DNA of 50,645 bases from a virus. Positions 1 through 50,645 of this stretch are shown here, piece by piece. The stretch is from IMG/VR virus record IMGVR_UViG_3300048591_000769, positions 1 to 50,645 of that record. One strand, given 5' to 3'. The notes beneath the pieces are model-generated. The model worked only from the letters and a program-made list of their open reading frames with translations. It did not search any database and had not been told where the DNA came from. The first letter of the stretch is position 1; each line of letters begins with the position of its first letter. The position numbers and the translations under genes were made by a program.

Positions 1-466
1 CGCAGTCGCCCTTCACCAGGCTATGCGCTCCAATGCAAGCCCCATCACCGACGCGCACGCCGGGCAGGAACGTGCAGCGCGCCCCGCCGAGCACCGCTCG
101 ACCGATGCGGATCGCCGCGCGCACCTTGCCGGGCTGGTAGCGGTCTGGGACGCAAGGCCCGAACATGCTCTCGCCGCTGTAGTCGTCCGACTCGGAGTGC
201 ATCACCGTGTAGACCCCGAAGCCGGAGTAGTCGCCAACCTCGATCCCGGCCTTTCCGTAGAGGACGCAGTAGGGCGCAAGATGGATGCGCCGGCCCAGCC
301 GCACCGAGCCGGTCAGGATGCAGCCGTCGTCGATGCGCGTGAAGTCGCCGATGCTCATCTCGCCGACGGCGTAGAACGCGACGCGACGCGACACCATGAC
401 GTCGCGGCCGACATCGATACCGAAGCCGCGCAGATCGTCCGCGGTGTAGTGGGTCGCGGGATTCAC
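1..466 (-). CDS. Hexapeptide-repeat acetyltransferase, copy A (cut by window edge)
   Basis: Left-handed beta-helix acyltransferase, expected to move an acetyl group from acetyl-CoA to a sugar. The 155 visible residues contain repeated hexapeptide turns (IGDF, IHLAPYC, IEVGDYSGFGV, IGDGACIGAHSLV). It aligns without gaps to residues 1-155 of the 189-residue copy at 50051-50620, so about 34 C-terminal residues lie beyond the window edge. The start is GTG, and the upstream methyltransferase stop overlaps it (GTGA), so the pair is translationally coupled. The acceptor is unknown; context points to a surface or virion glycan. Confidence 0.85.
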   Translation of the reverse strand, partial: MNPATHYTADDLRGFGIDVGRDVMVSRRVAFYAVGEMSIGDFTRIDDGCILTGSVRLGRRIHLAPYCVLYGKAGIEVGDYSGFGVYTVMHSESDDYSGESMFGPCVPDRYQPGKVRAAIRIGRAVLGGARCTFLPGVRVGDGACIGAHSLVKGDC

Positions 467-1044
467 GCGCGCACCCGGTAGATGCCCATCCACTCCGGGC
501 GCCGGCTGATCGGCTCGATGCACGTCGCCGGCTCGTCCGCCAAGTCGAACCGCTCCGCCATCCACGGCCCGACGGGATGCGTGCCAGGCCGGCACCGGTC
601 CATGTCGATGATCGGCGCCGGCAGGCGGATCGCGACGAGCTTGCCGGCGAACCCGACCGCCCACTCGAGCAGGCGCATGGGGTCGCGCACCTTGTGCAAC
701 ACCGAGAGCAGCAGCACGACGTCGTAGCTCGGCAGCAGCTCCGCGGCCAGGTCGAGGCATTCGACCTCACTGCGAAGGTCGGCCTGGAAGAACGCCATCG
801 GCCGGCCGGCGCACTGTCGCCGGGCTTCCTCGAGCTCGTAGAGCGGCAGCGTCACGCCATGCACCAAGGCCGCACCCCACGAGTCGACGCAGTGCCGGCC
901 GATGAGACCTTCGGCGCAGCCGATGTCGAGCACGGTCGCACCGGCGAACTGGTCCGCGACCGTCTCCAGCCCGAGCAACTGCTGCGCGAGCGTGCGGTCG
1001 CCGTCCTGCACGCCGTCGATCTTGAACCAGCCCTTGTGCATCAC
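463..1044 (-). CDS. Class I SAM-dependent methyltransferase, copy A
   Basis: Small Rossmann-fold methyltransferase of 193 residues. Motif I is visible as VLDIGCAEG near residue 39, followed by an acidic strand end around FFQADLRSE and a motif IV-like stretch YDVVLLLSVLHKV. The ATG overlaps the stop of the upstream membrane protein (ATGA), and the C-terminus IYRVRA is nearly identical to the methyltransferase tail visible at 50617-50645. The substrate is not evident. Its place beside glycosyltransferases and an acetyltransferase suggests methylation of a glycan. Confidence 0.8.
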   Translation of the reverse strand: MMHKGWFKIDGVQDGDRTLAQQLLGLETVADQFAGATVLDIGCAEGLIGRHCVDSWGAALVHGVTLPLYELEEARRQCAGRPMAFFQADLRSEVECLDLAAELLPSYDVVLLLSVLHKVRDPMRLLEWAVGFAGKLVAIRLPAPIIDMDRCRPGTHPVGPWMAERFDLADEPATCIEPISRRPEWMGIYRVRA

Positions 1045-1277
1045 GAGGTGGCCGAGATCGCCAGGAACACGGCAACCAGCGCGGAAATGGTCGCCGCGAA
1101 TACACGCCAGGAGGCGTCATCCGTCCACCGAATCGATGTGCACTGCGCTTGCGAAATGAACAGGCACACCAAGTCGAAGAACGCCACCGCAGCAGGCCCG
1201 AGCAAGATCGTGAAAGCGAGGACTGCTAGAAAGAACAACGCCGCATTCTTCAACACGTTACCAATGATTTCCAGCAC
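1041..1277 (-). CDS. Small two-helix membrane protein
   Basis: A 78-residue protein with two hydrophobic segments, about residues 12-42 and 57-76, joined by a short polar linker. I chose the GTG at 1277, preceded by a GAGGGACG ribosome-binding site, because a longer reading would run far into the upstream glycosyltransferase gene. It overlaps that gene by 28 bases and the methyltransferase by four. No family is recognised. A membrane partner for the adjacent glycan enzymes is one possibility; a holin-like role is unlikely given a better holin at 32307. Confidence 0.55.
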   Translation of the reverse strand: MLEIIGNVLKNAALFFLAVLAFTILLGPAAVAFFDLVCLFISQAQCTSIRWTDDASWRVFAATISALVAVFLAISATS

Positions 1278-1999
1278 GCCCCGTCCCTCATCTCGTCCAG
1301 CGTCCACTGATGCGCGAGCAGCGCCGCCGCCCACCGCTCCCGGCCGTCCGGGTAGAGCGGGCGCTCGATGCGGTTCAGGTCCGAGCACGCCATCGAGCTC
1401 GCCGCGCACAGCCCGGTCACGAACACCGGCACACCGGCCAGGAGCGCCTCGTTCGCCGCGGCGGACGTGTGCGCCACCAGCGCATGCGCGTCGCGCAGAT
1501 CCTCGGCCAACGGGCGACGCTCAGCCTTCTTGCGCACGCGAATCTCGCGCGACGTGTGCATCTTCAGGCGCCGCGTCACCCACTCGGCCCATGGCTCGTT
1601 GATCTGCTCGACGGTCGCCATGAACTCGTCCGACTGCGGGCAGACCACGATATGCCGACCACCGACGCGCCACGGCGCGATCGGCCGGGTGAACGGCGGA
1701 TACTGTCGCGCTGGGAATCTGTGCTGCTGCACCACGTTGACCCCGACCCGGAAGCGCGCCTCTCGGTCTGCGTCGAAGTACGCGTTGTCGAGGTAGTAGA
1801 CCCGCCGCCCCTCGGCCCGCGCCTGCCGCCACAGATGCAGCCAGCCGGGCCGCACGCCGTAGAACGCGACGTCTCCATGCTCCAATCGCGCGGCCGTCGT
1901 GCTCGCCATCCGCCCACCGCAGCCGGCGGCGAAGGCCTCCAGCACACGCCGGGACTTGGCCTTGTCAGGCTGCGCGTAGCAGACGACGGAACGGCTCAC
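1250..1999 (-). CDS. Phage glycosyltransferase-like protein (paralogue 1)
   Basis: A 249-residue protein related to capsule-type (KpsC/S-like) glycosyltransferases. The C-terminal half carries the sugar-nucleotide-site signature AHTSAAANEALLAGVPVFV, and the N-terminal half has a DVAFYGVRPG strand-turn. It is a paralogue of the next gene: both have the A-L-x-x-G-V-P-V core and a C-terminal Q-W-x-x-x-E-x-x-x-G motif. It overlaps both neighbours. The reaction is inferred from fold; donor and acceptor are unknown. Confidence 0.6.
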   Translation of the reverse strand: MSRSVVCYAQPDKAKSRRVLEAFAAGCGGRMASTTAARLEHGDVAFYGVRPGWLHLWRQARAEGRRVYYLDNAYFDADREARFRVGVNVVQQHRFPARQYPPFTRPIAPWRVGGRHIVVCPQSDEFMATVEQINEPWAEWVTRRLKMHTSREIRVRKKAERRPLAEDLRDAHALVAHTSAAANEALLAGVPVFVTGLCAASSMACSDLNRIERPLYPDGRERWAAALLAHQWTLDEMRDGACWKSLVTC

Positions 2000-2750
2000 C
2001 GCTCGCGATCTCCTCGCAATTCCACTGCGCCCACGCGAGCGCGTGCAACGCGGCCGCGCGTCTCTCGTCCATCTCGGACAGGCCGTACCACTCCTGCCCC
2101 GGCTCCATCGCCGCGCCCTTGCAGATCCACGCCGGCGCGTGACAGATCACCGGCACGCCTTCGATCAGCGCCCTCACCCCGACGCTGCTCGACCAGATCA
2201 CGACGCAGTGCGCGCCCCGCAGATCGTCCTCCAGCGGCACCGCGGGTCGCCCGTTGCCGGGATGCAACCGCAGGCGCACATCACGCCGCGTCGTCCGCCG
2301 CAGTTCGTCCGCCGTCCGCTCGCCCCAGCCCGCCGGCATCGCGAAGCCCCGCATCCCGAACGGCCGGTTCGGCGCCACCAGGATGTGCCCGCCGTCCGTC
2401 CGCCACGGCTTCAGTGCGATGCCCAACGATTCCCACCGTTCCGGCCCGCCTATGTGCCACTGCCCGCTGCCGTTGTGCCCGTGCACGGCCAGCGCGTAGT
2501 AGTCGCCGCCGTCGTGCCGCCCGCGCAGGTATCCGTTCTCTGCGACCAGCACCGTGCCGCCAGCTGCTTCGAACCGGTCCGCCAGCTGCTCGCGGTCGTG
2601 GTACCGGTTCCAGATCACCAGCACGTCGCCGTGTTTCACGGGAAACACCGGCGCCGCATCGTGGACTTCGTACCCTGCCGCCGCGAGCCCAGAAAGGAAC
2701 GCGTCGTGCCGGTAGTGCGGCTCCCTACGAATCAGCGACCAGGCGCGCAA
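1965..2750 (-). CDS. Phage glycosyltransferase-like protein (paralogue 2)
   Basis: A 261-residue protein of the family often found beside phage head genes. Features are GDVLVIWNRY near residue 41, VLVAENGYL near residue 67, a GHNGSGQWHIGGPERW block, and WSSSVGVRALIEGVPV near residue 190, which resembles the nucleotide-sugar site of KpsC/S-like enzymes. It ends with the same Q-W-x-x-E-E-I-A-S-G motif as its downstream paralogue. It overlaps both neighbours by about 25-35 bases. Biochemical function is inferred only. Confidence 0.6.
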   Translation of the reverse strand: MRAWSLIRREPHYRHDAFLSGLAAAGYEVHDAAPVFPVKHGDVLVIWNRYHDREQLADRFEAAGGTVLVAENGYLRGRHDGGDYYALAVHGHNGSGQWHIGGPERWESLGIALKPWRTDGGHILVAPNRPFGMRGFAMPAGWGERTADELRRTTRRDVRLRLHPGNGRPAVPLEDDLRGAHCVVIWSSSVGVRALIEGVPVICHAPAWICKGAAMEPGQEWYGLSEMDERRAAALHALAWAQWNCEEIASGEPFRRLLRAA

Positions 2751-3429
2751 GGTCCACCATCGGGAAGGCGTCGAGCGCGCTGCCCGGCGTCGCGTTCAGG
2801 ATGCGGATGCCGTTGAGCGCCGCCGTCGGCGCCATCCTGGCGAACTCCTGCCGGAAGTACAGGTACGTCCCTGGCTCGGTCCGCCACGGGTGTTCGCCGA
2901 ACCAGTGGTGCCGGAACTCCACGCCGTTCGTGCCGCGCACCTCGCCGGCCCGCATGTCATAGCCCACGAGGATGATGAGCCGGCAGCCGTAGAGGACGGC
3001 GACGTTGATCGCCTGATAGCCGCTGTTCTGTCCGGTGTAGATCCCGGTCGGGTCGATCGACAGCCGGCCCATGGTGCCGCCGACGAACGAGAGATTGCGG
3101 AGCACAGTCACGTCGCCGCCGGTGAACTTCCCGGCGCCGTTCTCGATACTGATCTTCCGGCCGCGGAACGCGCGGAACGCCGGCCGGTCGCGGTGCAGTT
3201 CCCACCAGCGGTGATCTGCGAAGTACAGCGCGTCTGCCCACGGCATGCACTGATAGTTGTCGTTGATCGCGATCACGCGGCAGCCGTCGCGGGCACGCCA
3301 CGCGCGGACCATTTCGAGTTGCTGCTCGGAAAGGCTCGGCCCCGTCGCCACGCAGACGCAGGGCAGGCCGACCCACTCGCGATCGATGCGGTGCTGCATG
3401 CCGGCCAGAGCTACCGCGAGGGTGTCCAT
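2725..3429 (-). CDS. DUF115/MptE-like protein
   Basis: A 234-residue protein with a Rossmann-like start, CVCVATGPSLSEQQ, near residue 26. Then come INDNYQCMPWADALYFAD and a C-terminal block YGCRLIILVGYDMR ending in an aromatic, His-rich stretch. The GPSL signature and overall order resemble MptE-like (DUF115) proteins, some of which are flagellin-modifying transferases. I chose the ATG at 3429, 19 bases inside the end of the collagen gene; a longer reading would overlap that gene completely. It lies in the glycan-modification cluster, and a second DUF115-like gene is at 44931. Confidence 0.55.
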   Translation of the reverse strand: MDTLAVALAGMQHRIDREWVGLPCVCVATGPSLSEQQLEMVRAWRARDGCRVIAINDNYQCMPWADALYFADHRWWELHRDRPAFRAFRGRKISIENGAGKFTGGDVTVLRNLSFVGGTMGRLSIDPTGIYTGQNSGYQAINVAVLYGCRLIILVGYDMRAGEVRGTNGVEFRHHWFGEHPWRTEPGTYLYFRQEFARMAPTAALNGIRILNATPGSALDAFPMVDLARLVADS

Positions 3430-4367
3430 CCGTCCTTCCCGTCGCGGCCGGGCTTGCCGTCCTTGCCCGGCTGGCCGTCCCTGCCGTTGTTGCCGCGCTT
3501 CACGGCGAGCTGCCACGCCTTCGTCGCCCCCGGGATGTCCGTGGTGCGGTCGGCCACGCAGTGCCACGTCGACCCGTCTCGGGTCACGCAGTCGCCGCGC
3601 TCGTATTCGGTCTCCTGCCGATAGACGCCGCGATGCAGCATCACCGGCGCCCGCAGCACGCCTTCGGAGGTCGTGCCGTCGGTGAGCGTGATGATCGCCG
3701 CGAGCGTGCGCTCGTCGCGCTGCTCCCAGCGGCATGACGCTACCCCGCAGACGATTACGTCGAAGCCGATCCCGTTCGTGCGCACGAGCCCTCCCGCGTG
3801 GCGCGCGTAGACGCCGGACGGATAGGATTTGTCCTCGTCGAGCATCGGCAGGATCGGGATCTCGACGGCGTCCCTGCCGTCACGCCCCGGCGCACCCGGC
3901 GCCCCGTCCTTGCCTCGCAGACTGTCCAGCCACTGCAGTTCGGTGCCCGCGTACCCGCGCTCGACCGCGAGCTCGTAGGCCGTCTTCCCGGGCGCTCCGT
4001 CCGCACCGGGTGGGCCCTGTTCTCCGCGCTCACCGGCGACTCCGGGCTCGCCTTTCTCTCCGCGCTCTCCGCGCTCGCCCTGGGCTCCATCCGCGCCCGG
4101 CGCTCCATCGGCGCCTTTCTCTCCGGCTGGGCCCGGATCCCCGCGATCGCCCTTTTCCCCTTTCTCGCCGCGCTCGCCCTGCGGTCCGCGCTCGCCCTGC
4201 GGTCCGCGCTCGCCCTGCGGTCCGCGCTCGCCCTGCGGCCCCGCGGGGATCGCCTTGATGCGTTCGTCGAGCGCCACCAGTTCCTTCGCCAAGTCCTCGG
4301 TGATCCGGTCGAACCATGCCTTGCAGGTGCAGAGCAGTTCGGCGGCAATAGCTTTCGCGTCCATCAA
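3411..4367 (-). CDS. Collagen-like tail fibre protein
   Basis: 318 residues. A short helical N-terminus (1-40) is followed by 28 Gly-X-Y triplets starting at residue 43, with GPQGER repeated four times. Next is an AYELAVERGYAGTELQWL module typical of phage fibres, more triplets, a globular region with a chitin-binding-like aromatic/Cys patch (YERGD...STWHCVAD), and seven final triplets. Collagen repeats form trimeric rods in phage fibres. It is coupled to the portal gene (ATGA) and precedes the glycosyltransferases, so it could be their acceptor; that is inference. Confidence 0.75.
   Translation of the reverse strand: MMDAKAIAAELLCTCKAWFDRITEDLAKELVALDERIKAIPAGPQGERGPQGERGPQGERGPQGERGEKGEKGDRGDPGPAGEKGADGAPGADGAQGERGERGEKGEPGVAGERGEQGPPGADGAPGKTAYELAVERGYAGTELQWLDSLRGKDGAPGAPGRDGRDAVEIPILPMLDEDKSYPSGVYARHAGGLVRTNGIGFDVIVCGVASCRWEQRDERTLAAIITLTDGTTSEGVLRAPVMLHRGVYRQETEYERGDCVTRDGSTWHCVADRTTDIPGATKAWQLAVKRGNNGRDGQPGKDGKPGRDGKDGWTPSR
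4171..4239 (-). repeat. 18-bp tandem repeat encoding GPQGER
   Basis: Three perfect and one partial copy of an 18-base unit (cgctcgccctgcggtccg on the plus strand) encode the successive GPQGER collagen triplets. Identity at synonymous positions implies recent slippage expansion rather than selection on protein alone. Confidence 0.85.
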
Positions 4368-5851
4368 GCCGCCCTCTTTTCCTGAAAAACTTGTTGAAGC
4401 CGCCTCGGTTGATACTCTGGTGCCGCGGACTGACTGCGAAGTTCCACGACCACCCGAGCCAGCCCATTTCCTTCTTTCGCGTCGGCCCTGTCCTCGGCGC
4501 CTTGCGGATCATCTGGATCCTCTGGGGGCGTATCAGCAGGCGCGGCCGCGGCAGGCTTTGCGGTCCCGAACGGGTCCTCCTGCGCGTCGCGCTTCGCCAG
4601 CGCCGCCAGGCTGAAGTTCTGCTGCTGGATCATCGGGGAGTTGCCGCCCTCGACGGCCGGCAGGTTCTCGCGGCGCCGCGCCTCGTTGGGCGCCAGCGTT
4701 CCCGACCGCATCAGGATCTCGATCGTCTCGGCGCGGGTCTTCGGGTCCATGCGCAGCAGCGACTCTTCCTCGAGGGCTACCCCCATGTCGTCCGACAGGC
4801 CAAGCCCCTCCGTCAGCAGCAGCTCGACGGCCTCGATGTACTCCTGCAGGCACTGGCTCAGGTAATCCTGATTGAGCGCGCCGATGTTGCTGAATCCCGG
4901 AAGCGTCCCGGCCTGCAGCTTGTGCAACGGCACGCGGAAGGCGCGCGCGACGTCCTCGACCGTCCACTTCAGCTGCTCGATGAGCTGCGCGGCCTCGGCC
5001 GGCATGGTCATCGGCTCGTACTTGAGCCCGTCGCCCCCGACGAACAGCCGCCCCAGGTTGGGCCCCGAGAACAGTTGCTCGAACGTGTCCTTCATGCGCT
5101 TCGCCGTCTCCGGGTCGATCTTGCCCGGCGCGGTCAACATGCCGGACGGCCGACTCATGTTCTCGAAGAACTTCGCGCTGTTCGTCTGGATGCGCCGCCC
5201 CTGTGTCGCGGAGAGTGCGCAGGCGAAGAGCGGCGAGACCCCGACGAGCGGATGCCAGAGGGTCGTGCAGCGGTCGTGGATGACCTCGCTCGCCGGCACG
5301 CGCACGTCGGTCTGCAGCCCGGAGAGAGCATCGCCTGCGATCTCGTACCAGACCGACCCATCGTCGGCGATCAGCGGCTTCACGTAGCGAGAGTCGAGCG
5401 GGTACAAGGCCGACACCATCCCGCGCTCTCGCTCCGTCCCTCCGCGGTTGTCGCGCTCTTTCAGAATGTAGGCGTTGCCGAACATCAGCTTCGACGTGAT
5501 CCAGTGCGTGAGGAACTGCTGGCGCGTCTGGTAGCGGTTGGGCTTCTTGAGCACCGCAACGCGGCGGCTCTCCTGGCCAGAGTAGATTTCGCTCCAGATC
5601 CCGGACGGACCGCCCTCGATGCGCATGAGCATCGGGCGCATGATCGAGATATCGGTCGCGATCCGGCTGATGCACGCGTAGACGGCCGACTGCGCGAGCA
5701 GCGTCTGCGCGTTGTCGACCTTCACCTCGCGCTGCCAGGCACCGGCGTACGCATCGCCGAAGAACCCGAACAGCGAGCCCGTCCAGCCTCCACGCACAGG
5801 CGCCGGCACCAGCGCCTTTGCGCGCGTGATCTCCAAGCCGAACAGGCGCAC
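4364..5851 (-). CDS. Portal protein, HK97 family
   Basis: 495 residues, a normal length for an HK97-type portal. Family landmarks are SAVYACISRIATDIS near residue 55, LKKPNRYQTRQQFL near residue 100, the N-A-Y-I-L region, DPKTRAETIE, and the acidic, Pro/Ala-rich tail. It forms the dodecameric DNA channel at the capsid vertex and docks terminase, then the head-tail connectors. It lies downstream of the protease-capsid gene rather than upstream, a less common order. Confidence 0.93.
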   Translation of the reverse strand: MRLFGLEITRAKALVPAPVRGGWTGSLFGFFGDAYAGAWQREVKVDNAQTLLAQSAVYACISRIATDISIMRPMLMRIEGGPSGIWSEIYSGQESRRVAVLKKPNRYQTRQQFLTHWITSKLMFGNAYILKERDNRGGTERERGMVSALYPLDSRYVKPLIADDGSVWYEIAGDALSGLQTDVRVPASEVIHDRCTTLWHPLVGVSPLFACALSATQGRRIQTNSAKFFENMSRPSGMLTAPGKIDPETAKRMKDTFEQLFSGPNLGRLFVGGDGLKYEPMTMPAEAAQLIEQLKWTVEDVARAFRVPLHKLQAGTLPGFSNIGALNQDYLSQCLQEYIEAVELLLTEGLGLSDDMGVALEEESLLRMDPKTRAETIEILMRSGTLAPNEARRRENLPAVEGGNSPMIQQQNFSLAALAKRDAQEDPFGTAKPAAAAPADTPPEDPDDPQGAEDRADAKEGNGLARVVVELRSQSAAPEYQPRRLQQVFQEKRAA

Positions 5852-5860
5852 GATCTGACC

Positions 5861-6091
5861 TTACGCCTGCGCCGTCATGTCGCGGCGCTTGTAATGACGA
5901 CGCGGCCCCGCTTCCGCGGTGCCGGCCTGCTGCTCGTCATCGGAGGCCCCGCACGGCCGCGCCCTGCGCGTGAGCGCGAGCGCATGCGCGTCGAGGTCCG
6001 ACACTGCGCGGAACCGATCGCCCGGCTTGAGATCCCGCGAGCCAAACGGATACGAGAACGACTCCAGCGCTACCATGTCGCGCGAATCCAT
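5861..6091 (-). CDS. Small conserved head-region protein
   Basis: 76 residues starting MDSRDMVALESFSYPFG. The start is chosen from a clear AGGAG ribosome-binding site seven bases upstream. The R-D-L-K-P-G-D-R-F-R-A motif with a following helix resembles small phage proteins found between capsid and portal genes. Nothing catalytic is visible. The C-terminus is basic and low in complexity. A head-maturation accessory role is a guess from position. Confidence 0.6.
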   Translation of the reverse strand: MDSRDMVALESFSYPFGSRDLKPGDRFRAVSDLDAHALALTRRARPCGASDDEQQAGTAEAGPRRHYKRRDMTAQA

Positions 6092-6154
6092 GTGCTTGCT
6101 CCTGAAGACGCGCCGGAGCCACGACAGGCCCCGGCGCATCGTTCCAGCTACCCG

Positions 6155-8131
6155 TTACGAGTAGTTGGCGTTGCGGATGAAGGCCGCGGCATTGGAGCGC
6201 CGCACCTTCCAGTTGATGTAACGCACGGCCTTGATCGCGACGCTCTCGGTCTGGAACATCGAGACCATGGCGGTCGCTGTCGTCGAGCCGCCCGAGTCGT
6301 TCGTCGGGTTGTCGAGGAGCTGCAGGGAAACCTGATCGCTCATCTCCACGTCGACCATGCCGTCGTCGGCGAGGTAGATCTCCGACGGCACCATGAAGAC
6401 GATGAGATTGCCGTAGTCCGGCGAACCGCTGCCGAAGTAGGCGCTCTGCGAGACGATGACCGGGTACCCGAACAGCATCCCGCCCTCCGGGGTCATGCCC
6501 GGGAACTGCGAGACGCCGAGGCTCGTGACCATCAGCGACAGCGCGAGCGCCGTGCTACGCGACATCACCCAGACCGCACCGCTCATGTCGATGTTGTCGG
6601 TGATCATGCTCGCCACCAGCGACTTGAAGTCCGCCGCGAGCGCCGCGTAGTTCGTCCCGGTCGGGGTCACCGGCGTGAGACCGTAGGTCACGGCGGCCGG
6701 CCGCTCGTTCGCGATGATGCCGAGGTTGGGGTCGATGAGCGTGCGATCGAGCACGTACTGCACCGCAGCCGCGAGGTCGTTGCGCACGAGGATCTCGGCC
6801 GATGGCGCCGAGGTCTGCAACAGCTCCTTCGTGATCGCCGAGATGCCGGCCGCCTTCGTGATGCCGAGGGAGACGGAGGTCGACGTGCCCTTGCTCACCG
6901 GGATCGGCCCGCTCTCACCGACCCACGAGCCGCTCGTGCCTGCCGACATGCCGCCGACGCGCACGTTGAACGGCACGCGCCGGAAGCCCTGCACGCGGCC
7001 GATGATCGTGCGGGGCCGCAGGTACTCGATGAAGTCGCTCACGAGGTTGTCGGTGTAGGCCCACTCGCTCGCCCAGCCGCTCGTGCTGGTGTCCGCCGCC
7101 GGGATGGCGGTCTTCATCTGCAGGAACTTGGCGACGTCCGGGCTCGTGTCCTGCCAGCCCTTGTGTGCCATGGCATAGGCAACGGCCTCGTGCAGGTTGC
7201 CGCGGCAGCGCGCGATCGCGAGCGCGGCGCGGGCGAACCGCTGGCCGGGCTCGAGGTTCGAGCGCACGCGGATCTGGTTCGCCGGCACCCGAGCGCGCGA
7301 CGCGGCATCCGCGTCGGTGCCGGCGGCCTTGTCGACCGGCTTCGCGCTGGCCGCGATCTGCTCCTGCCGGCGCTCCAGGCGCTTGATGTGGCCGTCGATG
7401 TCCTTGCACTCGGCTTCGAGCTGGTCGTACTCCTGCTGCTCCGTCTCGTCCATCGTCGCGCCGGCCTCGGCCGCCTTGTCGATGAGTTCGTCCATGCGGG
7501 CCTGCTTCGCCTGGCGCTGTTCAGAGAAGTCCTTGATCTGTTCGATGATGGGTTTCACTTTGGCGTCCCCTTTGGGGTTGGGTGCTGCACGTTTCCCCGT
7601 AACGCCGGGCTTGAAGGTCGAGCGTTCGCGCGCCGATCCGGATGCGGTATCGCCTGACGCGGCGCGCAGCTGTTCGTCGTCGAATCGCTTGATGGAAGTG
7701 ATCGATGCGTCGGCATTCGCCGGCACCGTGACCGCGGAGAGCTCGAGCCACTCCCACTGCAGGAACCGGATGCCGAACGTGCCCTTGATGTCTGCGGTCT
7801 CGAGTGCGCGAAACCCGATCGAGAGTCCGCGCACGAGCCCTGCCTTGATGAGCGACCAGGCCTTGTCGATCTGCTCGGAGACGCCGGGAGCGGCGAGCTT
7901 CGCGCGGATCGTGATGCCGTCCTTCGTCACCCGCGCGTTCTCGACGAGACCGATCGGCGAGCGCGAGTCGTGCTGCCAAAGGAGCGGGATCGGCAGCTTG
8001 TACTGCGCGCCCTCCGGCTCGACGACGTCCTCGTAGCGGTCGGTCGACGGAGTGCTCGCCACGCCCTCGATGACGCGCTCGTCGTCGTCGCCCATCGCCT
8101 TGAAATCGATCCGGGCATACATCCGCTGCAT
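6155..8131 (-). CDS. Prohead protease fused to HK97-fold major capsid protein
   Basis: 658 residues in one reading frame. Residues 1-155 are an HK97-type prohead serine protease, with catalytic His in LLWQHDSRSPIG and Ser in RGLSIGF. A helical scaffold-like delta region with heptads follows (about 195-265). The HK97-fold coat comes next, recognisable from AIPAADTSTSGW, GSWVGESGPIPVSK and the P-loop region QFPGMTPEGGMLFG. Protease, scaffold and coat normally separate by self-cleavage. The start has a GGAG site seven bases upstream. A terminator-like hairpin lies directly upstream. Confidence 0.93.
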   Translation of the reverse strand: MQRMYARIDFKAMGDDDERVIEGVASTPSTDRYEDVVEPEGAQYKLPIPLLWQHDSRSPIGLVENARVTKDGITIRAKLAAPGVSEQIDKAWSLIKAGLVRGLSIGFRALETADIKGTFGIRFLQWEWLELSAVTVPANADASITSIKRFDDEQLRAASGDTASGSARERSTFKPGVTGKRAAPNPKGDAKVKPIIEQIKDFSEQRQAKQARMDELIDKAAEAGATMDETEQQEYDQLEAECKDIDGHIKRLERRQEQIAASAKPVDKAAGTDADAASRARVPANQIRVRSNLEPGQRFARAALAIARCRGNLHEAVAYAMAHKGWQDTSPDVAKFLQMKTAIPAADTSTSGWASEWAYTDNLVSDFIEYLRPRTIIGRVQGFRRVPFNVRVGGMSAGTSGSWVGESGPIPVSKGTSTSVSLGITKAAGISAITKELLQTSAPSAEILVRNDLAAAVQYVLDRTLIDPNLGIIANERPAAVTYGLTPVTPTGTNYAALAADFKSLVASMITDNIDMSGAVWVMSRSTALALSLMVTSLGVSQFPGMTPEGGMLFGYPVIVSQSAYFGSGSPDYGNLIVFMVPSEIYLADDGMVDVEMSDQVSLQLLDNPTNDSGGSTTATAMVSMFQTESVAIKAVRYINWKVRRSNAAAFIRNANYS

Positions 8132-8146
8132 GGCAGACTCCGAAAT

Positions 8147-8172
8147 GAAAAAGGCCCGCGCAGTGGCGGGCC
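8147..8172 (-). terminator. Terminator-like hairpin before the capsid gene
   Basis: On the minus strand GGCCCGC, a six-base loop and GCGGGCC are followed by TTTTT. It sits between the large terminase stop and the capsid ribosome-binding site, only about 20 bases before the capsid ATG, leaving no room for a downstream promoter. Confidence 0.8.
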
Positions 8173-8192
8173 TTGGTTGGGTGTTGCTGGTG

Positions 8193-10151
8193 CTACAGAA
8201 CGAAGAACTGATGCTCCGGCTTCGGCGCGGGCGGTACGCCCATCACGCCGATCGCCATGAAGAACGCGACTGCGTCGTCGATCTTGTCGGCGCTGCGCTT
8301 GCGGTCCGGCGCCATGTTCATGTTCTCGTCGTACCTGGGCACGACGTTGCCCGCGCACCAGTTGAGGACCGCATCACCGCCGTGTCGGAGGTTGCCGGCG
8401 AGGTACAGCCGCTCGGCTTCCTTCATCGCGGGGTTGAACGATCGCGGGCCCTGCCGGAACTCCTCGAGGATCGACTTCGCCTTGCCGTCCGGCATCGTTC
8501 GCTGCGGCAGTCGTGCGGTGAGCCGGTTGACCAGATCCCGCAGGTTCCACGAGTCGTAGCCGATGATCTGCGGCCGGAACCGCTGCACCAGGGCGACGAT
8601 CTCCTCCTCGATCACCGAATAGTCGAGGATGTGCCCCGGCAGCTGCGTGATGAGGCCGGACTGCACCCAGGCGGCATACGGCACGGTCTTGCGCTCGGTG
8701 CGCTGCGCCACCGCATCGGCCGGCACCCAACGTCTCCCCCAGGTGTAGACGATGCCGTCCGCATCGCGCCACACCAAGCGGAACGCCATGATGTCCGTCG
8801 TTGCCGCGCCATCCAGTCCCGCCCAGCATTCGAGCGACTCCATCCGATCGAGGTCGACCGGCCCCGCGCAAAGTTTCCACTTCGGGATGTGCAGCCAACT
8901 CTTCGCCGCGCTCGACTGACGGTTCAGTCTCTTGATCTTGAACTCGGCATGCTGGCCGGGCATCTGTTTCGCCTCGGCCGCTGCCTTGCGGATCTCGTTT
9001 CTGAGCTTCTCGTTGACCTCGATCAGCGGGTTCGCCTTCACCCACTTCGATTCGTCGAAGTCGTCATCCGGCGGCGCGTACCCTTGCTGCCCGGGCTCGC
9101 CTTCCTGCTCGTCAACCGCGTAGATCACGGCGAGGAAGTGGTCGGTATCCTCGGCCGGCAGCACACCCTGCAGCAGCTGGTGCGAGAAGGTGCGCAGTTC
9201 CGGCCACGGGCCCGGCGTCTCGTAGCCCTCGGTCGTCGTGTACAGCCAGAGCGGATTCCCGCGCGCGCCAGCAGCCGACTGCAGCACGTTCAGCAGGTCG
9301 TGCGTCTTGTGCGCGTGGATCTCGTCGAGCTCGACGTGCGACGGGTTCAGGCCGTCCTGCGTCGAGGCCTTGGCGTTGATCGGCTTGAACGACCCGCCGG
9401 CCTTCCAGTTCGCGATCGCGTGCGCGAAGGGCTCGAGCGCGAAGGCCTCCCGCAGATCCGGGGTCTTCTCGACCATCCGCTTGGCGATGTCAAACACGAC
9501 CCGCGCCTGCTGGCCGGTCGTCGCTGCCGTGATGACCTGCGGCCCTACCTCCTGCTCGCAGCAGAAGCAGTAGAGCAGGATCGCTGCCGCGAGCGTCGAC
9601 TTGGCGTTCTTCCTTGCCACCGCGAACAGCGCCCTGGTGAACCGCCGCGATCCGTCGCGCTTGCGAAACCCGAACAAGTTGACGACGAAGAAGACGTGCG
9701 ATGGATGCAGCACGATCGTCGGGGTCGCCCATTGCCCCTCGACGTGCGGCAGCTTCTCGATGAACTCGCAGGCATCCTGTGCGTGCCACCTGTCGAAGAC
9801 GAAGGGCGCTCCCCGCTTCCTATCGGCCCTCTTTAGGTCCGCGAGGAAGCGCCTCGCAGCCAGTTGCGCCCACTTTCCGTAATGCTTCCGACGCCGATCC
9901 GCCGCCGCTGCCTGCGCGTACTCGATCGCGATCGCGACGAAGTCACGCTGGCCGCTTGCCGTGCGAGCTGAACCGGTTCTTCCTTCCCCCTTCCGCCGTA
10001 CCTGCGGCGACGCGTCGGCGCGCGGCCGGCGTGAGCCCGAATTCTTGCCAGAGCGCCTTGAGGGCGTTGTCTTCGCTCGCGGTGACCTCGAATCCGGCTT
10101 TCGCCTTCTGGCGGAATCGCTGCCAGGCGTAGCAGAGCTGCTCGAGGGCAT
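8193..10151 (-). CDS. Terminase large subunit (start unresolved)
   Basis: HK97/P27-type packaging motor. The ATPase has the deviant Walker A ARKNAKSTLAAA and Walker B VELDEIHAHK. The RNase H-like nuclease shows GLDGAATTDIMAF, IIGYDSWNL and the final acidic motif DKIDDAVAFF. Family similarity begins only around base 9944 (DFVAIAIEYAQ), right after the small-terminase stop, but no ATG, GTG or TTG lies in frame there. The coordinates use an upstream ATG and so overlap the small terminase by about 200 bases. The GTGA at 9946 would be the natural start if one base were added. Confidence 0.9.
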   Translation of the reverse strand: MPSSSSATPGSDSARRRKPDSRSPRAKTTPSRRSGKNSGSRRPRADASPQVRRKGEGRTGSARTASGQRDFVAIAIEYAQAAAADRRRKHYGKWAQLAARRFLADLKRADRKRGAPFVFDRWHAQDACEFIEKLPHVEGQWATPTIVLHPSHVFFVVNLFGFRKRDGSRRFTRALFAVARKNAKSTLAAAILLYCFCCEQEVGPQVITAATTGQQARVVFDIAKRMVEKTPDLREAFALEPFAHAIANWKAGGSFKPINAKASTQDGLNPSHVELDEIHAHKTHDLLNVLQSAAGARGNPLWLYTTTEGYETPGPWPELRTFSHQLLQGVLPAEDTDHFLAVIYAVDEQEGEPGQQGYAPPDDDFDESKWVKANPLIEVNEKLRNEIRKAAAEAKQMPGQHAEFKIKRLNRQSSAAKSWLHIPKWKLCAGPVDLDRMESLECWAGLDGAATTDIMAFRLVWRDADGIVYTWGRRWVPADAVAQRTERKTVPYAAWVQSGLITQLPGHILDYSVIEEEIVALVQRFRPQIIGYDSWNLRDLVNRLTARLPQRTMPDGKAKSILEEFRQGPRSFNPAMKEAERLYLAGNLRHGGDAVLNWCAGNVVPRYDENMNMAPDRKRSADKIDDAVAFFMAIGVMGVPPAPKPEHQFFVL

Positions 10152-10362
10152 AGAGGTCCACGACTTGCAGGACGCCGCACGCGACGAGTTGAGGGCCGAG
10201 TTCGCGCCACAGAGCGGATCCATCCGGATTCAGATGGATCGGCGGCTCCGGGAACGTCGTAACCGGCGCGAATTCCGGGGCCGGCGCATCGTCACGCCGC
10301 GACGGCTGGTCCGTTCCGGCGATGACCTTCAACGCGCGCGGTTTCTTTGGGGGGCCAGGCAT
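9943..10362 (-). CDS. Terminase small subunit, P27 family
   Basis: 139 residues. The N-terminus MPGPPKKPRALKVIAGT and the helix YALEQLCYAWQRFRQ are typical of P27-type small terminases, which bind the packaging site and recruit the large subunit. The segment EFGLTPAARRRV near the C-terminus is the family hallmark. It is immediately upstream of the large subunit and preceded by the likely cos region and an HNH nuclease, the usual order in HK97-like phages. Confidence 0.9.
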   Translation of the reverse strand: MPGPPKKPRALKVIAGTDQPSRRDDAPAPEFAPVTTFPEPPIHLNPDGSALWRELGPQLVACGVLQVVDLYALEQLCYAWQRFRQKAKAGFEVTASEDNALKALWQEFGLTPAARRRVAAGTAEGGRKNRFSSHGKRPA

Positions 10363-10477
10363 GTCGAAAAATGGAAGGGCTATCCTGCACGCGCGAAAAA
10401 AAGGCTGGCGCGTCGGTCCTAAGCGACCTCGGTTTCAAGGTTCGACCCTCCCCCCCGTAGGGGTTGGCGCTATCCCC
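10363..10477 (-). promoter_or_regulatory. Candidate packaging (cos) region
   Basis: A short non-coding gap between the HNH nuclease and small terminase. It contains a hairpin with stem GTAGGGG (10457-10463) and CCCCTAC (10475-10481), an adjoining C-run and GC-rich sequence. HK97-like phages usually place cos just upstream of the small terminase. No cohesive end can be identified from sequence alone, so this is a positional candidate. Confidence 0.35.
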
Positions 10478-10774
10478 CTACGAGTCCACGGGGAATCCAT
10501 CGACACCTACGCGCCTCCGAGGCCGGGCGCCCTTGTCGCGCAGGGTCTTCGCCTCGTGACACGCGCGGCAGATCGCCTGGAGGTTGGCGTCGTCGTCCGT
10601 GCCGCCCTTGCTCTTTGGGAGGACGTGATCGACCTGGGAGGCCGGCGTCGGGCGCCCGTGCGTGCGCAGGCAGGGTTGGCACAGGTAGTCGTCCCGCCGC
10701 AGCACGCGCAGCCTCAGACGGTCCCATGCCGCACCGTAGCCGCGAGACTGCCGGGACTCTCGGGACCACGCCAT
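10478..10774 (-). CDS. HNH endonuclease
   Basis: 98 residues from an ATG with TTGGAGG five bases upstream. The zinc-binding and catalytic layout is clear: C-Q-P-C, then the HNH core VDHVLPKSKGGTDDDANLQ and C-R-A-C-H. Small HNH proteins next to terminase genes stimulate cos cleavage in HK97-like phages. That is the likely role here given the adjacent candidate cos gap. Confidence 0.9.
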   Translation of the reverse strand: MAWSRESRQSRGYGAAWDRLRLRVLRRDDYLCQPCLRTHGRPTPASQVDHVLPKSKGGTDDDANLQAICRACHEAKTLRDKGARPRRRVGVDGFPVDS

Positions 10775-10790
10775 GCAGGCCTCCAATGCA

Positions 10791-10822
10791 AAACGCCCAG
10801 ACCGTCACCGATCTGGGCGTTT
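10791..10822. terminator. Bidirectional terminator-like hairpin
   Basis: Perfect 11-base inverted repeat, AAACGCCCAGA (10791-10801) and TCTGGGCGTTT (10812-10822), with a ten-base loop. The T-rich ends could work on either strand. It lies about 16 bases before the HNH start. Confidence 0.75.
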
Positions 10823-10875
10823 CCTTTGGGCGCACCGGCCCCGGCCCGAAAAATAACAGAGTTTCCCCGTCTGGA

Positions 10876-11277
10876 TCAAACGCCAACGTACGAATCGTGC
10901 GAGTTCGCGATTCCGAGCATTGACTGCAATTCCGCCTCATCGTCATCCTGCGTATCTTCCGGCTCGGCAATGCAGCGATCGCGCTCCTGCTCCAAGCGAG
11001 CGACGGCCAGCAGCGCCGCCTCATGGCGCTTGCGATGTGCTACCGTCAGAACGTTTCGGGCCGGGCGTCCCTTGATCGTGTTTTCCGGGCTGTATGGGCC
11101 GCGATCAGCGATGCGCTGCATGCACAGTTCGTCCGCCATAGGCCCGCGACGAGCAAGGTCATCTCCCCACCAGGCCAGCCACGACTCGAACGTGAACCCC
11201 CATGCTATGCCACGCATTGCAGCCTGTCGTCGCTGGGTCTTGTAGGCCCGCCGAACCTTTCTCATGTCGATGTCCAT
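10876..11277 (-). CDS. Conserved phage protein of unknown function
   Basis: 133 residues. The start at 11277 has AAGGA six bases upstream. Basic N-terminus, then a block FTFESWLAWWGDDLARRGP and RIADRGPYSPENTIKG that recurs in small phage and plasmid proteins. The pattern of aromatic residues followed by R-G-P-Y-S-x-x-N recalls nuclease-associated modules, but no catalytic residues are certain. It is probably the first gene of the leftward late operon, upstream of HNH and terminase. Confidence 0.55.
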   Translation of the reverse strand: MDIDMRKVRRAYKTQRRQAAMRGIAWGFTFESWLAWWGDDLARRGPMADELCMQRIADRGPYSPENTIKGRPARNVLTVAHRKRHEAALLAVARLEQERDRCIAEPEDTQDDDEAELQSMLGIANSHDSYVGV

Positions 11278-11313
11278 CGCCGTCCTTTTCGTCAACTCTC
11301 GATGAGGCCACCC

Positions 11314-11550
11314 ATGCGCACCCTCTCCCTCATCCTTGCCCTGACCCTCAGCGCATGCGCCCCTGCTGGGAAGTGGGTGCGTCCCGGCCTTGCTCCCGAG
11401 CAGGTGGTGCAGGCCGAGCGGGAGTGCGAGTACGAGGCCTCCAAGGCCACGGCTGGGATCGCGAACGGATTCACTGCCGGCTTCGAGCAGGCCCGGCTGG
11501 AGCGGATGTGCATGGAGGTGAAGGGATTCACGTTTCAGCGGGGGCAGTAG
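11314..11550 (+). CDS. Small predicted lipoprotein
   Basis: 78 residues with a short signal sequence ending in a lipobox, LTLSAC, so Cys14 would be lipidated and the protein anchored in a membrane. The mature part has two further Cys residues and no recognised domain. GAGG precedes the ATG. It is the only plus-strand gene between the late and replication leftward operons, so it probably has its own promoter. It may be a lysogenic-conversion or superinfection-exclusion factor; that is inference. Confidence 0.6.
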   Translation: MRTLSLILALTLSACAPAGKWVRPGLAPEQVVQAERECEYEASKATAGIANGFTAGFEQARLERMCMEVKGFTFQRGQ

Positions 11551-11563
11551 GGGCCAGAGCGCC

Positions 11564-11911
11564 CTAGCTGATCCCCTTCGCCCTCAGCCCCACCGACAGC
11601 CCGGCCCGAGCCCGAAGGTAGACGTCCTCGATACTCACCCGGTGCATGCGCCACACCGCACCGAGGTGAAAGTGGTGAACCGCGATGCGCTCTGGCAGCG
11701 GAAGGTCATTGACCAAGGCCTCCATCGCAATCGCACACCGCCGCTCCATGTGGTCGCACATCGTGTCGAAGTCCGCGCTGCCCGACTGGTAGACGTCGAC
11801 GATCTTGCATTCGAACTCCTCGACGTCGTGCTCGCGCATGTAGCGCGCCCAATTGTCGAGGTGCCAGTCGAGGCGCGGGTGCTCATACTCGTTCCGGCTG
11901 TCGCTCGTCAT
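11564..11911 (-). CDS. Possible Q-like late regulator
   Basis: 115 residues, ATG with GGAGG upstream. The layout, LDWHLDNWARYMRE, a central acidic helix, then LPLPERIAVHHFHLGAVWR and LRARAGLSVGLRAKG, resembles small phage proteins often labelled antitermination or late-activator proteins, with a helix-turn-helix-like C-terminus. It is the last gene of the leftward replication operon, after a RuvC-like resolvase, which is the position of lambda Q. The late operon contains terminator-like hairpins, consistent with a need for antitermination. Confidence 0.5.
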   Translation of the reverse strand: MTSDSRNEYEHPRLDWHLDNWARYMREHDVEEFECKIVDVYQSGSADFDTMCDHMERRCAIAMEALVNDLPLPERIAVHHFHLGAVWRMHRVSIEDVYLRARAGLSVGLRAKGIS

Positions 11912-12113
11912 ACCGCCCGCACCTCCGTCCGTACCGCTTTCCGATCGCGCAGTGCGCGACCCAGCCGTGACCGATCGCCACTCTCGCCTCGTAGACGCAT
12001 CCCGCACAGGTGCGTGCCTCCTGCTGCTCGTAGATCACCGCGGGATCGCGGGCCATGGACCGGCTGCCGTAGTTGAGCGGGACGCGGCGGTCGTCGTCGT
12101 TCGAGGGCTTCAC
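11883..12113 (-). CDS. Small Cys-rich protein
   Basis: 76 residues, GTG start overlapping the stop of the resolvase gene (GTGA). It has C-A-G-C, then two further Cys residues in the last 20 residues, compatible with one structural zinc. No family is recognised. It overlaps the following Q-like gene by 29 bases, so all three are one translation unit. Confidence 0.5.
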   Translation of the reverse strand: MKPSNDDDRRVPLNYGSRSMARDPAVIYEQQEARTCAGCVYEARVAIGHGWVAHCAIGKRYGRRCGRYDERQPERV

Positions 12114-12616
12114 GCTGCCTCGCCGAGAAAGTTCTCCGCCGCCCGCTGCTGCTGCGCTCCGTACCTCGCGATCAGCACCGCCTCGGCCCGCCCGTGGTCG
12201 CGCTTGCGGGCGAGTTCGCCGGAGCGCGTCGGGTAGAGCCGGATCGCCAGCGCCCGCGCCGCCTCCTTGTCGCTGTCGAGTCCGTAGGCGCGCTTCCACC
12301 GCTGCGGCGCCACCCGCTCGACGCTGATGCCGAGGGCCTCGAGGACGCCGCGGATCGTGCCGCGGGAGTCGCCGAGGGAGAACATGCTCGACACGCCCTG
12401 CCCCGGCATCGCCGAGACCTCCTCCACCCACGCGCAGCAGATGTCGGCGACGTGCGGCCGCAGGATGCGGGCGAGCTCGGCCCCGTCGATCTCGCGCTGC
12501 TTCCTCGCCTTCTTGCCGGCATCTCGGACGGGCATGTCCTGCACCCACAGCAGCACACCGCCGTCCGAGACCGCTGCGATCGCACCGCTGATGCCGGGGT
12601 CGATGCCGATGATCAT
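12110..12616 (-). CDS. RuvC-like Holliday junction resolvase
   Basis: 168 residues, the usual RuvC size. It starts MIIGIDPGISGAIA with the first catalytic Asp, has a Glu pair in VEEVSAMPGQG, and ends with KRDHGRAEAVLIARYG, which supplies the C-terminal acidic motif. It would resolve branched DNA made during replication and recombination before packaging. It sits between a short hypothetical gene and the Cys-rich protein, and works in the same late-early region as lambda Rap/nin genes. Confidence 0.85.
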   Translation of the reverse strand: MIIGIDPGISGAIAAVSDGGVLLWVQDMPVRDAGKKARKQREIDGAELARILRPHVADICCAWVEEVSAMPGQGVSSMFSLGDSRGTIRGVLEALGISVERVAPQRWKRAYGLDSDKEAARALAIRLYPTRSGELARKRDHGRAEAVLIARYGAQQQRAAENFLGEAA

Positions 12617-12852
12617 GCTGCCCTCCGTGAGCAGCTGAGGCTTGCCAGGATTCGCTCGGTGATGCCGACGCGGGGATCGTCCTTGCGCAGCGGCTCCCGC
12701 CTCGTCGGCCGAGTCCGCACGACCACGCAGCGCACCGTGCCGGCGTCCGAGTCGATGCATGGCCAGTCGGCCAGGACTGCATCGATGACCTGCACGGCGC
12801 GGCCGGTGTCGATGTGGATGATGTCGCCGGGCTTCGTCACGGGATCGGTCAT
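12613..12852 (-). CDS. Hypothetical protein, 79 residues
   Basis: ATGA overlap with the replication gene upstream, and its own stop overlaps the resolvase start. Sequence begins MTDPVTKPGDIIHIDTG and has a beta-rich centre followed by basic residues. No domain is recognised. Its position between replication initiator and resolvase suggests an accessory DNA-metabolism role. Confidence 0.55.
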   Translation of the reverse strand: MTDPVTKPGDIIHIDTGRAVQVIDAVLADWPCIDSDAGTVRCVVVRTRPTRREPLRKDDPRVGITERILASLSCSRRAA

Positions 12853-13811
12853 GCAGCCTCCCCGGACTGCTTCGCGATGGCCTCGCGGACCCGCTGCCGA
12901 TAGGTCGCCATGTCCTCGCCGGGGCGGGCAACGCAGCCCACGGACTGCCCCTTCGCGATCGTTGCGCGCTCGCTGCTCCACCACGCCGGCTCGGCCGGCT
13001 TCCCGCTGCCGGTGGTGCCCGCGGGTGGCCCAGCGATGACCTCGCGCACGATCGGGTCGAGGTACGCCGCGGGGATGCGGTCCGGGGGCGGCTTGTGCTG
13101 CCTCGCCCGCTCGACCGCCTCGACGAGCTGGGAATCCGTGGCGCCGGACTCGACCCAGCCGAGCAGCAGCGGATTGCCTGGGGTGACGTCGACGCCTTTT
13201 TCCCGCAGCAGCGCGCACACCGTACCGCGGCGGGTAGCGCCCGGCGGTTCAGGATGCTCCGGCGGTTGGGAGAGCGCTTGCTTTTCTGGTGGAGCAGGAG
13301 ACGGAGAAGGAGTAGGAGTAGGAGGTCTCGCACCTTGACCGGCCTTTGGTGATTCACCAAAGGGGGGCTTTGGTGAAGCATCTAAGGCTGGCTTTGGTGC
13401 AGCTACCCCGCGTCCATCCGGCTGCCCTCCGGCCGCACGTCTGCGCGCAATGTGTTCATCCCTCACCTGCTTCGATGAAAACCAGATCGGGCCCTCCTGC
13501 ACTTCGATCAGCGTCACCGGCTCGAGCGTTCGGCGCCCTGATCTCGGCGTGTAGATGTACGCATCGCACAACTCCCCTGGGTCTGCTCCCTTCATCACCC
13601 CTTTTCTGACCAGCGCGTGCAATACCGCAACCTTGCAGCCGACCGCCTGCGCGATCTCCTTGAGAGGCCAGCGCAGCACGCCGAACTCGTCACCGTCCGC
13701 CATGAGGCAGAGCACGTCGATCCACGCGCCTTTTTCCTCGTGTGTGCAGCGGCGCAACTTCGCGTTGCTGATCCAGTCGCCGTGATAGAACTGAAAGCTC
13801 GGCCTGCTCAT
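12849..13811 (-). CDS. Replication protein, YdaU/DUF1376-like (O analogue)
   Basis: 320 residues. The N-terminus FQFYHGDWISNAKLRRCT, followed by GAWIDVLCLMAD and GVLRWPLKEIAQAVGC, is the winged-helix module of phage replication initiators. A Pro-rich linker (about 140-190) joins it to a C-terminal part with AAYLDPIVREVI. The linker coding sequence carries iteron-like repeats, as lambda O contains the lambda origin. No helicase or loader gene is recognised nearby, so host proteins probably supply these functions. Confidence 0.7.
   Translation of the reverse strand: MSRPSFQFYHGDWISNAKLRRCTHEEKGAWIDVLCLMADGDEFGVLRWPLKEIAQAVGCKVAVLHALVRKGVMKGADPGELCDAYIYTPRSGRRTLEPVTLIEVQEGPIWFSSKQVRDEHIARRRAAGGQPDGRGVAAPKPALDASPKPPFGESPKAGQGARPPTPTPSPSPAPPEKQALSQPPEHPEPPGATRRGTVCALLREKGVDVTPGNPLLLGWVESGATDSQLVEAVERARQHKPPPDRIPAAYLDPIVREVIAGPPAGTTGSGKPAEPAWWSSERATIAKGQSVGCVARPGEDMATYRQRVREAIAKQSGEAA
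13343..13399. repeat. Iteron-like repeats, possible replication origin
   Basis: The octamer CTTTGGTG starts at 13344, 13368 and 13392, exactly 24 bp apart. The first copy is half of a perfect inverted repeat, CCTTTGGTGA (13343-13352) and TCACCAAAGG (13354-13363). The repeats lie inside the replication gene and encode the SPK-containing linker. Confidence 0.6.
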
Positions 13812-13858
13812 CTGTTCCGCGCCTCTGCAATCGCCTGCTCGCGCTCGGTGTCGGTCAT
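13808..13858 (-). CDS. 16-codon micro-ORF with ATGA overlaps at both ends
   Basis: Encodes MTDTEREQAIAEARNR. Its ATG overlaps the stop of the upstream zinc protein and its TGA overlaps the start of the replication gene, both as ATGA. Its first bases repeat the start of the upstream gene at 14187. It may be a coupling peptide carrying ribosomes into the replication gene, or the remnant of a gene duplication. Confidence 0.4.
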   Translation of the reverse strand: MTDTEREQAIAEARNR

Positions 13859-14187
13859 CGCCGGCTGATCCTTGTCATCTGCCCGCAGTGCTGGCACTTC
13901 GTCCGCTCGCGTTCGGAAATACGCTTCATCTCTTCCTGATACGCAGCCCGCGTGCGATGCCAACGTGACTCCTGGGAGCACAGGATCTTGAGCACGTGCA
14001 TGGGATTGAGCTTGGCGCCGCATTCGCAGCACGTCACCTCGGCCAACGCCTCGTCTACCTCAAACGAGTTGAGGTGCGCGCACGTGCGCGGGGCCGGCAC
14101 CAGCATCACATCGGATCCGGGCGGATGCTTGCGTTTCACCCCGAGGTCAATGACCGTGTTCAGGGATGGGCGCTCGGTGTCGGTCAT
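13855..14187 (-). CDS. Zinc-ribbon protein
   Basis: 110 residues, ATG at 14187 with GGGGAGAG upstream. Four Cys in two pairs, TCCECGAKLNP and KCQHCGQM, plus intervening His residues suggest a zinc ribbon. The middle has an aromatic/basic helix (RWHRTRAAYQEEMKRI). This kind of small phage protein occurs in replication operons; a DNA- or RNA-binding role is inferred. Confidence 0.6.
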   Translation of the reverse strand: MTDTERPSLNTVIDLGVKRKHPPGSDVMLVPAPRTCAHLNSFEVDEALAEVTCCECGAKLNPMHVLKILCSQESRWHRTRAAYQEEMKRISERERTKCQHCGQMTRISRR

Positions 14188-14243
14188 GCTCTCCCCCGCT
14201 CTCTCGCACTGAGTTGGGCCGGCGTGCATGTAATCGTGCTCAT
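14184..14243 (-). CDS. 19-codon micro-ORF with ATGA overlaps at both ends
   Basis: Encodes MSTITCTPAQLSARERGRA. The ATG overlaps the preceding stop and the TGA overlaps the ATG of the zinc-ribbon gene, both as ATGA. The exact fit at both ends, shared with a second micro-ORF at 13808, argues that it is translated. Confidence 0.4.
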   Translation of the reverse strand: MSTITCTPAQLSARERGRA

Positions 14244-14400
14244 GCCCTCAGCTCCAGGCCGAGCGCCCTCCGCACCGCCACCCTCGCCCACCTGATCCGC
14301 TGCCCCAACGTCCTGCGCGCCGACTCCGCTCGCTGCCGGATCTCGACCAGGGCGCGGCGGGCGTTGAGGTCGATGGCGACTCGTCGACAGGCTCGCTCAT
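14240..14400 (-). pseudogene. Small gene with an apparent one-base deletion
   Basis: An ATG at 14400 opens MSEPVDE, but that frame then becomes low-quality Ser/Arg sequence. One frame over, the same DNA reads smoothly as VAIDLNARRALVEIRQRAES and ends with a TGA that overlaps the next micro-ORF start. One extra base near 14388 would join them into a protein of about 53 residues, rich in Arg and Leu. It is either a consensus error or a genuine frameshift. Confidence 0.4.
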
Positions 14401-14401
14401 C

Positions 14402-14803
14402 TCAGACCGCCTCGCCTTGCGTCACGGTGCGCACGCAGCCGGCCGGCAGCATCACCGGTCGGTCCCAGCACTGGCGCAGCGCGTCGAAGTTCCAGGGTTC
14501 TCGGGGCGCGACCTCCTTTCGGACGGCGTTCGGCCCGTACTCCATGATCGCCACGCTCGGCAGACTGAGCAGCCGGTGCTGGTGCGTCACGTTCCACTGC
14601 GGGCGCCCGGTCGGCGTGCTGCGCAGCCCGCGGACCTCGACGATGTCGACGTGGCCCTCCGTGCGCAGCCACTGCAGCACCATCCAGACGACGCGCTTCG
14701 AGTAGCCGGTGTGCTCGATGATCCGCGGCGCCACGTTGACGCCGTTCTGCAGGGCATCGCACACCGCGCGGATCGCGGCCGCGCTGGGGAGATCGCTGCT
14801 CAT
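14402..14803 (-). CDS. Predicted winged-helix DNA-binding protein
   Basis: 133 residues, ATG with GGAGGGG upstream. Residues 10-60 (AIRAVCDALQNG, then RIIEHTGYSKRVVWMVLQWL and an EGHVDIVE wing) have the form of a winged helix. The rest is unassigned. It follows a leftward terminator in the position of lambda cII. A CII-like or primosomal role is possible but unproved. Confidence 0.55.
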   Translation of the reverse strand: MSSDLPSAAAIRAVCDALQNGVNVAPRIIEHTGYSKRVVWMVLQWLRTEGHVDIVEVRGLRSTPTGRPQWNVTHQHRLLSLPSVAIMEYGPNAVRKEVAPREPWNFDALRQCWDRPVMLPAGCVRTVTQGEAV

Positions 14804-14910
14804 GCGGGGCCCCTCCTGCACCGCGCCCGACCCTGGAGAAGAGGGCGGAGCACGAGCGCACGGACCGTATTGCGGCAGCACCGCCAGGGCTGCCCCGGGG
14901 CGCAGGAGAG

Positions 14911-14950
14911 GAAAGAAAAGCGCGCGCGGCCCGTCAGGACACCGCGCGCG
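14911..14950 (-). terminator. Leftward terminator, tR1-like
   Basis: On the minus strand an eight-base stem of alternating C and G (14943-14950 with 14921-14928) is followed by TTTTCTTT. It lies after the Cro-like and zinc genes and before the replication genes, like lambda tR1. Confidence 0.65.
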
Positions 14951-14989
14951 AACTCTGGGCCGGTCTGGGGAAGCCCCGAGCAGGGGAGG

Positions 14990-15196
14990 TCAGAGAGCAT
15001 TCGCAGCCTCCATGTCTCGCCGCTCCTCGATGGCGCGGCGGGCGCGGGCCTGCCGGGTGATCGCATCGCGGGGAGCGTCGACGTCCGCCCGGCGCTGCTT
15101 GCCGTGCATGCGGCGGGGACGCTGGCAGGCGGAGCACCAGAGTTCGCCGGTCGGCGTGTAGCGGGCGGGCTGGCCGGACTGGCAGGGACAGTTCAT
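14990..15196 (-). CDS. Small zinc-finger protein
   Basis: 68 residues with two Cys pairs, NCPCQSG and WCSACQRP, followed by a long basic helix rich in Arg. The ATG overlaps the stop of the Cro-like gene (ATGA), so it is the second gene of the leftward immediate-early transcript, just before the terminator. The position and a basic tail suggest nucleic-acid binding, perhaps regulation. Confidence 0.55.
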   Translation of the reverse strand: MNCPCQSGQPARYTPTGELWCSACQRPRRMHGKQRRADVDAPRDAITRQARARRAIEERRDMEAANAL

Positions 15197-15411
15197 GCGG
15201 CGCGGCCTTGGGTCTCTTGGCGAAACCGATCCGCGAGCTTCTGCACCTGGATCACGCCGGGGTTATCGATGCGACGCTGCGCCAGTTTGGTCAGCCACGA
15301 GTAGTAGCTATCCGTGTTCTCGGGACTCATTTCGGACGCAAGCGCGCGCCACGTGCCCTTCCGCGAATCGAGTTCGCGAAGGACGAAGTCGAGGAGGGTT
15401 TCGTGTTCCAT
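15193..15411 (-). CDS. Cro-like regulator
   Basis: 72 residues from the ATG at 15411. It reads as a compact helical protein, with WRALASEMSPENTDSYYSWL resembling a short helix-turn-helix and VQKLADRFRQE as a closing helix. No Shine-Dalgarno sequence is visible, and the promoter -10 lies about 11 bases upstream, so the message is probably nearly leaderless. It is first in the leftward operon and divergent from the repressor, the position of lambda cro. Confidence 0.6.
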   Translation of the reverse strand: MEHETLLDFVLRELDSRKGTWRALASEMSPENTDSYYSWLTKLAQRRIDNPGVIQVQKLADRFRQETQGRAA

Positions 15412-15421
15412 GTCCGCCACG

Positions 15422-15461
15422 ATAGCAAAAGTTTGCTAGCCCTGCAAGCAACTCATTGCTA
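15422..15461 (-). promoter_or_regulatory. Leftward promoter with two operators (oR-like)
   Basis: Two sites of the form AGCAA-N4-TTGCT lie at 15424-15437 and 15447-15460, 23 bp apart. The first extends to the 16-base palindrome TAGCAAAAGTTTGCTA. A leftward promoter reads TTGCTT (15451-15446) with TGCTAT (15427-15422) after an 18-base spacer, so both elements overlap operators. Confidence 0.7.
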
Positions 15462-15486
15462 CACCGATCGTGTAGGGTGCCGCCCC

Positions 15487-15795
15487 ATGAAGAGCTCAGT
15501 CCGCATCGTGCTGGCGGACAACTTGCGGCACCTGATGAGCACGCGTCCCGACCTCGACTCGCAACCGAAAATCGAGGCAGCTTGCGGTGTGCGCCAACGC
15601 ACCGTGAGCAACCTCCTGAACCCGGATCGAGACGACGTGAAGCATGGGCCGCGCTTGGACGTTGTGGAGATAGTGGCAAGCGCGTTCGGGCTTTCGACAT
15701 GGCAACTGCTCGTCGATCGTTCCGAGGTTGGCCAGGAAACGGCCGACTGGTTGATGCGCCCCAACTTCCCACAGCAGCCACGCAAGAAGCCGTAG
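15487..15795 (+). CDS. CI-like repressor, helix-turn-helix only
   Basis: 102 residues. DLDSQPKIEAACGVRQRTVS forms a helix-turn-helix, followed by VVEIVASAFGLSTWQLLV, the standard helices of Xre/CI DNA-binding domains. There is no S24 peptidase domain, so RecA-stimulated self-cleavage like lambda CI is not expected. It lies between two operator pairs of the same sequence and is divergent from the Cro-like gene. It probably maintains lysogeny by binding all four sites. Confidence 0.75.
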   Translation: MKSSVRIVLADNLRHLMSTRPDLDSQPKIEAACGVRQRTVSNLLNPDRDDVKHGPRLDVVEIVASAFGLSTWQLLVDRSEVGQETADWLMRPNFPQQPRKKP

Positions 15796-15864
15796 CGCCA
15801 GCCACATAAGGCCGGGCCCGGTTCTGCGTCGCGGCAGATCTGGGCGCTACATCGCGCCGCGAGA

Positions 15865-15908
15865 TAGCAATCTTTTGCTTGACAGTTCTAGCAATCTGTT
15901 GCTATCGT
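15865..15908 (+). promoter_or_regulatory. Rightward promoter with two operators (oL-like)
   Basis: AGCAA-N4-TTGCT occurs at 15866-15879 and 15890-15903, 24 bp apart. A consensus -35, TTGACA, is at 15879-15884, with a -10-like TATCGT at 15903-15908. The module closely resembles the divergent leftward module, so one repressor should control both. Confidence 0.75.
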
Positions 15909-15933
15909 CCCTCCACATCACCCCGGAGGGACC

Positions 15934-16224
15934 ATGAGACAGCCCCGCCAGCAGCCGCCGGAACCGCAGTACGACACCTTCCCCGTCATCTTCAGCCGCC
16001 GGCGCCTTGCCGACATGCACGAGCGCCGCCGTGCCGCCGGTCTCGGCCGGCTGACCGACACGCAGATGCTGGCCCTGCTCATCGAGGCCGGCATCGAGCA
16101 CGAGACCGAGGCGTACCGCGAACTGCGCGAGTGCCTGGAGACCGTCCCCGCCTCGATGCGCGGGCCGGAGTGGGATCGGGCGTCCGAGCATCTGGACAGC
16201 ATGCGCCGGCGGGGGGTGCTGTGA
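15934..16224 (+). CDS. First gene of the rightward early operon
   Basis: 96 residues with GGAGGGACC just before the ATG. It contains an Arg-rich helix (FSRRRLADMHERRRAAGLG) followed by TDTQMLALLIEAG. No family is recognised. Its position, first after the repressed rightward promoter, is that of lambda N, and the Arg-rich stretch is compatible with RNA binding. I saw no convincing boxB nearby, so an antiterminator role remains speculation. Confidence 0.5.
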   Translation: MRQPRQQPPEPQYDTFPVIFSRRRLADMHERRRAAGLGRLTDTQMLALLIEAGIEHETEAYRELRECLETVPASMRGPEWDRASEHLDSMRRRGVL

Positions 16225-17750
16225 TGCGCTCACCGATCGCGCGCTTCTGGCAGAACGCTCTCATCGTCGACAGCTTCGCCGGCGCCGGCGGTGCCTCGCT
16301 CGGGATCGAGTGGGCTCTCGGCCGGTCGCCCGATATCGCCATCAATCACGACGCCGAGGCGATCGCGGTGCACGCAGCGAATCACCCCGCGACGCGCCAC
16401 TATCGGGAGGACGTCTGGCGCGTAGATCCCGTCGAGGCGACACGCGGGAAACCGGTCGGGCTGATGTGGCTCTCGCCGGACTGCAAGCATTTCAGCAAGG
16501 CCAAGGGCGGGAAGCCGGTCGAGAAGCGCATCCGCGGGCTGGCCTGGGTCGCCGTGCATTGGGCGAAGGCGGTGCGCCCGCGGGTGATCGTACTGGAGAA
16601 CGTCGAGGAGTTCGCCGACTGGGGTCCGATCGGCGAGGACGGCCGGCCATGCCCGCGTCGGAAGGGCCTCACGTTCCGCAGCTTCGTCGGGCGACTGCGT
16701 GGTCTGGGCTACGACGTCGACTGGCAGGAGATGATCGCGGCGGATCATGGGGCACCGACCAGCCGCCGGCGCCTCTTCCTGGTCGCGCGCTGTGACGGCC
16801 TGCCGATTGTCTGGCCGGCACCGACGCACGGCGACGGCCTGCAGCCGTACCGCACGGCCGCGGAGTGCATCGACTGGTCGCTTCCCTGCCCTTCCATCTT
16901 CGAGCGCCCGCGACCGCTCGCCGACAACACGCTGCGGCGGATCGCCGCCGGGATCCAGCGGTTCGTGATCGATGCGGCCCAGCCCTTCATCGTACCGATG
17001 ACCCATACCGGCGGCGTGCGCGTGCATGCAATCGACGAGCCGCTGCGCACCGTGACCAGCGCACAGCGTGGGGAGTTCGCCGTCGCGACGCCGGTGCTCG
17101 CTTCGCTGCGCGGCACCGAGCGCTCGCACATGCACGGCGATGCGATCTCCGATCCGTTGCGCACGATCTCCGCCGGCGGCACGCATCACGGCCTGATCGT
17201 GCCGACGCTGGTGCAGACCGGATACGGCGAGCGCCCGGGGCAGGCCCCGCGCGTGCCGGGGCTCGGGAAGCCGCTCGGCACCTGCGTCGACGGGCAGAAG
17301 CACGCGCTCGTTGCCGCGTTCCTCGCCAAGCATTACGGGGGCGTGGTCGGCACCAGCATGCGCGCACCGATCGGCACAGTGACGGCGACCGACCATCATT
17401 CGCTCGTCTGCGCCCTGCTCGTGAAGTTCTACAGCGAGGGCGGGCAGTGGGCACGGTGCAGCGAGCCCATGCACACGATCCCCACGAAGGACCGCATGGG
17501 CCTCGTGACGATCGGCGTCGAGCAGTACCGCATTGTCGACATCGGCCTGCGCATGCTCCAGCCGCGCGAGCTCGCCAGAGCGCACGCGTTCCCGGACTCG
17601 TACATCCTCGACCGCGGAGCCTATGGCGAGGAGATGACGAAGACCACGCAGGTGCGGCTCGTGGGCAACAGCGTCGTGCCGCTCTGCGCCGAGGCGATCG
17701 TCCGCGCGAACGTGTGCGGCGACGTCGCCACCGTTCGGAGGATCGCGTGA
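16224..17750 (+). CDS. DNA cytosine-5 methyltransferase
   Basis: 508 residues. Motif I is DSFAGAGGASLGIEWALG. The catalytic loop is LSPDCKHFSKAKGG, with Cys after P-D rather than the usual P-P. The motif VI Glu lies in VLENVEEF, motif VIII is TSRRRLFLVA, and the C-terminal motif X region is VRLVGNSVVP. A long region of about 250 residues between VIII and IX holds the target-recognition domain. No restriction enzyme is adjacent, so it is an orphan enzyme, likely protecting phage DNA from host restriction. Confidence 0.92.
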   Translation: MRSPIARFWQNALIVDSFAGAGGASLGIEWALGRSPDIAINHDAEAIAVHAANHPATRHYREDVWRVDPVEATRGKPVGLMWLSPDCKHFSKAKGGKPVEKRIRGLAWVAVHWAKAVRPRVIVLENVEEFADWGPIGEDGRPCPRRKGLTFRSFVGRLRGLGYDVDWQEMIAADHGAPTSRRRLFLVARCDGLPIVWPAPTHGDGLQPYRTAAECIDWSLPCPSIFERPRPLADNTLRRIAAGIQRFVIDAAQPFIVPMTHTGGVRVHAIDEPLRTVTSAQRGEFAVATPVLASLRGTERSHMHGDAISDPLRTISAGGTHHGLIVPTLVQTGYGERPGQAPRVPGLGKPLGTCVDGQKHALVAAFLAKHYGGVVGTSMRAPIGTVTATDHHSLVCALLVKFYSEGGQWARCSEPMHTIPTKDRMGLVTIGVEQYRIVDIGLRMLQPRELARAHAFPDSYILDRGAYGEEMTKTTQVRLVGNSVVPLCAEAIVRANVCGDVATVRRIA

Positions 17751-17884
17751 TGCAGACCATCCGCCACTCTCGCGCCCTCGCGCGCTTCGCTGAGGCAGTA
17801 GAGCGTGCCACGCCGAACACGGCGGGCCTCTTCTGGGTGCCGTACTTCGCAGCCGTCGTCCTGCTTGCGTGGGTGTTGGCATGA
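17750..17884 (+). CDS. Tiny membrane protein
   Basis: 44 residues with GGAGG upstream, coupled to the methyltransferase stop. Residues 26-44 (LFWVPYFAAVVLLAWVLA) form one transmembrane helix running to the C-terminus. Function unknown. Confidence 0.5.
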   Translation: MQTIRHSRALARFAEAVERATPNTAGLFWVPYFAAVVLLAWVLA

Positions 17885-18153
17885 GCGACGAGACCATCCG
17901 GAAGGGCGATCTCGTGCAGGTCGTGCGGCCGATGCCGTGCTGCGGGCTGACGACGTACATCGGGTGGATCTTTACGGCGCACAGCGACGAGGTGCTGCGC
18001 GCTGCGGTGTGCGCTAACTGCCTGCGCTACAGGGCCGACCAGCGCGTGGTGCACAAGAGCGCGGGCACCGGCTACCCGCGCGAGATCCTGAAGAAGATTC
18101 CGCCCCTCACGGAGCCGGTGACCGTCAACACGGACAACGAGGTTCACGCATGA
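17881..18153 (+). CDS. Hypothetical protein with SH3-like start and four Cys
   Basis: 90 residues, ATGA-coupled on both sides. It begins with IRKGDLVQVVRPMPCCG, resembling small beta-barrel phage proteins, and has a second Cys pair (VCANCLRY), so a zinc site is possible. No function assigned. Confidence 0.55.
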   Translation: MSDETIRKGDLVQVVRPMPCCGLTTYIGWIFTAHSDEVLRAAVCANCLRYRADQRVVHKSAGTGYPREILKKIPPLTEPVTVNTDNEVHA

Positions 18154-18398
18154 GCACCATCGCCGAAGCCATCGCCGAAGCCATCGCCGATGCCCCTGTT
18201 TTCTTCGTCGTGATCGCCGCCCTCGTCGGCCTGATCTTCGGCGCGGTCCTCGGCATGTGGATCGCCGATCGAGAGTGGACCGAGCGCCGGCGCGAGCACG
18301 CGCCCGACTGGCACTCACGGATCGCGGGCCCGGGCCTCCCGACGGAGGAGGACGAAGCGGCGACCGAGGAAGACCTGCGGATACGGAGGTGGCTGTGA
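18150..18398 (+). CDS. Single-pass membrane protein
   Basis: 82 residues. The N-terminus contains the repeated peptide IAEAIAEA, encoded by a 12-base unit (CCATCGCCGAAG) tandemly repeated at 18157-18190. Residues 17-36 are a transmembrane helix, and the acidic C-terminal half should be cytoplasmic. Function unknown. Confidence 0.55.
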   Translation: MSTIAEAIAEAIADAPVFFVVIAALVGLIFGAVLGMWIADREWTERRREHAPDWHSRIAGPGLPTEEDEAATEEDLRIRRWL

Positions 18399-18748
18399 GC
18401 GAGATCGTCGATATTGCGTCGATCCACATCGGCGAGCGAGCGCGCAAGGACATGGGCGACATCGACGCGCTCGCCGCATCAATCAAGGTGCACGGCCTCA
18501 TTCACCCGCCAGCCGTGCAGCCTGACGGCACTCTCATTGCCGGGCAGCGCCGCATCCTCGCCTGCCAGCAGCTTGGCTGGACGCAGATCCCGGTGCGCGT
18601 GATCGCTGTCGAGGATCTGCTGTCCGCCGACGCGCAGACCTACGCCGAGATGCGCGACGAGGAGGCGACGGACGAGCACGCCCTCATGCTCGAGTGCGCG
18701 GCGGACCGGCGGGACGAGTGGGAGAACGAGAAGCGGGAGGCGGCATGA
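18395..18748 (+). CDS. ParB-like N-terminal domain protein
   Basis: 117 residues, GTG start overlapping the previous stop (GTGA). IDALAASIKVHGLIHPPAV and GTLIAGQRRILACQQLGW match the ParB/sulfiredoxin (ParB_N) fold, including the G-x-R-R nucleotide-binding box. It lacks the central helix-turn-helix of partition ParB proteins and no parA is present. It may act as a nuclease-like or CTP-binding regulator of early DNA metabolism rather than in partition. Confidence 0.75.
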   Translation: MSEIVDIASIHIGERARKDMGDIDALAASIKVHGLIHPPAVQPDGTLIAGQRRILACQQLGWTQIPVRVIAVEDLLSADAQTYAEMRDEEATDEHALMLECAADRRDEWENEKREAA

Positions 18749-18948
18749 GACCTGGCCGACTTCTCCGAGAGCAGATGCGCCCCGACGCGCCGGGCGCGGC
18801 AGACGAGCGCCGTCGCTACCGCGAAGCGGCGCACCAAGCGTACGCCGAGATGCTCGCGAAATATGCCCCGCTGAACGACACCAACGCGCTTGAGGCCATC
18901 GAATGGCAAGCGGCGCGCATCAAACAACTGACGCGGAGTCCGGCATGA
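18745..18948 (+). CDS. Hypothetical protein, 67 residues
   Basis: ATGA-coupled at both ends. Mostly helical and charged, with a basic N-terminus (RPGRLLREQMR) and a central AHQAYAEMLAKYAPL helix. No family recognised. Confidence 0.5.
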   Translation: MRPGRLLREQMRPDAPGAADERRRYREAAHQAYAEMLAKYAPLNDTNALEAIEWQAARIKQLTRSPA

Positions 18949-19154
18949 ACGCCCACACCCGCCTCGCGCTGGCCCGCGTGCAGGTAGCGGACGTCGTGCG
19001 CAGGCTGATCCCGAGGCTCAACGCAGCCGACCAGCATGCAGCCGTGGGCATCTTGCTGAACAGCGTCGCCGACGTCGCCGAGGACATCGCCCGCGAGCAG
19101 GAAGCCGCAGCACAGGCGCAGGCGCGCATTCACGATTTCGGGAGATCCGCATGA
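18945..19154 (+). CDS. Hypothetical helical protein, 69 residues
   Basis: ATGA-coupled at both ends. All-helical appearance with an acidic/Ala-rich C-terminal coiled-coil-like stretch (AEDIAREQEAAAQAQARI). No family recognised. Confidence 0.5.
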   Translation: MNAHTRLALARVQVADVVRRLIPRLNAADQHAAVGILLNSVADVAEDIAREQEAAAQAQARIHDFGRSA

Positions 19155-19363
19155 GCACCTACCGCACCCTGCGCGAGGCCAATGTCCTGCGCGACCACAG
19201 CAACAACACCCTCCGATTCAACCGCACCCGCGCCGACGCCGGCATGCACGGGCCGCTCGACGAGGAGTACGACGAGGAGTACGGCAACGGGGCCGGCATC
19301 CTGCTGTGGGGCGTCGTCGGGGCCGTGGTGCTGTGGATCTTCCTGCTGCTGGTGCTGGCATGA
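19151..19363 (+). CDS. Small tail-anchored membrane protein
   Basis: 70 residues. A polar N-terminus with an acidic Asp/Glu/Tyr patch is followed by a single C-terminal transmembrane helix (GILLWGVVGAVVLWIFLLLV). ATGA overlaps at both ends place it directly before the exonuclease gene. Function unknown. Confidence 0.55.
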   Translation: MSTYRTLREANVLRDHSNNTLRFNRTRADAGMHGPLDEEYDEEYGNGAGILLWGVVGAVVLWIFLLLVLA

Positions 19364-20328
19364 ACGACATCGCGGCTACCCTCGACGTCGGCCAGCTCGA
19401 CCGGCGCACCTACCTCGGATCGTCGGACGTGGCGGCCATCCTCGGGCTTTCGAAGTGGAAGACGCCGCTCGACGTGTACTTAGAGAAACTCGGCCAGGGC
19501 GTGCCGCCGGACGCCGCGAAGGAGAAGCTCTTCCGCCGGGGGAAGCGACTGGAGCCCGTCGTGCTCGACATGCTGGGCGAAGAATACGGCTACGAGATCA
19601 CCGCGCGCGGCGCGCGCTACCGCGACCCCGGGTATTCGTGGATGGCGGCCGAGATCGACGCGGAGACCGTGATCGACGGCGAGACCGTCAACATCGAGGT
19701 CAAGACCGTGCACCCGTTTGCCGCTGGCGAGTGGGGCGAGATGGAAACGGACGAGATCCCGATCCACTACGCCGCGCAGGCGATGTACGGGCTCATGATC
19801 ACCGGGCGGCAGCGCTGCATCTTCGCCGCGCTGTTCGGGGCCGACAACCTCGTGACCTACGACCTGCGGCGCGACGAGGAGACCATCGACGGAATCCGCG
19901 CGAAGGCAATCGCGTTCTGGCTGGATCACGTGCTGGCCAAGGTTCCGCCCGAGCCGATCGTGCTTGAGGATGCGCTGCGGCTCATGCGCCGCGACGTCAA
20001 CCTCATCGTCCAGGCAGACAAGGCACTCGGCGATCAGGTGTACGCCTACAAGGCGGCGAAGGCTGCGGAGAGGGTGGCGCAGGAGCGCATCAAGGAACTC
20101 CAGTTTCAGATTGCCGTGGCGTTGCTCGGGCCCGACGTGGCGAGCATGCCGAGCCGGAAGCCGAAGCATGTGATCGTGGTGGATGGCGAGCCGGCCTTGG
20201 CGCTGTCGTACCAAGAGCAGAACCGCATCGACAGCGAGGCCGTGCGCAGCCGGCACCCGGACGTCGCGGCGGAGTGCAGCAAGACGAGCAAGTTCTTCCG
20301 ATTCGACCTACCGAGGAGCAAGAGATGA
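19360..20328 (+). CDS. YqaJ-like 5'-3' DNA exonuclease
   Basis: 322 residues. The signature YLGSSDVAAILGLSKWKTP near residue 19, then RRGKRLEPVVLDM, an Asp in MAAEIDAETV, the catalytic E-V-K in VNIEVKTVH and the helix HYAAQAMYGLMITG are the YqaJ/lambda-exonuclease catalytic set. It would resect DNA ends to leave 3' single strands for the RecT partner encoded immediately downstream with an ATGA overlap. C-terminal residues 210-322 include a helical hairpin. Confidence 0.9.
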   Translation: MNDIAATLDVGQLDRRTYLGSSDVAAILGLSKWKTPLDVYLEKLGQGVPPDAAKEKLFRRGKRLEPVVLDMLGEEYGYEITARGARYRDPGYSWMAAEIDAETVIDGETVNIEVKTVHPFAAGEWGEMETDEIPIHYAAQAMYGLMITGRQRCIFAALFGADNLVTYDLRRDEETIDGIRAKAIAFWLDHVLAKVPPEPIVLEDALRLMRRDVNLIVQADKALGDQVYAYKAAKAAERVAQERIKELQFQIAVALLGPDVASMPSRKPKHVIVVDGEPALALSYQEQNRIDSEAVRSRHPDVAAECSKTSKFFRFDLPRSKR

Positions 20329-21431
20329 GCGCAGGACAGGCATTGAAGGCAGTCGCGACCGACCAGACGCCGACGAAGGCGACGCAGAATCCGGCCGTGG
20401 AGGCGCTGAACAAGGCGCTGGCCGGCATTGGGCAGGTGCTGCCGGCGCACATCACCAAGGAGCGCATGGCGAAGCTTTGCCTTGGCATGATGCGGACGAA
20501 CGCGAAACTCGCGCAGGCCGCGCGGCGCAATCCCGCCTCGTTCGTGAACTCGATCATGCACGCGAGCAAGCTCGGGCTCGAGCCCGGCATCGACGCGCAT
20601 CTCGTGCCATACGAGAACAAGCGGCAGGGCACCGTCGAGATCCAGTGCATCCCGGACTATCGCGGCCTGCTCAAACTCGCCCGCAACAGCGGCGACATCA
20701 CCAGCGTGAGCGTGCAGATCGTGTACGAGCACGACCATTTCGAGCTTTCCCTCGGATTGGTGGAGACCCTGACGCACAAGCCGAAGCTGGACGGCCCCCG
20801 CGGCGACCCGGTCCTTGTGTACGGCGTGGCCCGCTTCAAAGACGGCTCGCATCATGTCGAGTGGATGTCAGTCCAAGACATCAACACCATTCGCGACGGC
20901 AGCAGAGGCTACCAGAACGCGGTGCGCTACAAGTCCGACAACCCGTGGATTTCGTCTTGGGAGGAGATGGCACGCAAGACGCTGGTACGCCGCATGTGCA
21001 AGTACCTGCCGCGGTCGATCGAACTTCAGAACGCCGAGCGGCTGATCGATGCCGGCGACAAGGGCGTTCCCGCGCACTTCGAGGGCGAATTCGTGGTCGT
21101 CGAGGACGATGGCGGGGCCGGTGGCGAGGAGACGGGCGGCGGGCAGGTCGAGGACAAGACAAAGACCTCCGACGACCTCGACACCCGACAAGACGCAGAC
21201 CTGAAGGCCGGCATCGAGCGCCAGTCCGACGACGCGCCGACCGGCCCGAGCCTGCAGGACGCGCTGGCGCTGGTGGCGAAGGGCGACGACGCGGGGGCGC
21301 AGGATCTCGCGGGCCAGCTCGGGCCGGCGGCGAAGGCTGCCGTCGCCGAGGCCATCGAGAAGCGCAACGGGGCGCAGCAGCCGCAGCAGCGCTCCGCGCG
21401 CAGGCCGGCGCGGGACATCGCGGCCGAGTGA
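20325..21431 (+). CDS. recT: RecT single-strand annealing protein
   Basis: 368 residues. The RecT core spans about residues 30-260, with LCLGMMRTNAKLAQ, PASFVNSIMHASKLGLEPG, IQCIPDYRGLLKLARNSG and ISSWEEMARKTLVRRMCKY. The acidic and Ala-rich C-terminal tail (about 265-368) is typical of the family, where it interacts with exonuclease or SSB. With YqaJ it forms the phage homologous recombination pair. Confidence 0.93.
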   Translation: MSAGQALKAVATDQTPTKATQNPAVEALNKALAGIGQVLPAHITKERMAKLCLGMMRTNAKLAQAARRNPASFVNSIMHASKLGLEPGIDAHLVPYENKRQGTVEIQCIPDYRGLLKLARNSGDITSVSVQIVYEHDHFELSLGLVETLTHKPKLDGPRGDPVLVYGVARFKDGSHHVEWMSVQDINTIRDGSRGYQNAVRYKSDNPWISSWEEMARKTLVRRMCKYLPRSIELQNAERLIDAGDKGVPAHFEGEFVVVEDDGGAGGEETGGGQVEDKTKTSDDLDTRQDADLKAGIERQSDDAPTGPSLQDALALVAKGDDAGAQDLAGQLGPAAKAAVAEAIEKRNGAQQPQQRSARRPARDIAAE

Positions 21432-21467
21432 CGATTCCGCCCGCGAGGGCATGACAGGAGCAGTGCA

Positions 21468-21872
21468 ATGCGTGAACTAACGGAACACAAGGTCAACCCC
21501 GTGAACGACCGGCTGGCAATCAACGTCGTCGACGAGCCCGGCGCGGGCGGCGCGAACCATCTGTACATGGTCGAGGGGTTCGACTCCAGCACGAATCCGA
21601 GCGATCCGTTCGTGACGCGTCACGCGGAGCCGGCGAAGCACACCACGATCCTCTTCCAGAACGGCACGATCCCGGAAGCCGGAGTCAACGGCGTGACGCA
21701 CGAGGCGCTGCTGGCCATCGTCGCGGACCGGCTGCGCAGCTTCCAGGCCGGCCCGTTCTCGTGCAAAGAGAACGCCTGCGCGCTGACCCACATCGAAGAG
21801 GCGCTGCACTGGCTGCACTCGCGCACGCTCAAGCGCATGCAGCGCGGCGTCGAGGGAACGCACAAGACGTAA
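21468..21872 (+). CDS. Possible Tad1/Acb2-type cyclic-nucleotide sponge
   Basis: 134 residues, AGGAG upstream. From memory of the family, the segment TTILFQNGTIPEAGVNGVTH, the L-x-x-I-V-x-D-R-L helix, and the C-terminal hairpin ending LHSRTLKRMQRGVEGTH resemble phage proteins carrying the Acb2/Tad1 hairpin. Characterised members bind host immune signals (gcADPR in Thoeris, cyclic nucleotides in CBASS) and block defence. It is placed between recT and the SMC-like gene. Assignment rests on motif recall and could be a related family without this activity. Confidence 0.5.
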   Translation: MRELTEHKVNPVNDRLAINVVDEPGAGGANHLYMVEGFDSSTNPSDPFVTRHAEPAKHTTILFQNGTIPEAGVNGVTHEALLAIVADRLRSFQAGPFSCKENACALTHIEEALHWLHSRTLKRMQRGVEGTHKT

Positions 21873-21879
21873 CGACCAC

Positions 21880-21967
21880 GGGGCGGCGCGGCGACGTCAG
21901 GACGCAGTGACGTTAAACCGCCGCGGAAAGTCTCCGATGCGTGCGAGTGCTTCGCCGCCGCCGCCCC
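21880..21967 (+). promoter_or_regulatory. GC-rich leader hairpin before the SMC-like gene
   Basis: GGGGCGGCG (from 21880) and CGCCGCCGCCCC (ending 21967) can pair across about 60 bases. The same GGGGCGGC...GCCGCCCCACC element, in compact form, precedes genes at 24537 and 25294. There is no gene in this stretch. Confidence 0.4.
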
Positions 21968-21987
21968 ACCCACACCCAAGGAACGCC

Positions 21988-23748
21988 ATGCAGATCACCC
22001 GCATCCACGCCGAGCACTACCTCGGCCTCCGCCACGTCGACCTGACGCTGCGGCACCGAGTCACCCTCATCGCGGGCGCGAACGGCGCCGGCAAGTCGAG
22101 CCTCGCCGAGGCCCTGCGGCTCGCTCTGTGCGCGGAGTCGGTCCGCGTCGGGCTGAAGAAGGAATACCCCGCCCTCGTGCACAAGGGCGCGAAGGGCGCG
22201 AGCATCACCGTCGAGCGCGACGGCTGCGAGCCGGTCGTGGTGTCGATCACGGCGGCCGGGGCAGTGAAGCACGACGACAAGGTCTGGCAGGACAGCGACC
22301 CGGCCATGCCCTTCGTGCTCGACGCCGGGCGCTTCGCCCGCTGCGACCGCGACGCCCGCAGCAACCTGCTCTTCGACGTGATGGACGTCGCCACGGACAC
22401 CAAGGCCATCGAGCGTCGCCTGCTCGCCCGGGACTGCGCTCCGGTGCTGGTGACGCAGTTCGCCCCGATCCTGCGCGCTGGCTTCGAGCATGCCCACAAG
22501 GAAGCGACCAAGCGCGTCTCCGAAGCCAGGGGCGCGTGGAAGGCCGTCACCGGTGAGACCTACGGCGAGGTCAAGGCGAAGACGTGGAAGGCCGATCCGG
22601 GCGACTGGAAGACCGATGAAGCCGCGCAACTGCAGGCGCTAGACGCCACGATCGAGAAGCTCCGCGCGGATCATGCGGAGGCGCAGCGCCGGCTGGGTGC
22701 GGCGAGGTCGGAACATGACCGGTTCGCCGAGTATGGGAAGAAACTGGCGGCGATGAGGAACCAGGCGGCGGAGTTCGCAGTTCATCAGGCCGCAGTGAAC
22801 CGGGCCGAGGCAGTGCTCTCTGCGGCCAAGGGGGCGCTGGAGGCGGCGAGGCTGGCTGCTGGGACGGCTCCGCCCCCGAAACCGAAGACGTGCGCCTGCC
22901 CGGCGTGCGGCGTCGAGCTCGTCCCGCAGGCCGATGGCTCTCTCGTCGAGTACGCGGCGCCTGCGCCGGTGCCGCACGACCCGAAGGCGCTTGGGAAGAT
23001 CCCAGGTTTGAAGGCCACGGTCTCGGATGCCGAGCGCACGTTGGCCGCGCACGTCGCCCTGCGCAACGCGGCGGAGCGGGCCGCGCAGGACGTGCGCGCC
23101 ATGGAGGACAACATCCCCGCGGAGCCCAAGCAGCACCCGGACATCGTCGCGTCGAATGTCGGGATGATCGCGACCGAGCTCGAGACGAAGGTGGCACTCC
23201 AGCGCAAGCTGCGCGCCGCCTACGAGCGCTTCGACGCCGCGGACCGGAAGACCAAGGACGCCCGCCGGCACCACGCCGACGTGCTGGCATGGTCGAAGAT
23301 CGCCGAGGCCCTCGCCCCGGACGGAATCCCCGGCGAGCTGCTGGCCGAAGCCTTGGGGCCGATCAACGAGCGGCTCGCCCAGTCTGCCGCTGACGCAGGC
23401 TGGAAGCCGGTGCGCATCGGCGAGGACATGTCCATCACCGCGGACGGGCGGGAGTACCGCCTGCTGTCGGAGTCCGAGCGCTGGCGGGCGGACGTCATGA
23501 TCTGCGAGGCCATCGCGCACCTGTCCGAGCTTCGAATCATGGTGCTCGACCGGTTCGATGTGCTCGACATGCGCGGGCGCAGCGAGGCGCTCGGCTGGCT
23601 GGACGTGCTCGCCGACACGGGCGAGATTGACTCGGCCATCGTGCTCGGCACCCTCAAGGCGCTGCCGCCGTCCCTGCCCGAGACCATCGGCGCGCACTGG
23701 ATCGAGCGGGGCGTGATCGAGGCGCAGGACGAAGCGCAGGCAGCGTGA
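21988..23748 (+). CDS. SbcC/Rad50-like SMC ATPase
   Basis: 586 residues, AAGGA before the ATG. Walker A is GANGAGKSS near residue 32. Two coiled-coil arms (about 210-300 and 340-420) flank a zinc-hook CACPACG near residue 310. The C-terminal head has a Walker B-like strand LRIMVLDRFDVLD. This is the architecture of Rad50/SbcC-type DNA-end processing ATPases, shortened as in phages. No SbcD-like nuclease is adjacent, so YqaJ or a host nuclease may be its partner. Confidence 0.85.
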   Translation: MQITRIHAEHYLGLRHVDLTLRHRVTLIAGANGAGKSSLAEALRLALCAESVRVGLKKEYPALVHKGAKGASITVERDGCEPVVVSITAAGAVKHDDKVWQDSDPAMPFVLDAGRFARCDRDARSNLLFDVMDVATDTKAIERRLLARDCAPVLVTQFAPILRAGFEHAHKEATKRVSEARGAWKAVTGETYGEVKAKTWKADPGDWKTDEAAQLQALDATIEKLRADHAEAQRRLGAARSEHDRFAEYGKKLAAMRNQAAEFAVHQAAVNRAEAVLSAAKGALEAARLAAGTAPPPKPKTCACPACGVELVPQADGSLVEYAAPAPVPHDPKALGKIPGLKATVSDAERTLAAHVALRNAAERAAQDVRAMEDNIPAEPKQHPDIVASNVGMIATELETKVALQRKLRAAYERFDAADRKTKDARRHHADVLAWSKIAEALAPDGIPGELLAEALGPINERLAQSAADAGWKPVRIGEDMSITADGREYRLLSESERWRADVMICEAIAHLSELRIMVLDRFDVLDMRGRSEALGWLDVLADTGEIDSAIVLGTLKALPPSLPETIGAHWIERGVIEAQDEAQAA

Positions 23749-23819
23749 GCCCCACCATTCCAGACCTGTGGCCCTTCCGGCCGCAGGACATCACCACCGA
23801 CCGAAGGAGTCACCGCACC

Positions 23820-24485
23820 ATGTGGAGTCTCGCGAAAAAGCAGGCGCAGTTGCTGCACATGAACACCCGCACCGAGAAGGCCGGCGACGAGGACCGGCTC
23901 GCCTGCGATCTGAAGATCGGCATCACGGTCCCGAACACCTTCCTCGACGAGTTGTGCCTCGGCCTGCGCGCGGCGCTTTACGAGCGCCTGACGGACAAAG
24001 ACCTGCTCGACCAGGAGGACCACCGGCCGGTGCTGAGCTTCCCGCAGCTCGCCCCCATCGAGTGGGACCGCGACTGGACGGGCGTGCGGGTCACGCTGCA
24101 CTACGGCGTGCGCGACGACGGCGATGTCGTGCTCCACGGGGCGACGATCAACAAGCTCGCCCTCACGCTCAAGGACGGCGGGAGCGTCGAGGCTCGCTTC
24201 AGGATCCAGTGGCACCCCGACGTCGAGGAGCACCCGGAGTACATGGGCAAGCTCGCGATGATGCTGGAGGGCAAGGCGATCGAGATCACCGTCGAGGAGA
24301 TCAGGAGCGAGCCAGAGCCCGCGCAGCCCGATGTCATCGACGGCACGCAGGGGCCCGGCACGAGCAGCAACCCGGCGTTCGATGAAACGAACGAGGCCGA
24401 AGGCGAGACGGAAGCGGCCGAACGTGAAACGACGCAGGCACCGAAAGCGCGGCGCTCGCGCCGGGCTGCGGTCGAGGCGGAGTGA
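23820..24485 (+). CDS. Conserved protein of the recombination operon
   Basis: 221 residues from an ATG with AAGGAG upstream; a GTG at 23745 is possible but adds low-quality residues. It begins MWSLAKKQAQLLHMNTR, continues with a beta-rich core including VRVTLHYGVRDDGDVVLHGA, and ends in an acidic then basic tail. Proteins of this outline occur beside phage recT and SMC-like genes. No activity can be assigned; recombination accessory is inferred from context. Confidence 0.6.
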   Translation: MWSLAKKQAQLLHMNTRTEKAGDEDRLACDLKIGITVPNTFLDELCLGLRAALYERLTDKDLLDQEDHRPVLSFPQLAPIEWDRDWTGVRVTLHYGVRDDGDVVLHGATINKLALTLKDGGSVEARFRIQWHPDVEEHPEYMGKLAMMLEGKAIEITVEEIRSEPEPAQPDVIDGTQGPGTSSNPAFDETNEAEGETEAAERETTQAPKARRSRRAAVEAE

Positions 24486-24492
24486 TGCCCAC

Positions 24493-24519
24493 GGGGCGGC
24501 GCGGCGTGTATGCCGCCCC
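24493..24519 (+). promoter_or_regulatory. Leader hairpin, repeat element copy
   Basis: Stem GGGGCGGC (24493-24500) and GCCGCCCC (24512-24519) around an 11-base loop. It is followed by GAGAGGATGAG and the ATG at 24537. The whole block is repeated almost exactly at 25249. Confidence 0.6.
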
Positions 24520-24536
24520 ACCCATGAGAGGATGAG

Positions 24537-24791
24537 ATGACGAATTCACGCTTGATCGCAGCAGCACTGATGGCAGCAGCAGCAGGCATGCCGGGCGTTG
24601 GCGCGGAAGTGGATTGGGCAAGGATGTCCGAGCGGAAGCGTGCTGTGGAGCAGAGCGTGTACGGTGCGCGTCGAGACAGACGCCGGGGACGAGAAAACCC
24701 GGCCGGCACGAAGCTGTGGCGGCAGGCGATGGCCGGTGCCTGCACGCTGCGCGGGCGGGTGAGTAACGGCAATTGGGAGCCGCAGCGATGA
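24537..24791 (+). CDS. Hypothetical protein, 84 residues
   Basis: The N-terminus is an Ala-rich hydrophobic stretch (LIAAALMAAAAGMPGVGA) that could be a signal peptide. The remainder is strongly basic, with RRDRRRGRENPAG. GAGAGGATGAG precedes the ATG. No family is recognised. Confidence 0.5.
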   Translation: MTNSRLIAAALMAAAAGMPGVGAEVDWARMSERKRAVEQSVYGARRDRRRGRENPAGTKLWRQAMAGACTLRGRVSNGNWEPQR

Positions 24792-24994
24792 GCAACTACG
24801 TCACCCTGGTGGGCGCCGAAGAAGTCGGCTCGGCGGGTAGGTCGATGCGGTCGGCGGCTGACGAGATGCGGGCGGCAGCGAACCAGATCGAGGACAGCCT
24901 GAGCAGGCACCGGGCTTTCCTCGACGACTGGCTCACCCGCTTGGACGCCGTGCTGTCGGACAGGATAAGCGACATGGGGCAGACGCTGCGATGA
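24788..24994 (+). CDS. Conserved small helical phage protein
   Basis: 68 residues, ATGA-coupled. The pattern VTLVGAEEVGSAG, SAADEMRAAANQIEDSL and FLDDWLTRLDAVL recurs in many phage early regions. A helical coiled-coil protein of unknown role. Confidence 0.6.
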   Translation: MSNYVTLVGAEEVGSAGRSMRSAADEMRAAANQIEDSLSRHRAFLDDWLTRLDAVLSDRISDMGQTLR

Positions 24995-25242
24995 GCGCCG
25001 ACCGTCGCCCCTTCACCGCCAGCGAGGACGCCCGCATCCGCGAGCTGGTGCACCTTGGCATCGCGACCGATGCGGAGATCGCGCAGGCTCTCGGCCGATC
25101 GCCGCGCGCTGTGACCCGGCGCCGGCAGGCACTCGGCCTGATGAAGCTGCCAGACGAGACGCTCGCCAAGCGGAGGGCGACGCTGGCCGACGTCGCGGAC
25201 CCGCCGCCGCAGCCTGGCGTGACCATTCATCGCTGTAGGTAG
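24991..25242 (+). CDS. Myb/GcrA-like helix-turn-helix protein
   Basis: 83 residues, ATGA-coupled. RRPFTASEDARIREL followed by DAEIAQALGRSPRAVTRRRQ is a SANT/Myb-like or GcrA-like helix-turn-helix. The C-terminus is Pro-rich. A DNA-binding regulator of early genes is the natural reading. Confidence 0.65.
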   Translation: MSADRRPFTASEDARIRELVHLGIATDAEIAQALGRSPRAVTRRRQALGLMKLPDETLAKRRATLADVADPPPQPGVTIHRCR

Positions 25243-25248
25243 AGACCA

Positions 25249-25275
25249 GGGGCAGCGCGGCGTGGATGCCGCCCC
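25249..25275 (+). promoter_or_regulatory. Leader hairpin, repeat element copy
   Basis: Stem GGGGCAGC (25249-25256) and GCCGCCCC (25268-25275), one mismatch, 11-base loop. The following GAGAGGATGAGATGAC is identical to that at 24525-24540. Confidence 0.6.
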
Positions 25276-25293
25276 ACCACCTGAGAGGATGAG

Positions 25294-25503
25294 ATGACCG
25301 AGACGCCGACGCCAAGCAACGCGCCAACAATCGAAGCCGCACGCCGCTTCGCCGCCCTCATCCGCGACGAAGTGCTGGAGGAGGCGGCGAGGGTGTGCGA
25401 GGCGCTTGTGTACGCCAAGGACCATGCAGGCAACGAATACCGGCGCGAGGCTACCGCGTCGCAATGCGCAGCCGCCATCCGCGCCGCGAAGGAGGGGGCA
25501 TGA
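25294..25503 (+). CDS. Hypothetical protein, 69 residues
   Basis: Starts after a repeated leader element. Helical, with RDEVLEEAARVCEALVYAKD and a C-terminal SQCAAAIRAAKE helix, a pattern common in small phage proteins. Unknown function. Confidence 0.55.
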   Translation: MTETPTPSNAPTIEAARRFAALIRDEVLEEAARVCEALVYAKDHAGNEYRREATASQCAAAIRAAKEGA

Positions 25504-25724
25504 CCGACCGAGGCGGAATTTATGTCCGAGACACTTTCACCACAATTCCAACGAAAGAACTCGCCGCACTGCGCAACGTAGTTAACGCTGCGCGCGAATT
25601 GGTGAGCGCGCTTGAGGCGACGTATTGGTCATCATGGCAGAGCACTGCGCGGTTCAACGTAGAGTACGAACATGCACGCGAGTCGATAGGGGTGCTTGAC
25701 GCCGTGCTAGAGGGGGGTTCATGA
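25500..25724 (+). CDS. Hypothetical protein, 74 residues
   Basis: ATGA-coupled at both ends. Contains a LAALRNVVNAARELVSALEA helix and an aromatic middle (YWSSWQSTARFN). No family recognised. Confidence 0.5.
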   Translation: MTDRGGIYVRDTFTTIPTKELAALRNVVNAARELVSALEATYWSSWQSTARFNVEYEHARESIGVLDAVLEGGS

Positions 25725-25984
25725 CCGCCGCCCGCTGCCCGCTCGTGCGGGAGATAGAGGAGGCTGCCGCGTCGTGTCCGCACGGACCCGGCACACACCC
25801 GACCGCCGCCCAGGTTGATGCGTACTTCATCGTTGTGGATAACGTCTTTTACGACCGCATCCGCGCCGCCCTCGAAGCGGCGGAGGAGATGGCGGAGAAC
25901 ATCGGCAAGGTAACCGATTCGCCCGGCCTGTGGATGGCAGCGAAACGCTACCGCGCCGCGACCCGGACGGAGAGGACGAAATGA
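25721..25984 (+). CDS. Hypothetical protein, 87 residues
   Basis: ATGA-coupled. Two Cys near the N-terminus, a TAAQVDAYFIVVDN segment and a helical RIRAALEAAEEMAEN stretch. No family recognised. Confidence 0.5.
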   Translation: MTAARCPLVREIEEAAASCPHGPGTHPTAAQVDAYFIVVDNVFYDRIRAALEAAEEMAENIGKVTDSPGLWMAAKRYRAATRTERTK

Positions 25985-26196
25985 GCGATAACCTACACGC
26001 CGCAGTGTGCAATGCGGTCGCGATCATGAACACGTCGATTGACATCGCGCGCAGCCCTGAAGGAAGAAAGGCTCGCGACATCCTGCGCCAAGCTCTCATC
26101 GACTACGCCGAAGAGTACATGGATCAGTCAGTGACAGAGCAGGAGCGCGAACAGATCGCGCGCAAGCACCGGGCCAAGCAGAAGGGGGAGCGATGA
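25981..26196 (+). CDS. Hypothetical protein, 71 residues
   Basis: ATGA-coupled at both ends. Helical and acidic, ending in a basic tail (REQIARKHRAKQKG). No family recognised. Confidence 0.5.
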   Translation: MSDNLHAAVCNAVAIMNTSIDIARSPEGRKARDILRQALIDYAEEYMDQSVTEQEREQIARKHRAKQKGER

Positions 26197-26816
26197 CCGC
26201 GCCGAAGGAACGACCGATCCTGTTCTCCGCGCCGATGGTGCGGGCGATCCTCGACGGGAGACAGACGCAGACGCGGCGAATCGTGAAGCCGCAGCCGCAT
26301 GCGGGCGTTCGCAAGTCGCCGTTCGTTGCGTCTGGGTTGGAGGATGGACACGGGCGTGGCCTGCGTTGCCCCTTCGGCGCTCCCGGCGACCGGCTGTGGT
26401 GTCGTGAGACTTTCTCCTACACACACAACGACGCGCAGGGCTTCTCCGATACCGGCGAAGTTTGGTATTGGGCAGATGGCAATCCGCAAGATGGCGATTG
26501 GAGCAAGCCGCGCCCCTCCATCCACATGCCCCGCTGGGCCTCCCGCATCACGCTGGAGATCACCGACGTGCGGGTGCAGCGGTTGCAGGAGATCAGCGAG
26601 GAGGATGCGGTAGCAGAGGGAGTGTTCCGTCCGACTGGAGAGCGCACGCCGATTGGGCAAGTTGTAGAGACGCACAACGGAGGATCGTTGATTTACGCTG
26701 TGCGTGGGCAGGCGTGCGAATGCTTCCGCGACCTCTGGCAGTCCATCCACGGCCCCGGCTCGTGGGAAGCGAGCCCGTGGGTATGGGCACTGACGTTCAG
26801 GAGGGTGGAGAGATGA
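26193..26816 (+). CDS. ASCH/PUA-like domain protein
   Basis: 207 residues. The opening KERPILFSAPMVRAILDGRQ with TQTRR is the well-known start of phage ASCH-type proteins. GDRLWCRETF, SIHMPRWASRITLEI and W-x-x-I-H-G-P complete the pattern. ASCH domains are RNA-binding, PUA-like folds; some act as nucleases or amidohydrolases. The precise activity is unknown. Embedded in an ATGA-coupled accessory block. Confidence 0.75.
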   Translation: MTAPKERPILFSAPMVRAILDGRQTQTRRIVKPQPHAGVRKSPFVASGLEDGHGRGLRCPFGAPGDRLWCRETFSYTHNDAQGFSDTGEVWYWADGNPQDGDWSKPRPSIHMPRWASRITLEITDVRVQRLQEISEEDAVAEGVFRPTGERTPIGQVVETHNGGSLIYAVRGQACECFRDLWQSIHGPGSWEASPWVWALTFRRVER

Positions 26817-27343
26817 CCGCAGACGAGATGCGCCGCGCGGCCCACATCCTCGATGCCGAGGCAGACGCGCTGCGACGCGACAACACCGATGCGAGTGGCG
26901 AATGGATCGTGTACTACGAGGGACAGGCGGACAGGGAGGTCCACGACGAACTGCGGAGCCTCGCACGCATCCTGCGCGAGCATGCCCGAATCTCTGGCCT
27001 AACCTTCGCGGCGTTTCGCGCCGCCAACGTCGCGCGCTGCGCGAAGTGGCACCCCGCAGGCATCGACTCGTGGTCTCCCTCTGACTGGATGACAGCAGTC
27101 ACTGGCGAACTCGGCGAGCTTGCTTCGCTTCTGAAGATGCGGAACAGGGAGCGCGACGGGCTTCCAGGGAACAAGTTCAGTCCGACGGCCGAACAGATCG
27201 CGGACGAACTCGCGGACGTCTTGACCTATCTGGATCTTCTCGCCCACGTGCTAGAGGTGGACCTCGGCCGTGCGGCCGCGGAGAAGTTCAACAAGGTATC
27301 GGAGCGCGTCGGCTTCCCCGATCGCATCGAGATGGGGAGCTGA
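26813..27343 (+). CDS. MazG-like nucleotide pyrophosphohydrolase
   Basis: 176 residues. The C-terminal part (about 90-176) has the all-alpha NTP pyrophosphatase pattern: TGELGELASLLKMRN, then EQIADELADVLTYLDLLAHV and RAAAEKFNKVSERVG, with acidic residues placed to bind Mg. The N-terminal 80 residues are a separate helical module. MazG-like phage enzymes hydrolyse non-canonical NTPs or (p)ppGpp-like nucleotides, possibly tuning host metabolism. Confidence 0.75.
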   Translation: MTADEMRRAAHILDAEADALRRDNTDASGEWIVYYEGQADREVHDELRSLARILREHARISGLTFAAFRAANVARCAKWHPAGIDSWSPSDWMTAVTGELGELASLLKMRNRERDGLPGNKFSPTAEQIADELADVLTYLDLLAHVLEVDLGRAAAEKFNKVSERVGFPDRIEMGS

Positions 27344-27345
27344 TC

Positions 27346-27570
27346 ATGGAATACGCAACCGGGAAATGTTGCACATGCAAGCACGGCGCTGCCGATCCGG
27401 ATGGATTCTATTGCGCGCACCCCGTCGCGATGGCCGAAAGCATCTTCGGCCGGTCACCGCAGTTCATGCTCAACGGCCCGAACGCCCACTGCAAGGACTT
27501 CAAGCTGGCAGAGGCGTGCACCTGCACGAGGAAGCACTGCCCGCGCCATGGGAACGGAGACCGATCGTGA
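27346..27570 (+). CDS. Cys-rich small protein
   Basis: 74 residues with eight or more Cys, including KCCTCKHG, YCAHP, and ACTCTRKHCPRH, enough for one or two zinc sites. Overlaps the next gene by four bases. Unknown function. Confidence 0.55.
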   Translation: MEYATGKCCTCKHGAADPDGFYCAHPVAMAESIFGRSPQFMLNGPNAHCKDFKLAEACTCTRKHCPRHGNGDRS

Positions 27571-28595
27571 GCGACAAGACCGGCATCGAGTGGACCGATA
27601 CCACCTGGAACCCTGTGCGCGGCTGCTCTCGCGTCTCAGCCGGCTGCCAGCACTGCTACGCCGAGCGACAGGCCATCCGGCAGATCAAGTCCGGGTACGC
27701 AGGGCTGATCCAGCGCACGAGCCACGGTCCGGCATGGACGGGCCAAGTGCGATTCATGTCGGAACTGCTCGATGCACCGCTCCGCTGGACCAAGCCGCGG
27801 CGCGTGTTTGTGAACTCGATGAGCGATCTTTTTCACGAGCGCGTTCTCACCGAAGACCTCGCCAGCGTGTTTGCGTACATGGCGCGCGCCCACTGGCACA
27901 CCTTTCAAGTCTTGACGAAGCGCCCCGCGCAGATGCAGGCGATGTTGACCAGCGAGGACTTTCTCGATGTGTATCGCAGCATGGAGCATGCGGCGCAAGA
28001 GGATGCCGAAGAAATTCTCGGCAGGAGGGCGCAGTTTAGCGTCTTCGATCGTCGCCTCCAAGATTTGCGCGCGAGGGACTACTCACTACCTCTGCCGAAC
28101 GTCTGGTTGGGCGTCAGCGTCGAGGACCAGGCCACGGCCAACGAGCGCATCCCGCTGCTGCTGCAAACTCCGGCGGCGGTGCGGTTCGTCTCGTATGAGC
28201 CGGCGCTCGGGCCGGTGGACTTCGCGCGCATCGCCATGCGGTGCGGGGGCACCGTAGTCCCGGCGCTCTCTGGAATCGCCTTGATCATCGTTGGCGGCGA
28301 GTCCGGCCCCGGCGCGCGCCCGTGTGACGTGGCGTGGATCCGCTCGACGGTCGAGCAGTGCGAGGCGGCGAGAGTGGCGTGCTTCGTGAAGCAGCTCGGC
28401 CACAAGCCGCGCGGCTGGTGCGTGAACCGACTCCGGAACGAGCAGGACAGCTACGAGGACGGGATGTGCGACTTCCAGGAAGCGCATGAGGGAGAGGCGC
28501 ACTGCGGCGATCGGTGCGCGTGGCTACGCGACCGCAAGGGCGCCGACCCGGCCGAGTGGCCAGCCGATCTGCGTGTCCGGGATATGCCGCGGTGA
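27567..28595 (+). CDS. DUF5131 (phage Gp37/Gp68-like) protein
   Basis: 342 residues, GTG start in a GTGA overlap. The opening TGIEWTDTTWNPVRGCSRVS followed by GCQHCYAE is the Gp37/Gp68 signature. The Cys cluster and later TKRPAQM, NVWLGVSVED and GGESGPGARPC resemble radical-SAM or SplB-related proteins. The family is common in phages of many hosts but its reaction is not established. It is longer than average because of an insertion around residues 140-175. Confidence 0.85.
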   Translation: MSDKTGIEWTDTTWNPVRGCSRVSAGCQHCYAERQAIRQIKSGYAGLIQRTSHGPAWTGQVRFMSELLDAPLRWTKPRRVFVNSMSDLFHERVLTEDLASVFAYMARAHWHTFQVLTKRPAQMQAMLTSEDFLDVYRSMEHAAQEDAEEILGRRAQFSVFDRRLQDLRARDYSLPLPNVWLGVSVEDQATANERIPLLLQTPAAVRFVSYEPALGPVDFARIAMRCGGTVVPALSGIALIIVGGESGPGARPCDVAWIRSTVEQCEAARVACFVKQLGHKPRGWCVNRLRNEQDSYEDGMCDFQEAHEGEAHCGDRCAWLRDRKGADPAEWPADLRVRDMPR

Positions 28596-28780
28596 AGCAC
28601 GTCAGCACACAAACCATGATCGAGCAGGTCTCCGGCTGCCTTGGTACCGGCGATTTGACCGAGTGGGAAGAATCTTTCGCGCGGTCGCTTGTTGAGCGGC
28701 GGCGCGAGGGACGAACGGGCGATCTATCCGAGAAGCAGATCGCCACCTTAGAACGCCTGTGGGCGAAACACTTCGCCTGA
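28592..28780 (+). CDS. Conserved small phage protein
   Basis: 62 residues, GTG start in a GTGA overlap. Ends with LSEKQIATLERLWAKHFA, a C-terminus shared by many small early phage proteins, and has a LTEWEESFARSLVERR helix. Function unknown, perhaps DNA-replication linked. Confidence 0.6.
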   Translation: MKHVSTQTMIEQVSGCLGTGDLTEWEESFARSLVERRREGRTGDLSEKQIATLERLWAKHFA

Positions 28781-28806
28781 AGCATTTCACCGTCCAGGAG
28801 TACAGC

Positions 28807-29004
28807 ATGATCAAGCTCGGCAGCACCGTGCAGGACAAGTTCACCGGGATTCGCGGCATTGCCACAGCCCGCGTCGAATACATCTCCGGAAATCCGCGCG
28901 TACAGGTCGAAGCGCCGCCTAGCACCGACGGCAAGCCGACCGATCCCCAGTGGTTCGACGAGGATCGGCTCGAAGTCAGAACAACCGAACCTTCGCAGGC
29001 CTGA
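28807..29004 (+). CDS. Small SH3-like conserved phage protein
   Basis: 65 residues, AGGAG before the ATG. IKLGSTVQDKFTGIRGIATA and DPQWFDEDRLEV match a widespread small beta-barrel phage protein. No activity known. Confidence 0.65.
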   Translation: MIKLGSTVQDKFTGIRGIATARVEYISGNPRVQVEAPPSTDGKPTDPQWFDEDRLEVRTTEPSQA

Positions 29005-29103
29005 ACGGAGCGAACTGGGGCGCGGCGAGACCCTGAACCCGCCGCGCCTGCCCGATCACCGCAGCACCGCGGCTTCCGGCCGCCTCACCACGAAAGGACC
29101 ATC

Positions 29104-29697
29104 ATGAAGAAGACCGCAGCACCGAAGATTCCAACCACGCTGGGCGCCGCCCTCGAAGGCGGCTTCTACGCTGGCAAGATCCGCGTCGCCGGCGAGCTGT
29201 TCGCATTGATCCTGCCGCCGAAGTCGGAGAGCGGGCACGACAAGACTCCCTGGAACGACTCGACGAAGCGAGTGTCTGGCGCGATGAGCTTCTTCGACGG
29301 CGTCGCGAACACGAAGGCCATGGCCAAGGCCGGGAGCACGGTCGCGAAGTGGGCCTTGGACAACGGCATGCACATCCCAGCGCGGGACGAGCTCGAGCTG
29401 CTGTACCGCGCGTTCAAGTCCGGCAAGGCGCTGAACTACTGCTGGCGCGGGGACAACCCGTCGAGCGAGCCTGTCGGCTACGCCTACCTGCCGAAGACCC
29501 CTGCCCGCTGTGCCCTCAAGCCGTTCCAGACGGGTGGCGCGGAGTCCTTCGAGGAGAACTGGTACTGGTCGTCGACGCAGTACGCCGGCTACGACGACTA
29601 CGCCTGGTTCCAGCGCTTCGGCTACGGCTACCAGGGCGTCAACCTCAAGTCGGCGGAGTTGCGTGTCCGCGCCGTCCGCAGATTGCTCATTAAGTAA
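29104..29697 (+). CDS. DUF1566 (C-type-lectin-like) protein
   Basis: 197 residues. The N-terminus is TLGAALEGGFYAGKIRVAGE. The C-terminus WYWSSTQYAGYDDYAWFQRF followed by LRVRAVRRL is the DUF1566/Lcl module, a formylglycine-enzyme-like C-lectin fold often used as a variable binding surface. GAAAGG lies upstream. A GC hairpin (29019-29026 with 29041-29048) occupies the gap before it. No reverse transcriptase is in the window. It sits directly before the integrase. Confidence 0.75.
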   Translation: MKKTAAPKIPTTLGAALEGGFYAGKIRVAGELFALILPPKSESGHDKTPWNDSTKRVSGAMSFFDGVANTKAMAKAGSTVAKWALDNGMHIPARDELELLYRAFKSGKALNYCWRGDNPSSEPVGYAYLPKTPARCALKPFQTGGAESFEENWYWSSTQYAGYDDYAWFQRFGYGYQGVNLKSAELRVRAVRRLLIK

Positions 29698-29720
29698 TTC
29701 GGTCTTCTAGGTCTTCCAGC

Positions 29721-30728
29721 ATGGCACTACACAGCGAGCTTCCCATCTACAAGGTGGCCTACTACCTGCTCGCGCAGTCGACGGAGCGAGCCGCCGGCGG
29801 CCGGCTCAAGCGCCGATGGGTGCCGCTGTCCCGCGTCGATCAGGGGCCGGCAGCGCTGTACGAGGCGATCGCCGCCGCGCACCGCGCGCCGTCGACGAGC
29901 GCGATGCCGGCGATTATCCAGGCGTGGCGCACTGCTGCACTTCCAGGCTATGCCGTTAAGACTCGCATGGAGTACGAGCGCATGTGCGCGGTCCTTGCAA
30001 ATGGTTTCGAGGCCTTCGACGTCGCGGACGTGCGACCGACTGACGTCGCGGACTTCGTCGACCAGTGGGCCGATCGCCCCCGCGCTGGCAATGCATACAG
30101 GGCCCTGCTCGGGACGATCATGTCGTATGCCGTGCGCCGCGGGCATCGCGACGACAATCCGGTCCGGGAGATCTCCGGCCACCCGATCACCGCGCGATCG
30201 CGCTACATCGCCGACGACGAGCTGGTCGCCATCAAGGCGCACTGCTCGCCGATGACCGCCGTGCTCGTCGACCTTGCACTCGTCACCGGCCAGCGGATCG
30301 GCGACCTGCTCGCGCTGAAGTGGGCGGACGTGAAGCCGGCCGGCATCGTGTTCCGCCCGGCGAAGGTGCGAGGCTCGAGCGGTGCGGCCGTACCGATCAG
30401 GATGACGCCCAGGCTCGCCGGCGTGATCGCCCGCGCGAAGAAGGCGACGAAGGTGTCAGGCCTGTGGGTGATCTGCACGCGCCGCGGCCAGCCGCTCACC
30501 TACCACGGCGCGCACAGCGCGTGGCGCCGGGCGTGCATCGCAGCCGGCGTCGAGGGCGCGCACTTCCACGATCTTCGCCGGCGCGCACTGACCGACGCCA
30601 AGCGGCAAGGCCTGGACCCGCGCAGGCTCGGCGGGCACACCACGGACGGGATGACTCAGAGGTACATCGAGGCGGCAGGCCTGGACTGGATCGACCCGCC
30701 GGAAGCGCAAAGCGTAGACAGTGTGTAG
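29721..30728 (+). CDS. int: Tyrosine-family integrase
   Basis: 335 residues with the catalytic set in order: Arg in TGQRIGDLLALKW, Lys in the PAKVRG beta-hairpin, HFHDLRRRALTDA (His-x-x-Arg), His in LGGHTTDGM, and the nucleophile Tyr in QRYIEA. A core-binding SAM-like domain occupies about 60-160, and the N-terminus should bind arm sites. It is the last rightward gene, 49 bases before an attP core identical in form to a tRNA-Pro 3' half. No excisionase is recognised. Confidence 0.93.
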   Translation: MALHSELPIYKVAYYLLAQSTERAAGGRLKRRWVPLSRVDQGPAALYEAIAAAHRAPSTSAMPAIIQAWRTAALPGYAVKTRMEYERMCAVLANGFEAFDVADVRPTDVADFVDQWADRPRAGNAYRALLGTIMSYAVRRGHRDDNPVREISGHPITARSRYIADDELVAIKAHCSPMTAVLVDLALVTGQRIGDLLALKWADVKPAGIVFRPAKVRGSSGAAVPIRMTPRLAGVIARAKKATKVSGLWVICTRRGQPLTYHGAHSAWRRACIAAGVEGAHFHDLRRRALTDAKRQGLDPRRLGGHTTDGMTQRYIEAAGLDWIDPPEAQSVDSV

Positions 30729-30774
30729 ACAAACGGCCCCGAAGGGCCGATGCCGTCACGCTAAGTCATTGATT

Positions 30775-30823
<49 letters not shown>

Positions 30824-30928
30824 TGCCTGAGAACCGCGAAGAATCAAGGCCGTATGGTCAGAGTGTCTGCGCACTGGCGCTTAGAAGCGCCACGAATTGG
30901 CGCGGGTTTGCGGGGCGCGCGTAGACGC

Positions 30929-31189
30929 CTACCGACACCCGGCGAGCACCGCCTCCAGCTCGGCGATGTACCCCTGCCGGAGCCGGCGATCGCGTGCGAG
31001 CTCGAGCACCAGGCGGTAGTCATCGAGCGCCGCCAGGGCGCCGTCCGTGAGCAGCTCCGGGCGGGCTACCGGCGCGGCGATGCAGGGAGTGGCAACGGGC
31101 ACCCTGACCTCGACCGGCAGCGGCGGCGGGCCGGACGCGCAGCCGGCAAGCAGGGCCGAGCTTACGAGAATCCGTATCGTACGAATCAT
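30929..31189 (-). CDS. Rz1-like outer-membrane spanin lipoprotein
   Basis: 86 residues. Signal peptide with lipobox LLAGC (Cys17), then a Pro-rich start PPPLPVEVRVP typical of Rz1/LysC, and a helical C-terminus. It would be lipid-anchored in the outer membrane and pair with the inner-membrane spanin at 31484 to fuse the membranes at lysis. A DUF6527 gene separates the two, unlike the nested Rz/Rz1 arrangement of lambda. Confidence 0.75.
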   Translation of the reverse strand: MIRTIRILVSSALLAGCASGPPPLPVEVRVPVATPCIAAPVARPELLTDGALAALDDYRLVLELARDRRLRQGYIAELEAVLAGCR

Positions 31190-31196
31190 CGTAAGG

Positions 31197-31487
31197 TCAC
31201 CTGTCGATCGGCTGCAACGGCACCGTCTGCCCGGCCAGCTGGTGCGTGCAGTCGCTGAGGAACTGGATCTGCCCGTCGCGCACGTAAGAGTGGCACACCT
31301 TCTTCTTGCGCTGCTCGCCCCACTCCCAAGTCACGAGGATCGACGGCGAGAACGTCGGGCTGTCCATGCTGCCGTTCCAGTCCCAGCGCGGGCGCTGCTC
31401 CCGATTCACGTAGACCCCGTGCAGCATGTCGCATCCCGGGCACTCGAAGAGCATCCGGCCGTCGTCGCCCCGTTGCAGTACGTTCAT
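31197..31487 (-). CDS. DUF6527 protein
   Basis: 96 residues. FECPGCDMLHGVYV carries a Cys pair. PRWDWNGSMDSPTFSPSILV and KKVCHSYVRDGQIQFLSDC complete the DUF6527 pattern, with Cys and His positions suited to zinc. Function unknown. It is inserted in the lysis cassette between the two spanins, with an ATGA overlap upstream. Confidence 0.75.
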   Translation of the reverse strand: MNVLQRGDDGRMLFECPGCDMLHGVYVNREQRPRWDWNGSMDSPTFSPSILVTWEWGEQRKKKVCHSYVRDGQIQFLSDCTHQLAGQTVPLQPIDR

Positions 31488-31855
31488 CGCCTCAGATCCG
31501 CCCGCACCACCCCCACCGCATCGACGCACGCCAGACCGGCAGCCGGAGCCGCTGCGGCAGCCGCCAGCGCGTCCGCCGACCTCCTGTGCTCCGCTACCAC
31601 CCGCCCGGCCTCCTCGCGCGCCCTGCGGCCAGCCTGTGCCGCCTGCTCGGCCTTGGCCTGCCACTCGTTGACCGCCGCGTTCTGCCGCTGCACCGACCCG
31701 GCGAGGGCGTCGTAGGCCGCCCGGAACTGGGCGACCTCGGCCCGGAGCGCACGGACGTCGGACTGCGCACCACGGAGCCACGCCGTCTGGATGCCGATCA
31801 TGGCCACCAGCGCCGCCATGACGACGTATCGCCAGTGGGCGAGGAGGAGCGTCAC
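31484..31855 (-). CDS. Rz-like inner-membrane spanin
   Basis: 123 residues, GTG start in a GTGA overlap with the endolysin. One N-terminal transmembrane helix (YVVMAALVAMIGIQTAWL) is followed by a periplasmic coiled coil (about 35-100) rich in Ala, Glu and Arg, and a short Cys-containing tail. This is the Rz layout; partner at 30929. Confidence 0.75.
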   Translation of the reverse strand: MTLLLAHWRYVVMAALVAMIGIQTAWLRGAQSDVRALRAEVAQFRAAYDALAGSVQRQNAAVNEWQAKAEQAAQAGRRAREEAGRVVAEHRRSADALAAAAAAPAAGLACVDAVGVVRADLRR

Positions 31856-32310
31856 GGCACGATCCCGACTTGAATGCCGCGCTTGTCGATGGTCAGCACC
31901 CGGTTGCTCGGCGCTACCGGCAGGCGGGAGATGTGGACCCACGCCCCGTACTCGTAGATGAGCTGGCCGATGCCGAGCACCGGCACCATCGCCGACAGCC
32001 GGGTGGCCACGTCGCACGGGGACCCGTAGGCCGGGCACACGAAGTCGACGGCCGCCCCGAGGGGGTGATGCCCCGACAGCGGCCGGCCTGGCGCGATCCC
32101 CGCCACCACCCGCTCGAGGTCCGGGCACCGGTACCAGCTCGTGACGATGATCGGGTGCCCAAGCACCGACCGGACGCGCTCGAGGAACTGCGCGGTCTGC
32201 CGCATCGCGCCGATCATCGCGTCGTCCGGGGTGTTGTCGATCCCCATGCGCGCAGCCGTCTGCGAGACGATCGCTTCCGCCAAAGTGAAGTGCGCCGAGA
32301 GCTGCGTCAT
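31852..32310 (-). CDS. Endolysin, M15 peptidase
   Basis: 152 residues. LSGHHPLGAAVDFVCPAYG supplies the His and Asp zinc ligands and WVHIS the second His; the SWYRCP segment is also typical of the M15A family. It would cleave peptide cross-links in peptidoglycan. No signal peptide is visible, so export depends on the holin encoded upstream. GGGAGG precedes the ATG. Confidence 0.9.
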   Translation of the reverse strand: MTQLSAHFTLAEAIVSQTAARMGIDNTPDDAMIGAMRQTAQFLERVRSVLGHPIIVTSWYRCPDLERVVAGIAPGRPLSGHHPLGAAVDFVCPAYGSPCDVATRLSAMVPVLGIGQLIYEYGAWVHISRLPVAPSNRVLTIDKRGIQVGIVP

Positions 32311-32696
32311 TCCTTCCCTCCCGATTCGTCGCTCATTTGAATCCCGAGCCGCCGCTCGACGCTTCGCTGCGCCATCTTCTCGATCAGGAAGATGGCCCGC
32401 GTCCCCATGTGGCTTGTCACTCCGACGAGCGCTGCGGTGAGCAGCGGCGACATTCCGGCGGCCTCGCACAGCCAGAAAGTCAGCACGCCGACGAAGGCCG
32501 CGGTCACGAGTTCGCCGAGAAACTCCATGAGATTGCACCACCGCGAAACGCCGAGCTGAACCTTGCGCATGAACGACACGAATCCGCCGGCAGCCGACAG
32601 CAGGAACACCCAGAGGTAAGTCAGCAGTGGATAGCTCAACGGATCCTTGGCCGCCTCTCGGGCGGCATCGGCAGCGGCTCGTGCTTCGTCGATCAT
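32307..32696 (-). CDS. Holin, LydA-like
   Basis: About 129 residues. Three hydrophobic segments are visible: YPLLTYLWVFLLSAAGGFVS, GELVTAAFVGVLTFWLC and LLTAALVGVTSHMGT. A short polar N-terminus and a charged C-terminus complete a class I holin pattern like LydA. The ATG at 32696 is given; a GTG at 32705 that overlaps the tail-spike stop (GTGA) is equally possible. ATGA-coupled to the endolysin. Confidence 0.75.
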   Translation of the reverse strand: MIDEARAAADAAREAAKDPLSYPLLTYLWVFLLSAAGGFVSFMRKVQLGVSRWCNLMEFLGELVTAAFVGVLTFWLCEAAGMSPLLTAALVGVTSHMGTRAIFLIEKMAQRSVERRLGIQMSDESGGKE

Positions 32697-32701
32697 GGCG
32701 C

Positions 32702-34534
32702 TCACCAGCTCGTCGGGATCATCCGCGCCCGGATGCGGATCTTCAGCGGGCTGTTGCCGGTCGTGATCTCGCCCACCGTCATGTGCAGGACGAGAGGCGC
32801 ATTCGCCGGAGGTTCGATCGACGTGTCCGGCGCCGTGTTCGGACTCAACGGGTATACCCACCTCGTCTCGTCCGCCGTCTGGTCAAGAAACCCGGTCGGC
32901 TCGCACGTGCCGACGATGGCCCCCGCCGTGCCGGTGTAGCGGATCGCAAGTTCCTCGGTTCCAGCGATCCCGGCGTACGCTGCGGAGTTGTAGTCGTACC
33001 AGAACTGGGCGCCGAGAAAGACGAGAGCCCGACCAGCGCCCGGAGCGGCGATCAGAGTCTTCGGCGTCGCGTTCAGCGCCAGCAGTTCCGCCGTGCTGAC
33101 GGTGACTTCTGTGGTGAATTCTCCGGAACAGACAGGCGTCGAGCTTCCGACCGCGGTTATTCGATTTCCGTGGTCGTGCGTCGGGGTGAAACCAGACCAG
33201 AAATCTGCGCAGTCGTGGATATCGTTGTCTGTCACCTGGGCGACAACCGTTCCCGCTCCGGTGTTGGTCGCGATGTAGGTATATCCGGCCGTCACTGGAT
33301 GCGGAAGCGCGCCGATGCCCTCATTGCCATGGACCTTGGCGAAGATCGTTGACCCAGACTCCGGCACGAACTGCACGACAGGGAATGTTGCCGCCGGAAA
33401 GCCTCCGGCTTGAAAGAGCGTGTTGTGGGATATGGAGAGCGCGCGAAGTTCAGTCGGCGCTGATTCGCCGACCTTGACCATCACGTGCGGCCCATAGCTG
33501 CCGTCAAAATCGTTCAGGTCGATCTTGATGTTACTGTGCACTCCGTCCGATCCGGTGCTGCGGATCAGCACCCCAGGCCCTTGGTAGCTCGACGACAACG
33601 ACTCACCGCCGCCGCCGCGAAAGTGGTGATTGCCCCTGTAGATCATGTTTGAGCTGTTCACGGACCGGAATGGTGCCTCCGTCGTGGCGCCGTTTCCTGC
33701 CTGCCGCAACACGTTGTCGTAAAAATGGGCGTCTCCCGTGCGGGAGTCCAGCACCGTATCGTCGTTCTGCTGCCCGAGAATGTTGCCGATCCACCAGCTA
33801 TCCGGACCGCCGTTGTAGCCGGCGGCACCGTTGCCCCGCCAGATCGTGCACCTCCGGACTCGGCAACGCCTTCCATAGGTCTCAACCGCGCGGTTGGCAC
33901 CGTTTATGGCGTCAACGTTCATGTCTTCGATGCAAGCGATCGTCTCGCCGCTCGCAAACGACACCTGATCGTCGCCGAGCACGACGACCGCCTGGCCAGA
34001 CAGAAACCCGATCAGAGCCAGCGTGGACCCGCGCGTCGGCACATCATGGACGCCGCAATAGTCTTGGCCTACGCCCTGGAATCGCACGCCACCCGGAACG
34101 GTGTGTTCCTGGTTGGTGATGGTGATGGCATCCGGGAAGAACACCGTGCCGCCTGTCGCCGTCGCCGCGACAGTTGCCTTCTCAATTGCTGCGGCATCAT
34201 TTGTTCCGTAGAGCAAGCCACCGCCGGTTATGGATACCGCGCTCGCCGCCGCCGCAGTGAACTGCGTCGAGGACTGCACAGACAGAATTGTCCCGCGCAT
34301 CCGAGTCTGCGAACCGGAGCCGGAACGCGCCATGATCACGAACAGCTTTCCGACGTCGGCCCCAGTGAAAGACGCCGAAGCCGAAGTGACGATGGCGCTG
34401 CCATTGGTGCAGACAGCATCCTTCACATAGACGCCGTCGCACCTCGCTCCGTAGATCCCAATGTGATAAATCGGGCTCGCAACCCTCCGACGCTCAGGCC
34501 CGGAACCAACTCCCACCATCGATGCGCCAATCAT
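32702..34534 (-). CDS. Tail spike with right-handed beta-helix
   Basis: 610 residues. The early segment YHIGIYGARCDGVYVKDAVC, then NDAAAIEKATVAATATGGTV, is the pectate-lyase-like opening of phage tail spikes. The centre has repeated short beta turns with Asn and Gly (DSRTGDAHFYDNVL, MIYRGNHHFRGGGG). The C-terminus (about 480-610) is a separate beta domain. Such spikes bind or cleave host surface polysaccharide. It is the last structural gene before lysis and a likely host-range determinant. Confidence 0.85.
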   Translation of the reverse strand: MIGASMVGVGSGPERRRVASPIYHIGIYGARCDGVYVKDAVCTNGSAIVTSASASFTGADVGKLFVIMARSGSGSQTRMRGTILSVQSSTQFTAAAASAVSITGGGLLYGTNDAAAIEKATVAATATGGTVFFPDAITITNQEHTVPGGVRFQGVGQDYCGVHDVPTRGSTLALIGFLSGQAVVVLGDDQVSFASGETIACIEDMNVDAINGANRAVETYGRRCRVRRCTIWRGNGAAGYNGGPDSWWIGNILGQQNDDTVLDSRTGDAHFYDNVLRQAGNGATTEAPFRSVNSSNMIYRGNHHFRGGGGESLSSSYQGPGVLIRSTGSDGVHSNIKIDLNDFDGSYGPHVMVKVGESAPTELRALSISHNTLFQAGGFPAATFPVVQFVPESGSTIFAKVHGNEGIGALPHPVTAGYTYIATNTGAGTVVAQVTDNDIHDCADFWSGFTPTHDHGNRITAVGSSTPVCSGEFTTEVTVSTAELLALNATPKTLIAAPGAGRALVFLGAQFWYDYNSAAYAGIAGTEELAIRYTGTAGAIVGTCEPTGFLDQTADETRWVYPLSPNTAPDTSIEPPANAPLVLHMTVGEITTGNSPLKIRIRARMIPTSW

Positions 34535-34830
34535 CAGCAGACCCCCGCGCGCGATTCATTGCCGGTCGTCGGCGACGCCGTCTGTGCGCGCGTGAATCTC
34601 AGGTGCGAGATCGGCGCGTCGAAGACACTCGTCGTGTATGCAGTCACCGCCCCCGCCGCCCAGTTCTCGAAGTTGATCCCGCCGTCACACGAAAACGCGA
34701 CGGTGATCGAGTAGCCGGACCCGGGCGCCGCAAACACCGTCGTCGGGAACGCGTAGCCCTTCATCTCGAACGTCTGCACGTCGCTCCCATCCTCGAACGC
34801 CGTGACCCTGCTCAATCCGTGCATGCCCAT
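34534..34830 (-). CDS. Small tail-associated beta protein
   Basis: 98 residues from an ATG with AGGAG eight bases upstream. FAAPGSGYSITVAFSCDGGI and FENWAAGAV suggest a small beta sandwich. Its stop overlaps the tail-spike start (TGATG). It lies between two receptor-binding tail genes and is probably a spike or fibre adaptor. Confidence 0.55.
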   Translation of the reverse strand: MGMHGLSRVTAFEDGSDVQTFEMKGYAFPTTVFAAPGSGYSITVAFSCDGGINFENWAAGAVTAYTTSVFDAPISHLRFTRAQTASPTTGNESRAGVC

Positions 34831-34840
34831 CGTCTGGCTC

Positions 34841-35500
34841 CTATGGTGCAACGTCTGCGGTTACCCGTTTCACGCTCGCGCCGTCACATCGCACGATCGC
34901 CGACATCCCGGCGGCGATGCTCACGCCTGACTGCGGAGACCCTGTATTGACGACCCTGATCCCGGCTCCGCTCGTGTTGGCGTAGACGGTGTAGTGCTTC
35001 GCGACGTTGGGCACCACGAGATCGGCCTCGCTCGTGAGCGCGCCCGTCAATTCGATGGTGTCGTTGAGCGACTCCTCAGCCGTCAGCACGACCACCTGCG
35101 GGCTACCCACGGCGCGCTGCAGAATGCCCTCGACCGGAAACCAGATGCAGCGCTTGTCCGTGTAGCTGGTGATGGTCGAGCCACCGGTGACGACCGTATA
35201 GAGCGGAATGCTTCCTGGCGTGAAGCCCGTCGTGTTCTTGCTCACCACCCCGGCGCGCGTCGCCTCGACATAGTTCGTGCTCGACGCCGACAGGGCGACC
35301 GTACCGTTCGCAATCGATGTGATCACCCCGTTTACCAGCAGCTTCCCGCCGTAGTAGCCCCAGGTCAGCGCCGACGTGGTCGTTGCCCGGCGGCCGAAAA
35401 GAGACGACGGAGAGAGCGCATCGAACATCGCGTTCGCAGTGGTTTCCTTGGATGCCTGGCTGCTGCTGATCGTGTCGAGGTTGGTCGTTGAATCGGACAT
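34841..35500 (-). CDS. Tail fibre-region protein
   Basis: 219 residues. The N-terminal SSQASKETTANAMFDALSPS plus RRATTTSALTWGYYGGKLLV is a common opening of phage tail-tip proteins. The remainder is Thr/Val-rich beta sequence with VVLTAEESLNDTIELTG. It is coupled to the large tail protein upstream. Likely a distal tail component. Confidence 0.65.
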   Translation of the reverse strand: MSDSTTNLDTISSSQASKETTANAMFDALSPSSLFGRRATTTSALTWGYYGGKLLVNGVITSIANGTVALSASSTNYVEATRAGVVSKNTTGFTPGSIPLYTVVTGGSTITSYTDKRCIWFPVEGILQRAVGSPQVVVLTAEESLNDTIELTGALTSEADLVVPNVAKHYTVYANTSGAGIRVVNTGSPQSGVSIAAGMSAIVRCDGASVKRVTADVAP

Positions 35501-38500
35501 CAGATGCTCCCCTGCAGGGCGAACCCGCGACCAGCCGCGGCGCTCACCTGATAGACGCGGACGTAAACCGTGGCCTGCGCGCTCCCGAAGTCGGCGACCT
35601 GGTTCGCCGCGCTGTAGGTCGTGGTGGCTGAAGTAAGGCCCGTCACGGTCCGCTTGAGCGTGGCGAAGGTGCTGTCCCAGATTTCGACCTCATAGGCCTC
35701 GCTGTCTTCGCCCAGCTGCGCGTCGACGTAGTCGCGCCATTCGCCGCCGATCCGCGTCCGCCGCACCCACGTGATGGTGAGGTTCAGCGATGCGTCCCGG
35801 CCGCCTCCAAGATGCACAGGCGACAGCGGATCAAGGCCAACGGCCGCTGGGGTGACGTCGACCGTCACAGCATCGGAAAGCGCCTGGCCGAACGACGGGG
35901 CCTTGAACAGCCGTTGAATGCCGATGTCCGCCGTCGGGATTCCGACCCGCTGCGTCGATGACGTGGAGAGCAGGACGAACTGCTCGCCAGCGGCGTGCGT
36001 GCTCATGTACTGCTCGGTGCCGCGCCGGCCGCGCAGCAGGCCTGACAGCCGGTACTGGCCAGACCCGATGAGCGTCGCGTTCTTGAACTGGACGAGCTCG
36101 CCACCGATGTAGGCGATGTTCCCGCCGCCAAGAACGTCGGCCTCGGTCGTGCTCGAAAGCTCGCCGCCGAAGACTTGCACGTCGACGGTCGAGTGTTCAT
36201 CGAAGGTGTTCTTTCCGTAGAAGTTCGCCAGAGCGGTCGTAGCAGCACCCATGACGGACGACGTCAGGAAAGCGACCTGCGTGCGCTCGTAGCTCACGCC
36301 AGCGTCGCTGCTGCGCCACAACTCCGCGCCCCGCCACCCGGTGTAGTACCCGGCCGCGGCGGCGTAAAAGCCAGCACCGTCGTCGGCGTCGCGCAGAAGC
36401 GGAATATCGAGCACCCGCAGGACGGTGGGGCCGGCCACGCCAACCGCCGTGACCGGATCCGGCGCCGAGACCCCGCCAGCGACCGGCGAGTAGACGACGA
36501 CCTCCTCGCTCACCGCCCGCAGCTTGATGAGGCCGCCGGCCGCCGAGACATCGGTGATCCGAACCGTGTAGATCGTGCCATCACTCTCGACAGTGACGAC
36601 GTCGGTGGGCTCGAGGTCGGCATACTCTCGAGACAGTGCGATCTCGTGCATGGTGCGGCCAGACCAGCGCTCGTACAGCACCAGCTCCGCGATCCTTGCC
36701 GCATCCTGCGCGCTCAGCACCAGCGGAAGATCGATGCTCAGCACCTCGGAACTCGATCCGGTGAGGCGCCGCGCGTACTGCGCACCTACTTGGTAGTCGG
36801 CGCCGCTGTCGAGGTACTGGACAGTGACTTCGCGCGGCAACTCTGTCTCCAGCGTTCGCACGTTGGCCACCTTGGCCGGCGGGGTCTCTCCGTACACTCG
36901 CGCGGCCAGGTCGTCCTCCGCAATCGTTGCCACGACGGCGCCTCCGCGCCGCACGAACTCAATGACGTTGTCACTTTCCAGCGCATCGAAGGCGTACGCG
37001 ATCTGCAGCGGCGCAATCGCGGATCGCACAGACTCCCGGCGGGCCAGTGCATAGCCGCCCAGCGTATCGGTGAGTTGCGACACGTCGATGTCGGACGCGG
37101 AGAGACCTACCCGCTCGCACAGATCGCCGATGAAATCGCCGACGGTTCCAGGCGCGGCCGTCAGGCGCGGCAGTCGCTCGACCTCCTTGAACACGAAGTT
37201 CCCGGTGACGGTGTCCCAGATGACGAAGCGATTGTCCTCGGTGAAACCAAGCGGAGTGCCCAGAAAGTCCTCGGACGTGTAGAGCAGATCTCCTGTCGTC
37301 GGTTGAACGCAGTAGGCCCGCCGGTTTGAGCCGAAGCCGGTGAGCCCGACCGCCCAGATCAGTCCGGACGCATCCTCGAAGACGTCCCACCCGGCGCTCG
37401 CCACGGTCGGCAGCACGACGGTTTGCAGCAGAGTCCCGTCCTGGCTGTACTGGTGCAACTCGTCTCGATCGCTGCTGCTGTTGTTCGGGCCGAACCAGAT
37501 GGTCCCAGCCCGGGTCACCAGGAAGCCCGCAAACCCGGTGATCGCAACCAACGGCACGAAGGACAGCGTCTGCGCGGACACATAGCCGATGTAGGCCTGC
37601 CCGGCCGGTGTGTACCGGCCGAGGATGTAGCATCGCCCAGCGATGGCGACGCCGTTGCGTGCAAGGGCGGCCGTGTAGAAGCCGGAGAGGGCTGTGTCGT
37701 CGAGCGTCAGCGCCTCGTGATCTACGAGCACGCGGTAAAGCGCCGTAGACGATCCGGAGTCCCCGCGGCACCACCAAACGTCGTTGTCCGGCTCGGCCAG
37801 TATCCCGAGCGTTCCGCCGCTGCCCATGTTGGCTGCGCCACCGGTGTATCTGTCGATGCCGCCATCCTCGTGCAGCACGGCAAGGACGCCGGCGAAAGAC
37901 CCCGTTGCGATCGCCTCCCCGGAGGCGGTGAGGCCAGCCGGGATATAGGTGTAGGTCGGAGGCACGTAGGTCGAGAGCTTCGCGCCGCTGTAGAAGCTCC
38001 AGCGATTCGCCGCGCCCCCGGACGTCACCGCGCCTGCCCAGACATTCCCGCCACGGCCCAGAACGGCCGCCGTGGATCCGTCCGATGCCCCAAGGGTGTA
38101 GGTCGTGGCGACGTCCAGGTCGGCCAGCGCCCCCTCTTTGACGACCTCGAACTGGAGCTGCGGAGGCCTGCCTCCGTTGGCCGTGACGTCAAGTGCCTCG
38201 AACACGACGTAGGCGTACCCACGATACCCAGGCGTATCCGCGCCCTTGTCGGCGTAGATCAGGTGGTCGACGTCCTGCGATTCGGTGCCCAAATGCACGC
38301 GGATTGCTGTGGCAACCAACGAGGACCCGACGATGGTCTCGGTCGTCGCGGTCGTCGACACGTTGTATACGAGCTCGCCGTTCGCCCAGATTCGGCTGAC
38401 GCCGGCGATCGGCCCCTCGCACAGCAGGACCGCGAAGTCCGCGGTGTACGTGTAGGTCGTCTGGGTCACGGTCTGCTCTGGCCCGCCGCCCTTTCCCCCC

Positions 38501-38775
38501 TGCGTCTGCGACTCGGTCCGCGCGTGTTCCGTGACGGGCATCGCCCAGATGATGTTCCCCGCGACTTGAATCGTCCCGGCGACGATCGGAACCATCTGCC
38601 CGTAGGCAGACGTCAGCACCTTCAGGTCCGAGATCCGCGGGCCCTCGCTTACCTGGTCTGGCAGCTGCTGCGGGAACAGCGCGTTGCCGATCATCGACCC
38701 GACCGCCCATCCGATCGACGCATAGCCGGCCGGTGCCAGCGCCGCCCCGGCCACCGCGAAAGCGAGCGCGGCCAT
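35500..38775 (-). CDS. Large tail tip / host-specificity protein
   Basis: 1091 residues. The hydrophobic N-terminus (ALAFAVAGAALAPAGYASIG) with IGNALFPQQLP and the segment LKVLTSAYGQMVPIVAGTIQ is typical of phage tail tip proteins equivalent to lambda J. A propeller-like stretch (about 270-560) follows. Then a gp27-like hub region (about 590-840: VGLSASDIDVSQL, REVTVQYLDSGADY) and C-terminal fibronectin-like domains. It begins two bases after the peptidase stop. Central to receptor recognition and DNA injection. Confidence 0.85.
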   Translation of the reverse strand: MAALAFAVAGAALAPAGYASIGWAVGSMIGNALFPQQLPDQVSEGPRISDLKVLTSAYGQMVPIVAGTIQVAGNIIWAMPVTEHARTESQTQGGKGGGPEQTVTQTTYTYTADFAVLLCEGPIAGVSRIWANGELVYNVSTTATTETIVGSSLVATAIRVHLGTESQDVDHLIYADKGADTPGYRGYAYVVFEALDVTANGGRPPQLQFEVVKEGALADLDVATTYTLGASDGSTAAVLGRGGNVWAGAVTSGGAANRWSFYSGAKLSTYVPPTYTYIPAGLTASGEAIATGSFAGVLAVLHEDGGIDRYTGGAANMGSGGTLGILAEPDNDVWWCRGDSGSSTALYRVLVDHEALTLDDTALSGFYTAALARNGVAIAGRCYILGRYTPAGQAYIGYVSAQTLSFVPLVAITGFAGFLVTRAGTIWFGPNNSSSDRDELHQYSQDGTLLQTVVLPTVASAGWDVFEDASGLIWAVGLTGFGSNRRAYCVQPTTGDLLYTSEDFLGTPLGFTEDNRFVIWDTVTGNFVFKEVERLPRLTAAPGTVGDFIGDLCERVGLSASDIDVSQLTDTLGGYALARRESVRSAIAPLQIAYAFDALESDNVIEFVRRGGAVVATIAEDDLAARVYGETPPAKVANVRTLETELPREVTVQYLDSGADYQVGAQYARRLTGSSSEVLSIDLPLVLSAQDAARIAELVLYERWSGRTMHEIALSREYADLEPTDVVTVESDGTIYTVRITDVSAAGGLIKLRAVSEEVVVYSPVAGGVSAPDPVTAVGVAGPTVLRVLDIPLLRDADDGAGFYAAAAGYYTGWRGAELWRSSDAGVSYERTQVAFLTSSVMGAATTALANFYGKNTFDEHSTVDVQVFGGELSSTTEADVLGGGNIAYIGGELVQFKNATLIGSGQYRLSGLLRGRRGTEQYMSTHAAGEQFVLLSTSSTQRVGIPTADIGIQRLFKAPSFGQALSDAVTVDVTPAAVGLDPLSPVHLGGGRDASLNLTITWVRRTRIGGEWRDYVDAQLGEDSEAYEVEIWDSTFATLKRTVTGLTSATTTYSAANQVADFGSAQATVYVRVYQVSAAAGRGFALQGSI

Positions 38776-38777
38776 GG

Positions 38778-39203
38778 TTAGCCAACCTCCGGGAACCGAT
38801 AGCATCCACGCAGGCGCCGCAGCCAGACCGCGTCGAGCGGCTGCTCCACGCATCGCCCCACTTTCTCGAATGCGTGAACGATGGCGCAAGGACTGACGGT
38901 CGTGACGATCGCCAGGTGTTGCTCGGCGACGAATTGGAAGGTCAACACGTCACCCGGGAGGACGTCTGGCCACGCGATCATGTCGAGGTGTTCGCGGACA
39001 ATCGACCGGAACCGATCCTCGTCCGGGCTGCGGCCGTAGCCGGACACCTCGACGGCGCGCATTCCCAGATCCGCGGCGACGCCCAACACGAGCCCGGCGC
39101 AGTCGATGCCGACGCCGCACAGTCGCCCCTGGTGAACGAACGGCGTGCCGATGTATGCACGCGCGGCCGCGACAATCTGCGCACGTTCCACGCGCCCGCT
39201 CAT
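38778..39203 (-). CDS. NlpC/P60 tail peptidase
   Basis: 141 residues. GVGIDCAGLVLGVA holds the catalytic Cys, LAIVTTVSPCAIVHAF the His, giving the NlpC/P60 papain-like fold. It would trim peptidoglycan at the tail tip during entry, as lambda K does. It is placed just before the tail tip gene, which is standard. Confidence 0.88.
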   Translation of the reverse strand: MSGRVERAQIVAAARAYIGTPFVHQGRLCGVGIDCAGLVLGVAADLGMRAVEVSGYGRSPDEDRFRSIVREHLDMIAWPDVLPGDVLTFQFVAEQHLAIVTTVSPCAIVHAFEKVGRCVEQPLDAVWLRRLRGCYRFPEVG

Positions 39204-40036
39204 GCGCCGCTCACCACTCGATTGACGCCGGGCAGGTGCGGAAAGCCACGAAAGTTGATCACGTTGTTGAACTTGTCTCGGCAGTCCTTGAGGCACTTCT
39301 TGCAGCCGGCAAGCAGAGTGTAGGTGTCGCCCGCGACCACCGCGAATGGCAGGGAGAGCGCCACCTCGATGAGCCCGCCGGACGTAAACGCTTTGACCTC
39401 CATCGAGATGCCGGCATTCGCGCCGCCGGTGAATGTGATCTTCCCGCCGGCGTAGTAGTCCGTCGCCTCCCCGCGACCGCTGTCGGTGAAGACACGATTG
39501 CTGGTCACGCTGGTCAGCGTGCCGGAGACGGTGTACGTCGCCGCGACAAGACCGCAGCGGCTGTCCGCGAAGTCGGCATTGCATGCCGGCGCCACCAGTC
39601 GCCCGACCGACTGCTGCAGCACCTGCATCATCCCGCGCAGCTCGCAGACAAAGGCCCCGCGGCCAGTCCTGACCTCCCCTAGCCACCCGCGCCGCAGCTT
39701 TCTCGTGCCCTGCGTAACGTCGGCGCGGTTGACCTCGAAGATCTCGATCTGCGCGAAGTCCCAGAGCCCGGCCAGCAGATCCGCCTCGCTGATCGTTGCG
39801 TCGTCGAGTCCGCCCTGCACTTCCCCGTTGTCGACGTTGAGCGCCGCCGCCGACTCAATGGCGCTGGCCGTATAGCCGGACGCGGCAAGGTAGGTGATCC
39901 CGGAGACCACGAGATCGGCGACGCTGTCGGTGAAGCCGAACACCTGCCCGTCGGTGCGCGTGACCTTCCAGCAGGTCGCGAGGGTCGTGACCTCCAGCGC
40001 GTTGTGCGCTCGCAGTGCTACGGGAGTCGCCTTCAC
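39200..40036 (-). CDS. DUF2163/BR0599 tail assembly protein
   Basis: 278 residues, GTG start. LRAHNALEVTTLATCWKVTR opens a DUF2163 domain. The C-terminal part has CGLVAATYTVSG and the Cys cluster KKCLKDCRDKFNN followed by FRGFPHLPG, typical of BR0599-type proteins. This corresponds to lambda L-like tail tip proteins, in which Cys can bind an iron-sulphur cluster. Confidence 0.85.
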   Translation of the reverse strand: MKATPVALRAHNALEVTTLATCWKVTRTDGQVFGFTDSVADLVVSGITYLAASGYTASAIESAAALNVDNGEVQGGLDDATISEADLLAGLWDFAQIEIFEVNRADVTQGTRKLRRGWLGEVRTGRGAFVCELRGMMQVLQQSVGRLVAPACNADFADSRCGLVAATYTVSGTLTSVTSNRVFTDSGRGEATDYYAGGKITFTGGANAGISMEVKAFTSGGLIEVALSLPFAVVAGDTYTLLAGCKKCLKDCRDKFNNVINFRGFPHLPGVNRVVSGA

Positions 40037-40908
40037 ACCCGCACTTCCTTCAGCTGCAGGCCGGTGATCTCGCACGCGCCACCCACGCGCAGCAGGCGCG
40101 CGGTGAACTTGTCCGACGTGAACCGCGCCGGGACGTCGAACTCTCCAGCCCACGAAAGGATGTCGCCAGCCTGCGGATAGGCGTACGAATTTCCGCCCGA
40201 TGCAGTCAGGGTGGGCGATCCGCCCGTGTTGGTCGAGATCGTCCACGTATAGGGGCCTGCCCCCGACTTGTTCGAGATCGTGTGCGCGATTCCGTTGAGC
40301 AGGGTCGCTGCCGTCCCGGTGATGCCGGACAGGTAGACCTTCTCGCCGATGCCGAGCCCGGTCAGATCTGCGGCGGTCGTGAACTGGTGCGAACTTCCGA
40401 CCGTATGCCCTGTGATCGCCTCGGTGTCGTCTGCAGCGAAGGTGACGATGCCGGTGTCGTTGTCGACGGTGACGTTGCCGGCGCTATCCCCGACCGTTAC
40501 GGGGCTGCCGTTGCGGTACTGGGTGTGCGTCCCGGATACGAGCTTGGCGATGGTACGGTCGAAGGACTGCGCGCCGAAGGTGTACCGCTTCTTCGACTGG
40601 TAGGTCGGATAGCCGGATCCAGCTCCGGTGCCGAGCAGCCCTTCGGTCGAGATCACCTCGTAGTCGATCCAGTCCTTGGCCCGAAAGCCGTATGCCGCAC
40701 CCCGGACGACGAGGAAGAACGCGTGGAGCGCACGCAGGTCGTCGATGGAGCGTACGTACTCGATTTCGTACTCCCGCCGCGGCTCGTCGGCGCCGATATT
40801 GCGGTGCTCGTGCCCACTGTTGATCTCGATGATCTCCGTGGAAAACACCGGGCCGCCAGCCATGGAGGGCCGCACCGCCTCTGGCAGCCGAATCTCAAGA
40901 AAGGACAT
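40033..40908 (-). CDS. DUF2460 tail protein with inserted domain
   Basis: 291 residues. EYEIEYVRSIDDLRALHAFF and AYGFRAKDWIDYEV are the DUF2460 hallmark, and the end WAGEFDVPARFTSDKF matches its C-terminus. About 80 residues (GIGEKVYLSGITG and neighbours) interrupt the usual short VTFA...PQAGD junction, making the protein longer than normal. The insert resembles one in the tail tube protein. Distal tail component like lambda M. Confidence 0.8.
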   Translation of the reverse strand: MSFLEIRLPEAVRPSMAGGPVFSTEIIEINSGHEHRNIGADEPRREYEIEYVRSIDDLRALHAFFLVVRGAAYGFRAKDWIDYEVISTEGLLGTGAGSGYPTYQSKKRYTFGAQSFDRTIAKLVSGTHTQYRNGSPVTVGDSAGNVTVDNDTGIVTFAADDTEAITGHTVGSSHQFTTAADLTGLGIGEKVYLSGITGTAATLLNGIAHTISNKSGAGPYTWTISTNTGGSPTLTASGGNSYAYPQAGDILSWAGEFDVPARFTSDKFTARLLRVGGACEITGLQLKEVRV

Positions 40909-40911
40909 GGG

Positions 40912-43296
40912 TCACCCGTTCCTGGCCGCTGCCCGACGCGCGCCCTGGTAGGCGGCCGCCGCGAGTTGCTGCTCGGTGGCGCGGGTGACCGGGCCGCTGA
41001 TGTAGAAGTTCGGCGCGAAAACCATCCCGCCGCCACCGTTCGGGACAATCGTCCCGCTCGCGCCCGGAACGAACAGCTCGGGCCCCTGCTCGCCGACGAT
41101 GTAGGGGCGACCCGCCCCGACCGGCCCGCCCATCGCGCGCGGAGAAGGGGCGCCCCCACTGAAAATCGAGGAGAAGATCTTCCCGATGAAATCGAGCGGA
41201 GACCCACCGCCGGAACCGCCCGTGTTCCCACCGCCAAGAACGTTCTTGAAAAGCCGGCTTGCGAGGTCCTGCGCGACCAGCTTGTTGATCTCCTGCTGGA
41301 TGCTGCGCCCCATGTCGCGGAAGGCCTCGCTCACGCTCTTTGTCCCGTCCAGCAGGTCCGTGAACAACTGACTCACCCCGGACTGGCCGATCTGGCGGAA
41401 TTTCTGGGCGACCAGATCGGCCGACGCGCCAAGCTCCTCGACGCTGCGCTTGAACGAGTCGGCCTGCAGTTTGAGGCGGTCATCTCCGGACTTTGCGGCG
41501 ATCTCCTCGAACTTCGTCGCAATCGCCTGCAGTTCACCGAGCGCCCGCTGCCGTGCCGCCGACACCTTCTGCAGACCTTCCAGCTCGCTGCTCGCGCCGA
41601 GCTCCTGCTCGATGCGCACGCGAGCCTCGGCGTTCGCCAGGGCCTCGCGAACGCGTGCGGCGCCGTCTTGCAAGGCCGCGACCTGGGCGTTCGCTACCGT
41701 CACCGCACGCAGGCGCTCGATGAGCGAGATCGATGCCTCGTCGTTCTTGAGAATCGCCTGCCGCAGCAGTTCCATGTTCGACAGATCGAACTTGATGCCG
41801 GCAGCCCGCTCGAGGTCGCCGGTCAGTTCCAGCAGCGCCGCACGGACGTCGACGAGCTTGCGTTCGTAGTCCTGCGTCGCCTTGAGTTGCTCGAAGAATG
41901 CACGCGTGTTCTCGAACGCAGCGGCAGCCGCCACGCCGCTGCGCCGGTCTTCCGTTTCCCCGATGCGCGACCGCACGCCAGGCTGCTCCGCCTTCGGAAC
42001 GGTGCCGGAGAGCTTCTTGAGAATGGCGATCTGCTGGTCGTAAATCGATTCCAGGCGCGCCGTGCTCTCGCCGGCGATGGTCTCCCGATTCCGGAAGAAC
42101 TCCTCGAACGTGATCTGGTTCTGGTCGAGCAGCGTCTTGTTGATCTCGTTGCGCTGCTGCAGCAGTTCCTGCTCGCCCTTGATTTCACGGTCGAGCGCCT
42201 TGATCGCCTCGTCGGCGAGTGCCTTGGCCTCCGCCGCCTGCTTCCCGGCGTCGACGCGGTCCGGGGCCGCGACCCGAGGACCAGCCGGCGTCGACCCTGT
42301 GATTACGCTCGGGTCGGTCAGGACCTTGATGTAGGACTTCTGGGTCTCGATGTTTTCGAGGAGCTGCTGGCGCTGGCGCTCGAACCACTGGCGACGCTCG
42401 TCTGTCCCAGCGTTCGCGATTTGCTTGTCCACCTGGCCGAGCTGGTACGCGAACTTCCGAAGCTCCTCGTTCGCCACCTCCAGGTCGCTGCCCCCAAGCG
42501 CAAAGCGGCGCACGGCGCGAACGAACCCATCGAGGAAGCCCTCGCCTTCCCTCTTCGCGTTGATGAACTCCTCGATCAGGCGATTCAGGGCAGGAAGTAG
42601 CTCGGAAAGGATGGCGACTTTCAGCTTCTCCGCGTTGATCGCCATGAGGGAGAGCTGCTCCTTGAACTTGTCGGCGTCCTCCGACAGCTTGCCGGAGAAC
42701 TGCGCACCGAGCGCCGCGACCTCCGGTGTCAGCCGCTCCAGCTTTGAGGCGAACTCGTCCATCGCGAAACCGGTCTTGCCGAAGTTCTCGCGAAGGATTG
42801 CGACCTTGTTGGCACCGCCCTCGAAACGATCCAGTCCGGCCAGAGCCTGGCGCAGGATCTGGTCGAAGTTCTTTTTCTTGATGTCGTCTGCCGTGACCCC
42901 CAGCGCCTTCAGGTCCTGCACTGCCTGGGGATCTCCGCTGCCAGCCTCGCGCAGGCGCTGAGAGAACTTGGTGAAGATCGTGATCAGGTCCTGCGTCTCC
43001 AGCCCGACCACCTTGGCGACGCCCCGGAACGCCGTGACCTGCTCCGTGGTGAGCCCGAACGCCGCGCCCACGTCACCGATCTCGTCGGCCACGTCGATGA
43101 GGCGCCAAAACTCTTGCGCCAGTTCGGCGACGGACAGGGCAGCGACGACCGCAAGCCCAATCCCCTTGAGCGACCCGACCACTCGCGTCGCTGTCGACTG
43201 GATCCCCTCCAGCGTCTTCTGCGCCTGCGCGCCCTGCTGTTGAAACTGCGCCATGCGCATCTGCAGGTCGACGACGAGACTACCGATTCCCGGCAT
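40912..43296 (-). CDS. Tape measure protein
   Basis: 794 residues, long and mostly helical with repeated coiled-coil stretches. A lambda-H-like N-terminus (LVVDLQMRMAQFQQQ, LAVVAALSVAELAQ) is followed by a TP901-type region (IGDVGAAFGLTTEQVTAF). The C-terminal end GGPVGAGRPYIVGEQGPELF is a hallmark of phage tape measures. By the usual rule of about 1.5 angstrom per residue the tail would be near 120 nm. It follows the frameshifted chaperones. Confidence 0.93.
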   Translation of the reverse strand: MPGIGSLVVDLQMRMAQFQQQGAQAQKTLEGIQSTATRVVGSLKGIGLAVVAALSVAELAQEFWRLIDVADEIGDVGAAFGLTTEQVTAFRGVAKVVGLETQDLITIFTKFSQRLREAGSGDPQAVQDLKALGVTADDIKKKNFDQILRQALAGLDRFEGGANKVAILRENFGKTGFAMDEFASKLERLTPEVAALGAQFSGKLSEDADKFKEQLSLMAINAEKLKVAILSELLPALNRLIEEFINAKREGEGFLDGFVRAVRRFALGGSDLEVANEELRKFAYQLGQVDKQIANAGTDERRQWFERQRQQLLENIETQKSYIKVLTDPSVITGSTPAGPRVAAPDRVDAGKQAAEAKALADEAIKALDREIKGEQELLQQRNEINKTLLDQNQITFEEFFRNRETIAGESTARLESIYDQQIAILKKLSGTVPKAEQPGVRSRIGETEDRRSGVAAAAAFENTRAFFEQLKATQDYERKLVDVRAALLELTGDLERAAGIKFDLSNMELLRQAILKNDEASISLIERLRAVTVANAQVAALQDGAARVREALANAEARVRIEQELGASSELEGLQKVSAARQRALGELQAIATKFEEIAAKSGDDRLKLQADSFKRSVEELGASADLVAQKFRQIGQSGVSQLFTDLLDGTKSVSEAFRDMGRSIQQEINKLVAQDLASRLFKNVLGGGNTGGSGGGSPLDFIGKIFSSIFSGGAPSPRAMGGPVGAGRPYIVGEQGPELFVPGASGTIVPNGGGGMVFAPNFYISGPVTRATEQQLAAAAYQGARRAAARNG

Positions 43297-43857
43297 TCTG
43301 CATGCGCTCCACGAAGTCTTTCACGGCAAAGAGTTCGACGAGGAACAGTTCCTCATCTTCCACGCCAAGCAACGCCATCACGGCCGGCAGACCTTGCCAG
43401 TCGATACGGCGATCCATCATCCACCACGCAGTTCGCGCCCGAGACAGTCCGGGCGGTTCCACTCGTTCGCGCTTGACCGGAAGCTGCGCGCCCTCCAGCC
43501 AGGCGCCGATCAGTTTCCCGCGCTGTCCAGCGAGACCCAGCGCTTGTGGTACTCCTGCACGAGCCGTGTCGAGATTTCGAGCGCCGCCTTCGCGTGATCG
43601 GCCAGCCACTCGGCCACCAGTTCCGGCGTCACCGGGACGGGCGCATCGCTGCCACCCTCCCCGGTGATCGCACGCTCCGTGAGCGACCACCCCTCAACGA
43701 AGCGGGCGCACATTGCCGGAATACCGACGGCGTCGACGTCCTGCTGAAACGATATGGCCTCGAAGTCGGTCGGGCGGCGACACTGGTAGGTGACGCCGTC
43801 TTCCTCGACCGTGAATCGACGGCCCGCTCGAATGCGTTCCGCGAGTTCCTTTGACAC
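43280..43857 (-). CDS. Tail assembly chaperone, -1 frameshift product (GT-like)
   Basis: A predicted 192-residue fusion made when ribosomes slip back one base at 43519-43513. It joins the 115-residue upstream product to 77 residues that read KLIGAWLEGAQLPVKR to FVERMQNAGNR. The downstream frame has no good start of its own and overlaps the tape measure start, as lambda T does. GT-like proteins bind the tape measure while tail tube subunits assemble, and are absent from the virion. Confidence 0.8.
43510..43857 (-). CDS. Tail assembly chaperone, unshifted product (G-like)
   Basis: 115 residues, from MSKELAERIRAGRRF through GVTYQCRRPTDFEAISF to a stop directly after the slippery site. A small acidic protein between tail tube and tape measure genes is the standard position for lambda gpG. 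It coats the tape measure during tail assembly. Confidence 0.85.
   Translation of the reverse strand: MSKELAERIRAGRRFTVEEDGVTYQCRRPTDFEAISFQQDVDAVGIPAMCARFVEGWSLTERAITGEGGSDAPVPVTPELVAEWLADHAKAALEISTRLVQEYHKRWVSLDSAGN
43513..43519 (-). promoter_or_regulatory. -1 ribosomal slippery heptamer G GGA AAC
   Basis: In the zero frame the codons are gcG GGA AAC TGA, exactly the X XXY YYZ pattern. Slipping back one base continues as GGG AAA CTG. It resembles lambda's G GGA AAG and lies directly before the upstream stop. Confidence 0.88.
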
Positions 43858-43861
43858 CGGA

Positions 43862-44500
43862 TCAGCTCGCGTAGAACTGCACGTCCTTCACCGGGGTGAA
43901 GGCGATCGTCGCCGTCGCCGCCGCGTTGGCCGGGAGATCGAAGCCCGAGCCGCCGGAGACGTTGGCATTGAAGATCGCGTATTCCCCGCCGGTGAAGGCG
44001 ACCCGGAAGGCGAGGGCGGCGTTGTCCTTCGTTGCCGCCTTGATCAGCGTCACCGCTTCGAGCGTCGGGTTGAACAGCCCGTTGATGCTGCCGTCCGGCG
44101 CATCCGGCAAGCCGTAGGCGTACTGCTTGGACTTGTCGATCAGCGTAGTGATGTCGATCTTCGCCGGCGCCGGGTTCGGCATGCTGATCGTCTGCGCGTT
44201 CGACAGAGTCGCCCACGCAGTGACGTTCTTCACCGTACCGGCACTCCAGGTCGAGTAGTCGGTAGTGTCCAGGCCTTCCAGCGTGAATCCGTTGGTCGTC
44301 ACGTCCTTGATGCGGCAGGCCTGGCCGTCGAGCTCGACCATGCCGGCGGTCACGGTGAACTTGACGACGTCGCCGTGCGCGAACGTGTGGGCGGGCGCGG
44401 TGACGACGCCCTCGGCTGCCTTGGTGACGCCCGTCACGGTGACCGGGCTCGACAGGGTTTTCTCGACAGCGACGGTGATGTTCGAGCCGATGATGGCCAT
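43862..44500 (-). CDS. Major tail tube protein
   Basis: 212 residues, AAGGAG upstream. MAIIGSNITVAVEKTLSSP and DITTLIDKSKQYAYGLPDAP with a beta-rich C-terminus match siphovirus tail tube proteins. Residues about 25-95 (FAHGDVVKFTVTAGMVELDG, FTLEGLDTTDY) look like an added beta domain displayed on the tail surface. Hundreds of copies stack into the tube, so high expression is expected. A hairpin with a T-run lies just upstream. Confidence 0.85.
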   Translation of the reverse strand: MAIIGSNITVAVEKTLSSPVTVTGVTKAAEGVVTAPAHTFAHGDVVKFTVTAGMVELDGQACRIKDVTTNGFTLEGLDTTDYSTWSAGTVKNVTAWATLSNAQTISMPNPAPAKIDITTLIDKSKQYAYGLPDAPDGSINGLFNPTLEAVTLIKAATKDNAALAFRVAFTGGEYAIFNANVSGGSGFDLPANAAATATIAFTPVKDVQFYAS

Positions 44501-44524
44501 TGCGTGTTACTCCTTCGACGGACG

Positions 44525-44549
44525 AAAAAAAAACCCGCCGAGGCGGGTT
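44525..44549 (-). terminator. Terminator-like hairpin before the tail tube gene
   Basis: On the minus strand AACCCGCC, a two-base loop and GGCGGGTT run into nine T residues. It lies between the DUF3168 stop and the tail tube start, mirroring the hairpin before the capsid gene. Confidence 0.85.
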
Positions 44550-44576
44550 GGTTTGGGGTCGTGGGGTCCTACAAAG

Positions 44577-44930
44577 TCATGCGTGCCAGAAACTGTAGGC
44601 GACGAGCTCGAGGAACTCGTCGACCACCGGCTCGTAGTCGTCCGCGTCGGCCGGCTCGCGGTACATCGGCTTGAGAGCCGCCGCGGCCTCGAGCGCCGTG
44701 CGCACCTGCTCGGCCAGGGTGATGGCTTCCGCATAGGTGCGCGCCCAGCATTCGAAGACGAAGGTGTATCGCGTCGTGCCTGCGTAGCCCTGCAGCGTCA
44801 TCAGCGGCTCGGCACCGGCCTTGCGGTAGACGACGTGCGGCAGCGCGGCCGCGTCGGGAGCGGCCGCCGGGTAAACGCGGTTGCTGGCGATCCCGGCGAG
44901 CGCGGTCTTGATGTCGGACTGGACACTCAT
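44577..44930 (-). CDS. Tail terminator, DUF3168
   Basis: 117 residues. VQSDIKTALAGIASNRVYPA, ALPHVVYRKAG and YRFTFVFECWA-like strand (YTFVFECWARTYAEA) are typical of DUF3168/tail completion proteins that cap the tail tube at the head end. It is placed after gp10-like and before tail tube, as expected except for one inserted gene. Confidence 0.85.
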   Translation of the reverse strand: MSVQSDIKTALAGIASNRVYPAAAPDAAALPHVVYRKAGAEPLMTLQGYAGTTRYTFVFECWARTYAEAITLAEQVRTALEAAAALKPMYREPADADDYEPVVDEFLELVAYSFWHA

Positions 44931-45494
44931 CTACGGCGCTCCGAACCAGTCGCGCGTGCGGCCTGACATCGACCGCAGGCGATCGCCATGGGACCGGCGC
45001 AGCCACGCCCACGTGTCGTTCGTTTCGGGATAGCTGCGCTCCTCGTCGTGCGGTGCGTGGAACCGGCCGCTGTCGTCCAGCGGAATCCCGCACAGGACTA
45101 CCGGGGCGTAGCCGAAGTACAGGGCGAGCATCACCGCCAGACAGCCGGACGTGTCCGGCACGACATCGGACAGCCAGGCGTAGTCGACGCGCTCTCCCGC
45201 GTGGCGCCATGCGTGCGTGAATACGGGCCCGCGGCCGAGCTTGTTGCCGTGGTCCTGCGACAGGGTGAGGCACCGCAGCGGCCAGCAGGCGGGGAAGATC
45301 TCCCGATGCACGCTCACCCAGTGCAGCAGTCGCGGGGCGAAGCACCCGGCCACGTTGGCGGCGATCGTCGGCGCGTTCTGGTATGGCGACGCCGCGAGGT
45401 CCTCCCATGCGCAGCGAGCCGAGCCAAGTACGTTGACCGGGCCATGACCAGATCGGACGAGGCTCGGTCCTCCTCCGCTCACCCGGGTCAGCAT
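44931..45494 (-). CDS. DUF115-like protein inserted among head-tail genes
   Basis: 187 residues, ATGA-coupled to the gp10-like gene. GHGPVNVLGSARCAWEDLA opens a Rossmann-like fold. The middle has LSQDHGNKLGRGPVFTHAWR, and the C-terminal strand FGYAPVVLCGIPLDDSGRFH corresponds to LIILVGYDMR of the gene at 2725. No connector function is known for such proteins. It is probably a cargo (moron) gene linked to the glycan-modification set. Confidence 0.55.
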   Translation of the reverse strand: MLTRVSGGGPSLVRSGHGPVNVLGSARCAWEDLAASPYQNAPTIAANVAGCFAPRLLHWVSVHREIFPACWPLRCLTLSQDHGNKLGRGPVFTHAWRHAGERVDYAWLSDVVPDTSGCLAVMLALYFGYAPVVLCGIPLDDSGRFHAPHDEERSYPETNDTWAWLRRSHGDRLRSMSGRTRDWFGAP

Positions 45495-46012
45495 CAGCGG
45501 GCGCTCTCTTCCAGGCCCAGCCGGGCGACGCGCTCCATCTCCACGAGCGCCTTCTGGCCTTCCGACTTGTACGCCGGCGCGAGGAACGGCCGAGGCTGCA
45601 CGCGCCTCGCCTTGATCTTGGCGTTGCGGCGGCGCGTGGCGATCCCGCGGCCGCGGCTGCCGCGCGGCACTGCGTCGTGGCCGAACTCCACCCAGCCTGC
45701 GTAGAACGCATCTCGCGAGGCAAGCCGCTTTCCGCGGCGGTTCGTGCGGTTCGCCTCCCTGCGCCCACTTCGGGCCCGCACCAGAGCCACTGCCAGGACG
45801 TCGCGGCGGCTGCGCTTGCTCGAGTAGTGCCCGAAGATGGCGCGACGCAGCGTGCCGGTCCGCCGCGGCGCGTTGTTTCGGGCTCCCGCAGCGATGACCC
45901 GCGCGCCCGCGACGACGACCTTGCGTGAAACCGTCCGCCGCATCCGGGTCGACACGGCCGCGAGCCGCCCCAGTACCTCGGCGAATCCGCGGACTTCCGC
46001 CGTGTCGGCCAT
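45494..46012 (-). CDS. HK97 gp10-like head-tail protein
   Basis: 172 residues starting MADTAEVRGFAEVLGRL. ARVIAAGARNNAPRRTGTLR, AFYAGWVEFGHDAVPRG and RPFLAPAYKS are the gp10 hallmarks. It is unusually Arg-rich and has an extra basic segment in the centre. It joins the connector to the tail terminator. Confidence 0.85.
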   Translation of the reverse strand: MADTAEVRGFAEVLGRLAAVSTRMRRTVSRKVVVAGARVIAAGARNNAPRRTGTLRRAIFGHYSSKRSRRDVLAVALVRARSGRREANRTNRRGKRLASRDAFYAGWVEFGHDAVPRGSRGRGIATRRRNAKIKARRVQPRPFLAPAYKSEGQKALVEMERVARLGLEESAR

Positions 46013-46014
46013 CG

Positions 46015-46359
46015 TCAAACCTCCCGCAGCCCTTCCACGCACACGACCTCAAGCACGCGGTTGTTCTCCACGAGATTGCGCACGCCTTCGATCGGCAGGT
46101 ACCGGCCGTCGAACACGATGCGCCAGGATCCGTCCATCGCGGCGAGATCCGCGCAGTACCGCATCGTCACCCGGTGCGTGATCACCATCCGGTTCTGGGC
46201 CGCGATGTGCCGCTCCCCGGTCGAGACCGGCGCGACCTCGGCCGGGTAGTCGGTCAACACGTCCACCCACGGCGTCGTCGGCTCGCCCACGGCATCCGTC
46301 GTCGCGCTCGCGCTCGGCTTCTGGATCGTCACCCGGTGACGAAGCCGGCCCGCCTGCAT
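46015..46359 (-). CDS. Head closure protein, SPP1 gp16-like
   Basis: 114 residues. The N-terminus MQAGRLRHRVTIQKPS, the HRVTMRY strand and the end GRYLPIEGVRNLVENNRVLE are diagnostic of phage head closure proteins, which seal the connector channel after packaging. The start overlaps the upstream adaptor stop. Confidence 0.88.
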   Translation of the reverse strand: MQAGRLRHRVTIQKPSASATTDAVGEPTTPWVDVLTDYPAEVAPVSTGERHIAAQNRMVITHRVTMRYCADLAAMDGSWRIVFDGRYLPIEGVRNLVENNRVLEVVCVEGLREV

Positions 46360-47021
46360 CAGACGATCGTCCGCACGATGTAGTCACCGAGCAGGTACTG
46401 CACGCCCATCGGGAGCTCGGCCAGGCTCGTCACCTCCGACACCGCCTCGCGGCGCTCGAACAGGTGCCCGACGATCAGCAGCATCGCCTGCCGAATGGGC
46501 GCCGGGATCGCCGACCCGTCGTCGCCATAGCCTGCGGTGTAGCGCATCGTCACCGCCCCGGGCTGGCTCGCGACCGACGGCCAGGTCGTCCCGGCCACCG
46601 GCGCCACCTTCGCGGGCGAATACTTGGACGACGGCACCACGACAAGCAGGTCGTCGACCTGCGGTGACCCCACCGAGTCGTGCAGCGTGACCGTCTCCCC
46701 GGACCCGTTGATGTAGGTCACGGACTGCAGGGAGATGAGCGGCGGCATCGGCAGCTCGATCGGCCGCACGCGCGCGCACAGCGGCATCGTGAGGCCGGCG
46801 TAGGCGTTCGCCTGCTCGTCGAAGTAGTCGAGGTTGAGCTCGAGCGTCTGGGTGATCAGCGCCCGCCTGCACTCGTTCTCGACGATCCCACGCGCCGCCA
46901 TGATCAGCGCGAGGATCGTGGCATCTTGATCCGTGATCGCAGCCGGGACCTGCAGGTGCGACTTCGCCTCCTCGAGCGTCAACGGCTCGTCGGTCGGCTC
47001 GGTGATGACTCGGACGCCCAT
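46359..47021 (-). CDS. Head-tail adaptor, HK97 gp6-like
   Basis: 220 residues. PLTLEEAKSHLQVPAAITDQ followed by IVENECRRALITQTLELNLD is the gp6/gp15 adaptor signature, and the C-terminus IRQAMLLIVGHLFERR provides the packing helix. Binds beneath the portal as a ring of 12 or 13. ATGA-coupled on both sides. Confidence 0.9.
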   Translation of the reverse strand: MGVRVITEPTDEPLTLEEAKSHLQVPAAITDQDATILALIMAARGIVENECRRALITQTLELNLDYFDEQANAYAGLTMPLCARVRPIELPMPPLISLQSVTYINGSGETVTLHDSVGSPQVDDLLVVVPSSKYSPAKVAPVAGTTWPSVASQPGAVTMRYTAGYGDDGSAIPAPIRQAMLLIVGHLFERREAVSEVTSLAELPMGVQYLLGDYIVRTIV

Positions 47022-47320
47022 CAGTCGACCCTCGATTTGTCTGCAGCGAACGTTCCCTCGGCGGCGGCCTGCCCGGAGGTGACGCCGGCGAAGCGGTAGC
47101 GATGCACGCCGGCGGCAGCGATCAGCCAGTCGACGTGATAGTTGCCCGTGCTGTCCTTCACGAGCTCGGCATCGGAGCCGTACACGTAGGTCGTCACGGT
47201 GCCGTCGGGCGCCCGTATCTTGAACTGCACGCCCCCGGGGTCCTGGGCGGCGTCCGCACTGTCCACGAAGGCCCCGGACAGCCGGACCTTCGTCCCAACC
47301 GCATAGACGTTGATGCTCAC
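47021..47320 (-). CDS. Ig-like virion-associated protein
   Basis: 99 residues, GTG start in a GTGA overlap. VGTKVRLSGAFVDSADAA, VQFKIRAPDGTVTTYVYG and GVHRYRFAGVTSG form the alternating strands of a small Ig-like domain. Such proteins between capsid-decoration and connector genes are often virion surface components. Role inferred. Confidence 0.6.
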   Translation of the reverse strand: MSINVYAVGTKVRLSGAFVDSADAAQDPGGVQFKIRAPDGTVTTYVYGSDAELVKDSTGNYHVDWLIAAAGVHRYRFAGVTSGQAAAEGTFAADKSRVD

Positions 47321-48029
47321 GAGACGATGGCCTCCGAAACCGTGCAGCTGTAAAGCGCCTGGTCGGCGAGAGTGCACACGTATGCACTGCGCGCGCTCAC
47401 GGCGCAGGAGTACAGCGCGGCGTCCGACACCGTGGCCGACAGCACAGTGCCGGCCGTCAGGCTGTTGACGCCGGACAGCGCCCCGCGGATTCCGGCCAGC
47501 GCCGCCAGGGCGGCTGTGCGGGCCGTGCGGGCGACGTTGGACACCGCCGCACCGGATACCCCGGCGAACCCGGAGAACCGCGCCGTGGCTGCAGAGATCG
47601 CGCCGAGCACGCCGCTCTGGCCCGCGATACCGCCGGATGGAGCGGATGCGCCCTGCGAAAGGCTGCCGAGCACGCCTGCAACCGCAGCGATCGCCGCCTG
47701 GGCCGCCTTGCGGACTGCTGACAGGCCAGACGCCCCGGCATTACCCGCGAACCCGAGGGCGGCGCCCTTCTGCGCCGCTCCGCCCTGTGTGCTGCCGATG
47801 CGGCCGGCAAATACCGAACGGTCGTGCCGGTCGGAACGTCGAGCGTCGGCGTCGAGCTCGCGGACTTGCTGCCGGCGGACGCAGCGCTGAAGCTGATGGC
47901 CTTGCGCGCGTAGGCTGGGGATCCGCCCGTCACCTCGTTTGCGCCGGACGACGAGTACGCGGTGTGCAGCGATACATCGGCCGGCAGGAGGGCGTCGAGC
48001 GCGTAGTTCTTCGCTGCATTGGTCAGCAT
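47317..48029 (-). CDS. Ala/Gly-rich virion protein, apparent frameshift
   Basis: Starts at 48029 with AAGGA upstream: MLTNAAKNYALDALLPADVS and ANEVTGGSPAYARK, the opening of a common phage tail/decoration protein. After VPTGTTVRY (about base 47828) the coding signal moves to the -1 frame. It then continues to 47317 as GFAGNAGASGLSAV and similar Ala/Gly-rich repeats, ending SCAVSARSAYVCTLADQ. No slippery heptamer lies at the join, so one missing base (for example in the TTT run) is likelier than programmed frameshifting. About 236 residues if joined. Confidence 0.55.
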
Positions 48030-48053
48030 GTCTTGTCGTCCTTCCGGTGTAGG

Positions 48054-48695
48054 TCAGTCCCAGGCGAAAACGAAGTCGCCGGCCTTCGCGGCCCGCATGT
48101 GCGCGCCGAGCTCGCGCAGGTAGTCGAGCGCGCCCAGTTCCGGCAGGCCGAACTTCTGGGCGTGGCCTGGCTTCTGCTCGACGATGACCGTCGGGTGGCA
48201 ACGAAGCAGCGTCCGCTCCGCGCCTCGCAGCGCCGGCAGCTCGCCGCCCTCGCAGTCGAGCTTGATCAGGTCGACGTCGTGCAGATCGAAGTCGTCAAGC
48301 CGGCGCAGCGGGATCGAGCCCTCGCCGGAGATCCACGAATCGCCGCTGCTCCCGGTGCTGGTGTGCATCGAGATGCTGCCCTCGCGCTCGCCCAGGGCGA
48401 TCGGGTACAGGACCACGTTCGAGGCCTGGACGTTTCGCCCGAAGCACTCGCGGTGATCCGCCACCGGCTCGAACGCGTGAACGACCTGGAACTGCTTGGC
48501 GAGGTAGTAGCTCCACAGCCCGACGTGCGCGCCGATGTCCACCGCCACGCGCTTGTGCCGGCACCACTGCAGGGCGATGTCCTGCTTCTTGCCCTGGTAG
48601 CGCAGCCGCCCGTCGACCGTCTCGTTGATCTTCGAAAGCCACTCGATCAGGTGCGTCTCGTGGTCGGGAAACATCCAGCCGCCGAAGAGTTTCAC
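48054..48695 (-). CDS. FkbM-family methyltransferase
   Basis: 213 residues, GTG start in a GTGA overlap. VAVDIGAHVGLWSYYLAKQF is motif I, VHAFEPVADHRECF motif II, and DLIKLDCEGGELPALRGAE the FkbM signature. These enzymes O-methylate sugars or other small groups. Downstream of two glycosyltransferases and an acetyltransferase, it is probably part of the same glycan-modification pathway. Confidence 0.88.
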   Translation of the reverse strand: MKLFGGWMFPDHETHLIEWLSKINETVDGRLRYQGKKQDIALQWCRHKRVAVDIGAHVGLWSYYLAKQFQVVHAFEPVADHRECFGRNVQASNVVLYPIALGEREGSISMHTSTGSSGDSWISGEGSIPLRRLDDFDLHDVDLIKLDCEGGELPALRGAERTLLRCHPTVIVEQKPGHAQKFGLPELGALDYLRELGAHMRAAKAGDFVFAWD

Positions 48696-49453
48696 TTGCC
48701 GATGATCCTTGTGAGATGTTCGAGCACCGCTTCCGGCGCGATCTCCGCCATCCAGCGCTCGCAGTGCCTGCACGGCTGCCGCATTCCGCAGGCGTGAGCG
48801 AAGTTCGCCCCCAGGTTGATGTGCATGTCGTAGCCGGTAAGCTCGACGGGCGTGAACCCGCCGAAGATCACCACTGCCGGCAGCCCAACGGCCGCCGCGG
48901 CATGGTGCAGGCCTCCCTCCGGCAGCACGGCGCCACGCGCGTACTTGAGCACGGCCACGGCGTGCCGGAAGGTCGGCGTCTCCACGAAGTCCGCGCCGTC
49001 CACCGGCTCCACGCCAGACGCGCCGAGTTGCGTCAACCGCAGTCCCGCGCGATCGGCGAGGTATGCGAGCTTGTTCCACCGCACCCAGCCCCACTGCTTG
49101 TTCGGGCTCGCCTTCTTCTTCAGGTGCGGCTCGATGATGATCCGCCCGGCGTTCGCCCTCCCGAAGGCGTCCTCCTCCGGCGTCAGGTGGATCTCCGCCG
49201 GAGTCGCCCGGAACGACGGGTTGTACGTCCAGTGCGTTCCTGACTTCGCCACGTGGTACGGCCGCAGCCCGGGCCCGTTGGTGATCCGCACGAAGTCCCC
49301 GGCGTCGCCAGGACGCGCGATGTAGTCGCACCCGGTCCACAGGTCATGCCAGCGCGGCTGGGCGTCACGGCCGAGGATCTGCACGCGGCGGCCCGCGCGG
49401 GCGTGCTCGCCCCTGGCCTGACCGCTGGCCATCAGTTCGTCCCCGATTCCCAT
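48692..49453 (-). CDS. GT9-like glycosyltransferase (heptosyltransferase family)
   Basis: 253 residues from MGIGDELMASGQAR. The C-terminal half carries PEGGLHHAAAAVGLPAVVIF, the ADP-heptose transferase nucleotide-sugar site, then a Cys pair (RQPCRHCERW). The family transfers heptose to LPS, but phage members may have other acceptors. It is one of the best-recognised enzymes in the surface-modification cluster. Confidence 0.8.
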   Translation of the reverse strand: MGIGDELMASGQARGEHARAGRRVQILGRDAQPRWHDLWTGCDYIARPGDAGDFVRITNGPGLRPYHVAKSGTHWTYNPSFRATPAEIHLTPEEDAFGRANAGRIIIEPHLKKKASPNKQWGWVRWNKLAYLADRAGLRLTQLGASGVEPVDGADFVETPTFRHAVAVLKYARGAVLPEGGLHHAAAAVGLPAVVIFGGFTPVELTGYDMHINLGANFAHACGMRQPCRHCERWMAEIAPEAVLEHLTRIIGK

Positions 49454-49460
49454 CACGCGA

Positions 49461-50054
49461 TCAGCCCTGTCCCGGAAACCAGCGCTTGCGAGGTCCTCGG
49501 TAGTGCACCAGACTCGCCTCCCCGAAGTCCTCGACAGCGCGGGTCGGAAGCCGCTCATACCGATGTTCCGGCAACCTCACGACTCGGCCAGGCCAGGAGT
49601 CGACGTGCTCGGAGAGCGCAACGAGCAGGGCACGCACGTCCGTCGGATCTATCTCCTTCATGCGAGCGACCCATGCCTTCCAGAGAGCGCCGCTGCGGCA
49701 GAACCAGACCCCCCCGGTGTTGCGCACGGCTGGATCCGCAATGTCCGGTATGGCCACGTCGCAGTCGAGATCCCACAACTCCGGCACGGGCCGGCGCATC
49801 AGGACGTCGACATCGAGCGACAGCAGAGGCGCTGGCGCACATGCCTGCACGACCGCGCGGCGAACCCACGCATGGCCATCGGCCGCGATGGCAACGACAG
49901 CATCTGCCTCACGCAGCGGGGCGCACTGCGGCGTCGTCAGGTGCAGTATCGTCGCGTCGGGCATGCAGTTGCGTACCGCCGCGATCGCCACGGCAGCCAT
50001 GCGGCGATGCTCGACAGTTGCCTCGTGGTCAAGATAGAACGCGACGCGCCTCAT
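49461..50054 (-). CDS. Glycosyltransferase with GT-A/GT8-like fold
   Basis: 197 residues, ATGA-coupled to the acetyltransferase gene. RRVAFYLDHEATVEHRRMAA opens the fold. LLSLDVDVLMRRPVPELWDL supplies the D-x-D metal/nucleotide-sugar motif. NTGGVWFCRSGALWKAWV matches the acceptor-side region of GT8-like enzymes. Donor unknown. Confidence 0.7.
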   Translation of the reverse strand: MRRVAFYLDHEATVEHRRMAAVAIAAVRNCMPDATILHLTTPQCAPLREADAVVAIAADGHAWVRRAVVQACAPAPLLSLDVDVLMRRPVPELWDLDCDVAIPDIADPAVRNTGGVWFCRSGALWKAWVARMKEIDPTDVRALLVALSEHVDSWPGRVVRLPEHRYERLPTRAVEDFGEASLVHYRGPRKRWFPGQG

Positions 50055-50620
50055 TGAGCGTTGTCCGCCTCGAACCCTGCGAGCAGCGTCCACATTCCGG
50101 CCTTGCACGGCCGAGCCCGGCGGGCCGGCACGCCCGCGTAAAGGTGATCGGCATCGCAGTCGTCCTTGACGAGGCTGTGCGCACCCACGCAGACGCCGTC
50201 ACCGATCCGAACGCCGGGAAGGAACGTGCAGCGCGCACCGCCGAGCACCGCTCGACCGATGCGGATTGCAGCCCGCAGTTTGCCCGGTTGATATCGGTCA
50301 GGGACGCACGGCCCGAACATGGACTCCCCGCTGTAGTCGTCCGACTCGGAATGCATGACGGTGTACACACCGAAGCCGCTGTAGTCTCCGATCTCGATGC
50401 CGGCCTTTCCGTAGAGGATGCAGTACGGGGCGAGGTGAATGCGCCGACCCAGGCGCACGGCTCCCGTCAGGATGCATCCGTCGTCGATTCTGGTGAAGTC
50501 GCCTATCGCCATTCCGGTCACGGCGTAGAACGCCACGCGCCGAGAGACCATCACCTCGCGGCCGACTTCGATCCCGAGCCGGCGCAGCTCGTGGTCCGTG
50601 TAGTGAGTATCGGGATTCAA
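50051..50620 (-). CDS. Hexapeptide-repeat acetyltransferase, copy B
   Basis: 189 residues, complete. TTG start in a TTGA overlap with the preceding methyltransferase. Left-handed beta-helix turns run from about residue 36 to 160 (IGDFTRIDDGCILTG, IHLAPYCILYG, IGDGVCVGAHSLV), ending AGVPARRARP, as in maltose/galactoside-type acetyltransferases. It is highly similar to copy A at the other end of the window, with many synonymous and some amino-acid differences, so the two are true paralogues rather than a terminal repeat. Confidence 0.88.
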   Translation of the reverse strand: MNPDTHYTDHELRRLGIEVGREVMVSRRVAFYAVTGMAIGDFTRIDDGCILTGAVRLGRRIHLAPYCILYGKAGIEIGDYSGFGVYTVMHSESDDYSGESMFGPCVPDRYQPGKLRAAIRIGRAVLGGARCTFLPGVRIGDGVCVGAHSLVKDDCDADHLYAGVPARRARPCKAGMWTLLAGFEADNAQ

Positions 50621-50645
50621 GCACGCACCTGATAGATCCCCATCC
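50617..50645 (-). CDS. C-terminal end of methyltransferase copy B (cut by window edge)
   Basis: Only the last codons are present, MGIYQVRA and stop, which match the MGIYRVRA end of the methyltransferase at 463-1044. This shows that a second methyltransferase-acetyltransferase pair begins at the right edge. Confidence 0.7.

Follow-up and report, generated by a model that had tools for sequence, protein, structure and literature searches.

Phage-encoded glycosylation of the virion has been reported for the mycobacteriophages Che8 and Rita, where glycans on virion proteins were demonstrated (Freeman et al. 2023, cited in PMC11256854). The locus described here, which we refer to as the cassette, resembles the Che8/Rita system in that its glycosyltransferases are encoded by the phage. 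It differs in position: in the mycobacteriophage system the genes for the putative glycosyltransferases are found close to the genome's 3′ end (as stated for Maravista), whereas the cassette lies among head–tail genes. The phages that carry the cassette are mostly phages of proteobacteria, and its likeness to the mycobacteriophage system may be one of kind rather than of descent.

The genes of the cassette are abbreviated as D115 (an MptE-like/DUF115 putative glycosyltransferase), K1 and K2 (a KpsC-fold putative glycosyltransferase and its paralogue), MT (methyltransferase), AcT (acetyltransferase), GT-A and GT9 (glycosyltransferases) and FkbM (FkbM-type methyltransferase). The Caulobacter jumbo phages (CcrSC, CcrColossus, Bertelyvirus) share a D115-K1-K2-MT-GT9 run, located in the late region after the tail genes. 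Their genomes are large, and the run adjoins tail-fibre and lysis genes rather than the connectors found here. The GT9 of CcrColossus is annotated as a family 9 glycosyl transferase, while the other Caulobacter cassette genes are mostly annotated as hypothetical.

Phages P1 and D3 each have a D115 family member among their late morphogenetic genes (pmgO and orf7, respectively), but neither has K1, K2 or GT9. P1 also encodes a weaker second member, pmgP (E=1e-9), a parallel to the second D115-like gene described below, and P1 pmgQ is labelled a glycosyltransferase in its record; D3 has a methyltransferase. Both pmgO and pmgP were non-essential in CRISPRi and in an earlier deletion survey, pmgO being dispensable for lytic growth (PMC10695390). 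An accessory role is therefore to be expected.

Serotype-converting gtr clusters also resemble the cassette, in consisting of phage-borne glycosyltransferases with a possible role in surface modification. The gtr clusters of temperate phages encode membrane flippase and transferase proteins, which are expressed in lysogens. Neither the GtrA membrane flippase family nor the GtrC membrane glycosyltransferase family was found in the DNA analysed here.

Gene order and the ends of the contig

The DNA analysed, referred to below as the window, is the linear virus record IMGVR_UViG_3300048591_000769 over its whole length of 50,645 bases (positions 1 to 50,645). Its virion operon runs leftward in the order terminase, fused protease/capsid, portal, collagen-like protein and then the cassette, the genes of which are all on the minus strand. 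The collagen-like virion protein (3411–4364, minus strand; Pfam Collagen E=3.5e-22) is encoded directly upstream of D115, and has a possible CBM5/12-like domain near its C-terminus (Pfam CBM_5_12 E=0.001, below cut-off). D115 (2725–3429; phrog_4603 E=9e-36; Pfam MptE-like E=5e-6, below the gathering score) is the anchor gene, followed by K1 (1965–2750), K2 (1250–1999), a small membrane protein of 78 residues with hydrophobic helices (1041–1277; hydropathy maximum 2.45), MT, which is a SAM-dependent class I methyltransferase (463–1041; Pfam Methyltransf_23 E=1e-6), and AcT, a left-handed β-helix (hexapeptide) acetyltransferase that is cut by the end of the contig (1–466; Pfam Hexapep E=6e-12). 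All six junctions from the collagen gene to AcT are overlaps, of 19, 26, 35, 28, 1 and 4 nucleotides in turn. The left end thus has the content proposed in the initial annotation: KpsC/S-like paralogues, a DUF115-like gene, a small membrane protein, a methyltransferase and an acetyltransferase within a leftward operon.

At the right end of the window, AcT occurs again (50051–50645, with the open reading frame at 50620–50051 preceded by the last 29 nucleotides of MT), at the same locus as bases 1–491. It is followed by GT-A, a GT8-like glycosyltransferase (49461–50054; DxD motif SLDVDV), GT9, which is heptosyltransferase-like (48692–49453; Pfam GT9 E=1e-4, score 22.1 against a cut-off of 22), and FkbM (48054–48695; Pfam E=3e-18), the last enzyme of the run. 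The successive junctions are a 4-nucleotide overlap, a 7-nucleotide gap and a 4-nucleotide overlap. The three enzyme types had also been named in advance, and Pfam and PDB profile matches agree with them, that for GT-A being weak (Glyco_transf_8 E=0.025).

Downstream of FkbM are the head–tail connector genes, followed by an intrinsic-terminator-like site (44532–44549, minus strand; a 7-pair stem and then a T run), which is a candidate for the end of the operon segment containing the cassette, although matches of this kind are also expected by chance. The connector genes include a probable second D115-like gene, D115b (44931–45494, minus strand), between the gp10-like and tail-terminator genes. 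The gene directly after FkbM (47317–48029, minus strand) looks split over two frames, its N-terminal portion being read in the open reading frame 48029–47457 and its C-terminal portion in another frame that ends at 47317; there may be a frameshift near 47805, or an assembly error.

The two ends of the window form a perfect end-to-end dovetail, in which bases 1–491 align with bases 50155–50645 at 82% identity, and both ends fall inside one acetyltransferase gene. The left and right copies of AcT are 88% identical in protein and 82% in DNA, and 62 of the 86 base differences between them are in third positions, so most are synonymous. The closest relative, the contig L039, has the unbroken single run capsid, portal, collagen-like protein, D115, K1, K2, MT, AcT, GT-A, GT9 and FkbM. 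It contains one MT-AcT pair, which bridges exactly the point at which the ends of the window meet, and its bases 9505–9895 are matched by the left and right ends alike. GT-A is 64% identical in L039; the 78-residue membrane protein is missing there, and K2 runs directly into MT.

The initial annotation described two separate enzyme sets, the right one including a second methyltransferase/acetyltransferase pair. The dovetail and the single run in L039 indicate that this second pair, of which the methyltransferase amounts to 29 nucleotides, is most likely a contig seam, and that the cassette is most likely one run of about 6 kb with eight or nine enzymes, split by the contig ends. The simplest reading is that diverged strains contributed to the assembly of one circularly permuted genome, the ends of which overlap in the acetyltransferase gene; the 82% identity of the overlapping ends suggests a near-complete genome drawn from more than one strain. 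We consider it unlikely, though a real contender, that two tandem MT-AcT pairs are truly present and that the contig lacks the segment between them. The copies do differ in 18% of their bases, mostly by synonymous changes, so that both are under selection; however, no tandem pair was seen among the relatives examined, the single pair in L039 joins exactly the two ends, and contig ends that dovetail within one gene are the product expected when a circularly permuted genome is assembled from mixed strains.

Families for sugar-nucleotide synthesis, which the initial annotation had reported as lacking, were indeed not found among the 49 other proteins of the window. DUF5131 and MazG families occur among the non-cassette proteins. 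The plus-strand region at 16224–30728 encodes a C5-cytosine methylase (16224–17750), YqaJ and RecT recombination genes, an SbcC-like gene and an integrase (29721–30728). The phage is probably temperate, because this opposite-strand region carries an integrase together with recombination genes. The methylase, and the fact that phages with glycosylated DNA encode glycosyltransferases, could suggest that the cassette acts on phage DNA or nucleotides rather than on protein or surface glycans. We regard this as very improbable, given that the methylase lies in the early, opposite-strand region, that no base hydroxymethylase family was found in the window, and that the fold relatives of the cassette enzymes act on saccharide acceptors.

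Occurrence of the gene set in other phages

Well over a hundred further phage contigs carry the core of the cassette, and virion genes nearly always adjoin it there. A scan of viral contigs seeded with GT9 found relatives encoded by 238 contigs, and one seeded with K1 matched 137, where some contigs are near-duplicates, so that all such figures count contigs and not independent events. D115 and/or K genes are present on 72 of the best 80 of the 238 GT9 contigs, among which D115-K-K-MT-GT9-FkbM is the most frequent order. For K1, the best 79 of the 137 contigs (L039 being additional) include 68 with D115 and 67 with virion genes. The orientation of the partner genes is almost invariant, with 235 on the same strand and 3 on the opposite strand near GT9 seeds (GT9 itself not counted), and 269 and 0 respectively near K1 seeds (K1 itself counted). 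When bacterial genomes were scanned using D115, virion genes were found at 29/29 loci, a connector gene lay within 2.5 kb of D115 in 26/29, and a K gene was also present in 13/29.

Whether GT9, K1 or D115 serves as the seed, the partners are therefore the same and share its strand, next to capsid, portal or connector genes, and the proposed check of whether the gene set travels together in other phages gives a positive answer. Scans of viral contigs with AcT and GT-A matched only L039, which makes these two genes rare additions to a common core. Genes found near D115 at other loci encode methyltransferases, GT2 and GT8 glycosyltransferases, radical-SAM proteins and a sulfotransferase. In two contigs (L012 and L013) the D115 gene is located between capsid and portal, and is not near connectors. 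No description of the cassette was found among open-licence papers.

Predicted properties of the enzymes

The structure of D115 was modelled with a pLDDT of 89, and gives a weak match to MptE (TM 0.5). Its homologues include P1 PmgO and D3 orf7, and the GPS motif, the SG..A...G...I.L.G.D region and a His motif are conserved. The PDB profile match to CstII has an E value of just 0.045. D115 thus weakly resembles both MptE/DUF115 and GT42, and the same two matches give weak support to the PHROG label of “alpha-2,3-sialyltransferase”, which we do not adopt. D115b, which is absent from the initial annotation, was tentatively assigned using hhalign (E=2.4e-4, probability 44%), and the annotated phage collection gave no match to it; its homologue in the contig L143 overlaps the end of K1. 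Two D115 members are also present in P1 (pmgO/pmgP) and in Tetraselmis virus S20.

K1 is predicted to have a GT-B fold of the KpsC type. Its model has a pLDDT of 90, and the top Foldseek matches are to KpsC, WbbB and KrkA, with E values from 2e-8 (KpsC) to 1e-4. K2 was assigned as a paralogue of K1 by alignment, and matches the Pfam DUF6716 putative glycosyltransferase family with E=0.003, below cut-off. K1 shares with the retaining β-Kdo transferases KpsC and WbbB the fold, the E of the ENG motif, the HP motif and the S-EAL-G-PV region, but K1 and K2 are shorter, at about 250–260 residues compared with more than 300, and differ in the catalytic nucleophile. The nucleophile of KpsC is D160, which is changed to N or C in the structures 8fuw and 8fux; the corresponding residue is Gly132 in K1 and Phe in K2. 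An Asp in this column occurs in 0/111 of the aligned K-like homologues, whereas the E or D of ENG is present in 111/111 and the H of HP in 82/111. The HP motif is missing in K2.

K1 is thus not a standard retaining β-Kdo transferase. Inverting GT-B sialyltransferases have a D/E-D/E-G motif plus an HP motif, and manage without a nucleophile of the KpsC kind. Our best guess is accordingly that K1 may be an inverting CMP-sugar transferase, though K1 and K2 could be inactive, given the missing nucleophile. It may be that D115, K1 and K2 have glycosyltransferase folds but mainly serve structure or assembly rather than catalysis, and that only the methyltransferases and the acetyltransferase act as enzymes; the missing nucleophile, the loss of the HP motif in K2 and the label “putative morphogenetic” of the P1 relatives would suit this reading. 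We think this improbable: the other candidate active-site residues are conserved as described above, and the company of these genes is enzymatic, both in the cassette (GT9, GT-A, FkbM, MT and AcT) and in the neighboring GT2, GT8 and sulfotransferase genes at other loci. Two other contigs, L041 and L046, encode K1-related proteins that do have an Asp at the nucleophile position, and a canonical KpsC-type subfamily may therefore occur in phages too.

GT9 contains the C-terminal nucleotide-binding region of its family, and its family profile matches heptosyltransferases in the PDB, including heptosyltransferase II (E=7e-7). FkbM, MT and AcT are decorating enzymes, as judged by family. Apart from the small membrane protein, the cassette products lack any strong transmembrane segment, as would suit enzymes with a substrate in the cytoplasm.

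Possible substrates of the cassette

The enzyme genes form a contiguous, overlapping run inside the virion operon, between the portal/collagen-like genes and the head–tail connector genes. We think it reasonably probable that these genes make up one cassette in the late operon, whose tailoring enzymes work in the cytoplasm, glycosylating a virion protein and then methylating and acetylating the sugar. The enzymes would be co-translated or co-expressed late with the virion proteins. D115, K1 (with or without K2), GT-A and GT9 would assemble a short glycan on one of the head, connector or tail proteins, drawing on sugar nucleotides of the host because genes for their synthesis are lacking in the window; the donor could be a CMP-ulosonate such as CMP-Kdo for K1, and ADP-heptose-like for GT9. 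MT and FkbM would then methylate the glycan, and AcT would acetylate it. The benefit is likely to be accessory, for example protection of the particle or altered attachment.

What speaks for modification of the virion is the conserved synteny with virion genes, which is strongly supported at the level of gene order by three independent seeds: glycosyltransferases are co-encoded with virion genes across phages, as would be expected of a virion-glycosylation system. Against it, the neighbors vary, being mostly connectors but tail genes in the Caulobacter phages, and the genes could be linked simply because all of them are expressed late. The usual substrates of GT9 and KpsC-type enzymes are lipid-linked or belong to the LPS core, and the reaction takes place on the cytoplasmic side of the inner membrane, which suits a role in host glycan modification equally well.

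Such a role would consist of late remodelling of the host surface. The enzymes would modify LPS-core or capsule precursors where the inner membrane faces the cytoplasm, which would spare progeny re-adsorption to debris or infected cells, or would let lysogens exclude related phages. The match of GT9 to LPS heptosyltransferases and of the K1 fold to Kdo transferases is in keeping with this, as is the finding that in the bacterial genome set the K and GT9 partners are restricted to alphaproteobacterial (LPS-bearing) hosts. However, D115 without these partners is also found in contigs assigned by binning to Chloroflexota, Actinomycetales and Omnitrophota (an assignment that may be wrong); no GtrA/B/C-like membrane enzyme, flippase or polymerase was found in the window; and the cassette is in the late virion operon rather than with the lysogenic functions around the integrase. 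On balance we judge host-surface remodelling to be rather unlikely, though it is the strongest competitor of virion modification.

For a virion target, the initial annotation suggested the collagen-like fibre encoded just upstream. Among loci that have portal and connector genes as well, a collagen-like gene occurs at 28/54 of those with D115 and 15/29 of those with K genes, and none is next to the cassette in D3 or in the Caulobacter jumbo phages. About half of the comparable loci lack it, and the collagen-like protein is thus not supported as a general target. The broader suggestion of a phage glycan-modification pathway in the late operon is strongly supported by the conserved synteny.

More tentatively, and with rather less than even confidence, we propose that D115, K1 and K2 are the basis of a widespread system, of which P1 PmgO and D3 Orf7 would be simpler members. 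It would place a methylated, acetylated glycan of nonulosonate or heptose type directly on virion head or connector proteins, by means of inverting enzymes that would form a new branch of the KpsC fold, one in which the retaining nucleophile is absent. If true, this would provide a role for a family whose members in well-studied phages are so far annotated only as hypothetical, as “sialyltransferase” or, for P1 PmgO, as “putative morphogenetic”, and would point to glycan coats being common among bacterial viruses other than mycobacteriophages. The finding marks a conserved group of KpsC-fold proteins in which the known catalytic residue is missing, and it is probable that many phages attach sugars to their own particles or, at a late stage of infection, to the surface of the host.

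Follow-up and report, generated by a model that had tools for sequence, protein, structure and literature searches.

How would a phage control two operons from a region in which four copies of one short palindrome surround a single small gene? The window analysed here is a complete IMG/VR entry of 50,645 bases. A sequence-only reading had proposed that it holds a lambda-like switch, in which one repressor acting at four copies of AGCAA-N4-TTGCT shuts an operon on either side of its own gene. Comparison with other phages and prophages makes it highly probable that a temperate phage has its immunity region here, where the product of the gene at 15487 binds the four sites and shuts both operons. 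Three kinds of sequence evidence strongly support control of both operons by one repressor: conservation, the geometry of promoters and operators, and the swapping of cassettes.

Operators and promoters

Exact copies of AGCAA-N4-TTGCT occupy the four positions where they had been reported, and a search of the whole record returned no others. Dinucleotide shuffles of the record predict 0.02 copies, and none of the 100 shuffles reached at least four. Allowing one mismatch added a single copy, at 31895, far from the switch, and the 15 copies with two mismatches across the whole record are not clearly above chance (shuffled mean 9.4). The sites form two pairs, with spacings of 23 bp on the left and 24 bp on the right, also as described earlier. 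The operators and the promoter elements predicted around them are:

15419..15424, minus strand: left lytic promoter -10, TATCGT, extended by the TGC of the inner operator
15424..15437, no strand: left inner operator, AGCAAAAGTTTGCT, exact motif, position conserved in relatives
15442..15447, minus strand: left lytic promoter -35, TTGCAG, first base coincides with the final base of the outer operator, 17-bp spacer
15447..15460, no strand: left outer operator, AGCAACTCATTGCT, exact motif
15460..15465, plus strand: possible weak repressor -10, TACACC, with TGC before it, predicted from geometry only
15866..15879, no strand: right outer operator, AGCAATCTTTTGCT, exact motif
15879..15884, plus strand: right lytic promoter -35, TTGACA, first base coincides with the final base of the outer operator, 18-bp spacer
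15890..15903, no strand: right inner operator, AGCAATCTGTTGCT, exact motif
15903..15908, plus strand: right lytic promoter -10, TATCGT, extended by the TGC of the inner operator

Each pair does overlap a promoter-like sequence, TTGCAG-17-TATCGT on the left (minus strand) and TTGACA-18-TATCGT on the right (plus strand), the latter independently picked up by a consensus scan. The TTGCT of the inner operator gives the TG of the extended -10 and also supplies the base at which the -10 hexamer begins. Judged from this arrangement, the operator spacing of 23 or 24 bp is the predicted promoter spacing. Read the other way, the left pair would overlap a weak promoter of the repressor gene, whose candidate -35 (TAGCCC) is poor. 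The centre of the inner operator would then lie near -41.5 from the predicted start of repressor transcription, which is the place of lambda repressor bound at OR2, and the outer operator would lie over the -10. This geometry would allow the repressor first to activate and later to curb its own production.

The repressor gene and its neighbours

The two pairs flank one short gene, as had been claimed, and the genes that matter for the argument are the following:

15193..15411, minus strand: Cro-like small helix-turn-helix (HTH) protein, 72 aa, first gene of the left operon (phrog_9425, IMG/VR relatives, alignment)
15487..15795, plus strand: repressor, 102-aa XRE-type HTH protein without a peptidase domain (PHROG, profile and structure matches)
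15934..16224, plus strand: 96-aa protein from the first gene of the right operon, no significant family match
19360..20328, plus strand: RecE-like / YqaJ exonuclease (PF09588, E 2e-22; phrog_434)
20274..21431, plus strand: RecT annealing protein (PF03837, E 7e-38)
29721..30728, plus strand: tyrosine integrase (PF00589, E 2e-18; phrog_1)

The putative repressor matches PHROG 13326 (E 4e-7) and other transcriptional-regulator PHROGs, and no Pfam or NCBIfam model matched it. Compared with the PDB, the profile of its family finds NHTF of Neisseria best (3vk0, E 1e-8) and also matches SPC32H Rep (5d50/5d4z; E 9e-4 for 5d50). The AlphaFold2 model has a confident helical domain (pLDDT 88), for which Foldseek returned 3vk0 and 5d4z as best matches with weak E-values (E 0.07 to SPC32H Rep). 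Searches with tblastn reached the repressors of Tyrion and phiV10 (E 3e-5 to 2e-4), the match to phiV10 Rep being weak (E 2e-4, 37.8% over 73%). The protein is placed in a family through weak PHROG and profile matches. Across the whole record, neither an S24 peptidase (PF00717) nor a Bro-N-type antirepressor gave a match. A short-peptide scan found no close relatives of the repressor, which is too diverged for this approach, and relatives were therefore traced by way of the Cro-like protein and of the DNA motif.

The Cro-like protein carries a conserved segment, YSWLTKLA, and its AlphaFold2 model has four helices (pLDDT 88). The name it had been given draws some weak support from phrog_9425, annotated as 'transcriptional repressor' (E 9e-10). 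A comparison of its structure with the PDB gave no convincing fold match, and the Cro label is doubtful. With tblastn, no match to it was found among named phages. The left operon, on the minus strand, continues with a RuvC-like resolvase, the terminase and head genes. Its description as a replication operon survives in part: an initiator stands on the Cro-like side in two relatives (L005 and L036), but no replication initiator was recognised in the left operon of the record itself.

The right operon, on the plus strand, agrees with the earlier description of a recombination and integration operon, since besides the RecE-like exonuclease, RecT and the integrase it encodes an SbcC-like ATPase; a cytosine methyltransferase is also present. 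Two further genes of this side deserve mention. The 134-aa protein encoded at 21468-21872 (plus strand) has a weak match to the Acb2/Tad1 hairpin (E 4e-4, below the cut-off), and could possibly be a sponge-type anti-defence protein of the right operon. At 29104-29697 (plus strand) lies a gene for a protein of the Lcl_C/DUF1566 type (PF07603), with the integrase frame directly 3' of it. The first ~17 residues of that frame (MALHSELPIYKVAYYLL) resemble the start of an Avd protein, the accessory protein of diversity-generating retroelements. On the attachment side there may thus be a target of such an element, or what is left of one; no gene for a reverse transcriptase was recognised near 29104-30728.

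Conservation of the operators and exchange of the cassette

Relatives of the Cro-like protein were found at 27 viral loci in IMG/VR and at five loci in bacterial genomes, the latter from metagenome-assembled genomes of Burkholderiales, Gallionella, Hydrogenophilales and Lysobacteraceae and from Stenotrophomonas maltophilia. Among the loci found through this protein, 12 have a divergent XRE repressor with a motif pair on either side (the window, L005, L006, L007, L017, L022, L026, L027, L031, L036, L037 and L039). A de novo palindrome search, to which the motif was not supplied beforehand, ranked AGCAA-N4-TTGCT first or joint first in these 12 loci, in some of them with the sites shifted in register to GCAAA-N2-TTTGC; they lie near cro and beyond the repressor. 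Half of the 12 belong to the Stenotrophomonas group. The other six (the window, L005, L006, L007, L036 and L037) have no 31-mer in common, and the motif is therefore a phylogenetic footprint and not copied DNA. The same search gave no clear four-site set in L008-L013 or in the type b loci of Stenotrophomonas described below, which may have other operator types.

The motif also leads to such loci when no protein is used as a criterion. A scan of 2.9 million IMG/VR viral contigs for a single pair, with spacings of 22-25 bp allowed, yielded 47 stretches on 40 contigs. A homologue of the Cro-like protein adjoins the pair in 33 of these contigs and was not seen in the remaining 7, and most contigs have a homologue of the repressor. 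The pairs near cro keep the promoter geometry of the window: the spacing is 23 bp in 31/33 and 24 bp in 2/33, TTG stands at the -35 in 31/33 and TANNNT at the -10 in 32/33, in a set where many contigs are related and which comprises 21 distinct hexamer combinations. The far pairs have TTG at the -35 in all 25 cases and TANNNT at the -10 in 23 of them. The far pair of the Stenotrophomonas group is spaced 31-32 bp, and there TTGACA is followed, after ~17 bp, by a TATTTT-like hexamer inside the shifted operator. On this comparative evidence, the two-pair arrangement is real and widespread, recurring in dozens of other phages.

These results bear on whether the four sites might be a product of chance, or palindromes of a generic promoter-like kind. 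Some similarity among them is to be expected, given that TTGCT overlaps the -35 and -10 elements and that promoters enforce resemblance. Yet four copies were found where shuffled sequences predict a small fraction of one, and both half-sites are exactly conserved across loci that share no 31-mers. Shuffles, palindrome search and pair scan all led us to reject a chance origin, whose probability we regard as negligible.

Several relatives depart from the two-by-two plan. In two loci, three operator-like sites precede cro (at -70, -47 and -23 in L038, and at -69, -48 and -25 in L051), spaced 21-24 bp, and L051 uses AGTAA-N4-TTACT; their sequences suggest a three-site version like that of lambda and, for L051, another operator dialect. 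A third site, with one mismatch, lies 14 bp upstream of the near pair in L079, L080, L082, L085, L088, L102 and others. Between the repressor and the far pair, L005, L007, L014, L016, L022 and L027 carry a variable set of small genes, almost none with a known family, in the position that rexAB holds in lambda. This slot is empty in the window. Its genes are perhaps accessory genes expressed during lysogeny, and candidates for superinfection exclusion.

The relation between sites and proteins can be followed in 19 prophage loci of Stenotrophomonas. Their repressors fall into three types with different recognition helices, and the half-sites differ accordingly: AGCAC/T with type a, AGCAT with type b, and AGCAA with type c (the outer and far operators of type b match poorly). 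The DNA between the pairs, repressor included, is swapped between near-identical genomes: its identity falls to 16-67% from one repressor type to another, whereas the start of cro keeps 99% identity in all types and most flanking sequence past the far pair 80-98%. Since the DNA between the pairs and the half-sites change together with the repressor type, the operators travel with the repressor. In these sequences the exchange of cassettes links operators and repressor, and the Cro-like protein, whose HTH is unchanged, would read at most the shared AGCA core.

The same loci weigh on a different assignment of roles, in which the Cro-like protein would be the main binder of the four sites and the master regulator, with the 15487 product acting elsewhere. 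Its gene is conserved alongside the module, on 33 of the 40 contigs of the pair scan, and comes first in the left operon. However, the protein is nearly identical throughout the 19 Stenotrophomonas loci, where three operator types track the repressor, and we consider this assignment very unlikely. The 15487 product is the better candidate for the protein that reads the sites.

A proposed mechanism and its known relatives

From the sites and their uniqueness, the geometry of the promoters, the conservation and the co-inheritance of operators and repressor, we infer how the switch would bind, repress, regulate itself and be induced. The 15487 product, as a dimer or a higher oligomer, would bind the four copies of the motif. 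Because the operators overlap the edge of the -35 and the extended -10, the bound protein would physically exclude RNA polymerase from both lytic promoters, and this would shut the leftward operon, which begins with the Cro-like gene, and the rightward operon for recombination and integration. Self-cleavage driven by RecA would require a larger protein than this repressor, and induction would for this reason probably proceed through an antirepressor or a falling level of repressor.

The switch is of a kind already known among phage control regions, familiar from lambda and epsilon15. As in lambda, a single motif forms two operator regions that flank the repressor gene and lie over divergent lytic promoters, a small HTH gene stands opposite the repressor, and the inner site is at about the distance of OR2. 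The description as lambda-like is right to this extent, and fails in two others: lambda has three sites per side, whereas there are two exact ones here, and the 102-aa repressor lacks the S24 domain for self-cleavage and oligomerisation found at the C-terminus of CI. There is a further difference. The cro gene of lambda belongs to the immunity region, whereas the Cro-like gene of the Stenotrophomonas relatives is not part of what is exchanged and stays the same next to all three operator types.

The gene order of the record resembles that of the Uetakevirus phages phiV10, Tyrion, BUCT711 and SPC32H. In this genus, which includes epsilon15, one also finds a gene in the position of cro, a divergent XRE repressor, and RecE/RecT; replication genes precede the Cro-position gene, and small genes lie between the repressor and RecE/RecT. 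The matches of our repressor to those of Tyrion and phiV10 (tblastn) and to SPC32H Rep (profile) are weak but agree with one another. Uetakevirus phages likewise have one inverted-repeat motif on both sides of the repressor, but it is of the type TTACC-N5-GGTAA, with tandem sites spaced ~17 bp on the cro side and arranged differently on the other. The Bro-N search recognised no counterpart of the SPC32H antirepressor in the record. For the related phage vB_EcoP_ZX5, control of lysis versus lysogeny by repressor and antirepressor has been shown by overexpression, while on the operator its authors offer speculation only (PMC9782041).

A closer parallel in the operators comes from an isolated phage of Bordetella avium, IFTN4 (L117, OM293953), which has exactly four exact sites in 43,121 bases. 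These sites (31765/31789 and 34970/34993, with spacings of 24 and 23) flank the annotated repressor, and the phage shares with the window a divergent XRE/Cro gene and, on the far side, RecT and an exonuclease. It differs in its annotated repressor of 313 codons, in several extra genes between the pairs, and in annotated antirepressors (Rha, AntA/AntB) beyond the far pair. IFTN5 and IFTN8 are relatives of IFTN4, known here as matches to the repressor. Lysogens of these Bordetella phages, IFTN4 included, have been reported to lack stable superinfection immunity (PMC10269795), although IFTN4 has the full four-site switch; a simple lambda-like repressor would predict otherwise. With pairs of 23 and 24 bp merged with the -35 and the extended -10, the window fits the same paired-operator group as IFTN4.

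Would full repression in addition need a loop, bridged by the repressor bound at both pairs, like the one that CI octamers make between oL and oR in lambda? Looping across about 440 bp had been put forward for this locus, and the presence of two pairs of the same motif on either side of the repressor, 443 bp apart or ~42.2 helical turns in the window, speaks for it. In SPC32H, the nearest relative with a studied structure, Rep forms tetramers and binds DNA as a tetramer, which the antirepressor disassembles (PMC9638917), and a bridging tetramer is therefore conceivable for a homologue of this protein. Against this, the distance between pairs ranges from 443 to 3425 bp among the window and its relatives, and no constant helical phase was seen in the 12 loci (42.2, 127.6, 72.9, 96.4, 86.9 turns and so on). 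Moreover, the repressor lacks the C-terminal domain of CI, and with an entire promoter overlapped by each pair a loop would be dispensable. Variable distance and phase neither prove nor exclude a loop; looping is possible and found no positive support, and that full repression should require it is rather unlikely. Direct occlusion of both promoters by the repressor is the reading we retain.

A broader proposal is that these phages form a widespread and undescribed class of immunity system, in which the operator is the promoter, a cassette of repressor and both operator pairs, bounded by the operators, moves from phage to phage, and a constant protein in the position of Cro does not compete for them, the choice between lysis and lysogeny being made without a contest between CI and Cro. 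We offer the proposal tentatively, as one that may well not hold. A limited literature search met no description of an AGCAA-N4-TTGCT system, which is not proof of absence. The interest of the system lies in its breadth, its merged operator and promoter, and its constant Cro-like neighbour. The operator code that it provides can be read from DNA and covers a large group of temperate phages from beta- and gammaproteobacteria: a search for the pair alone finds members and predicts where the repressor lies, and immunity groups become predictable from the operators. The isolated phage IFTN4 has this same switch, which opens the model to test at once, and with a constant Cro-like protein next to changing operators one can ask directly, by experiment, what is required of a minimal phage switch.
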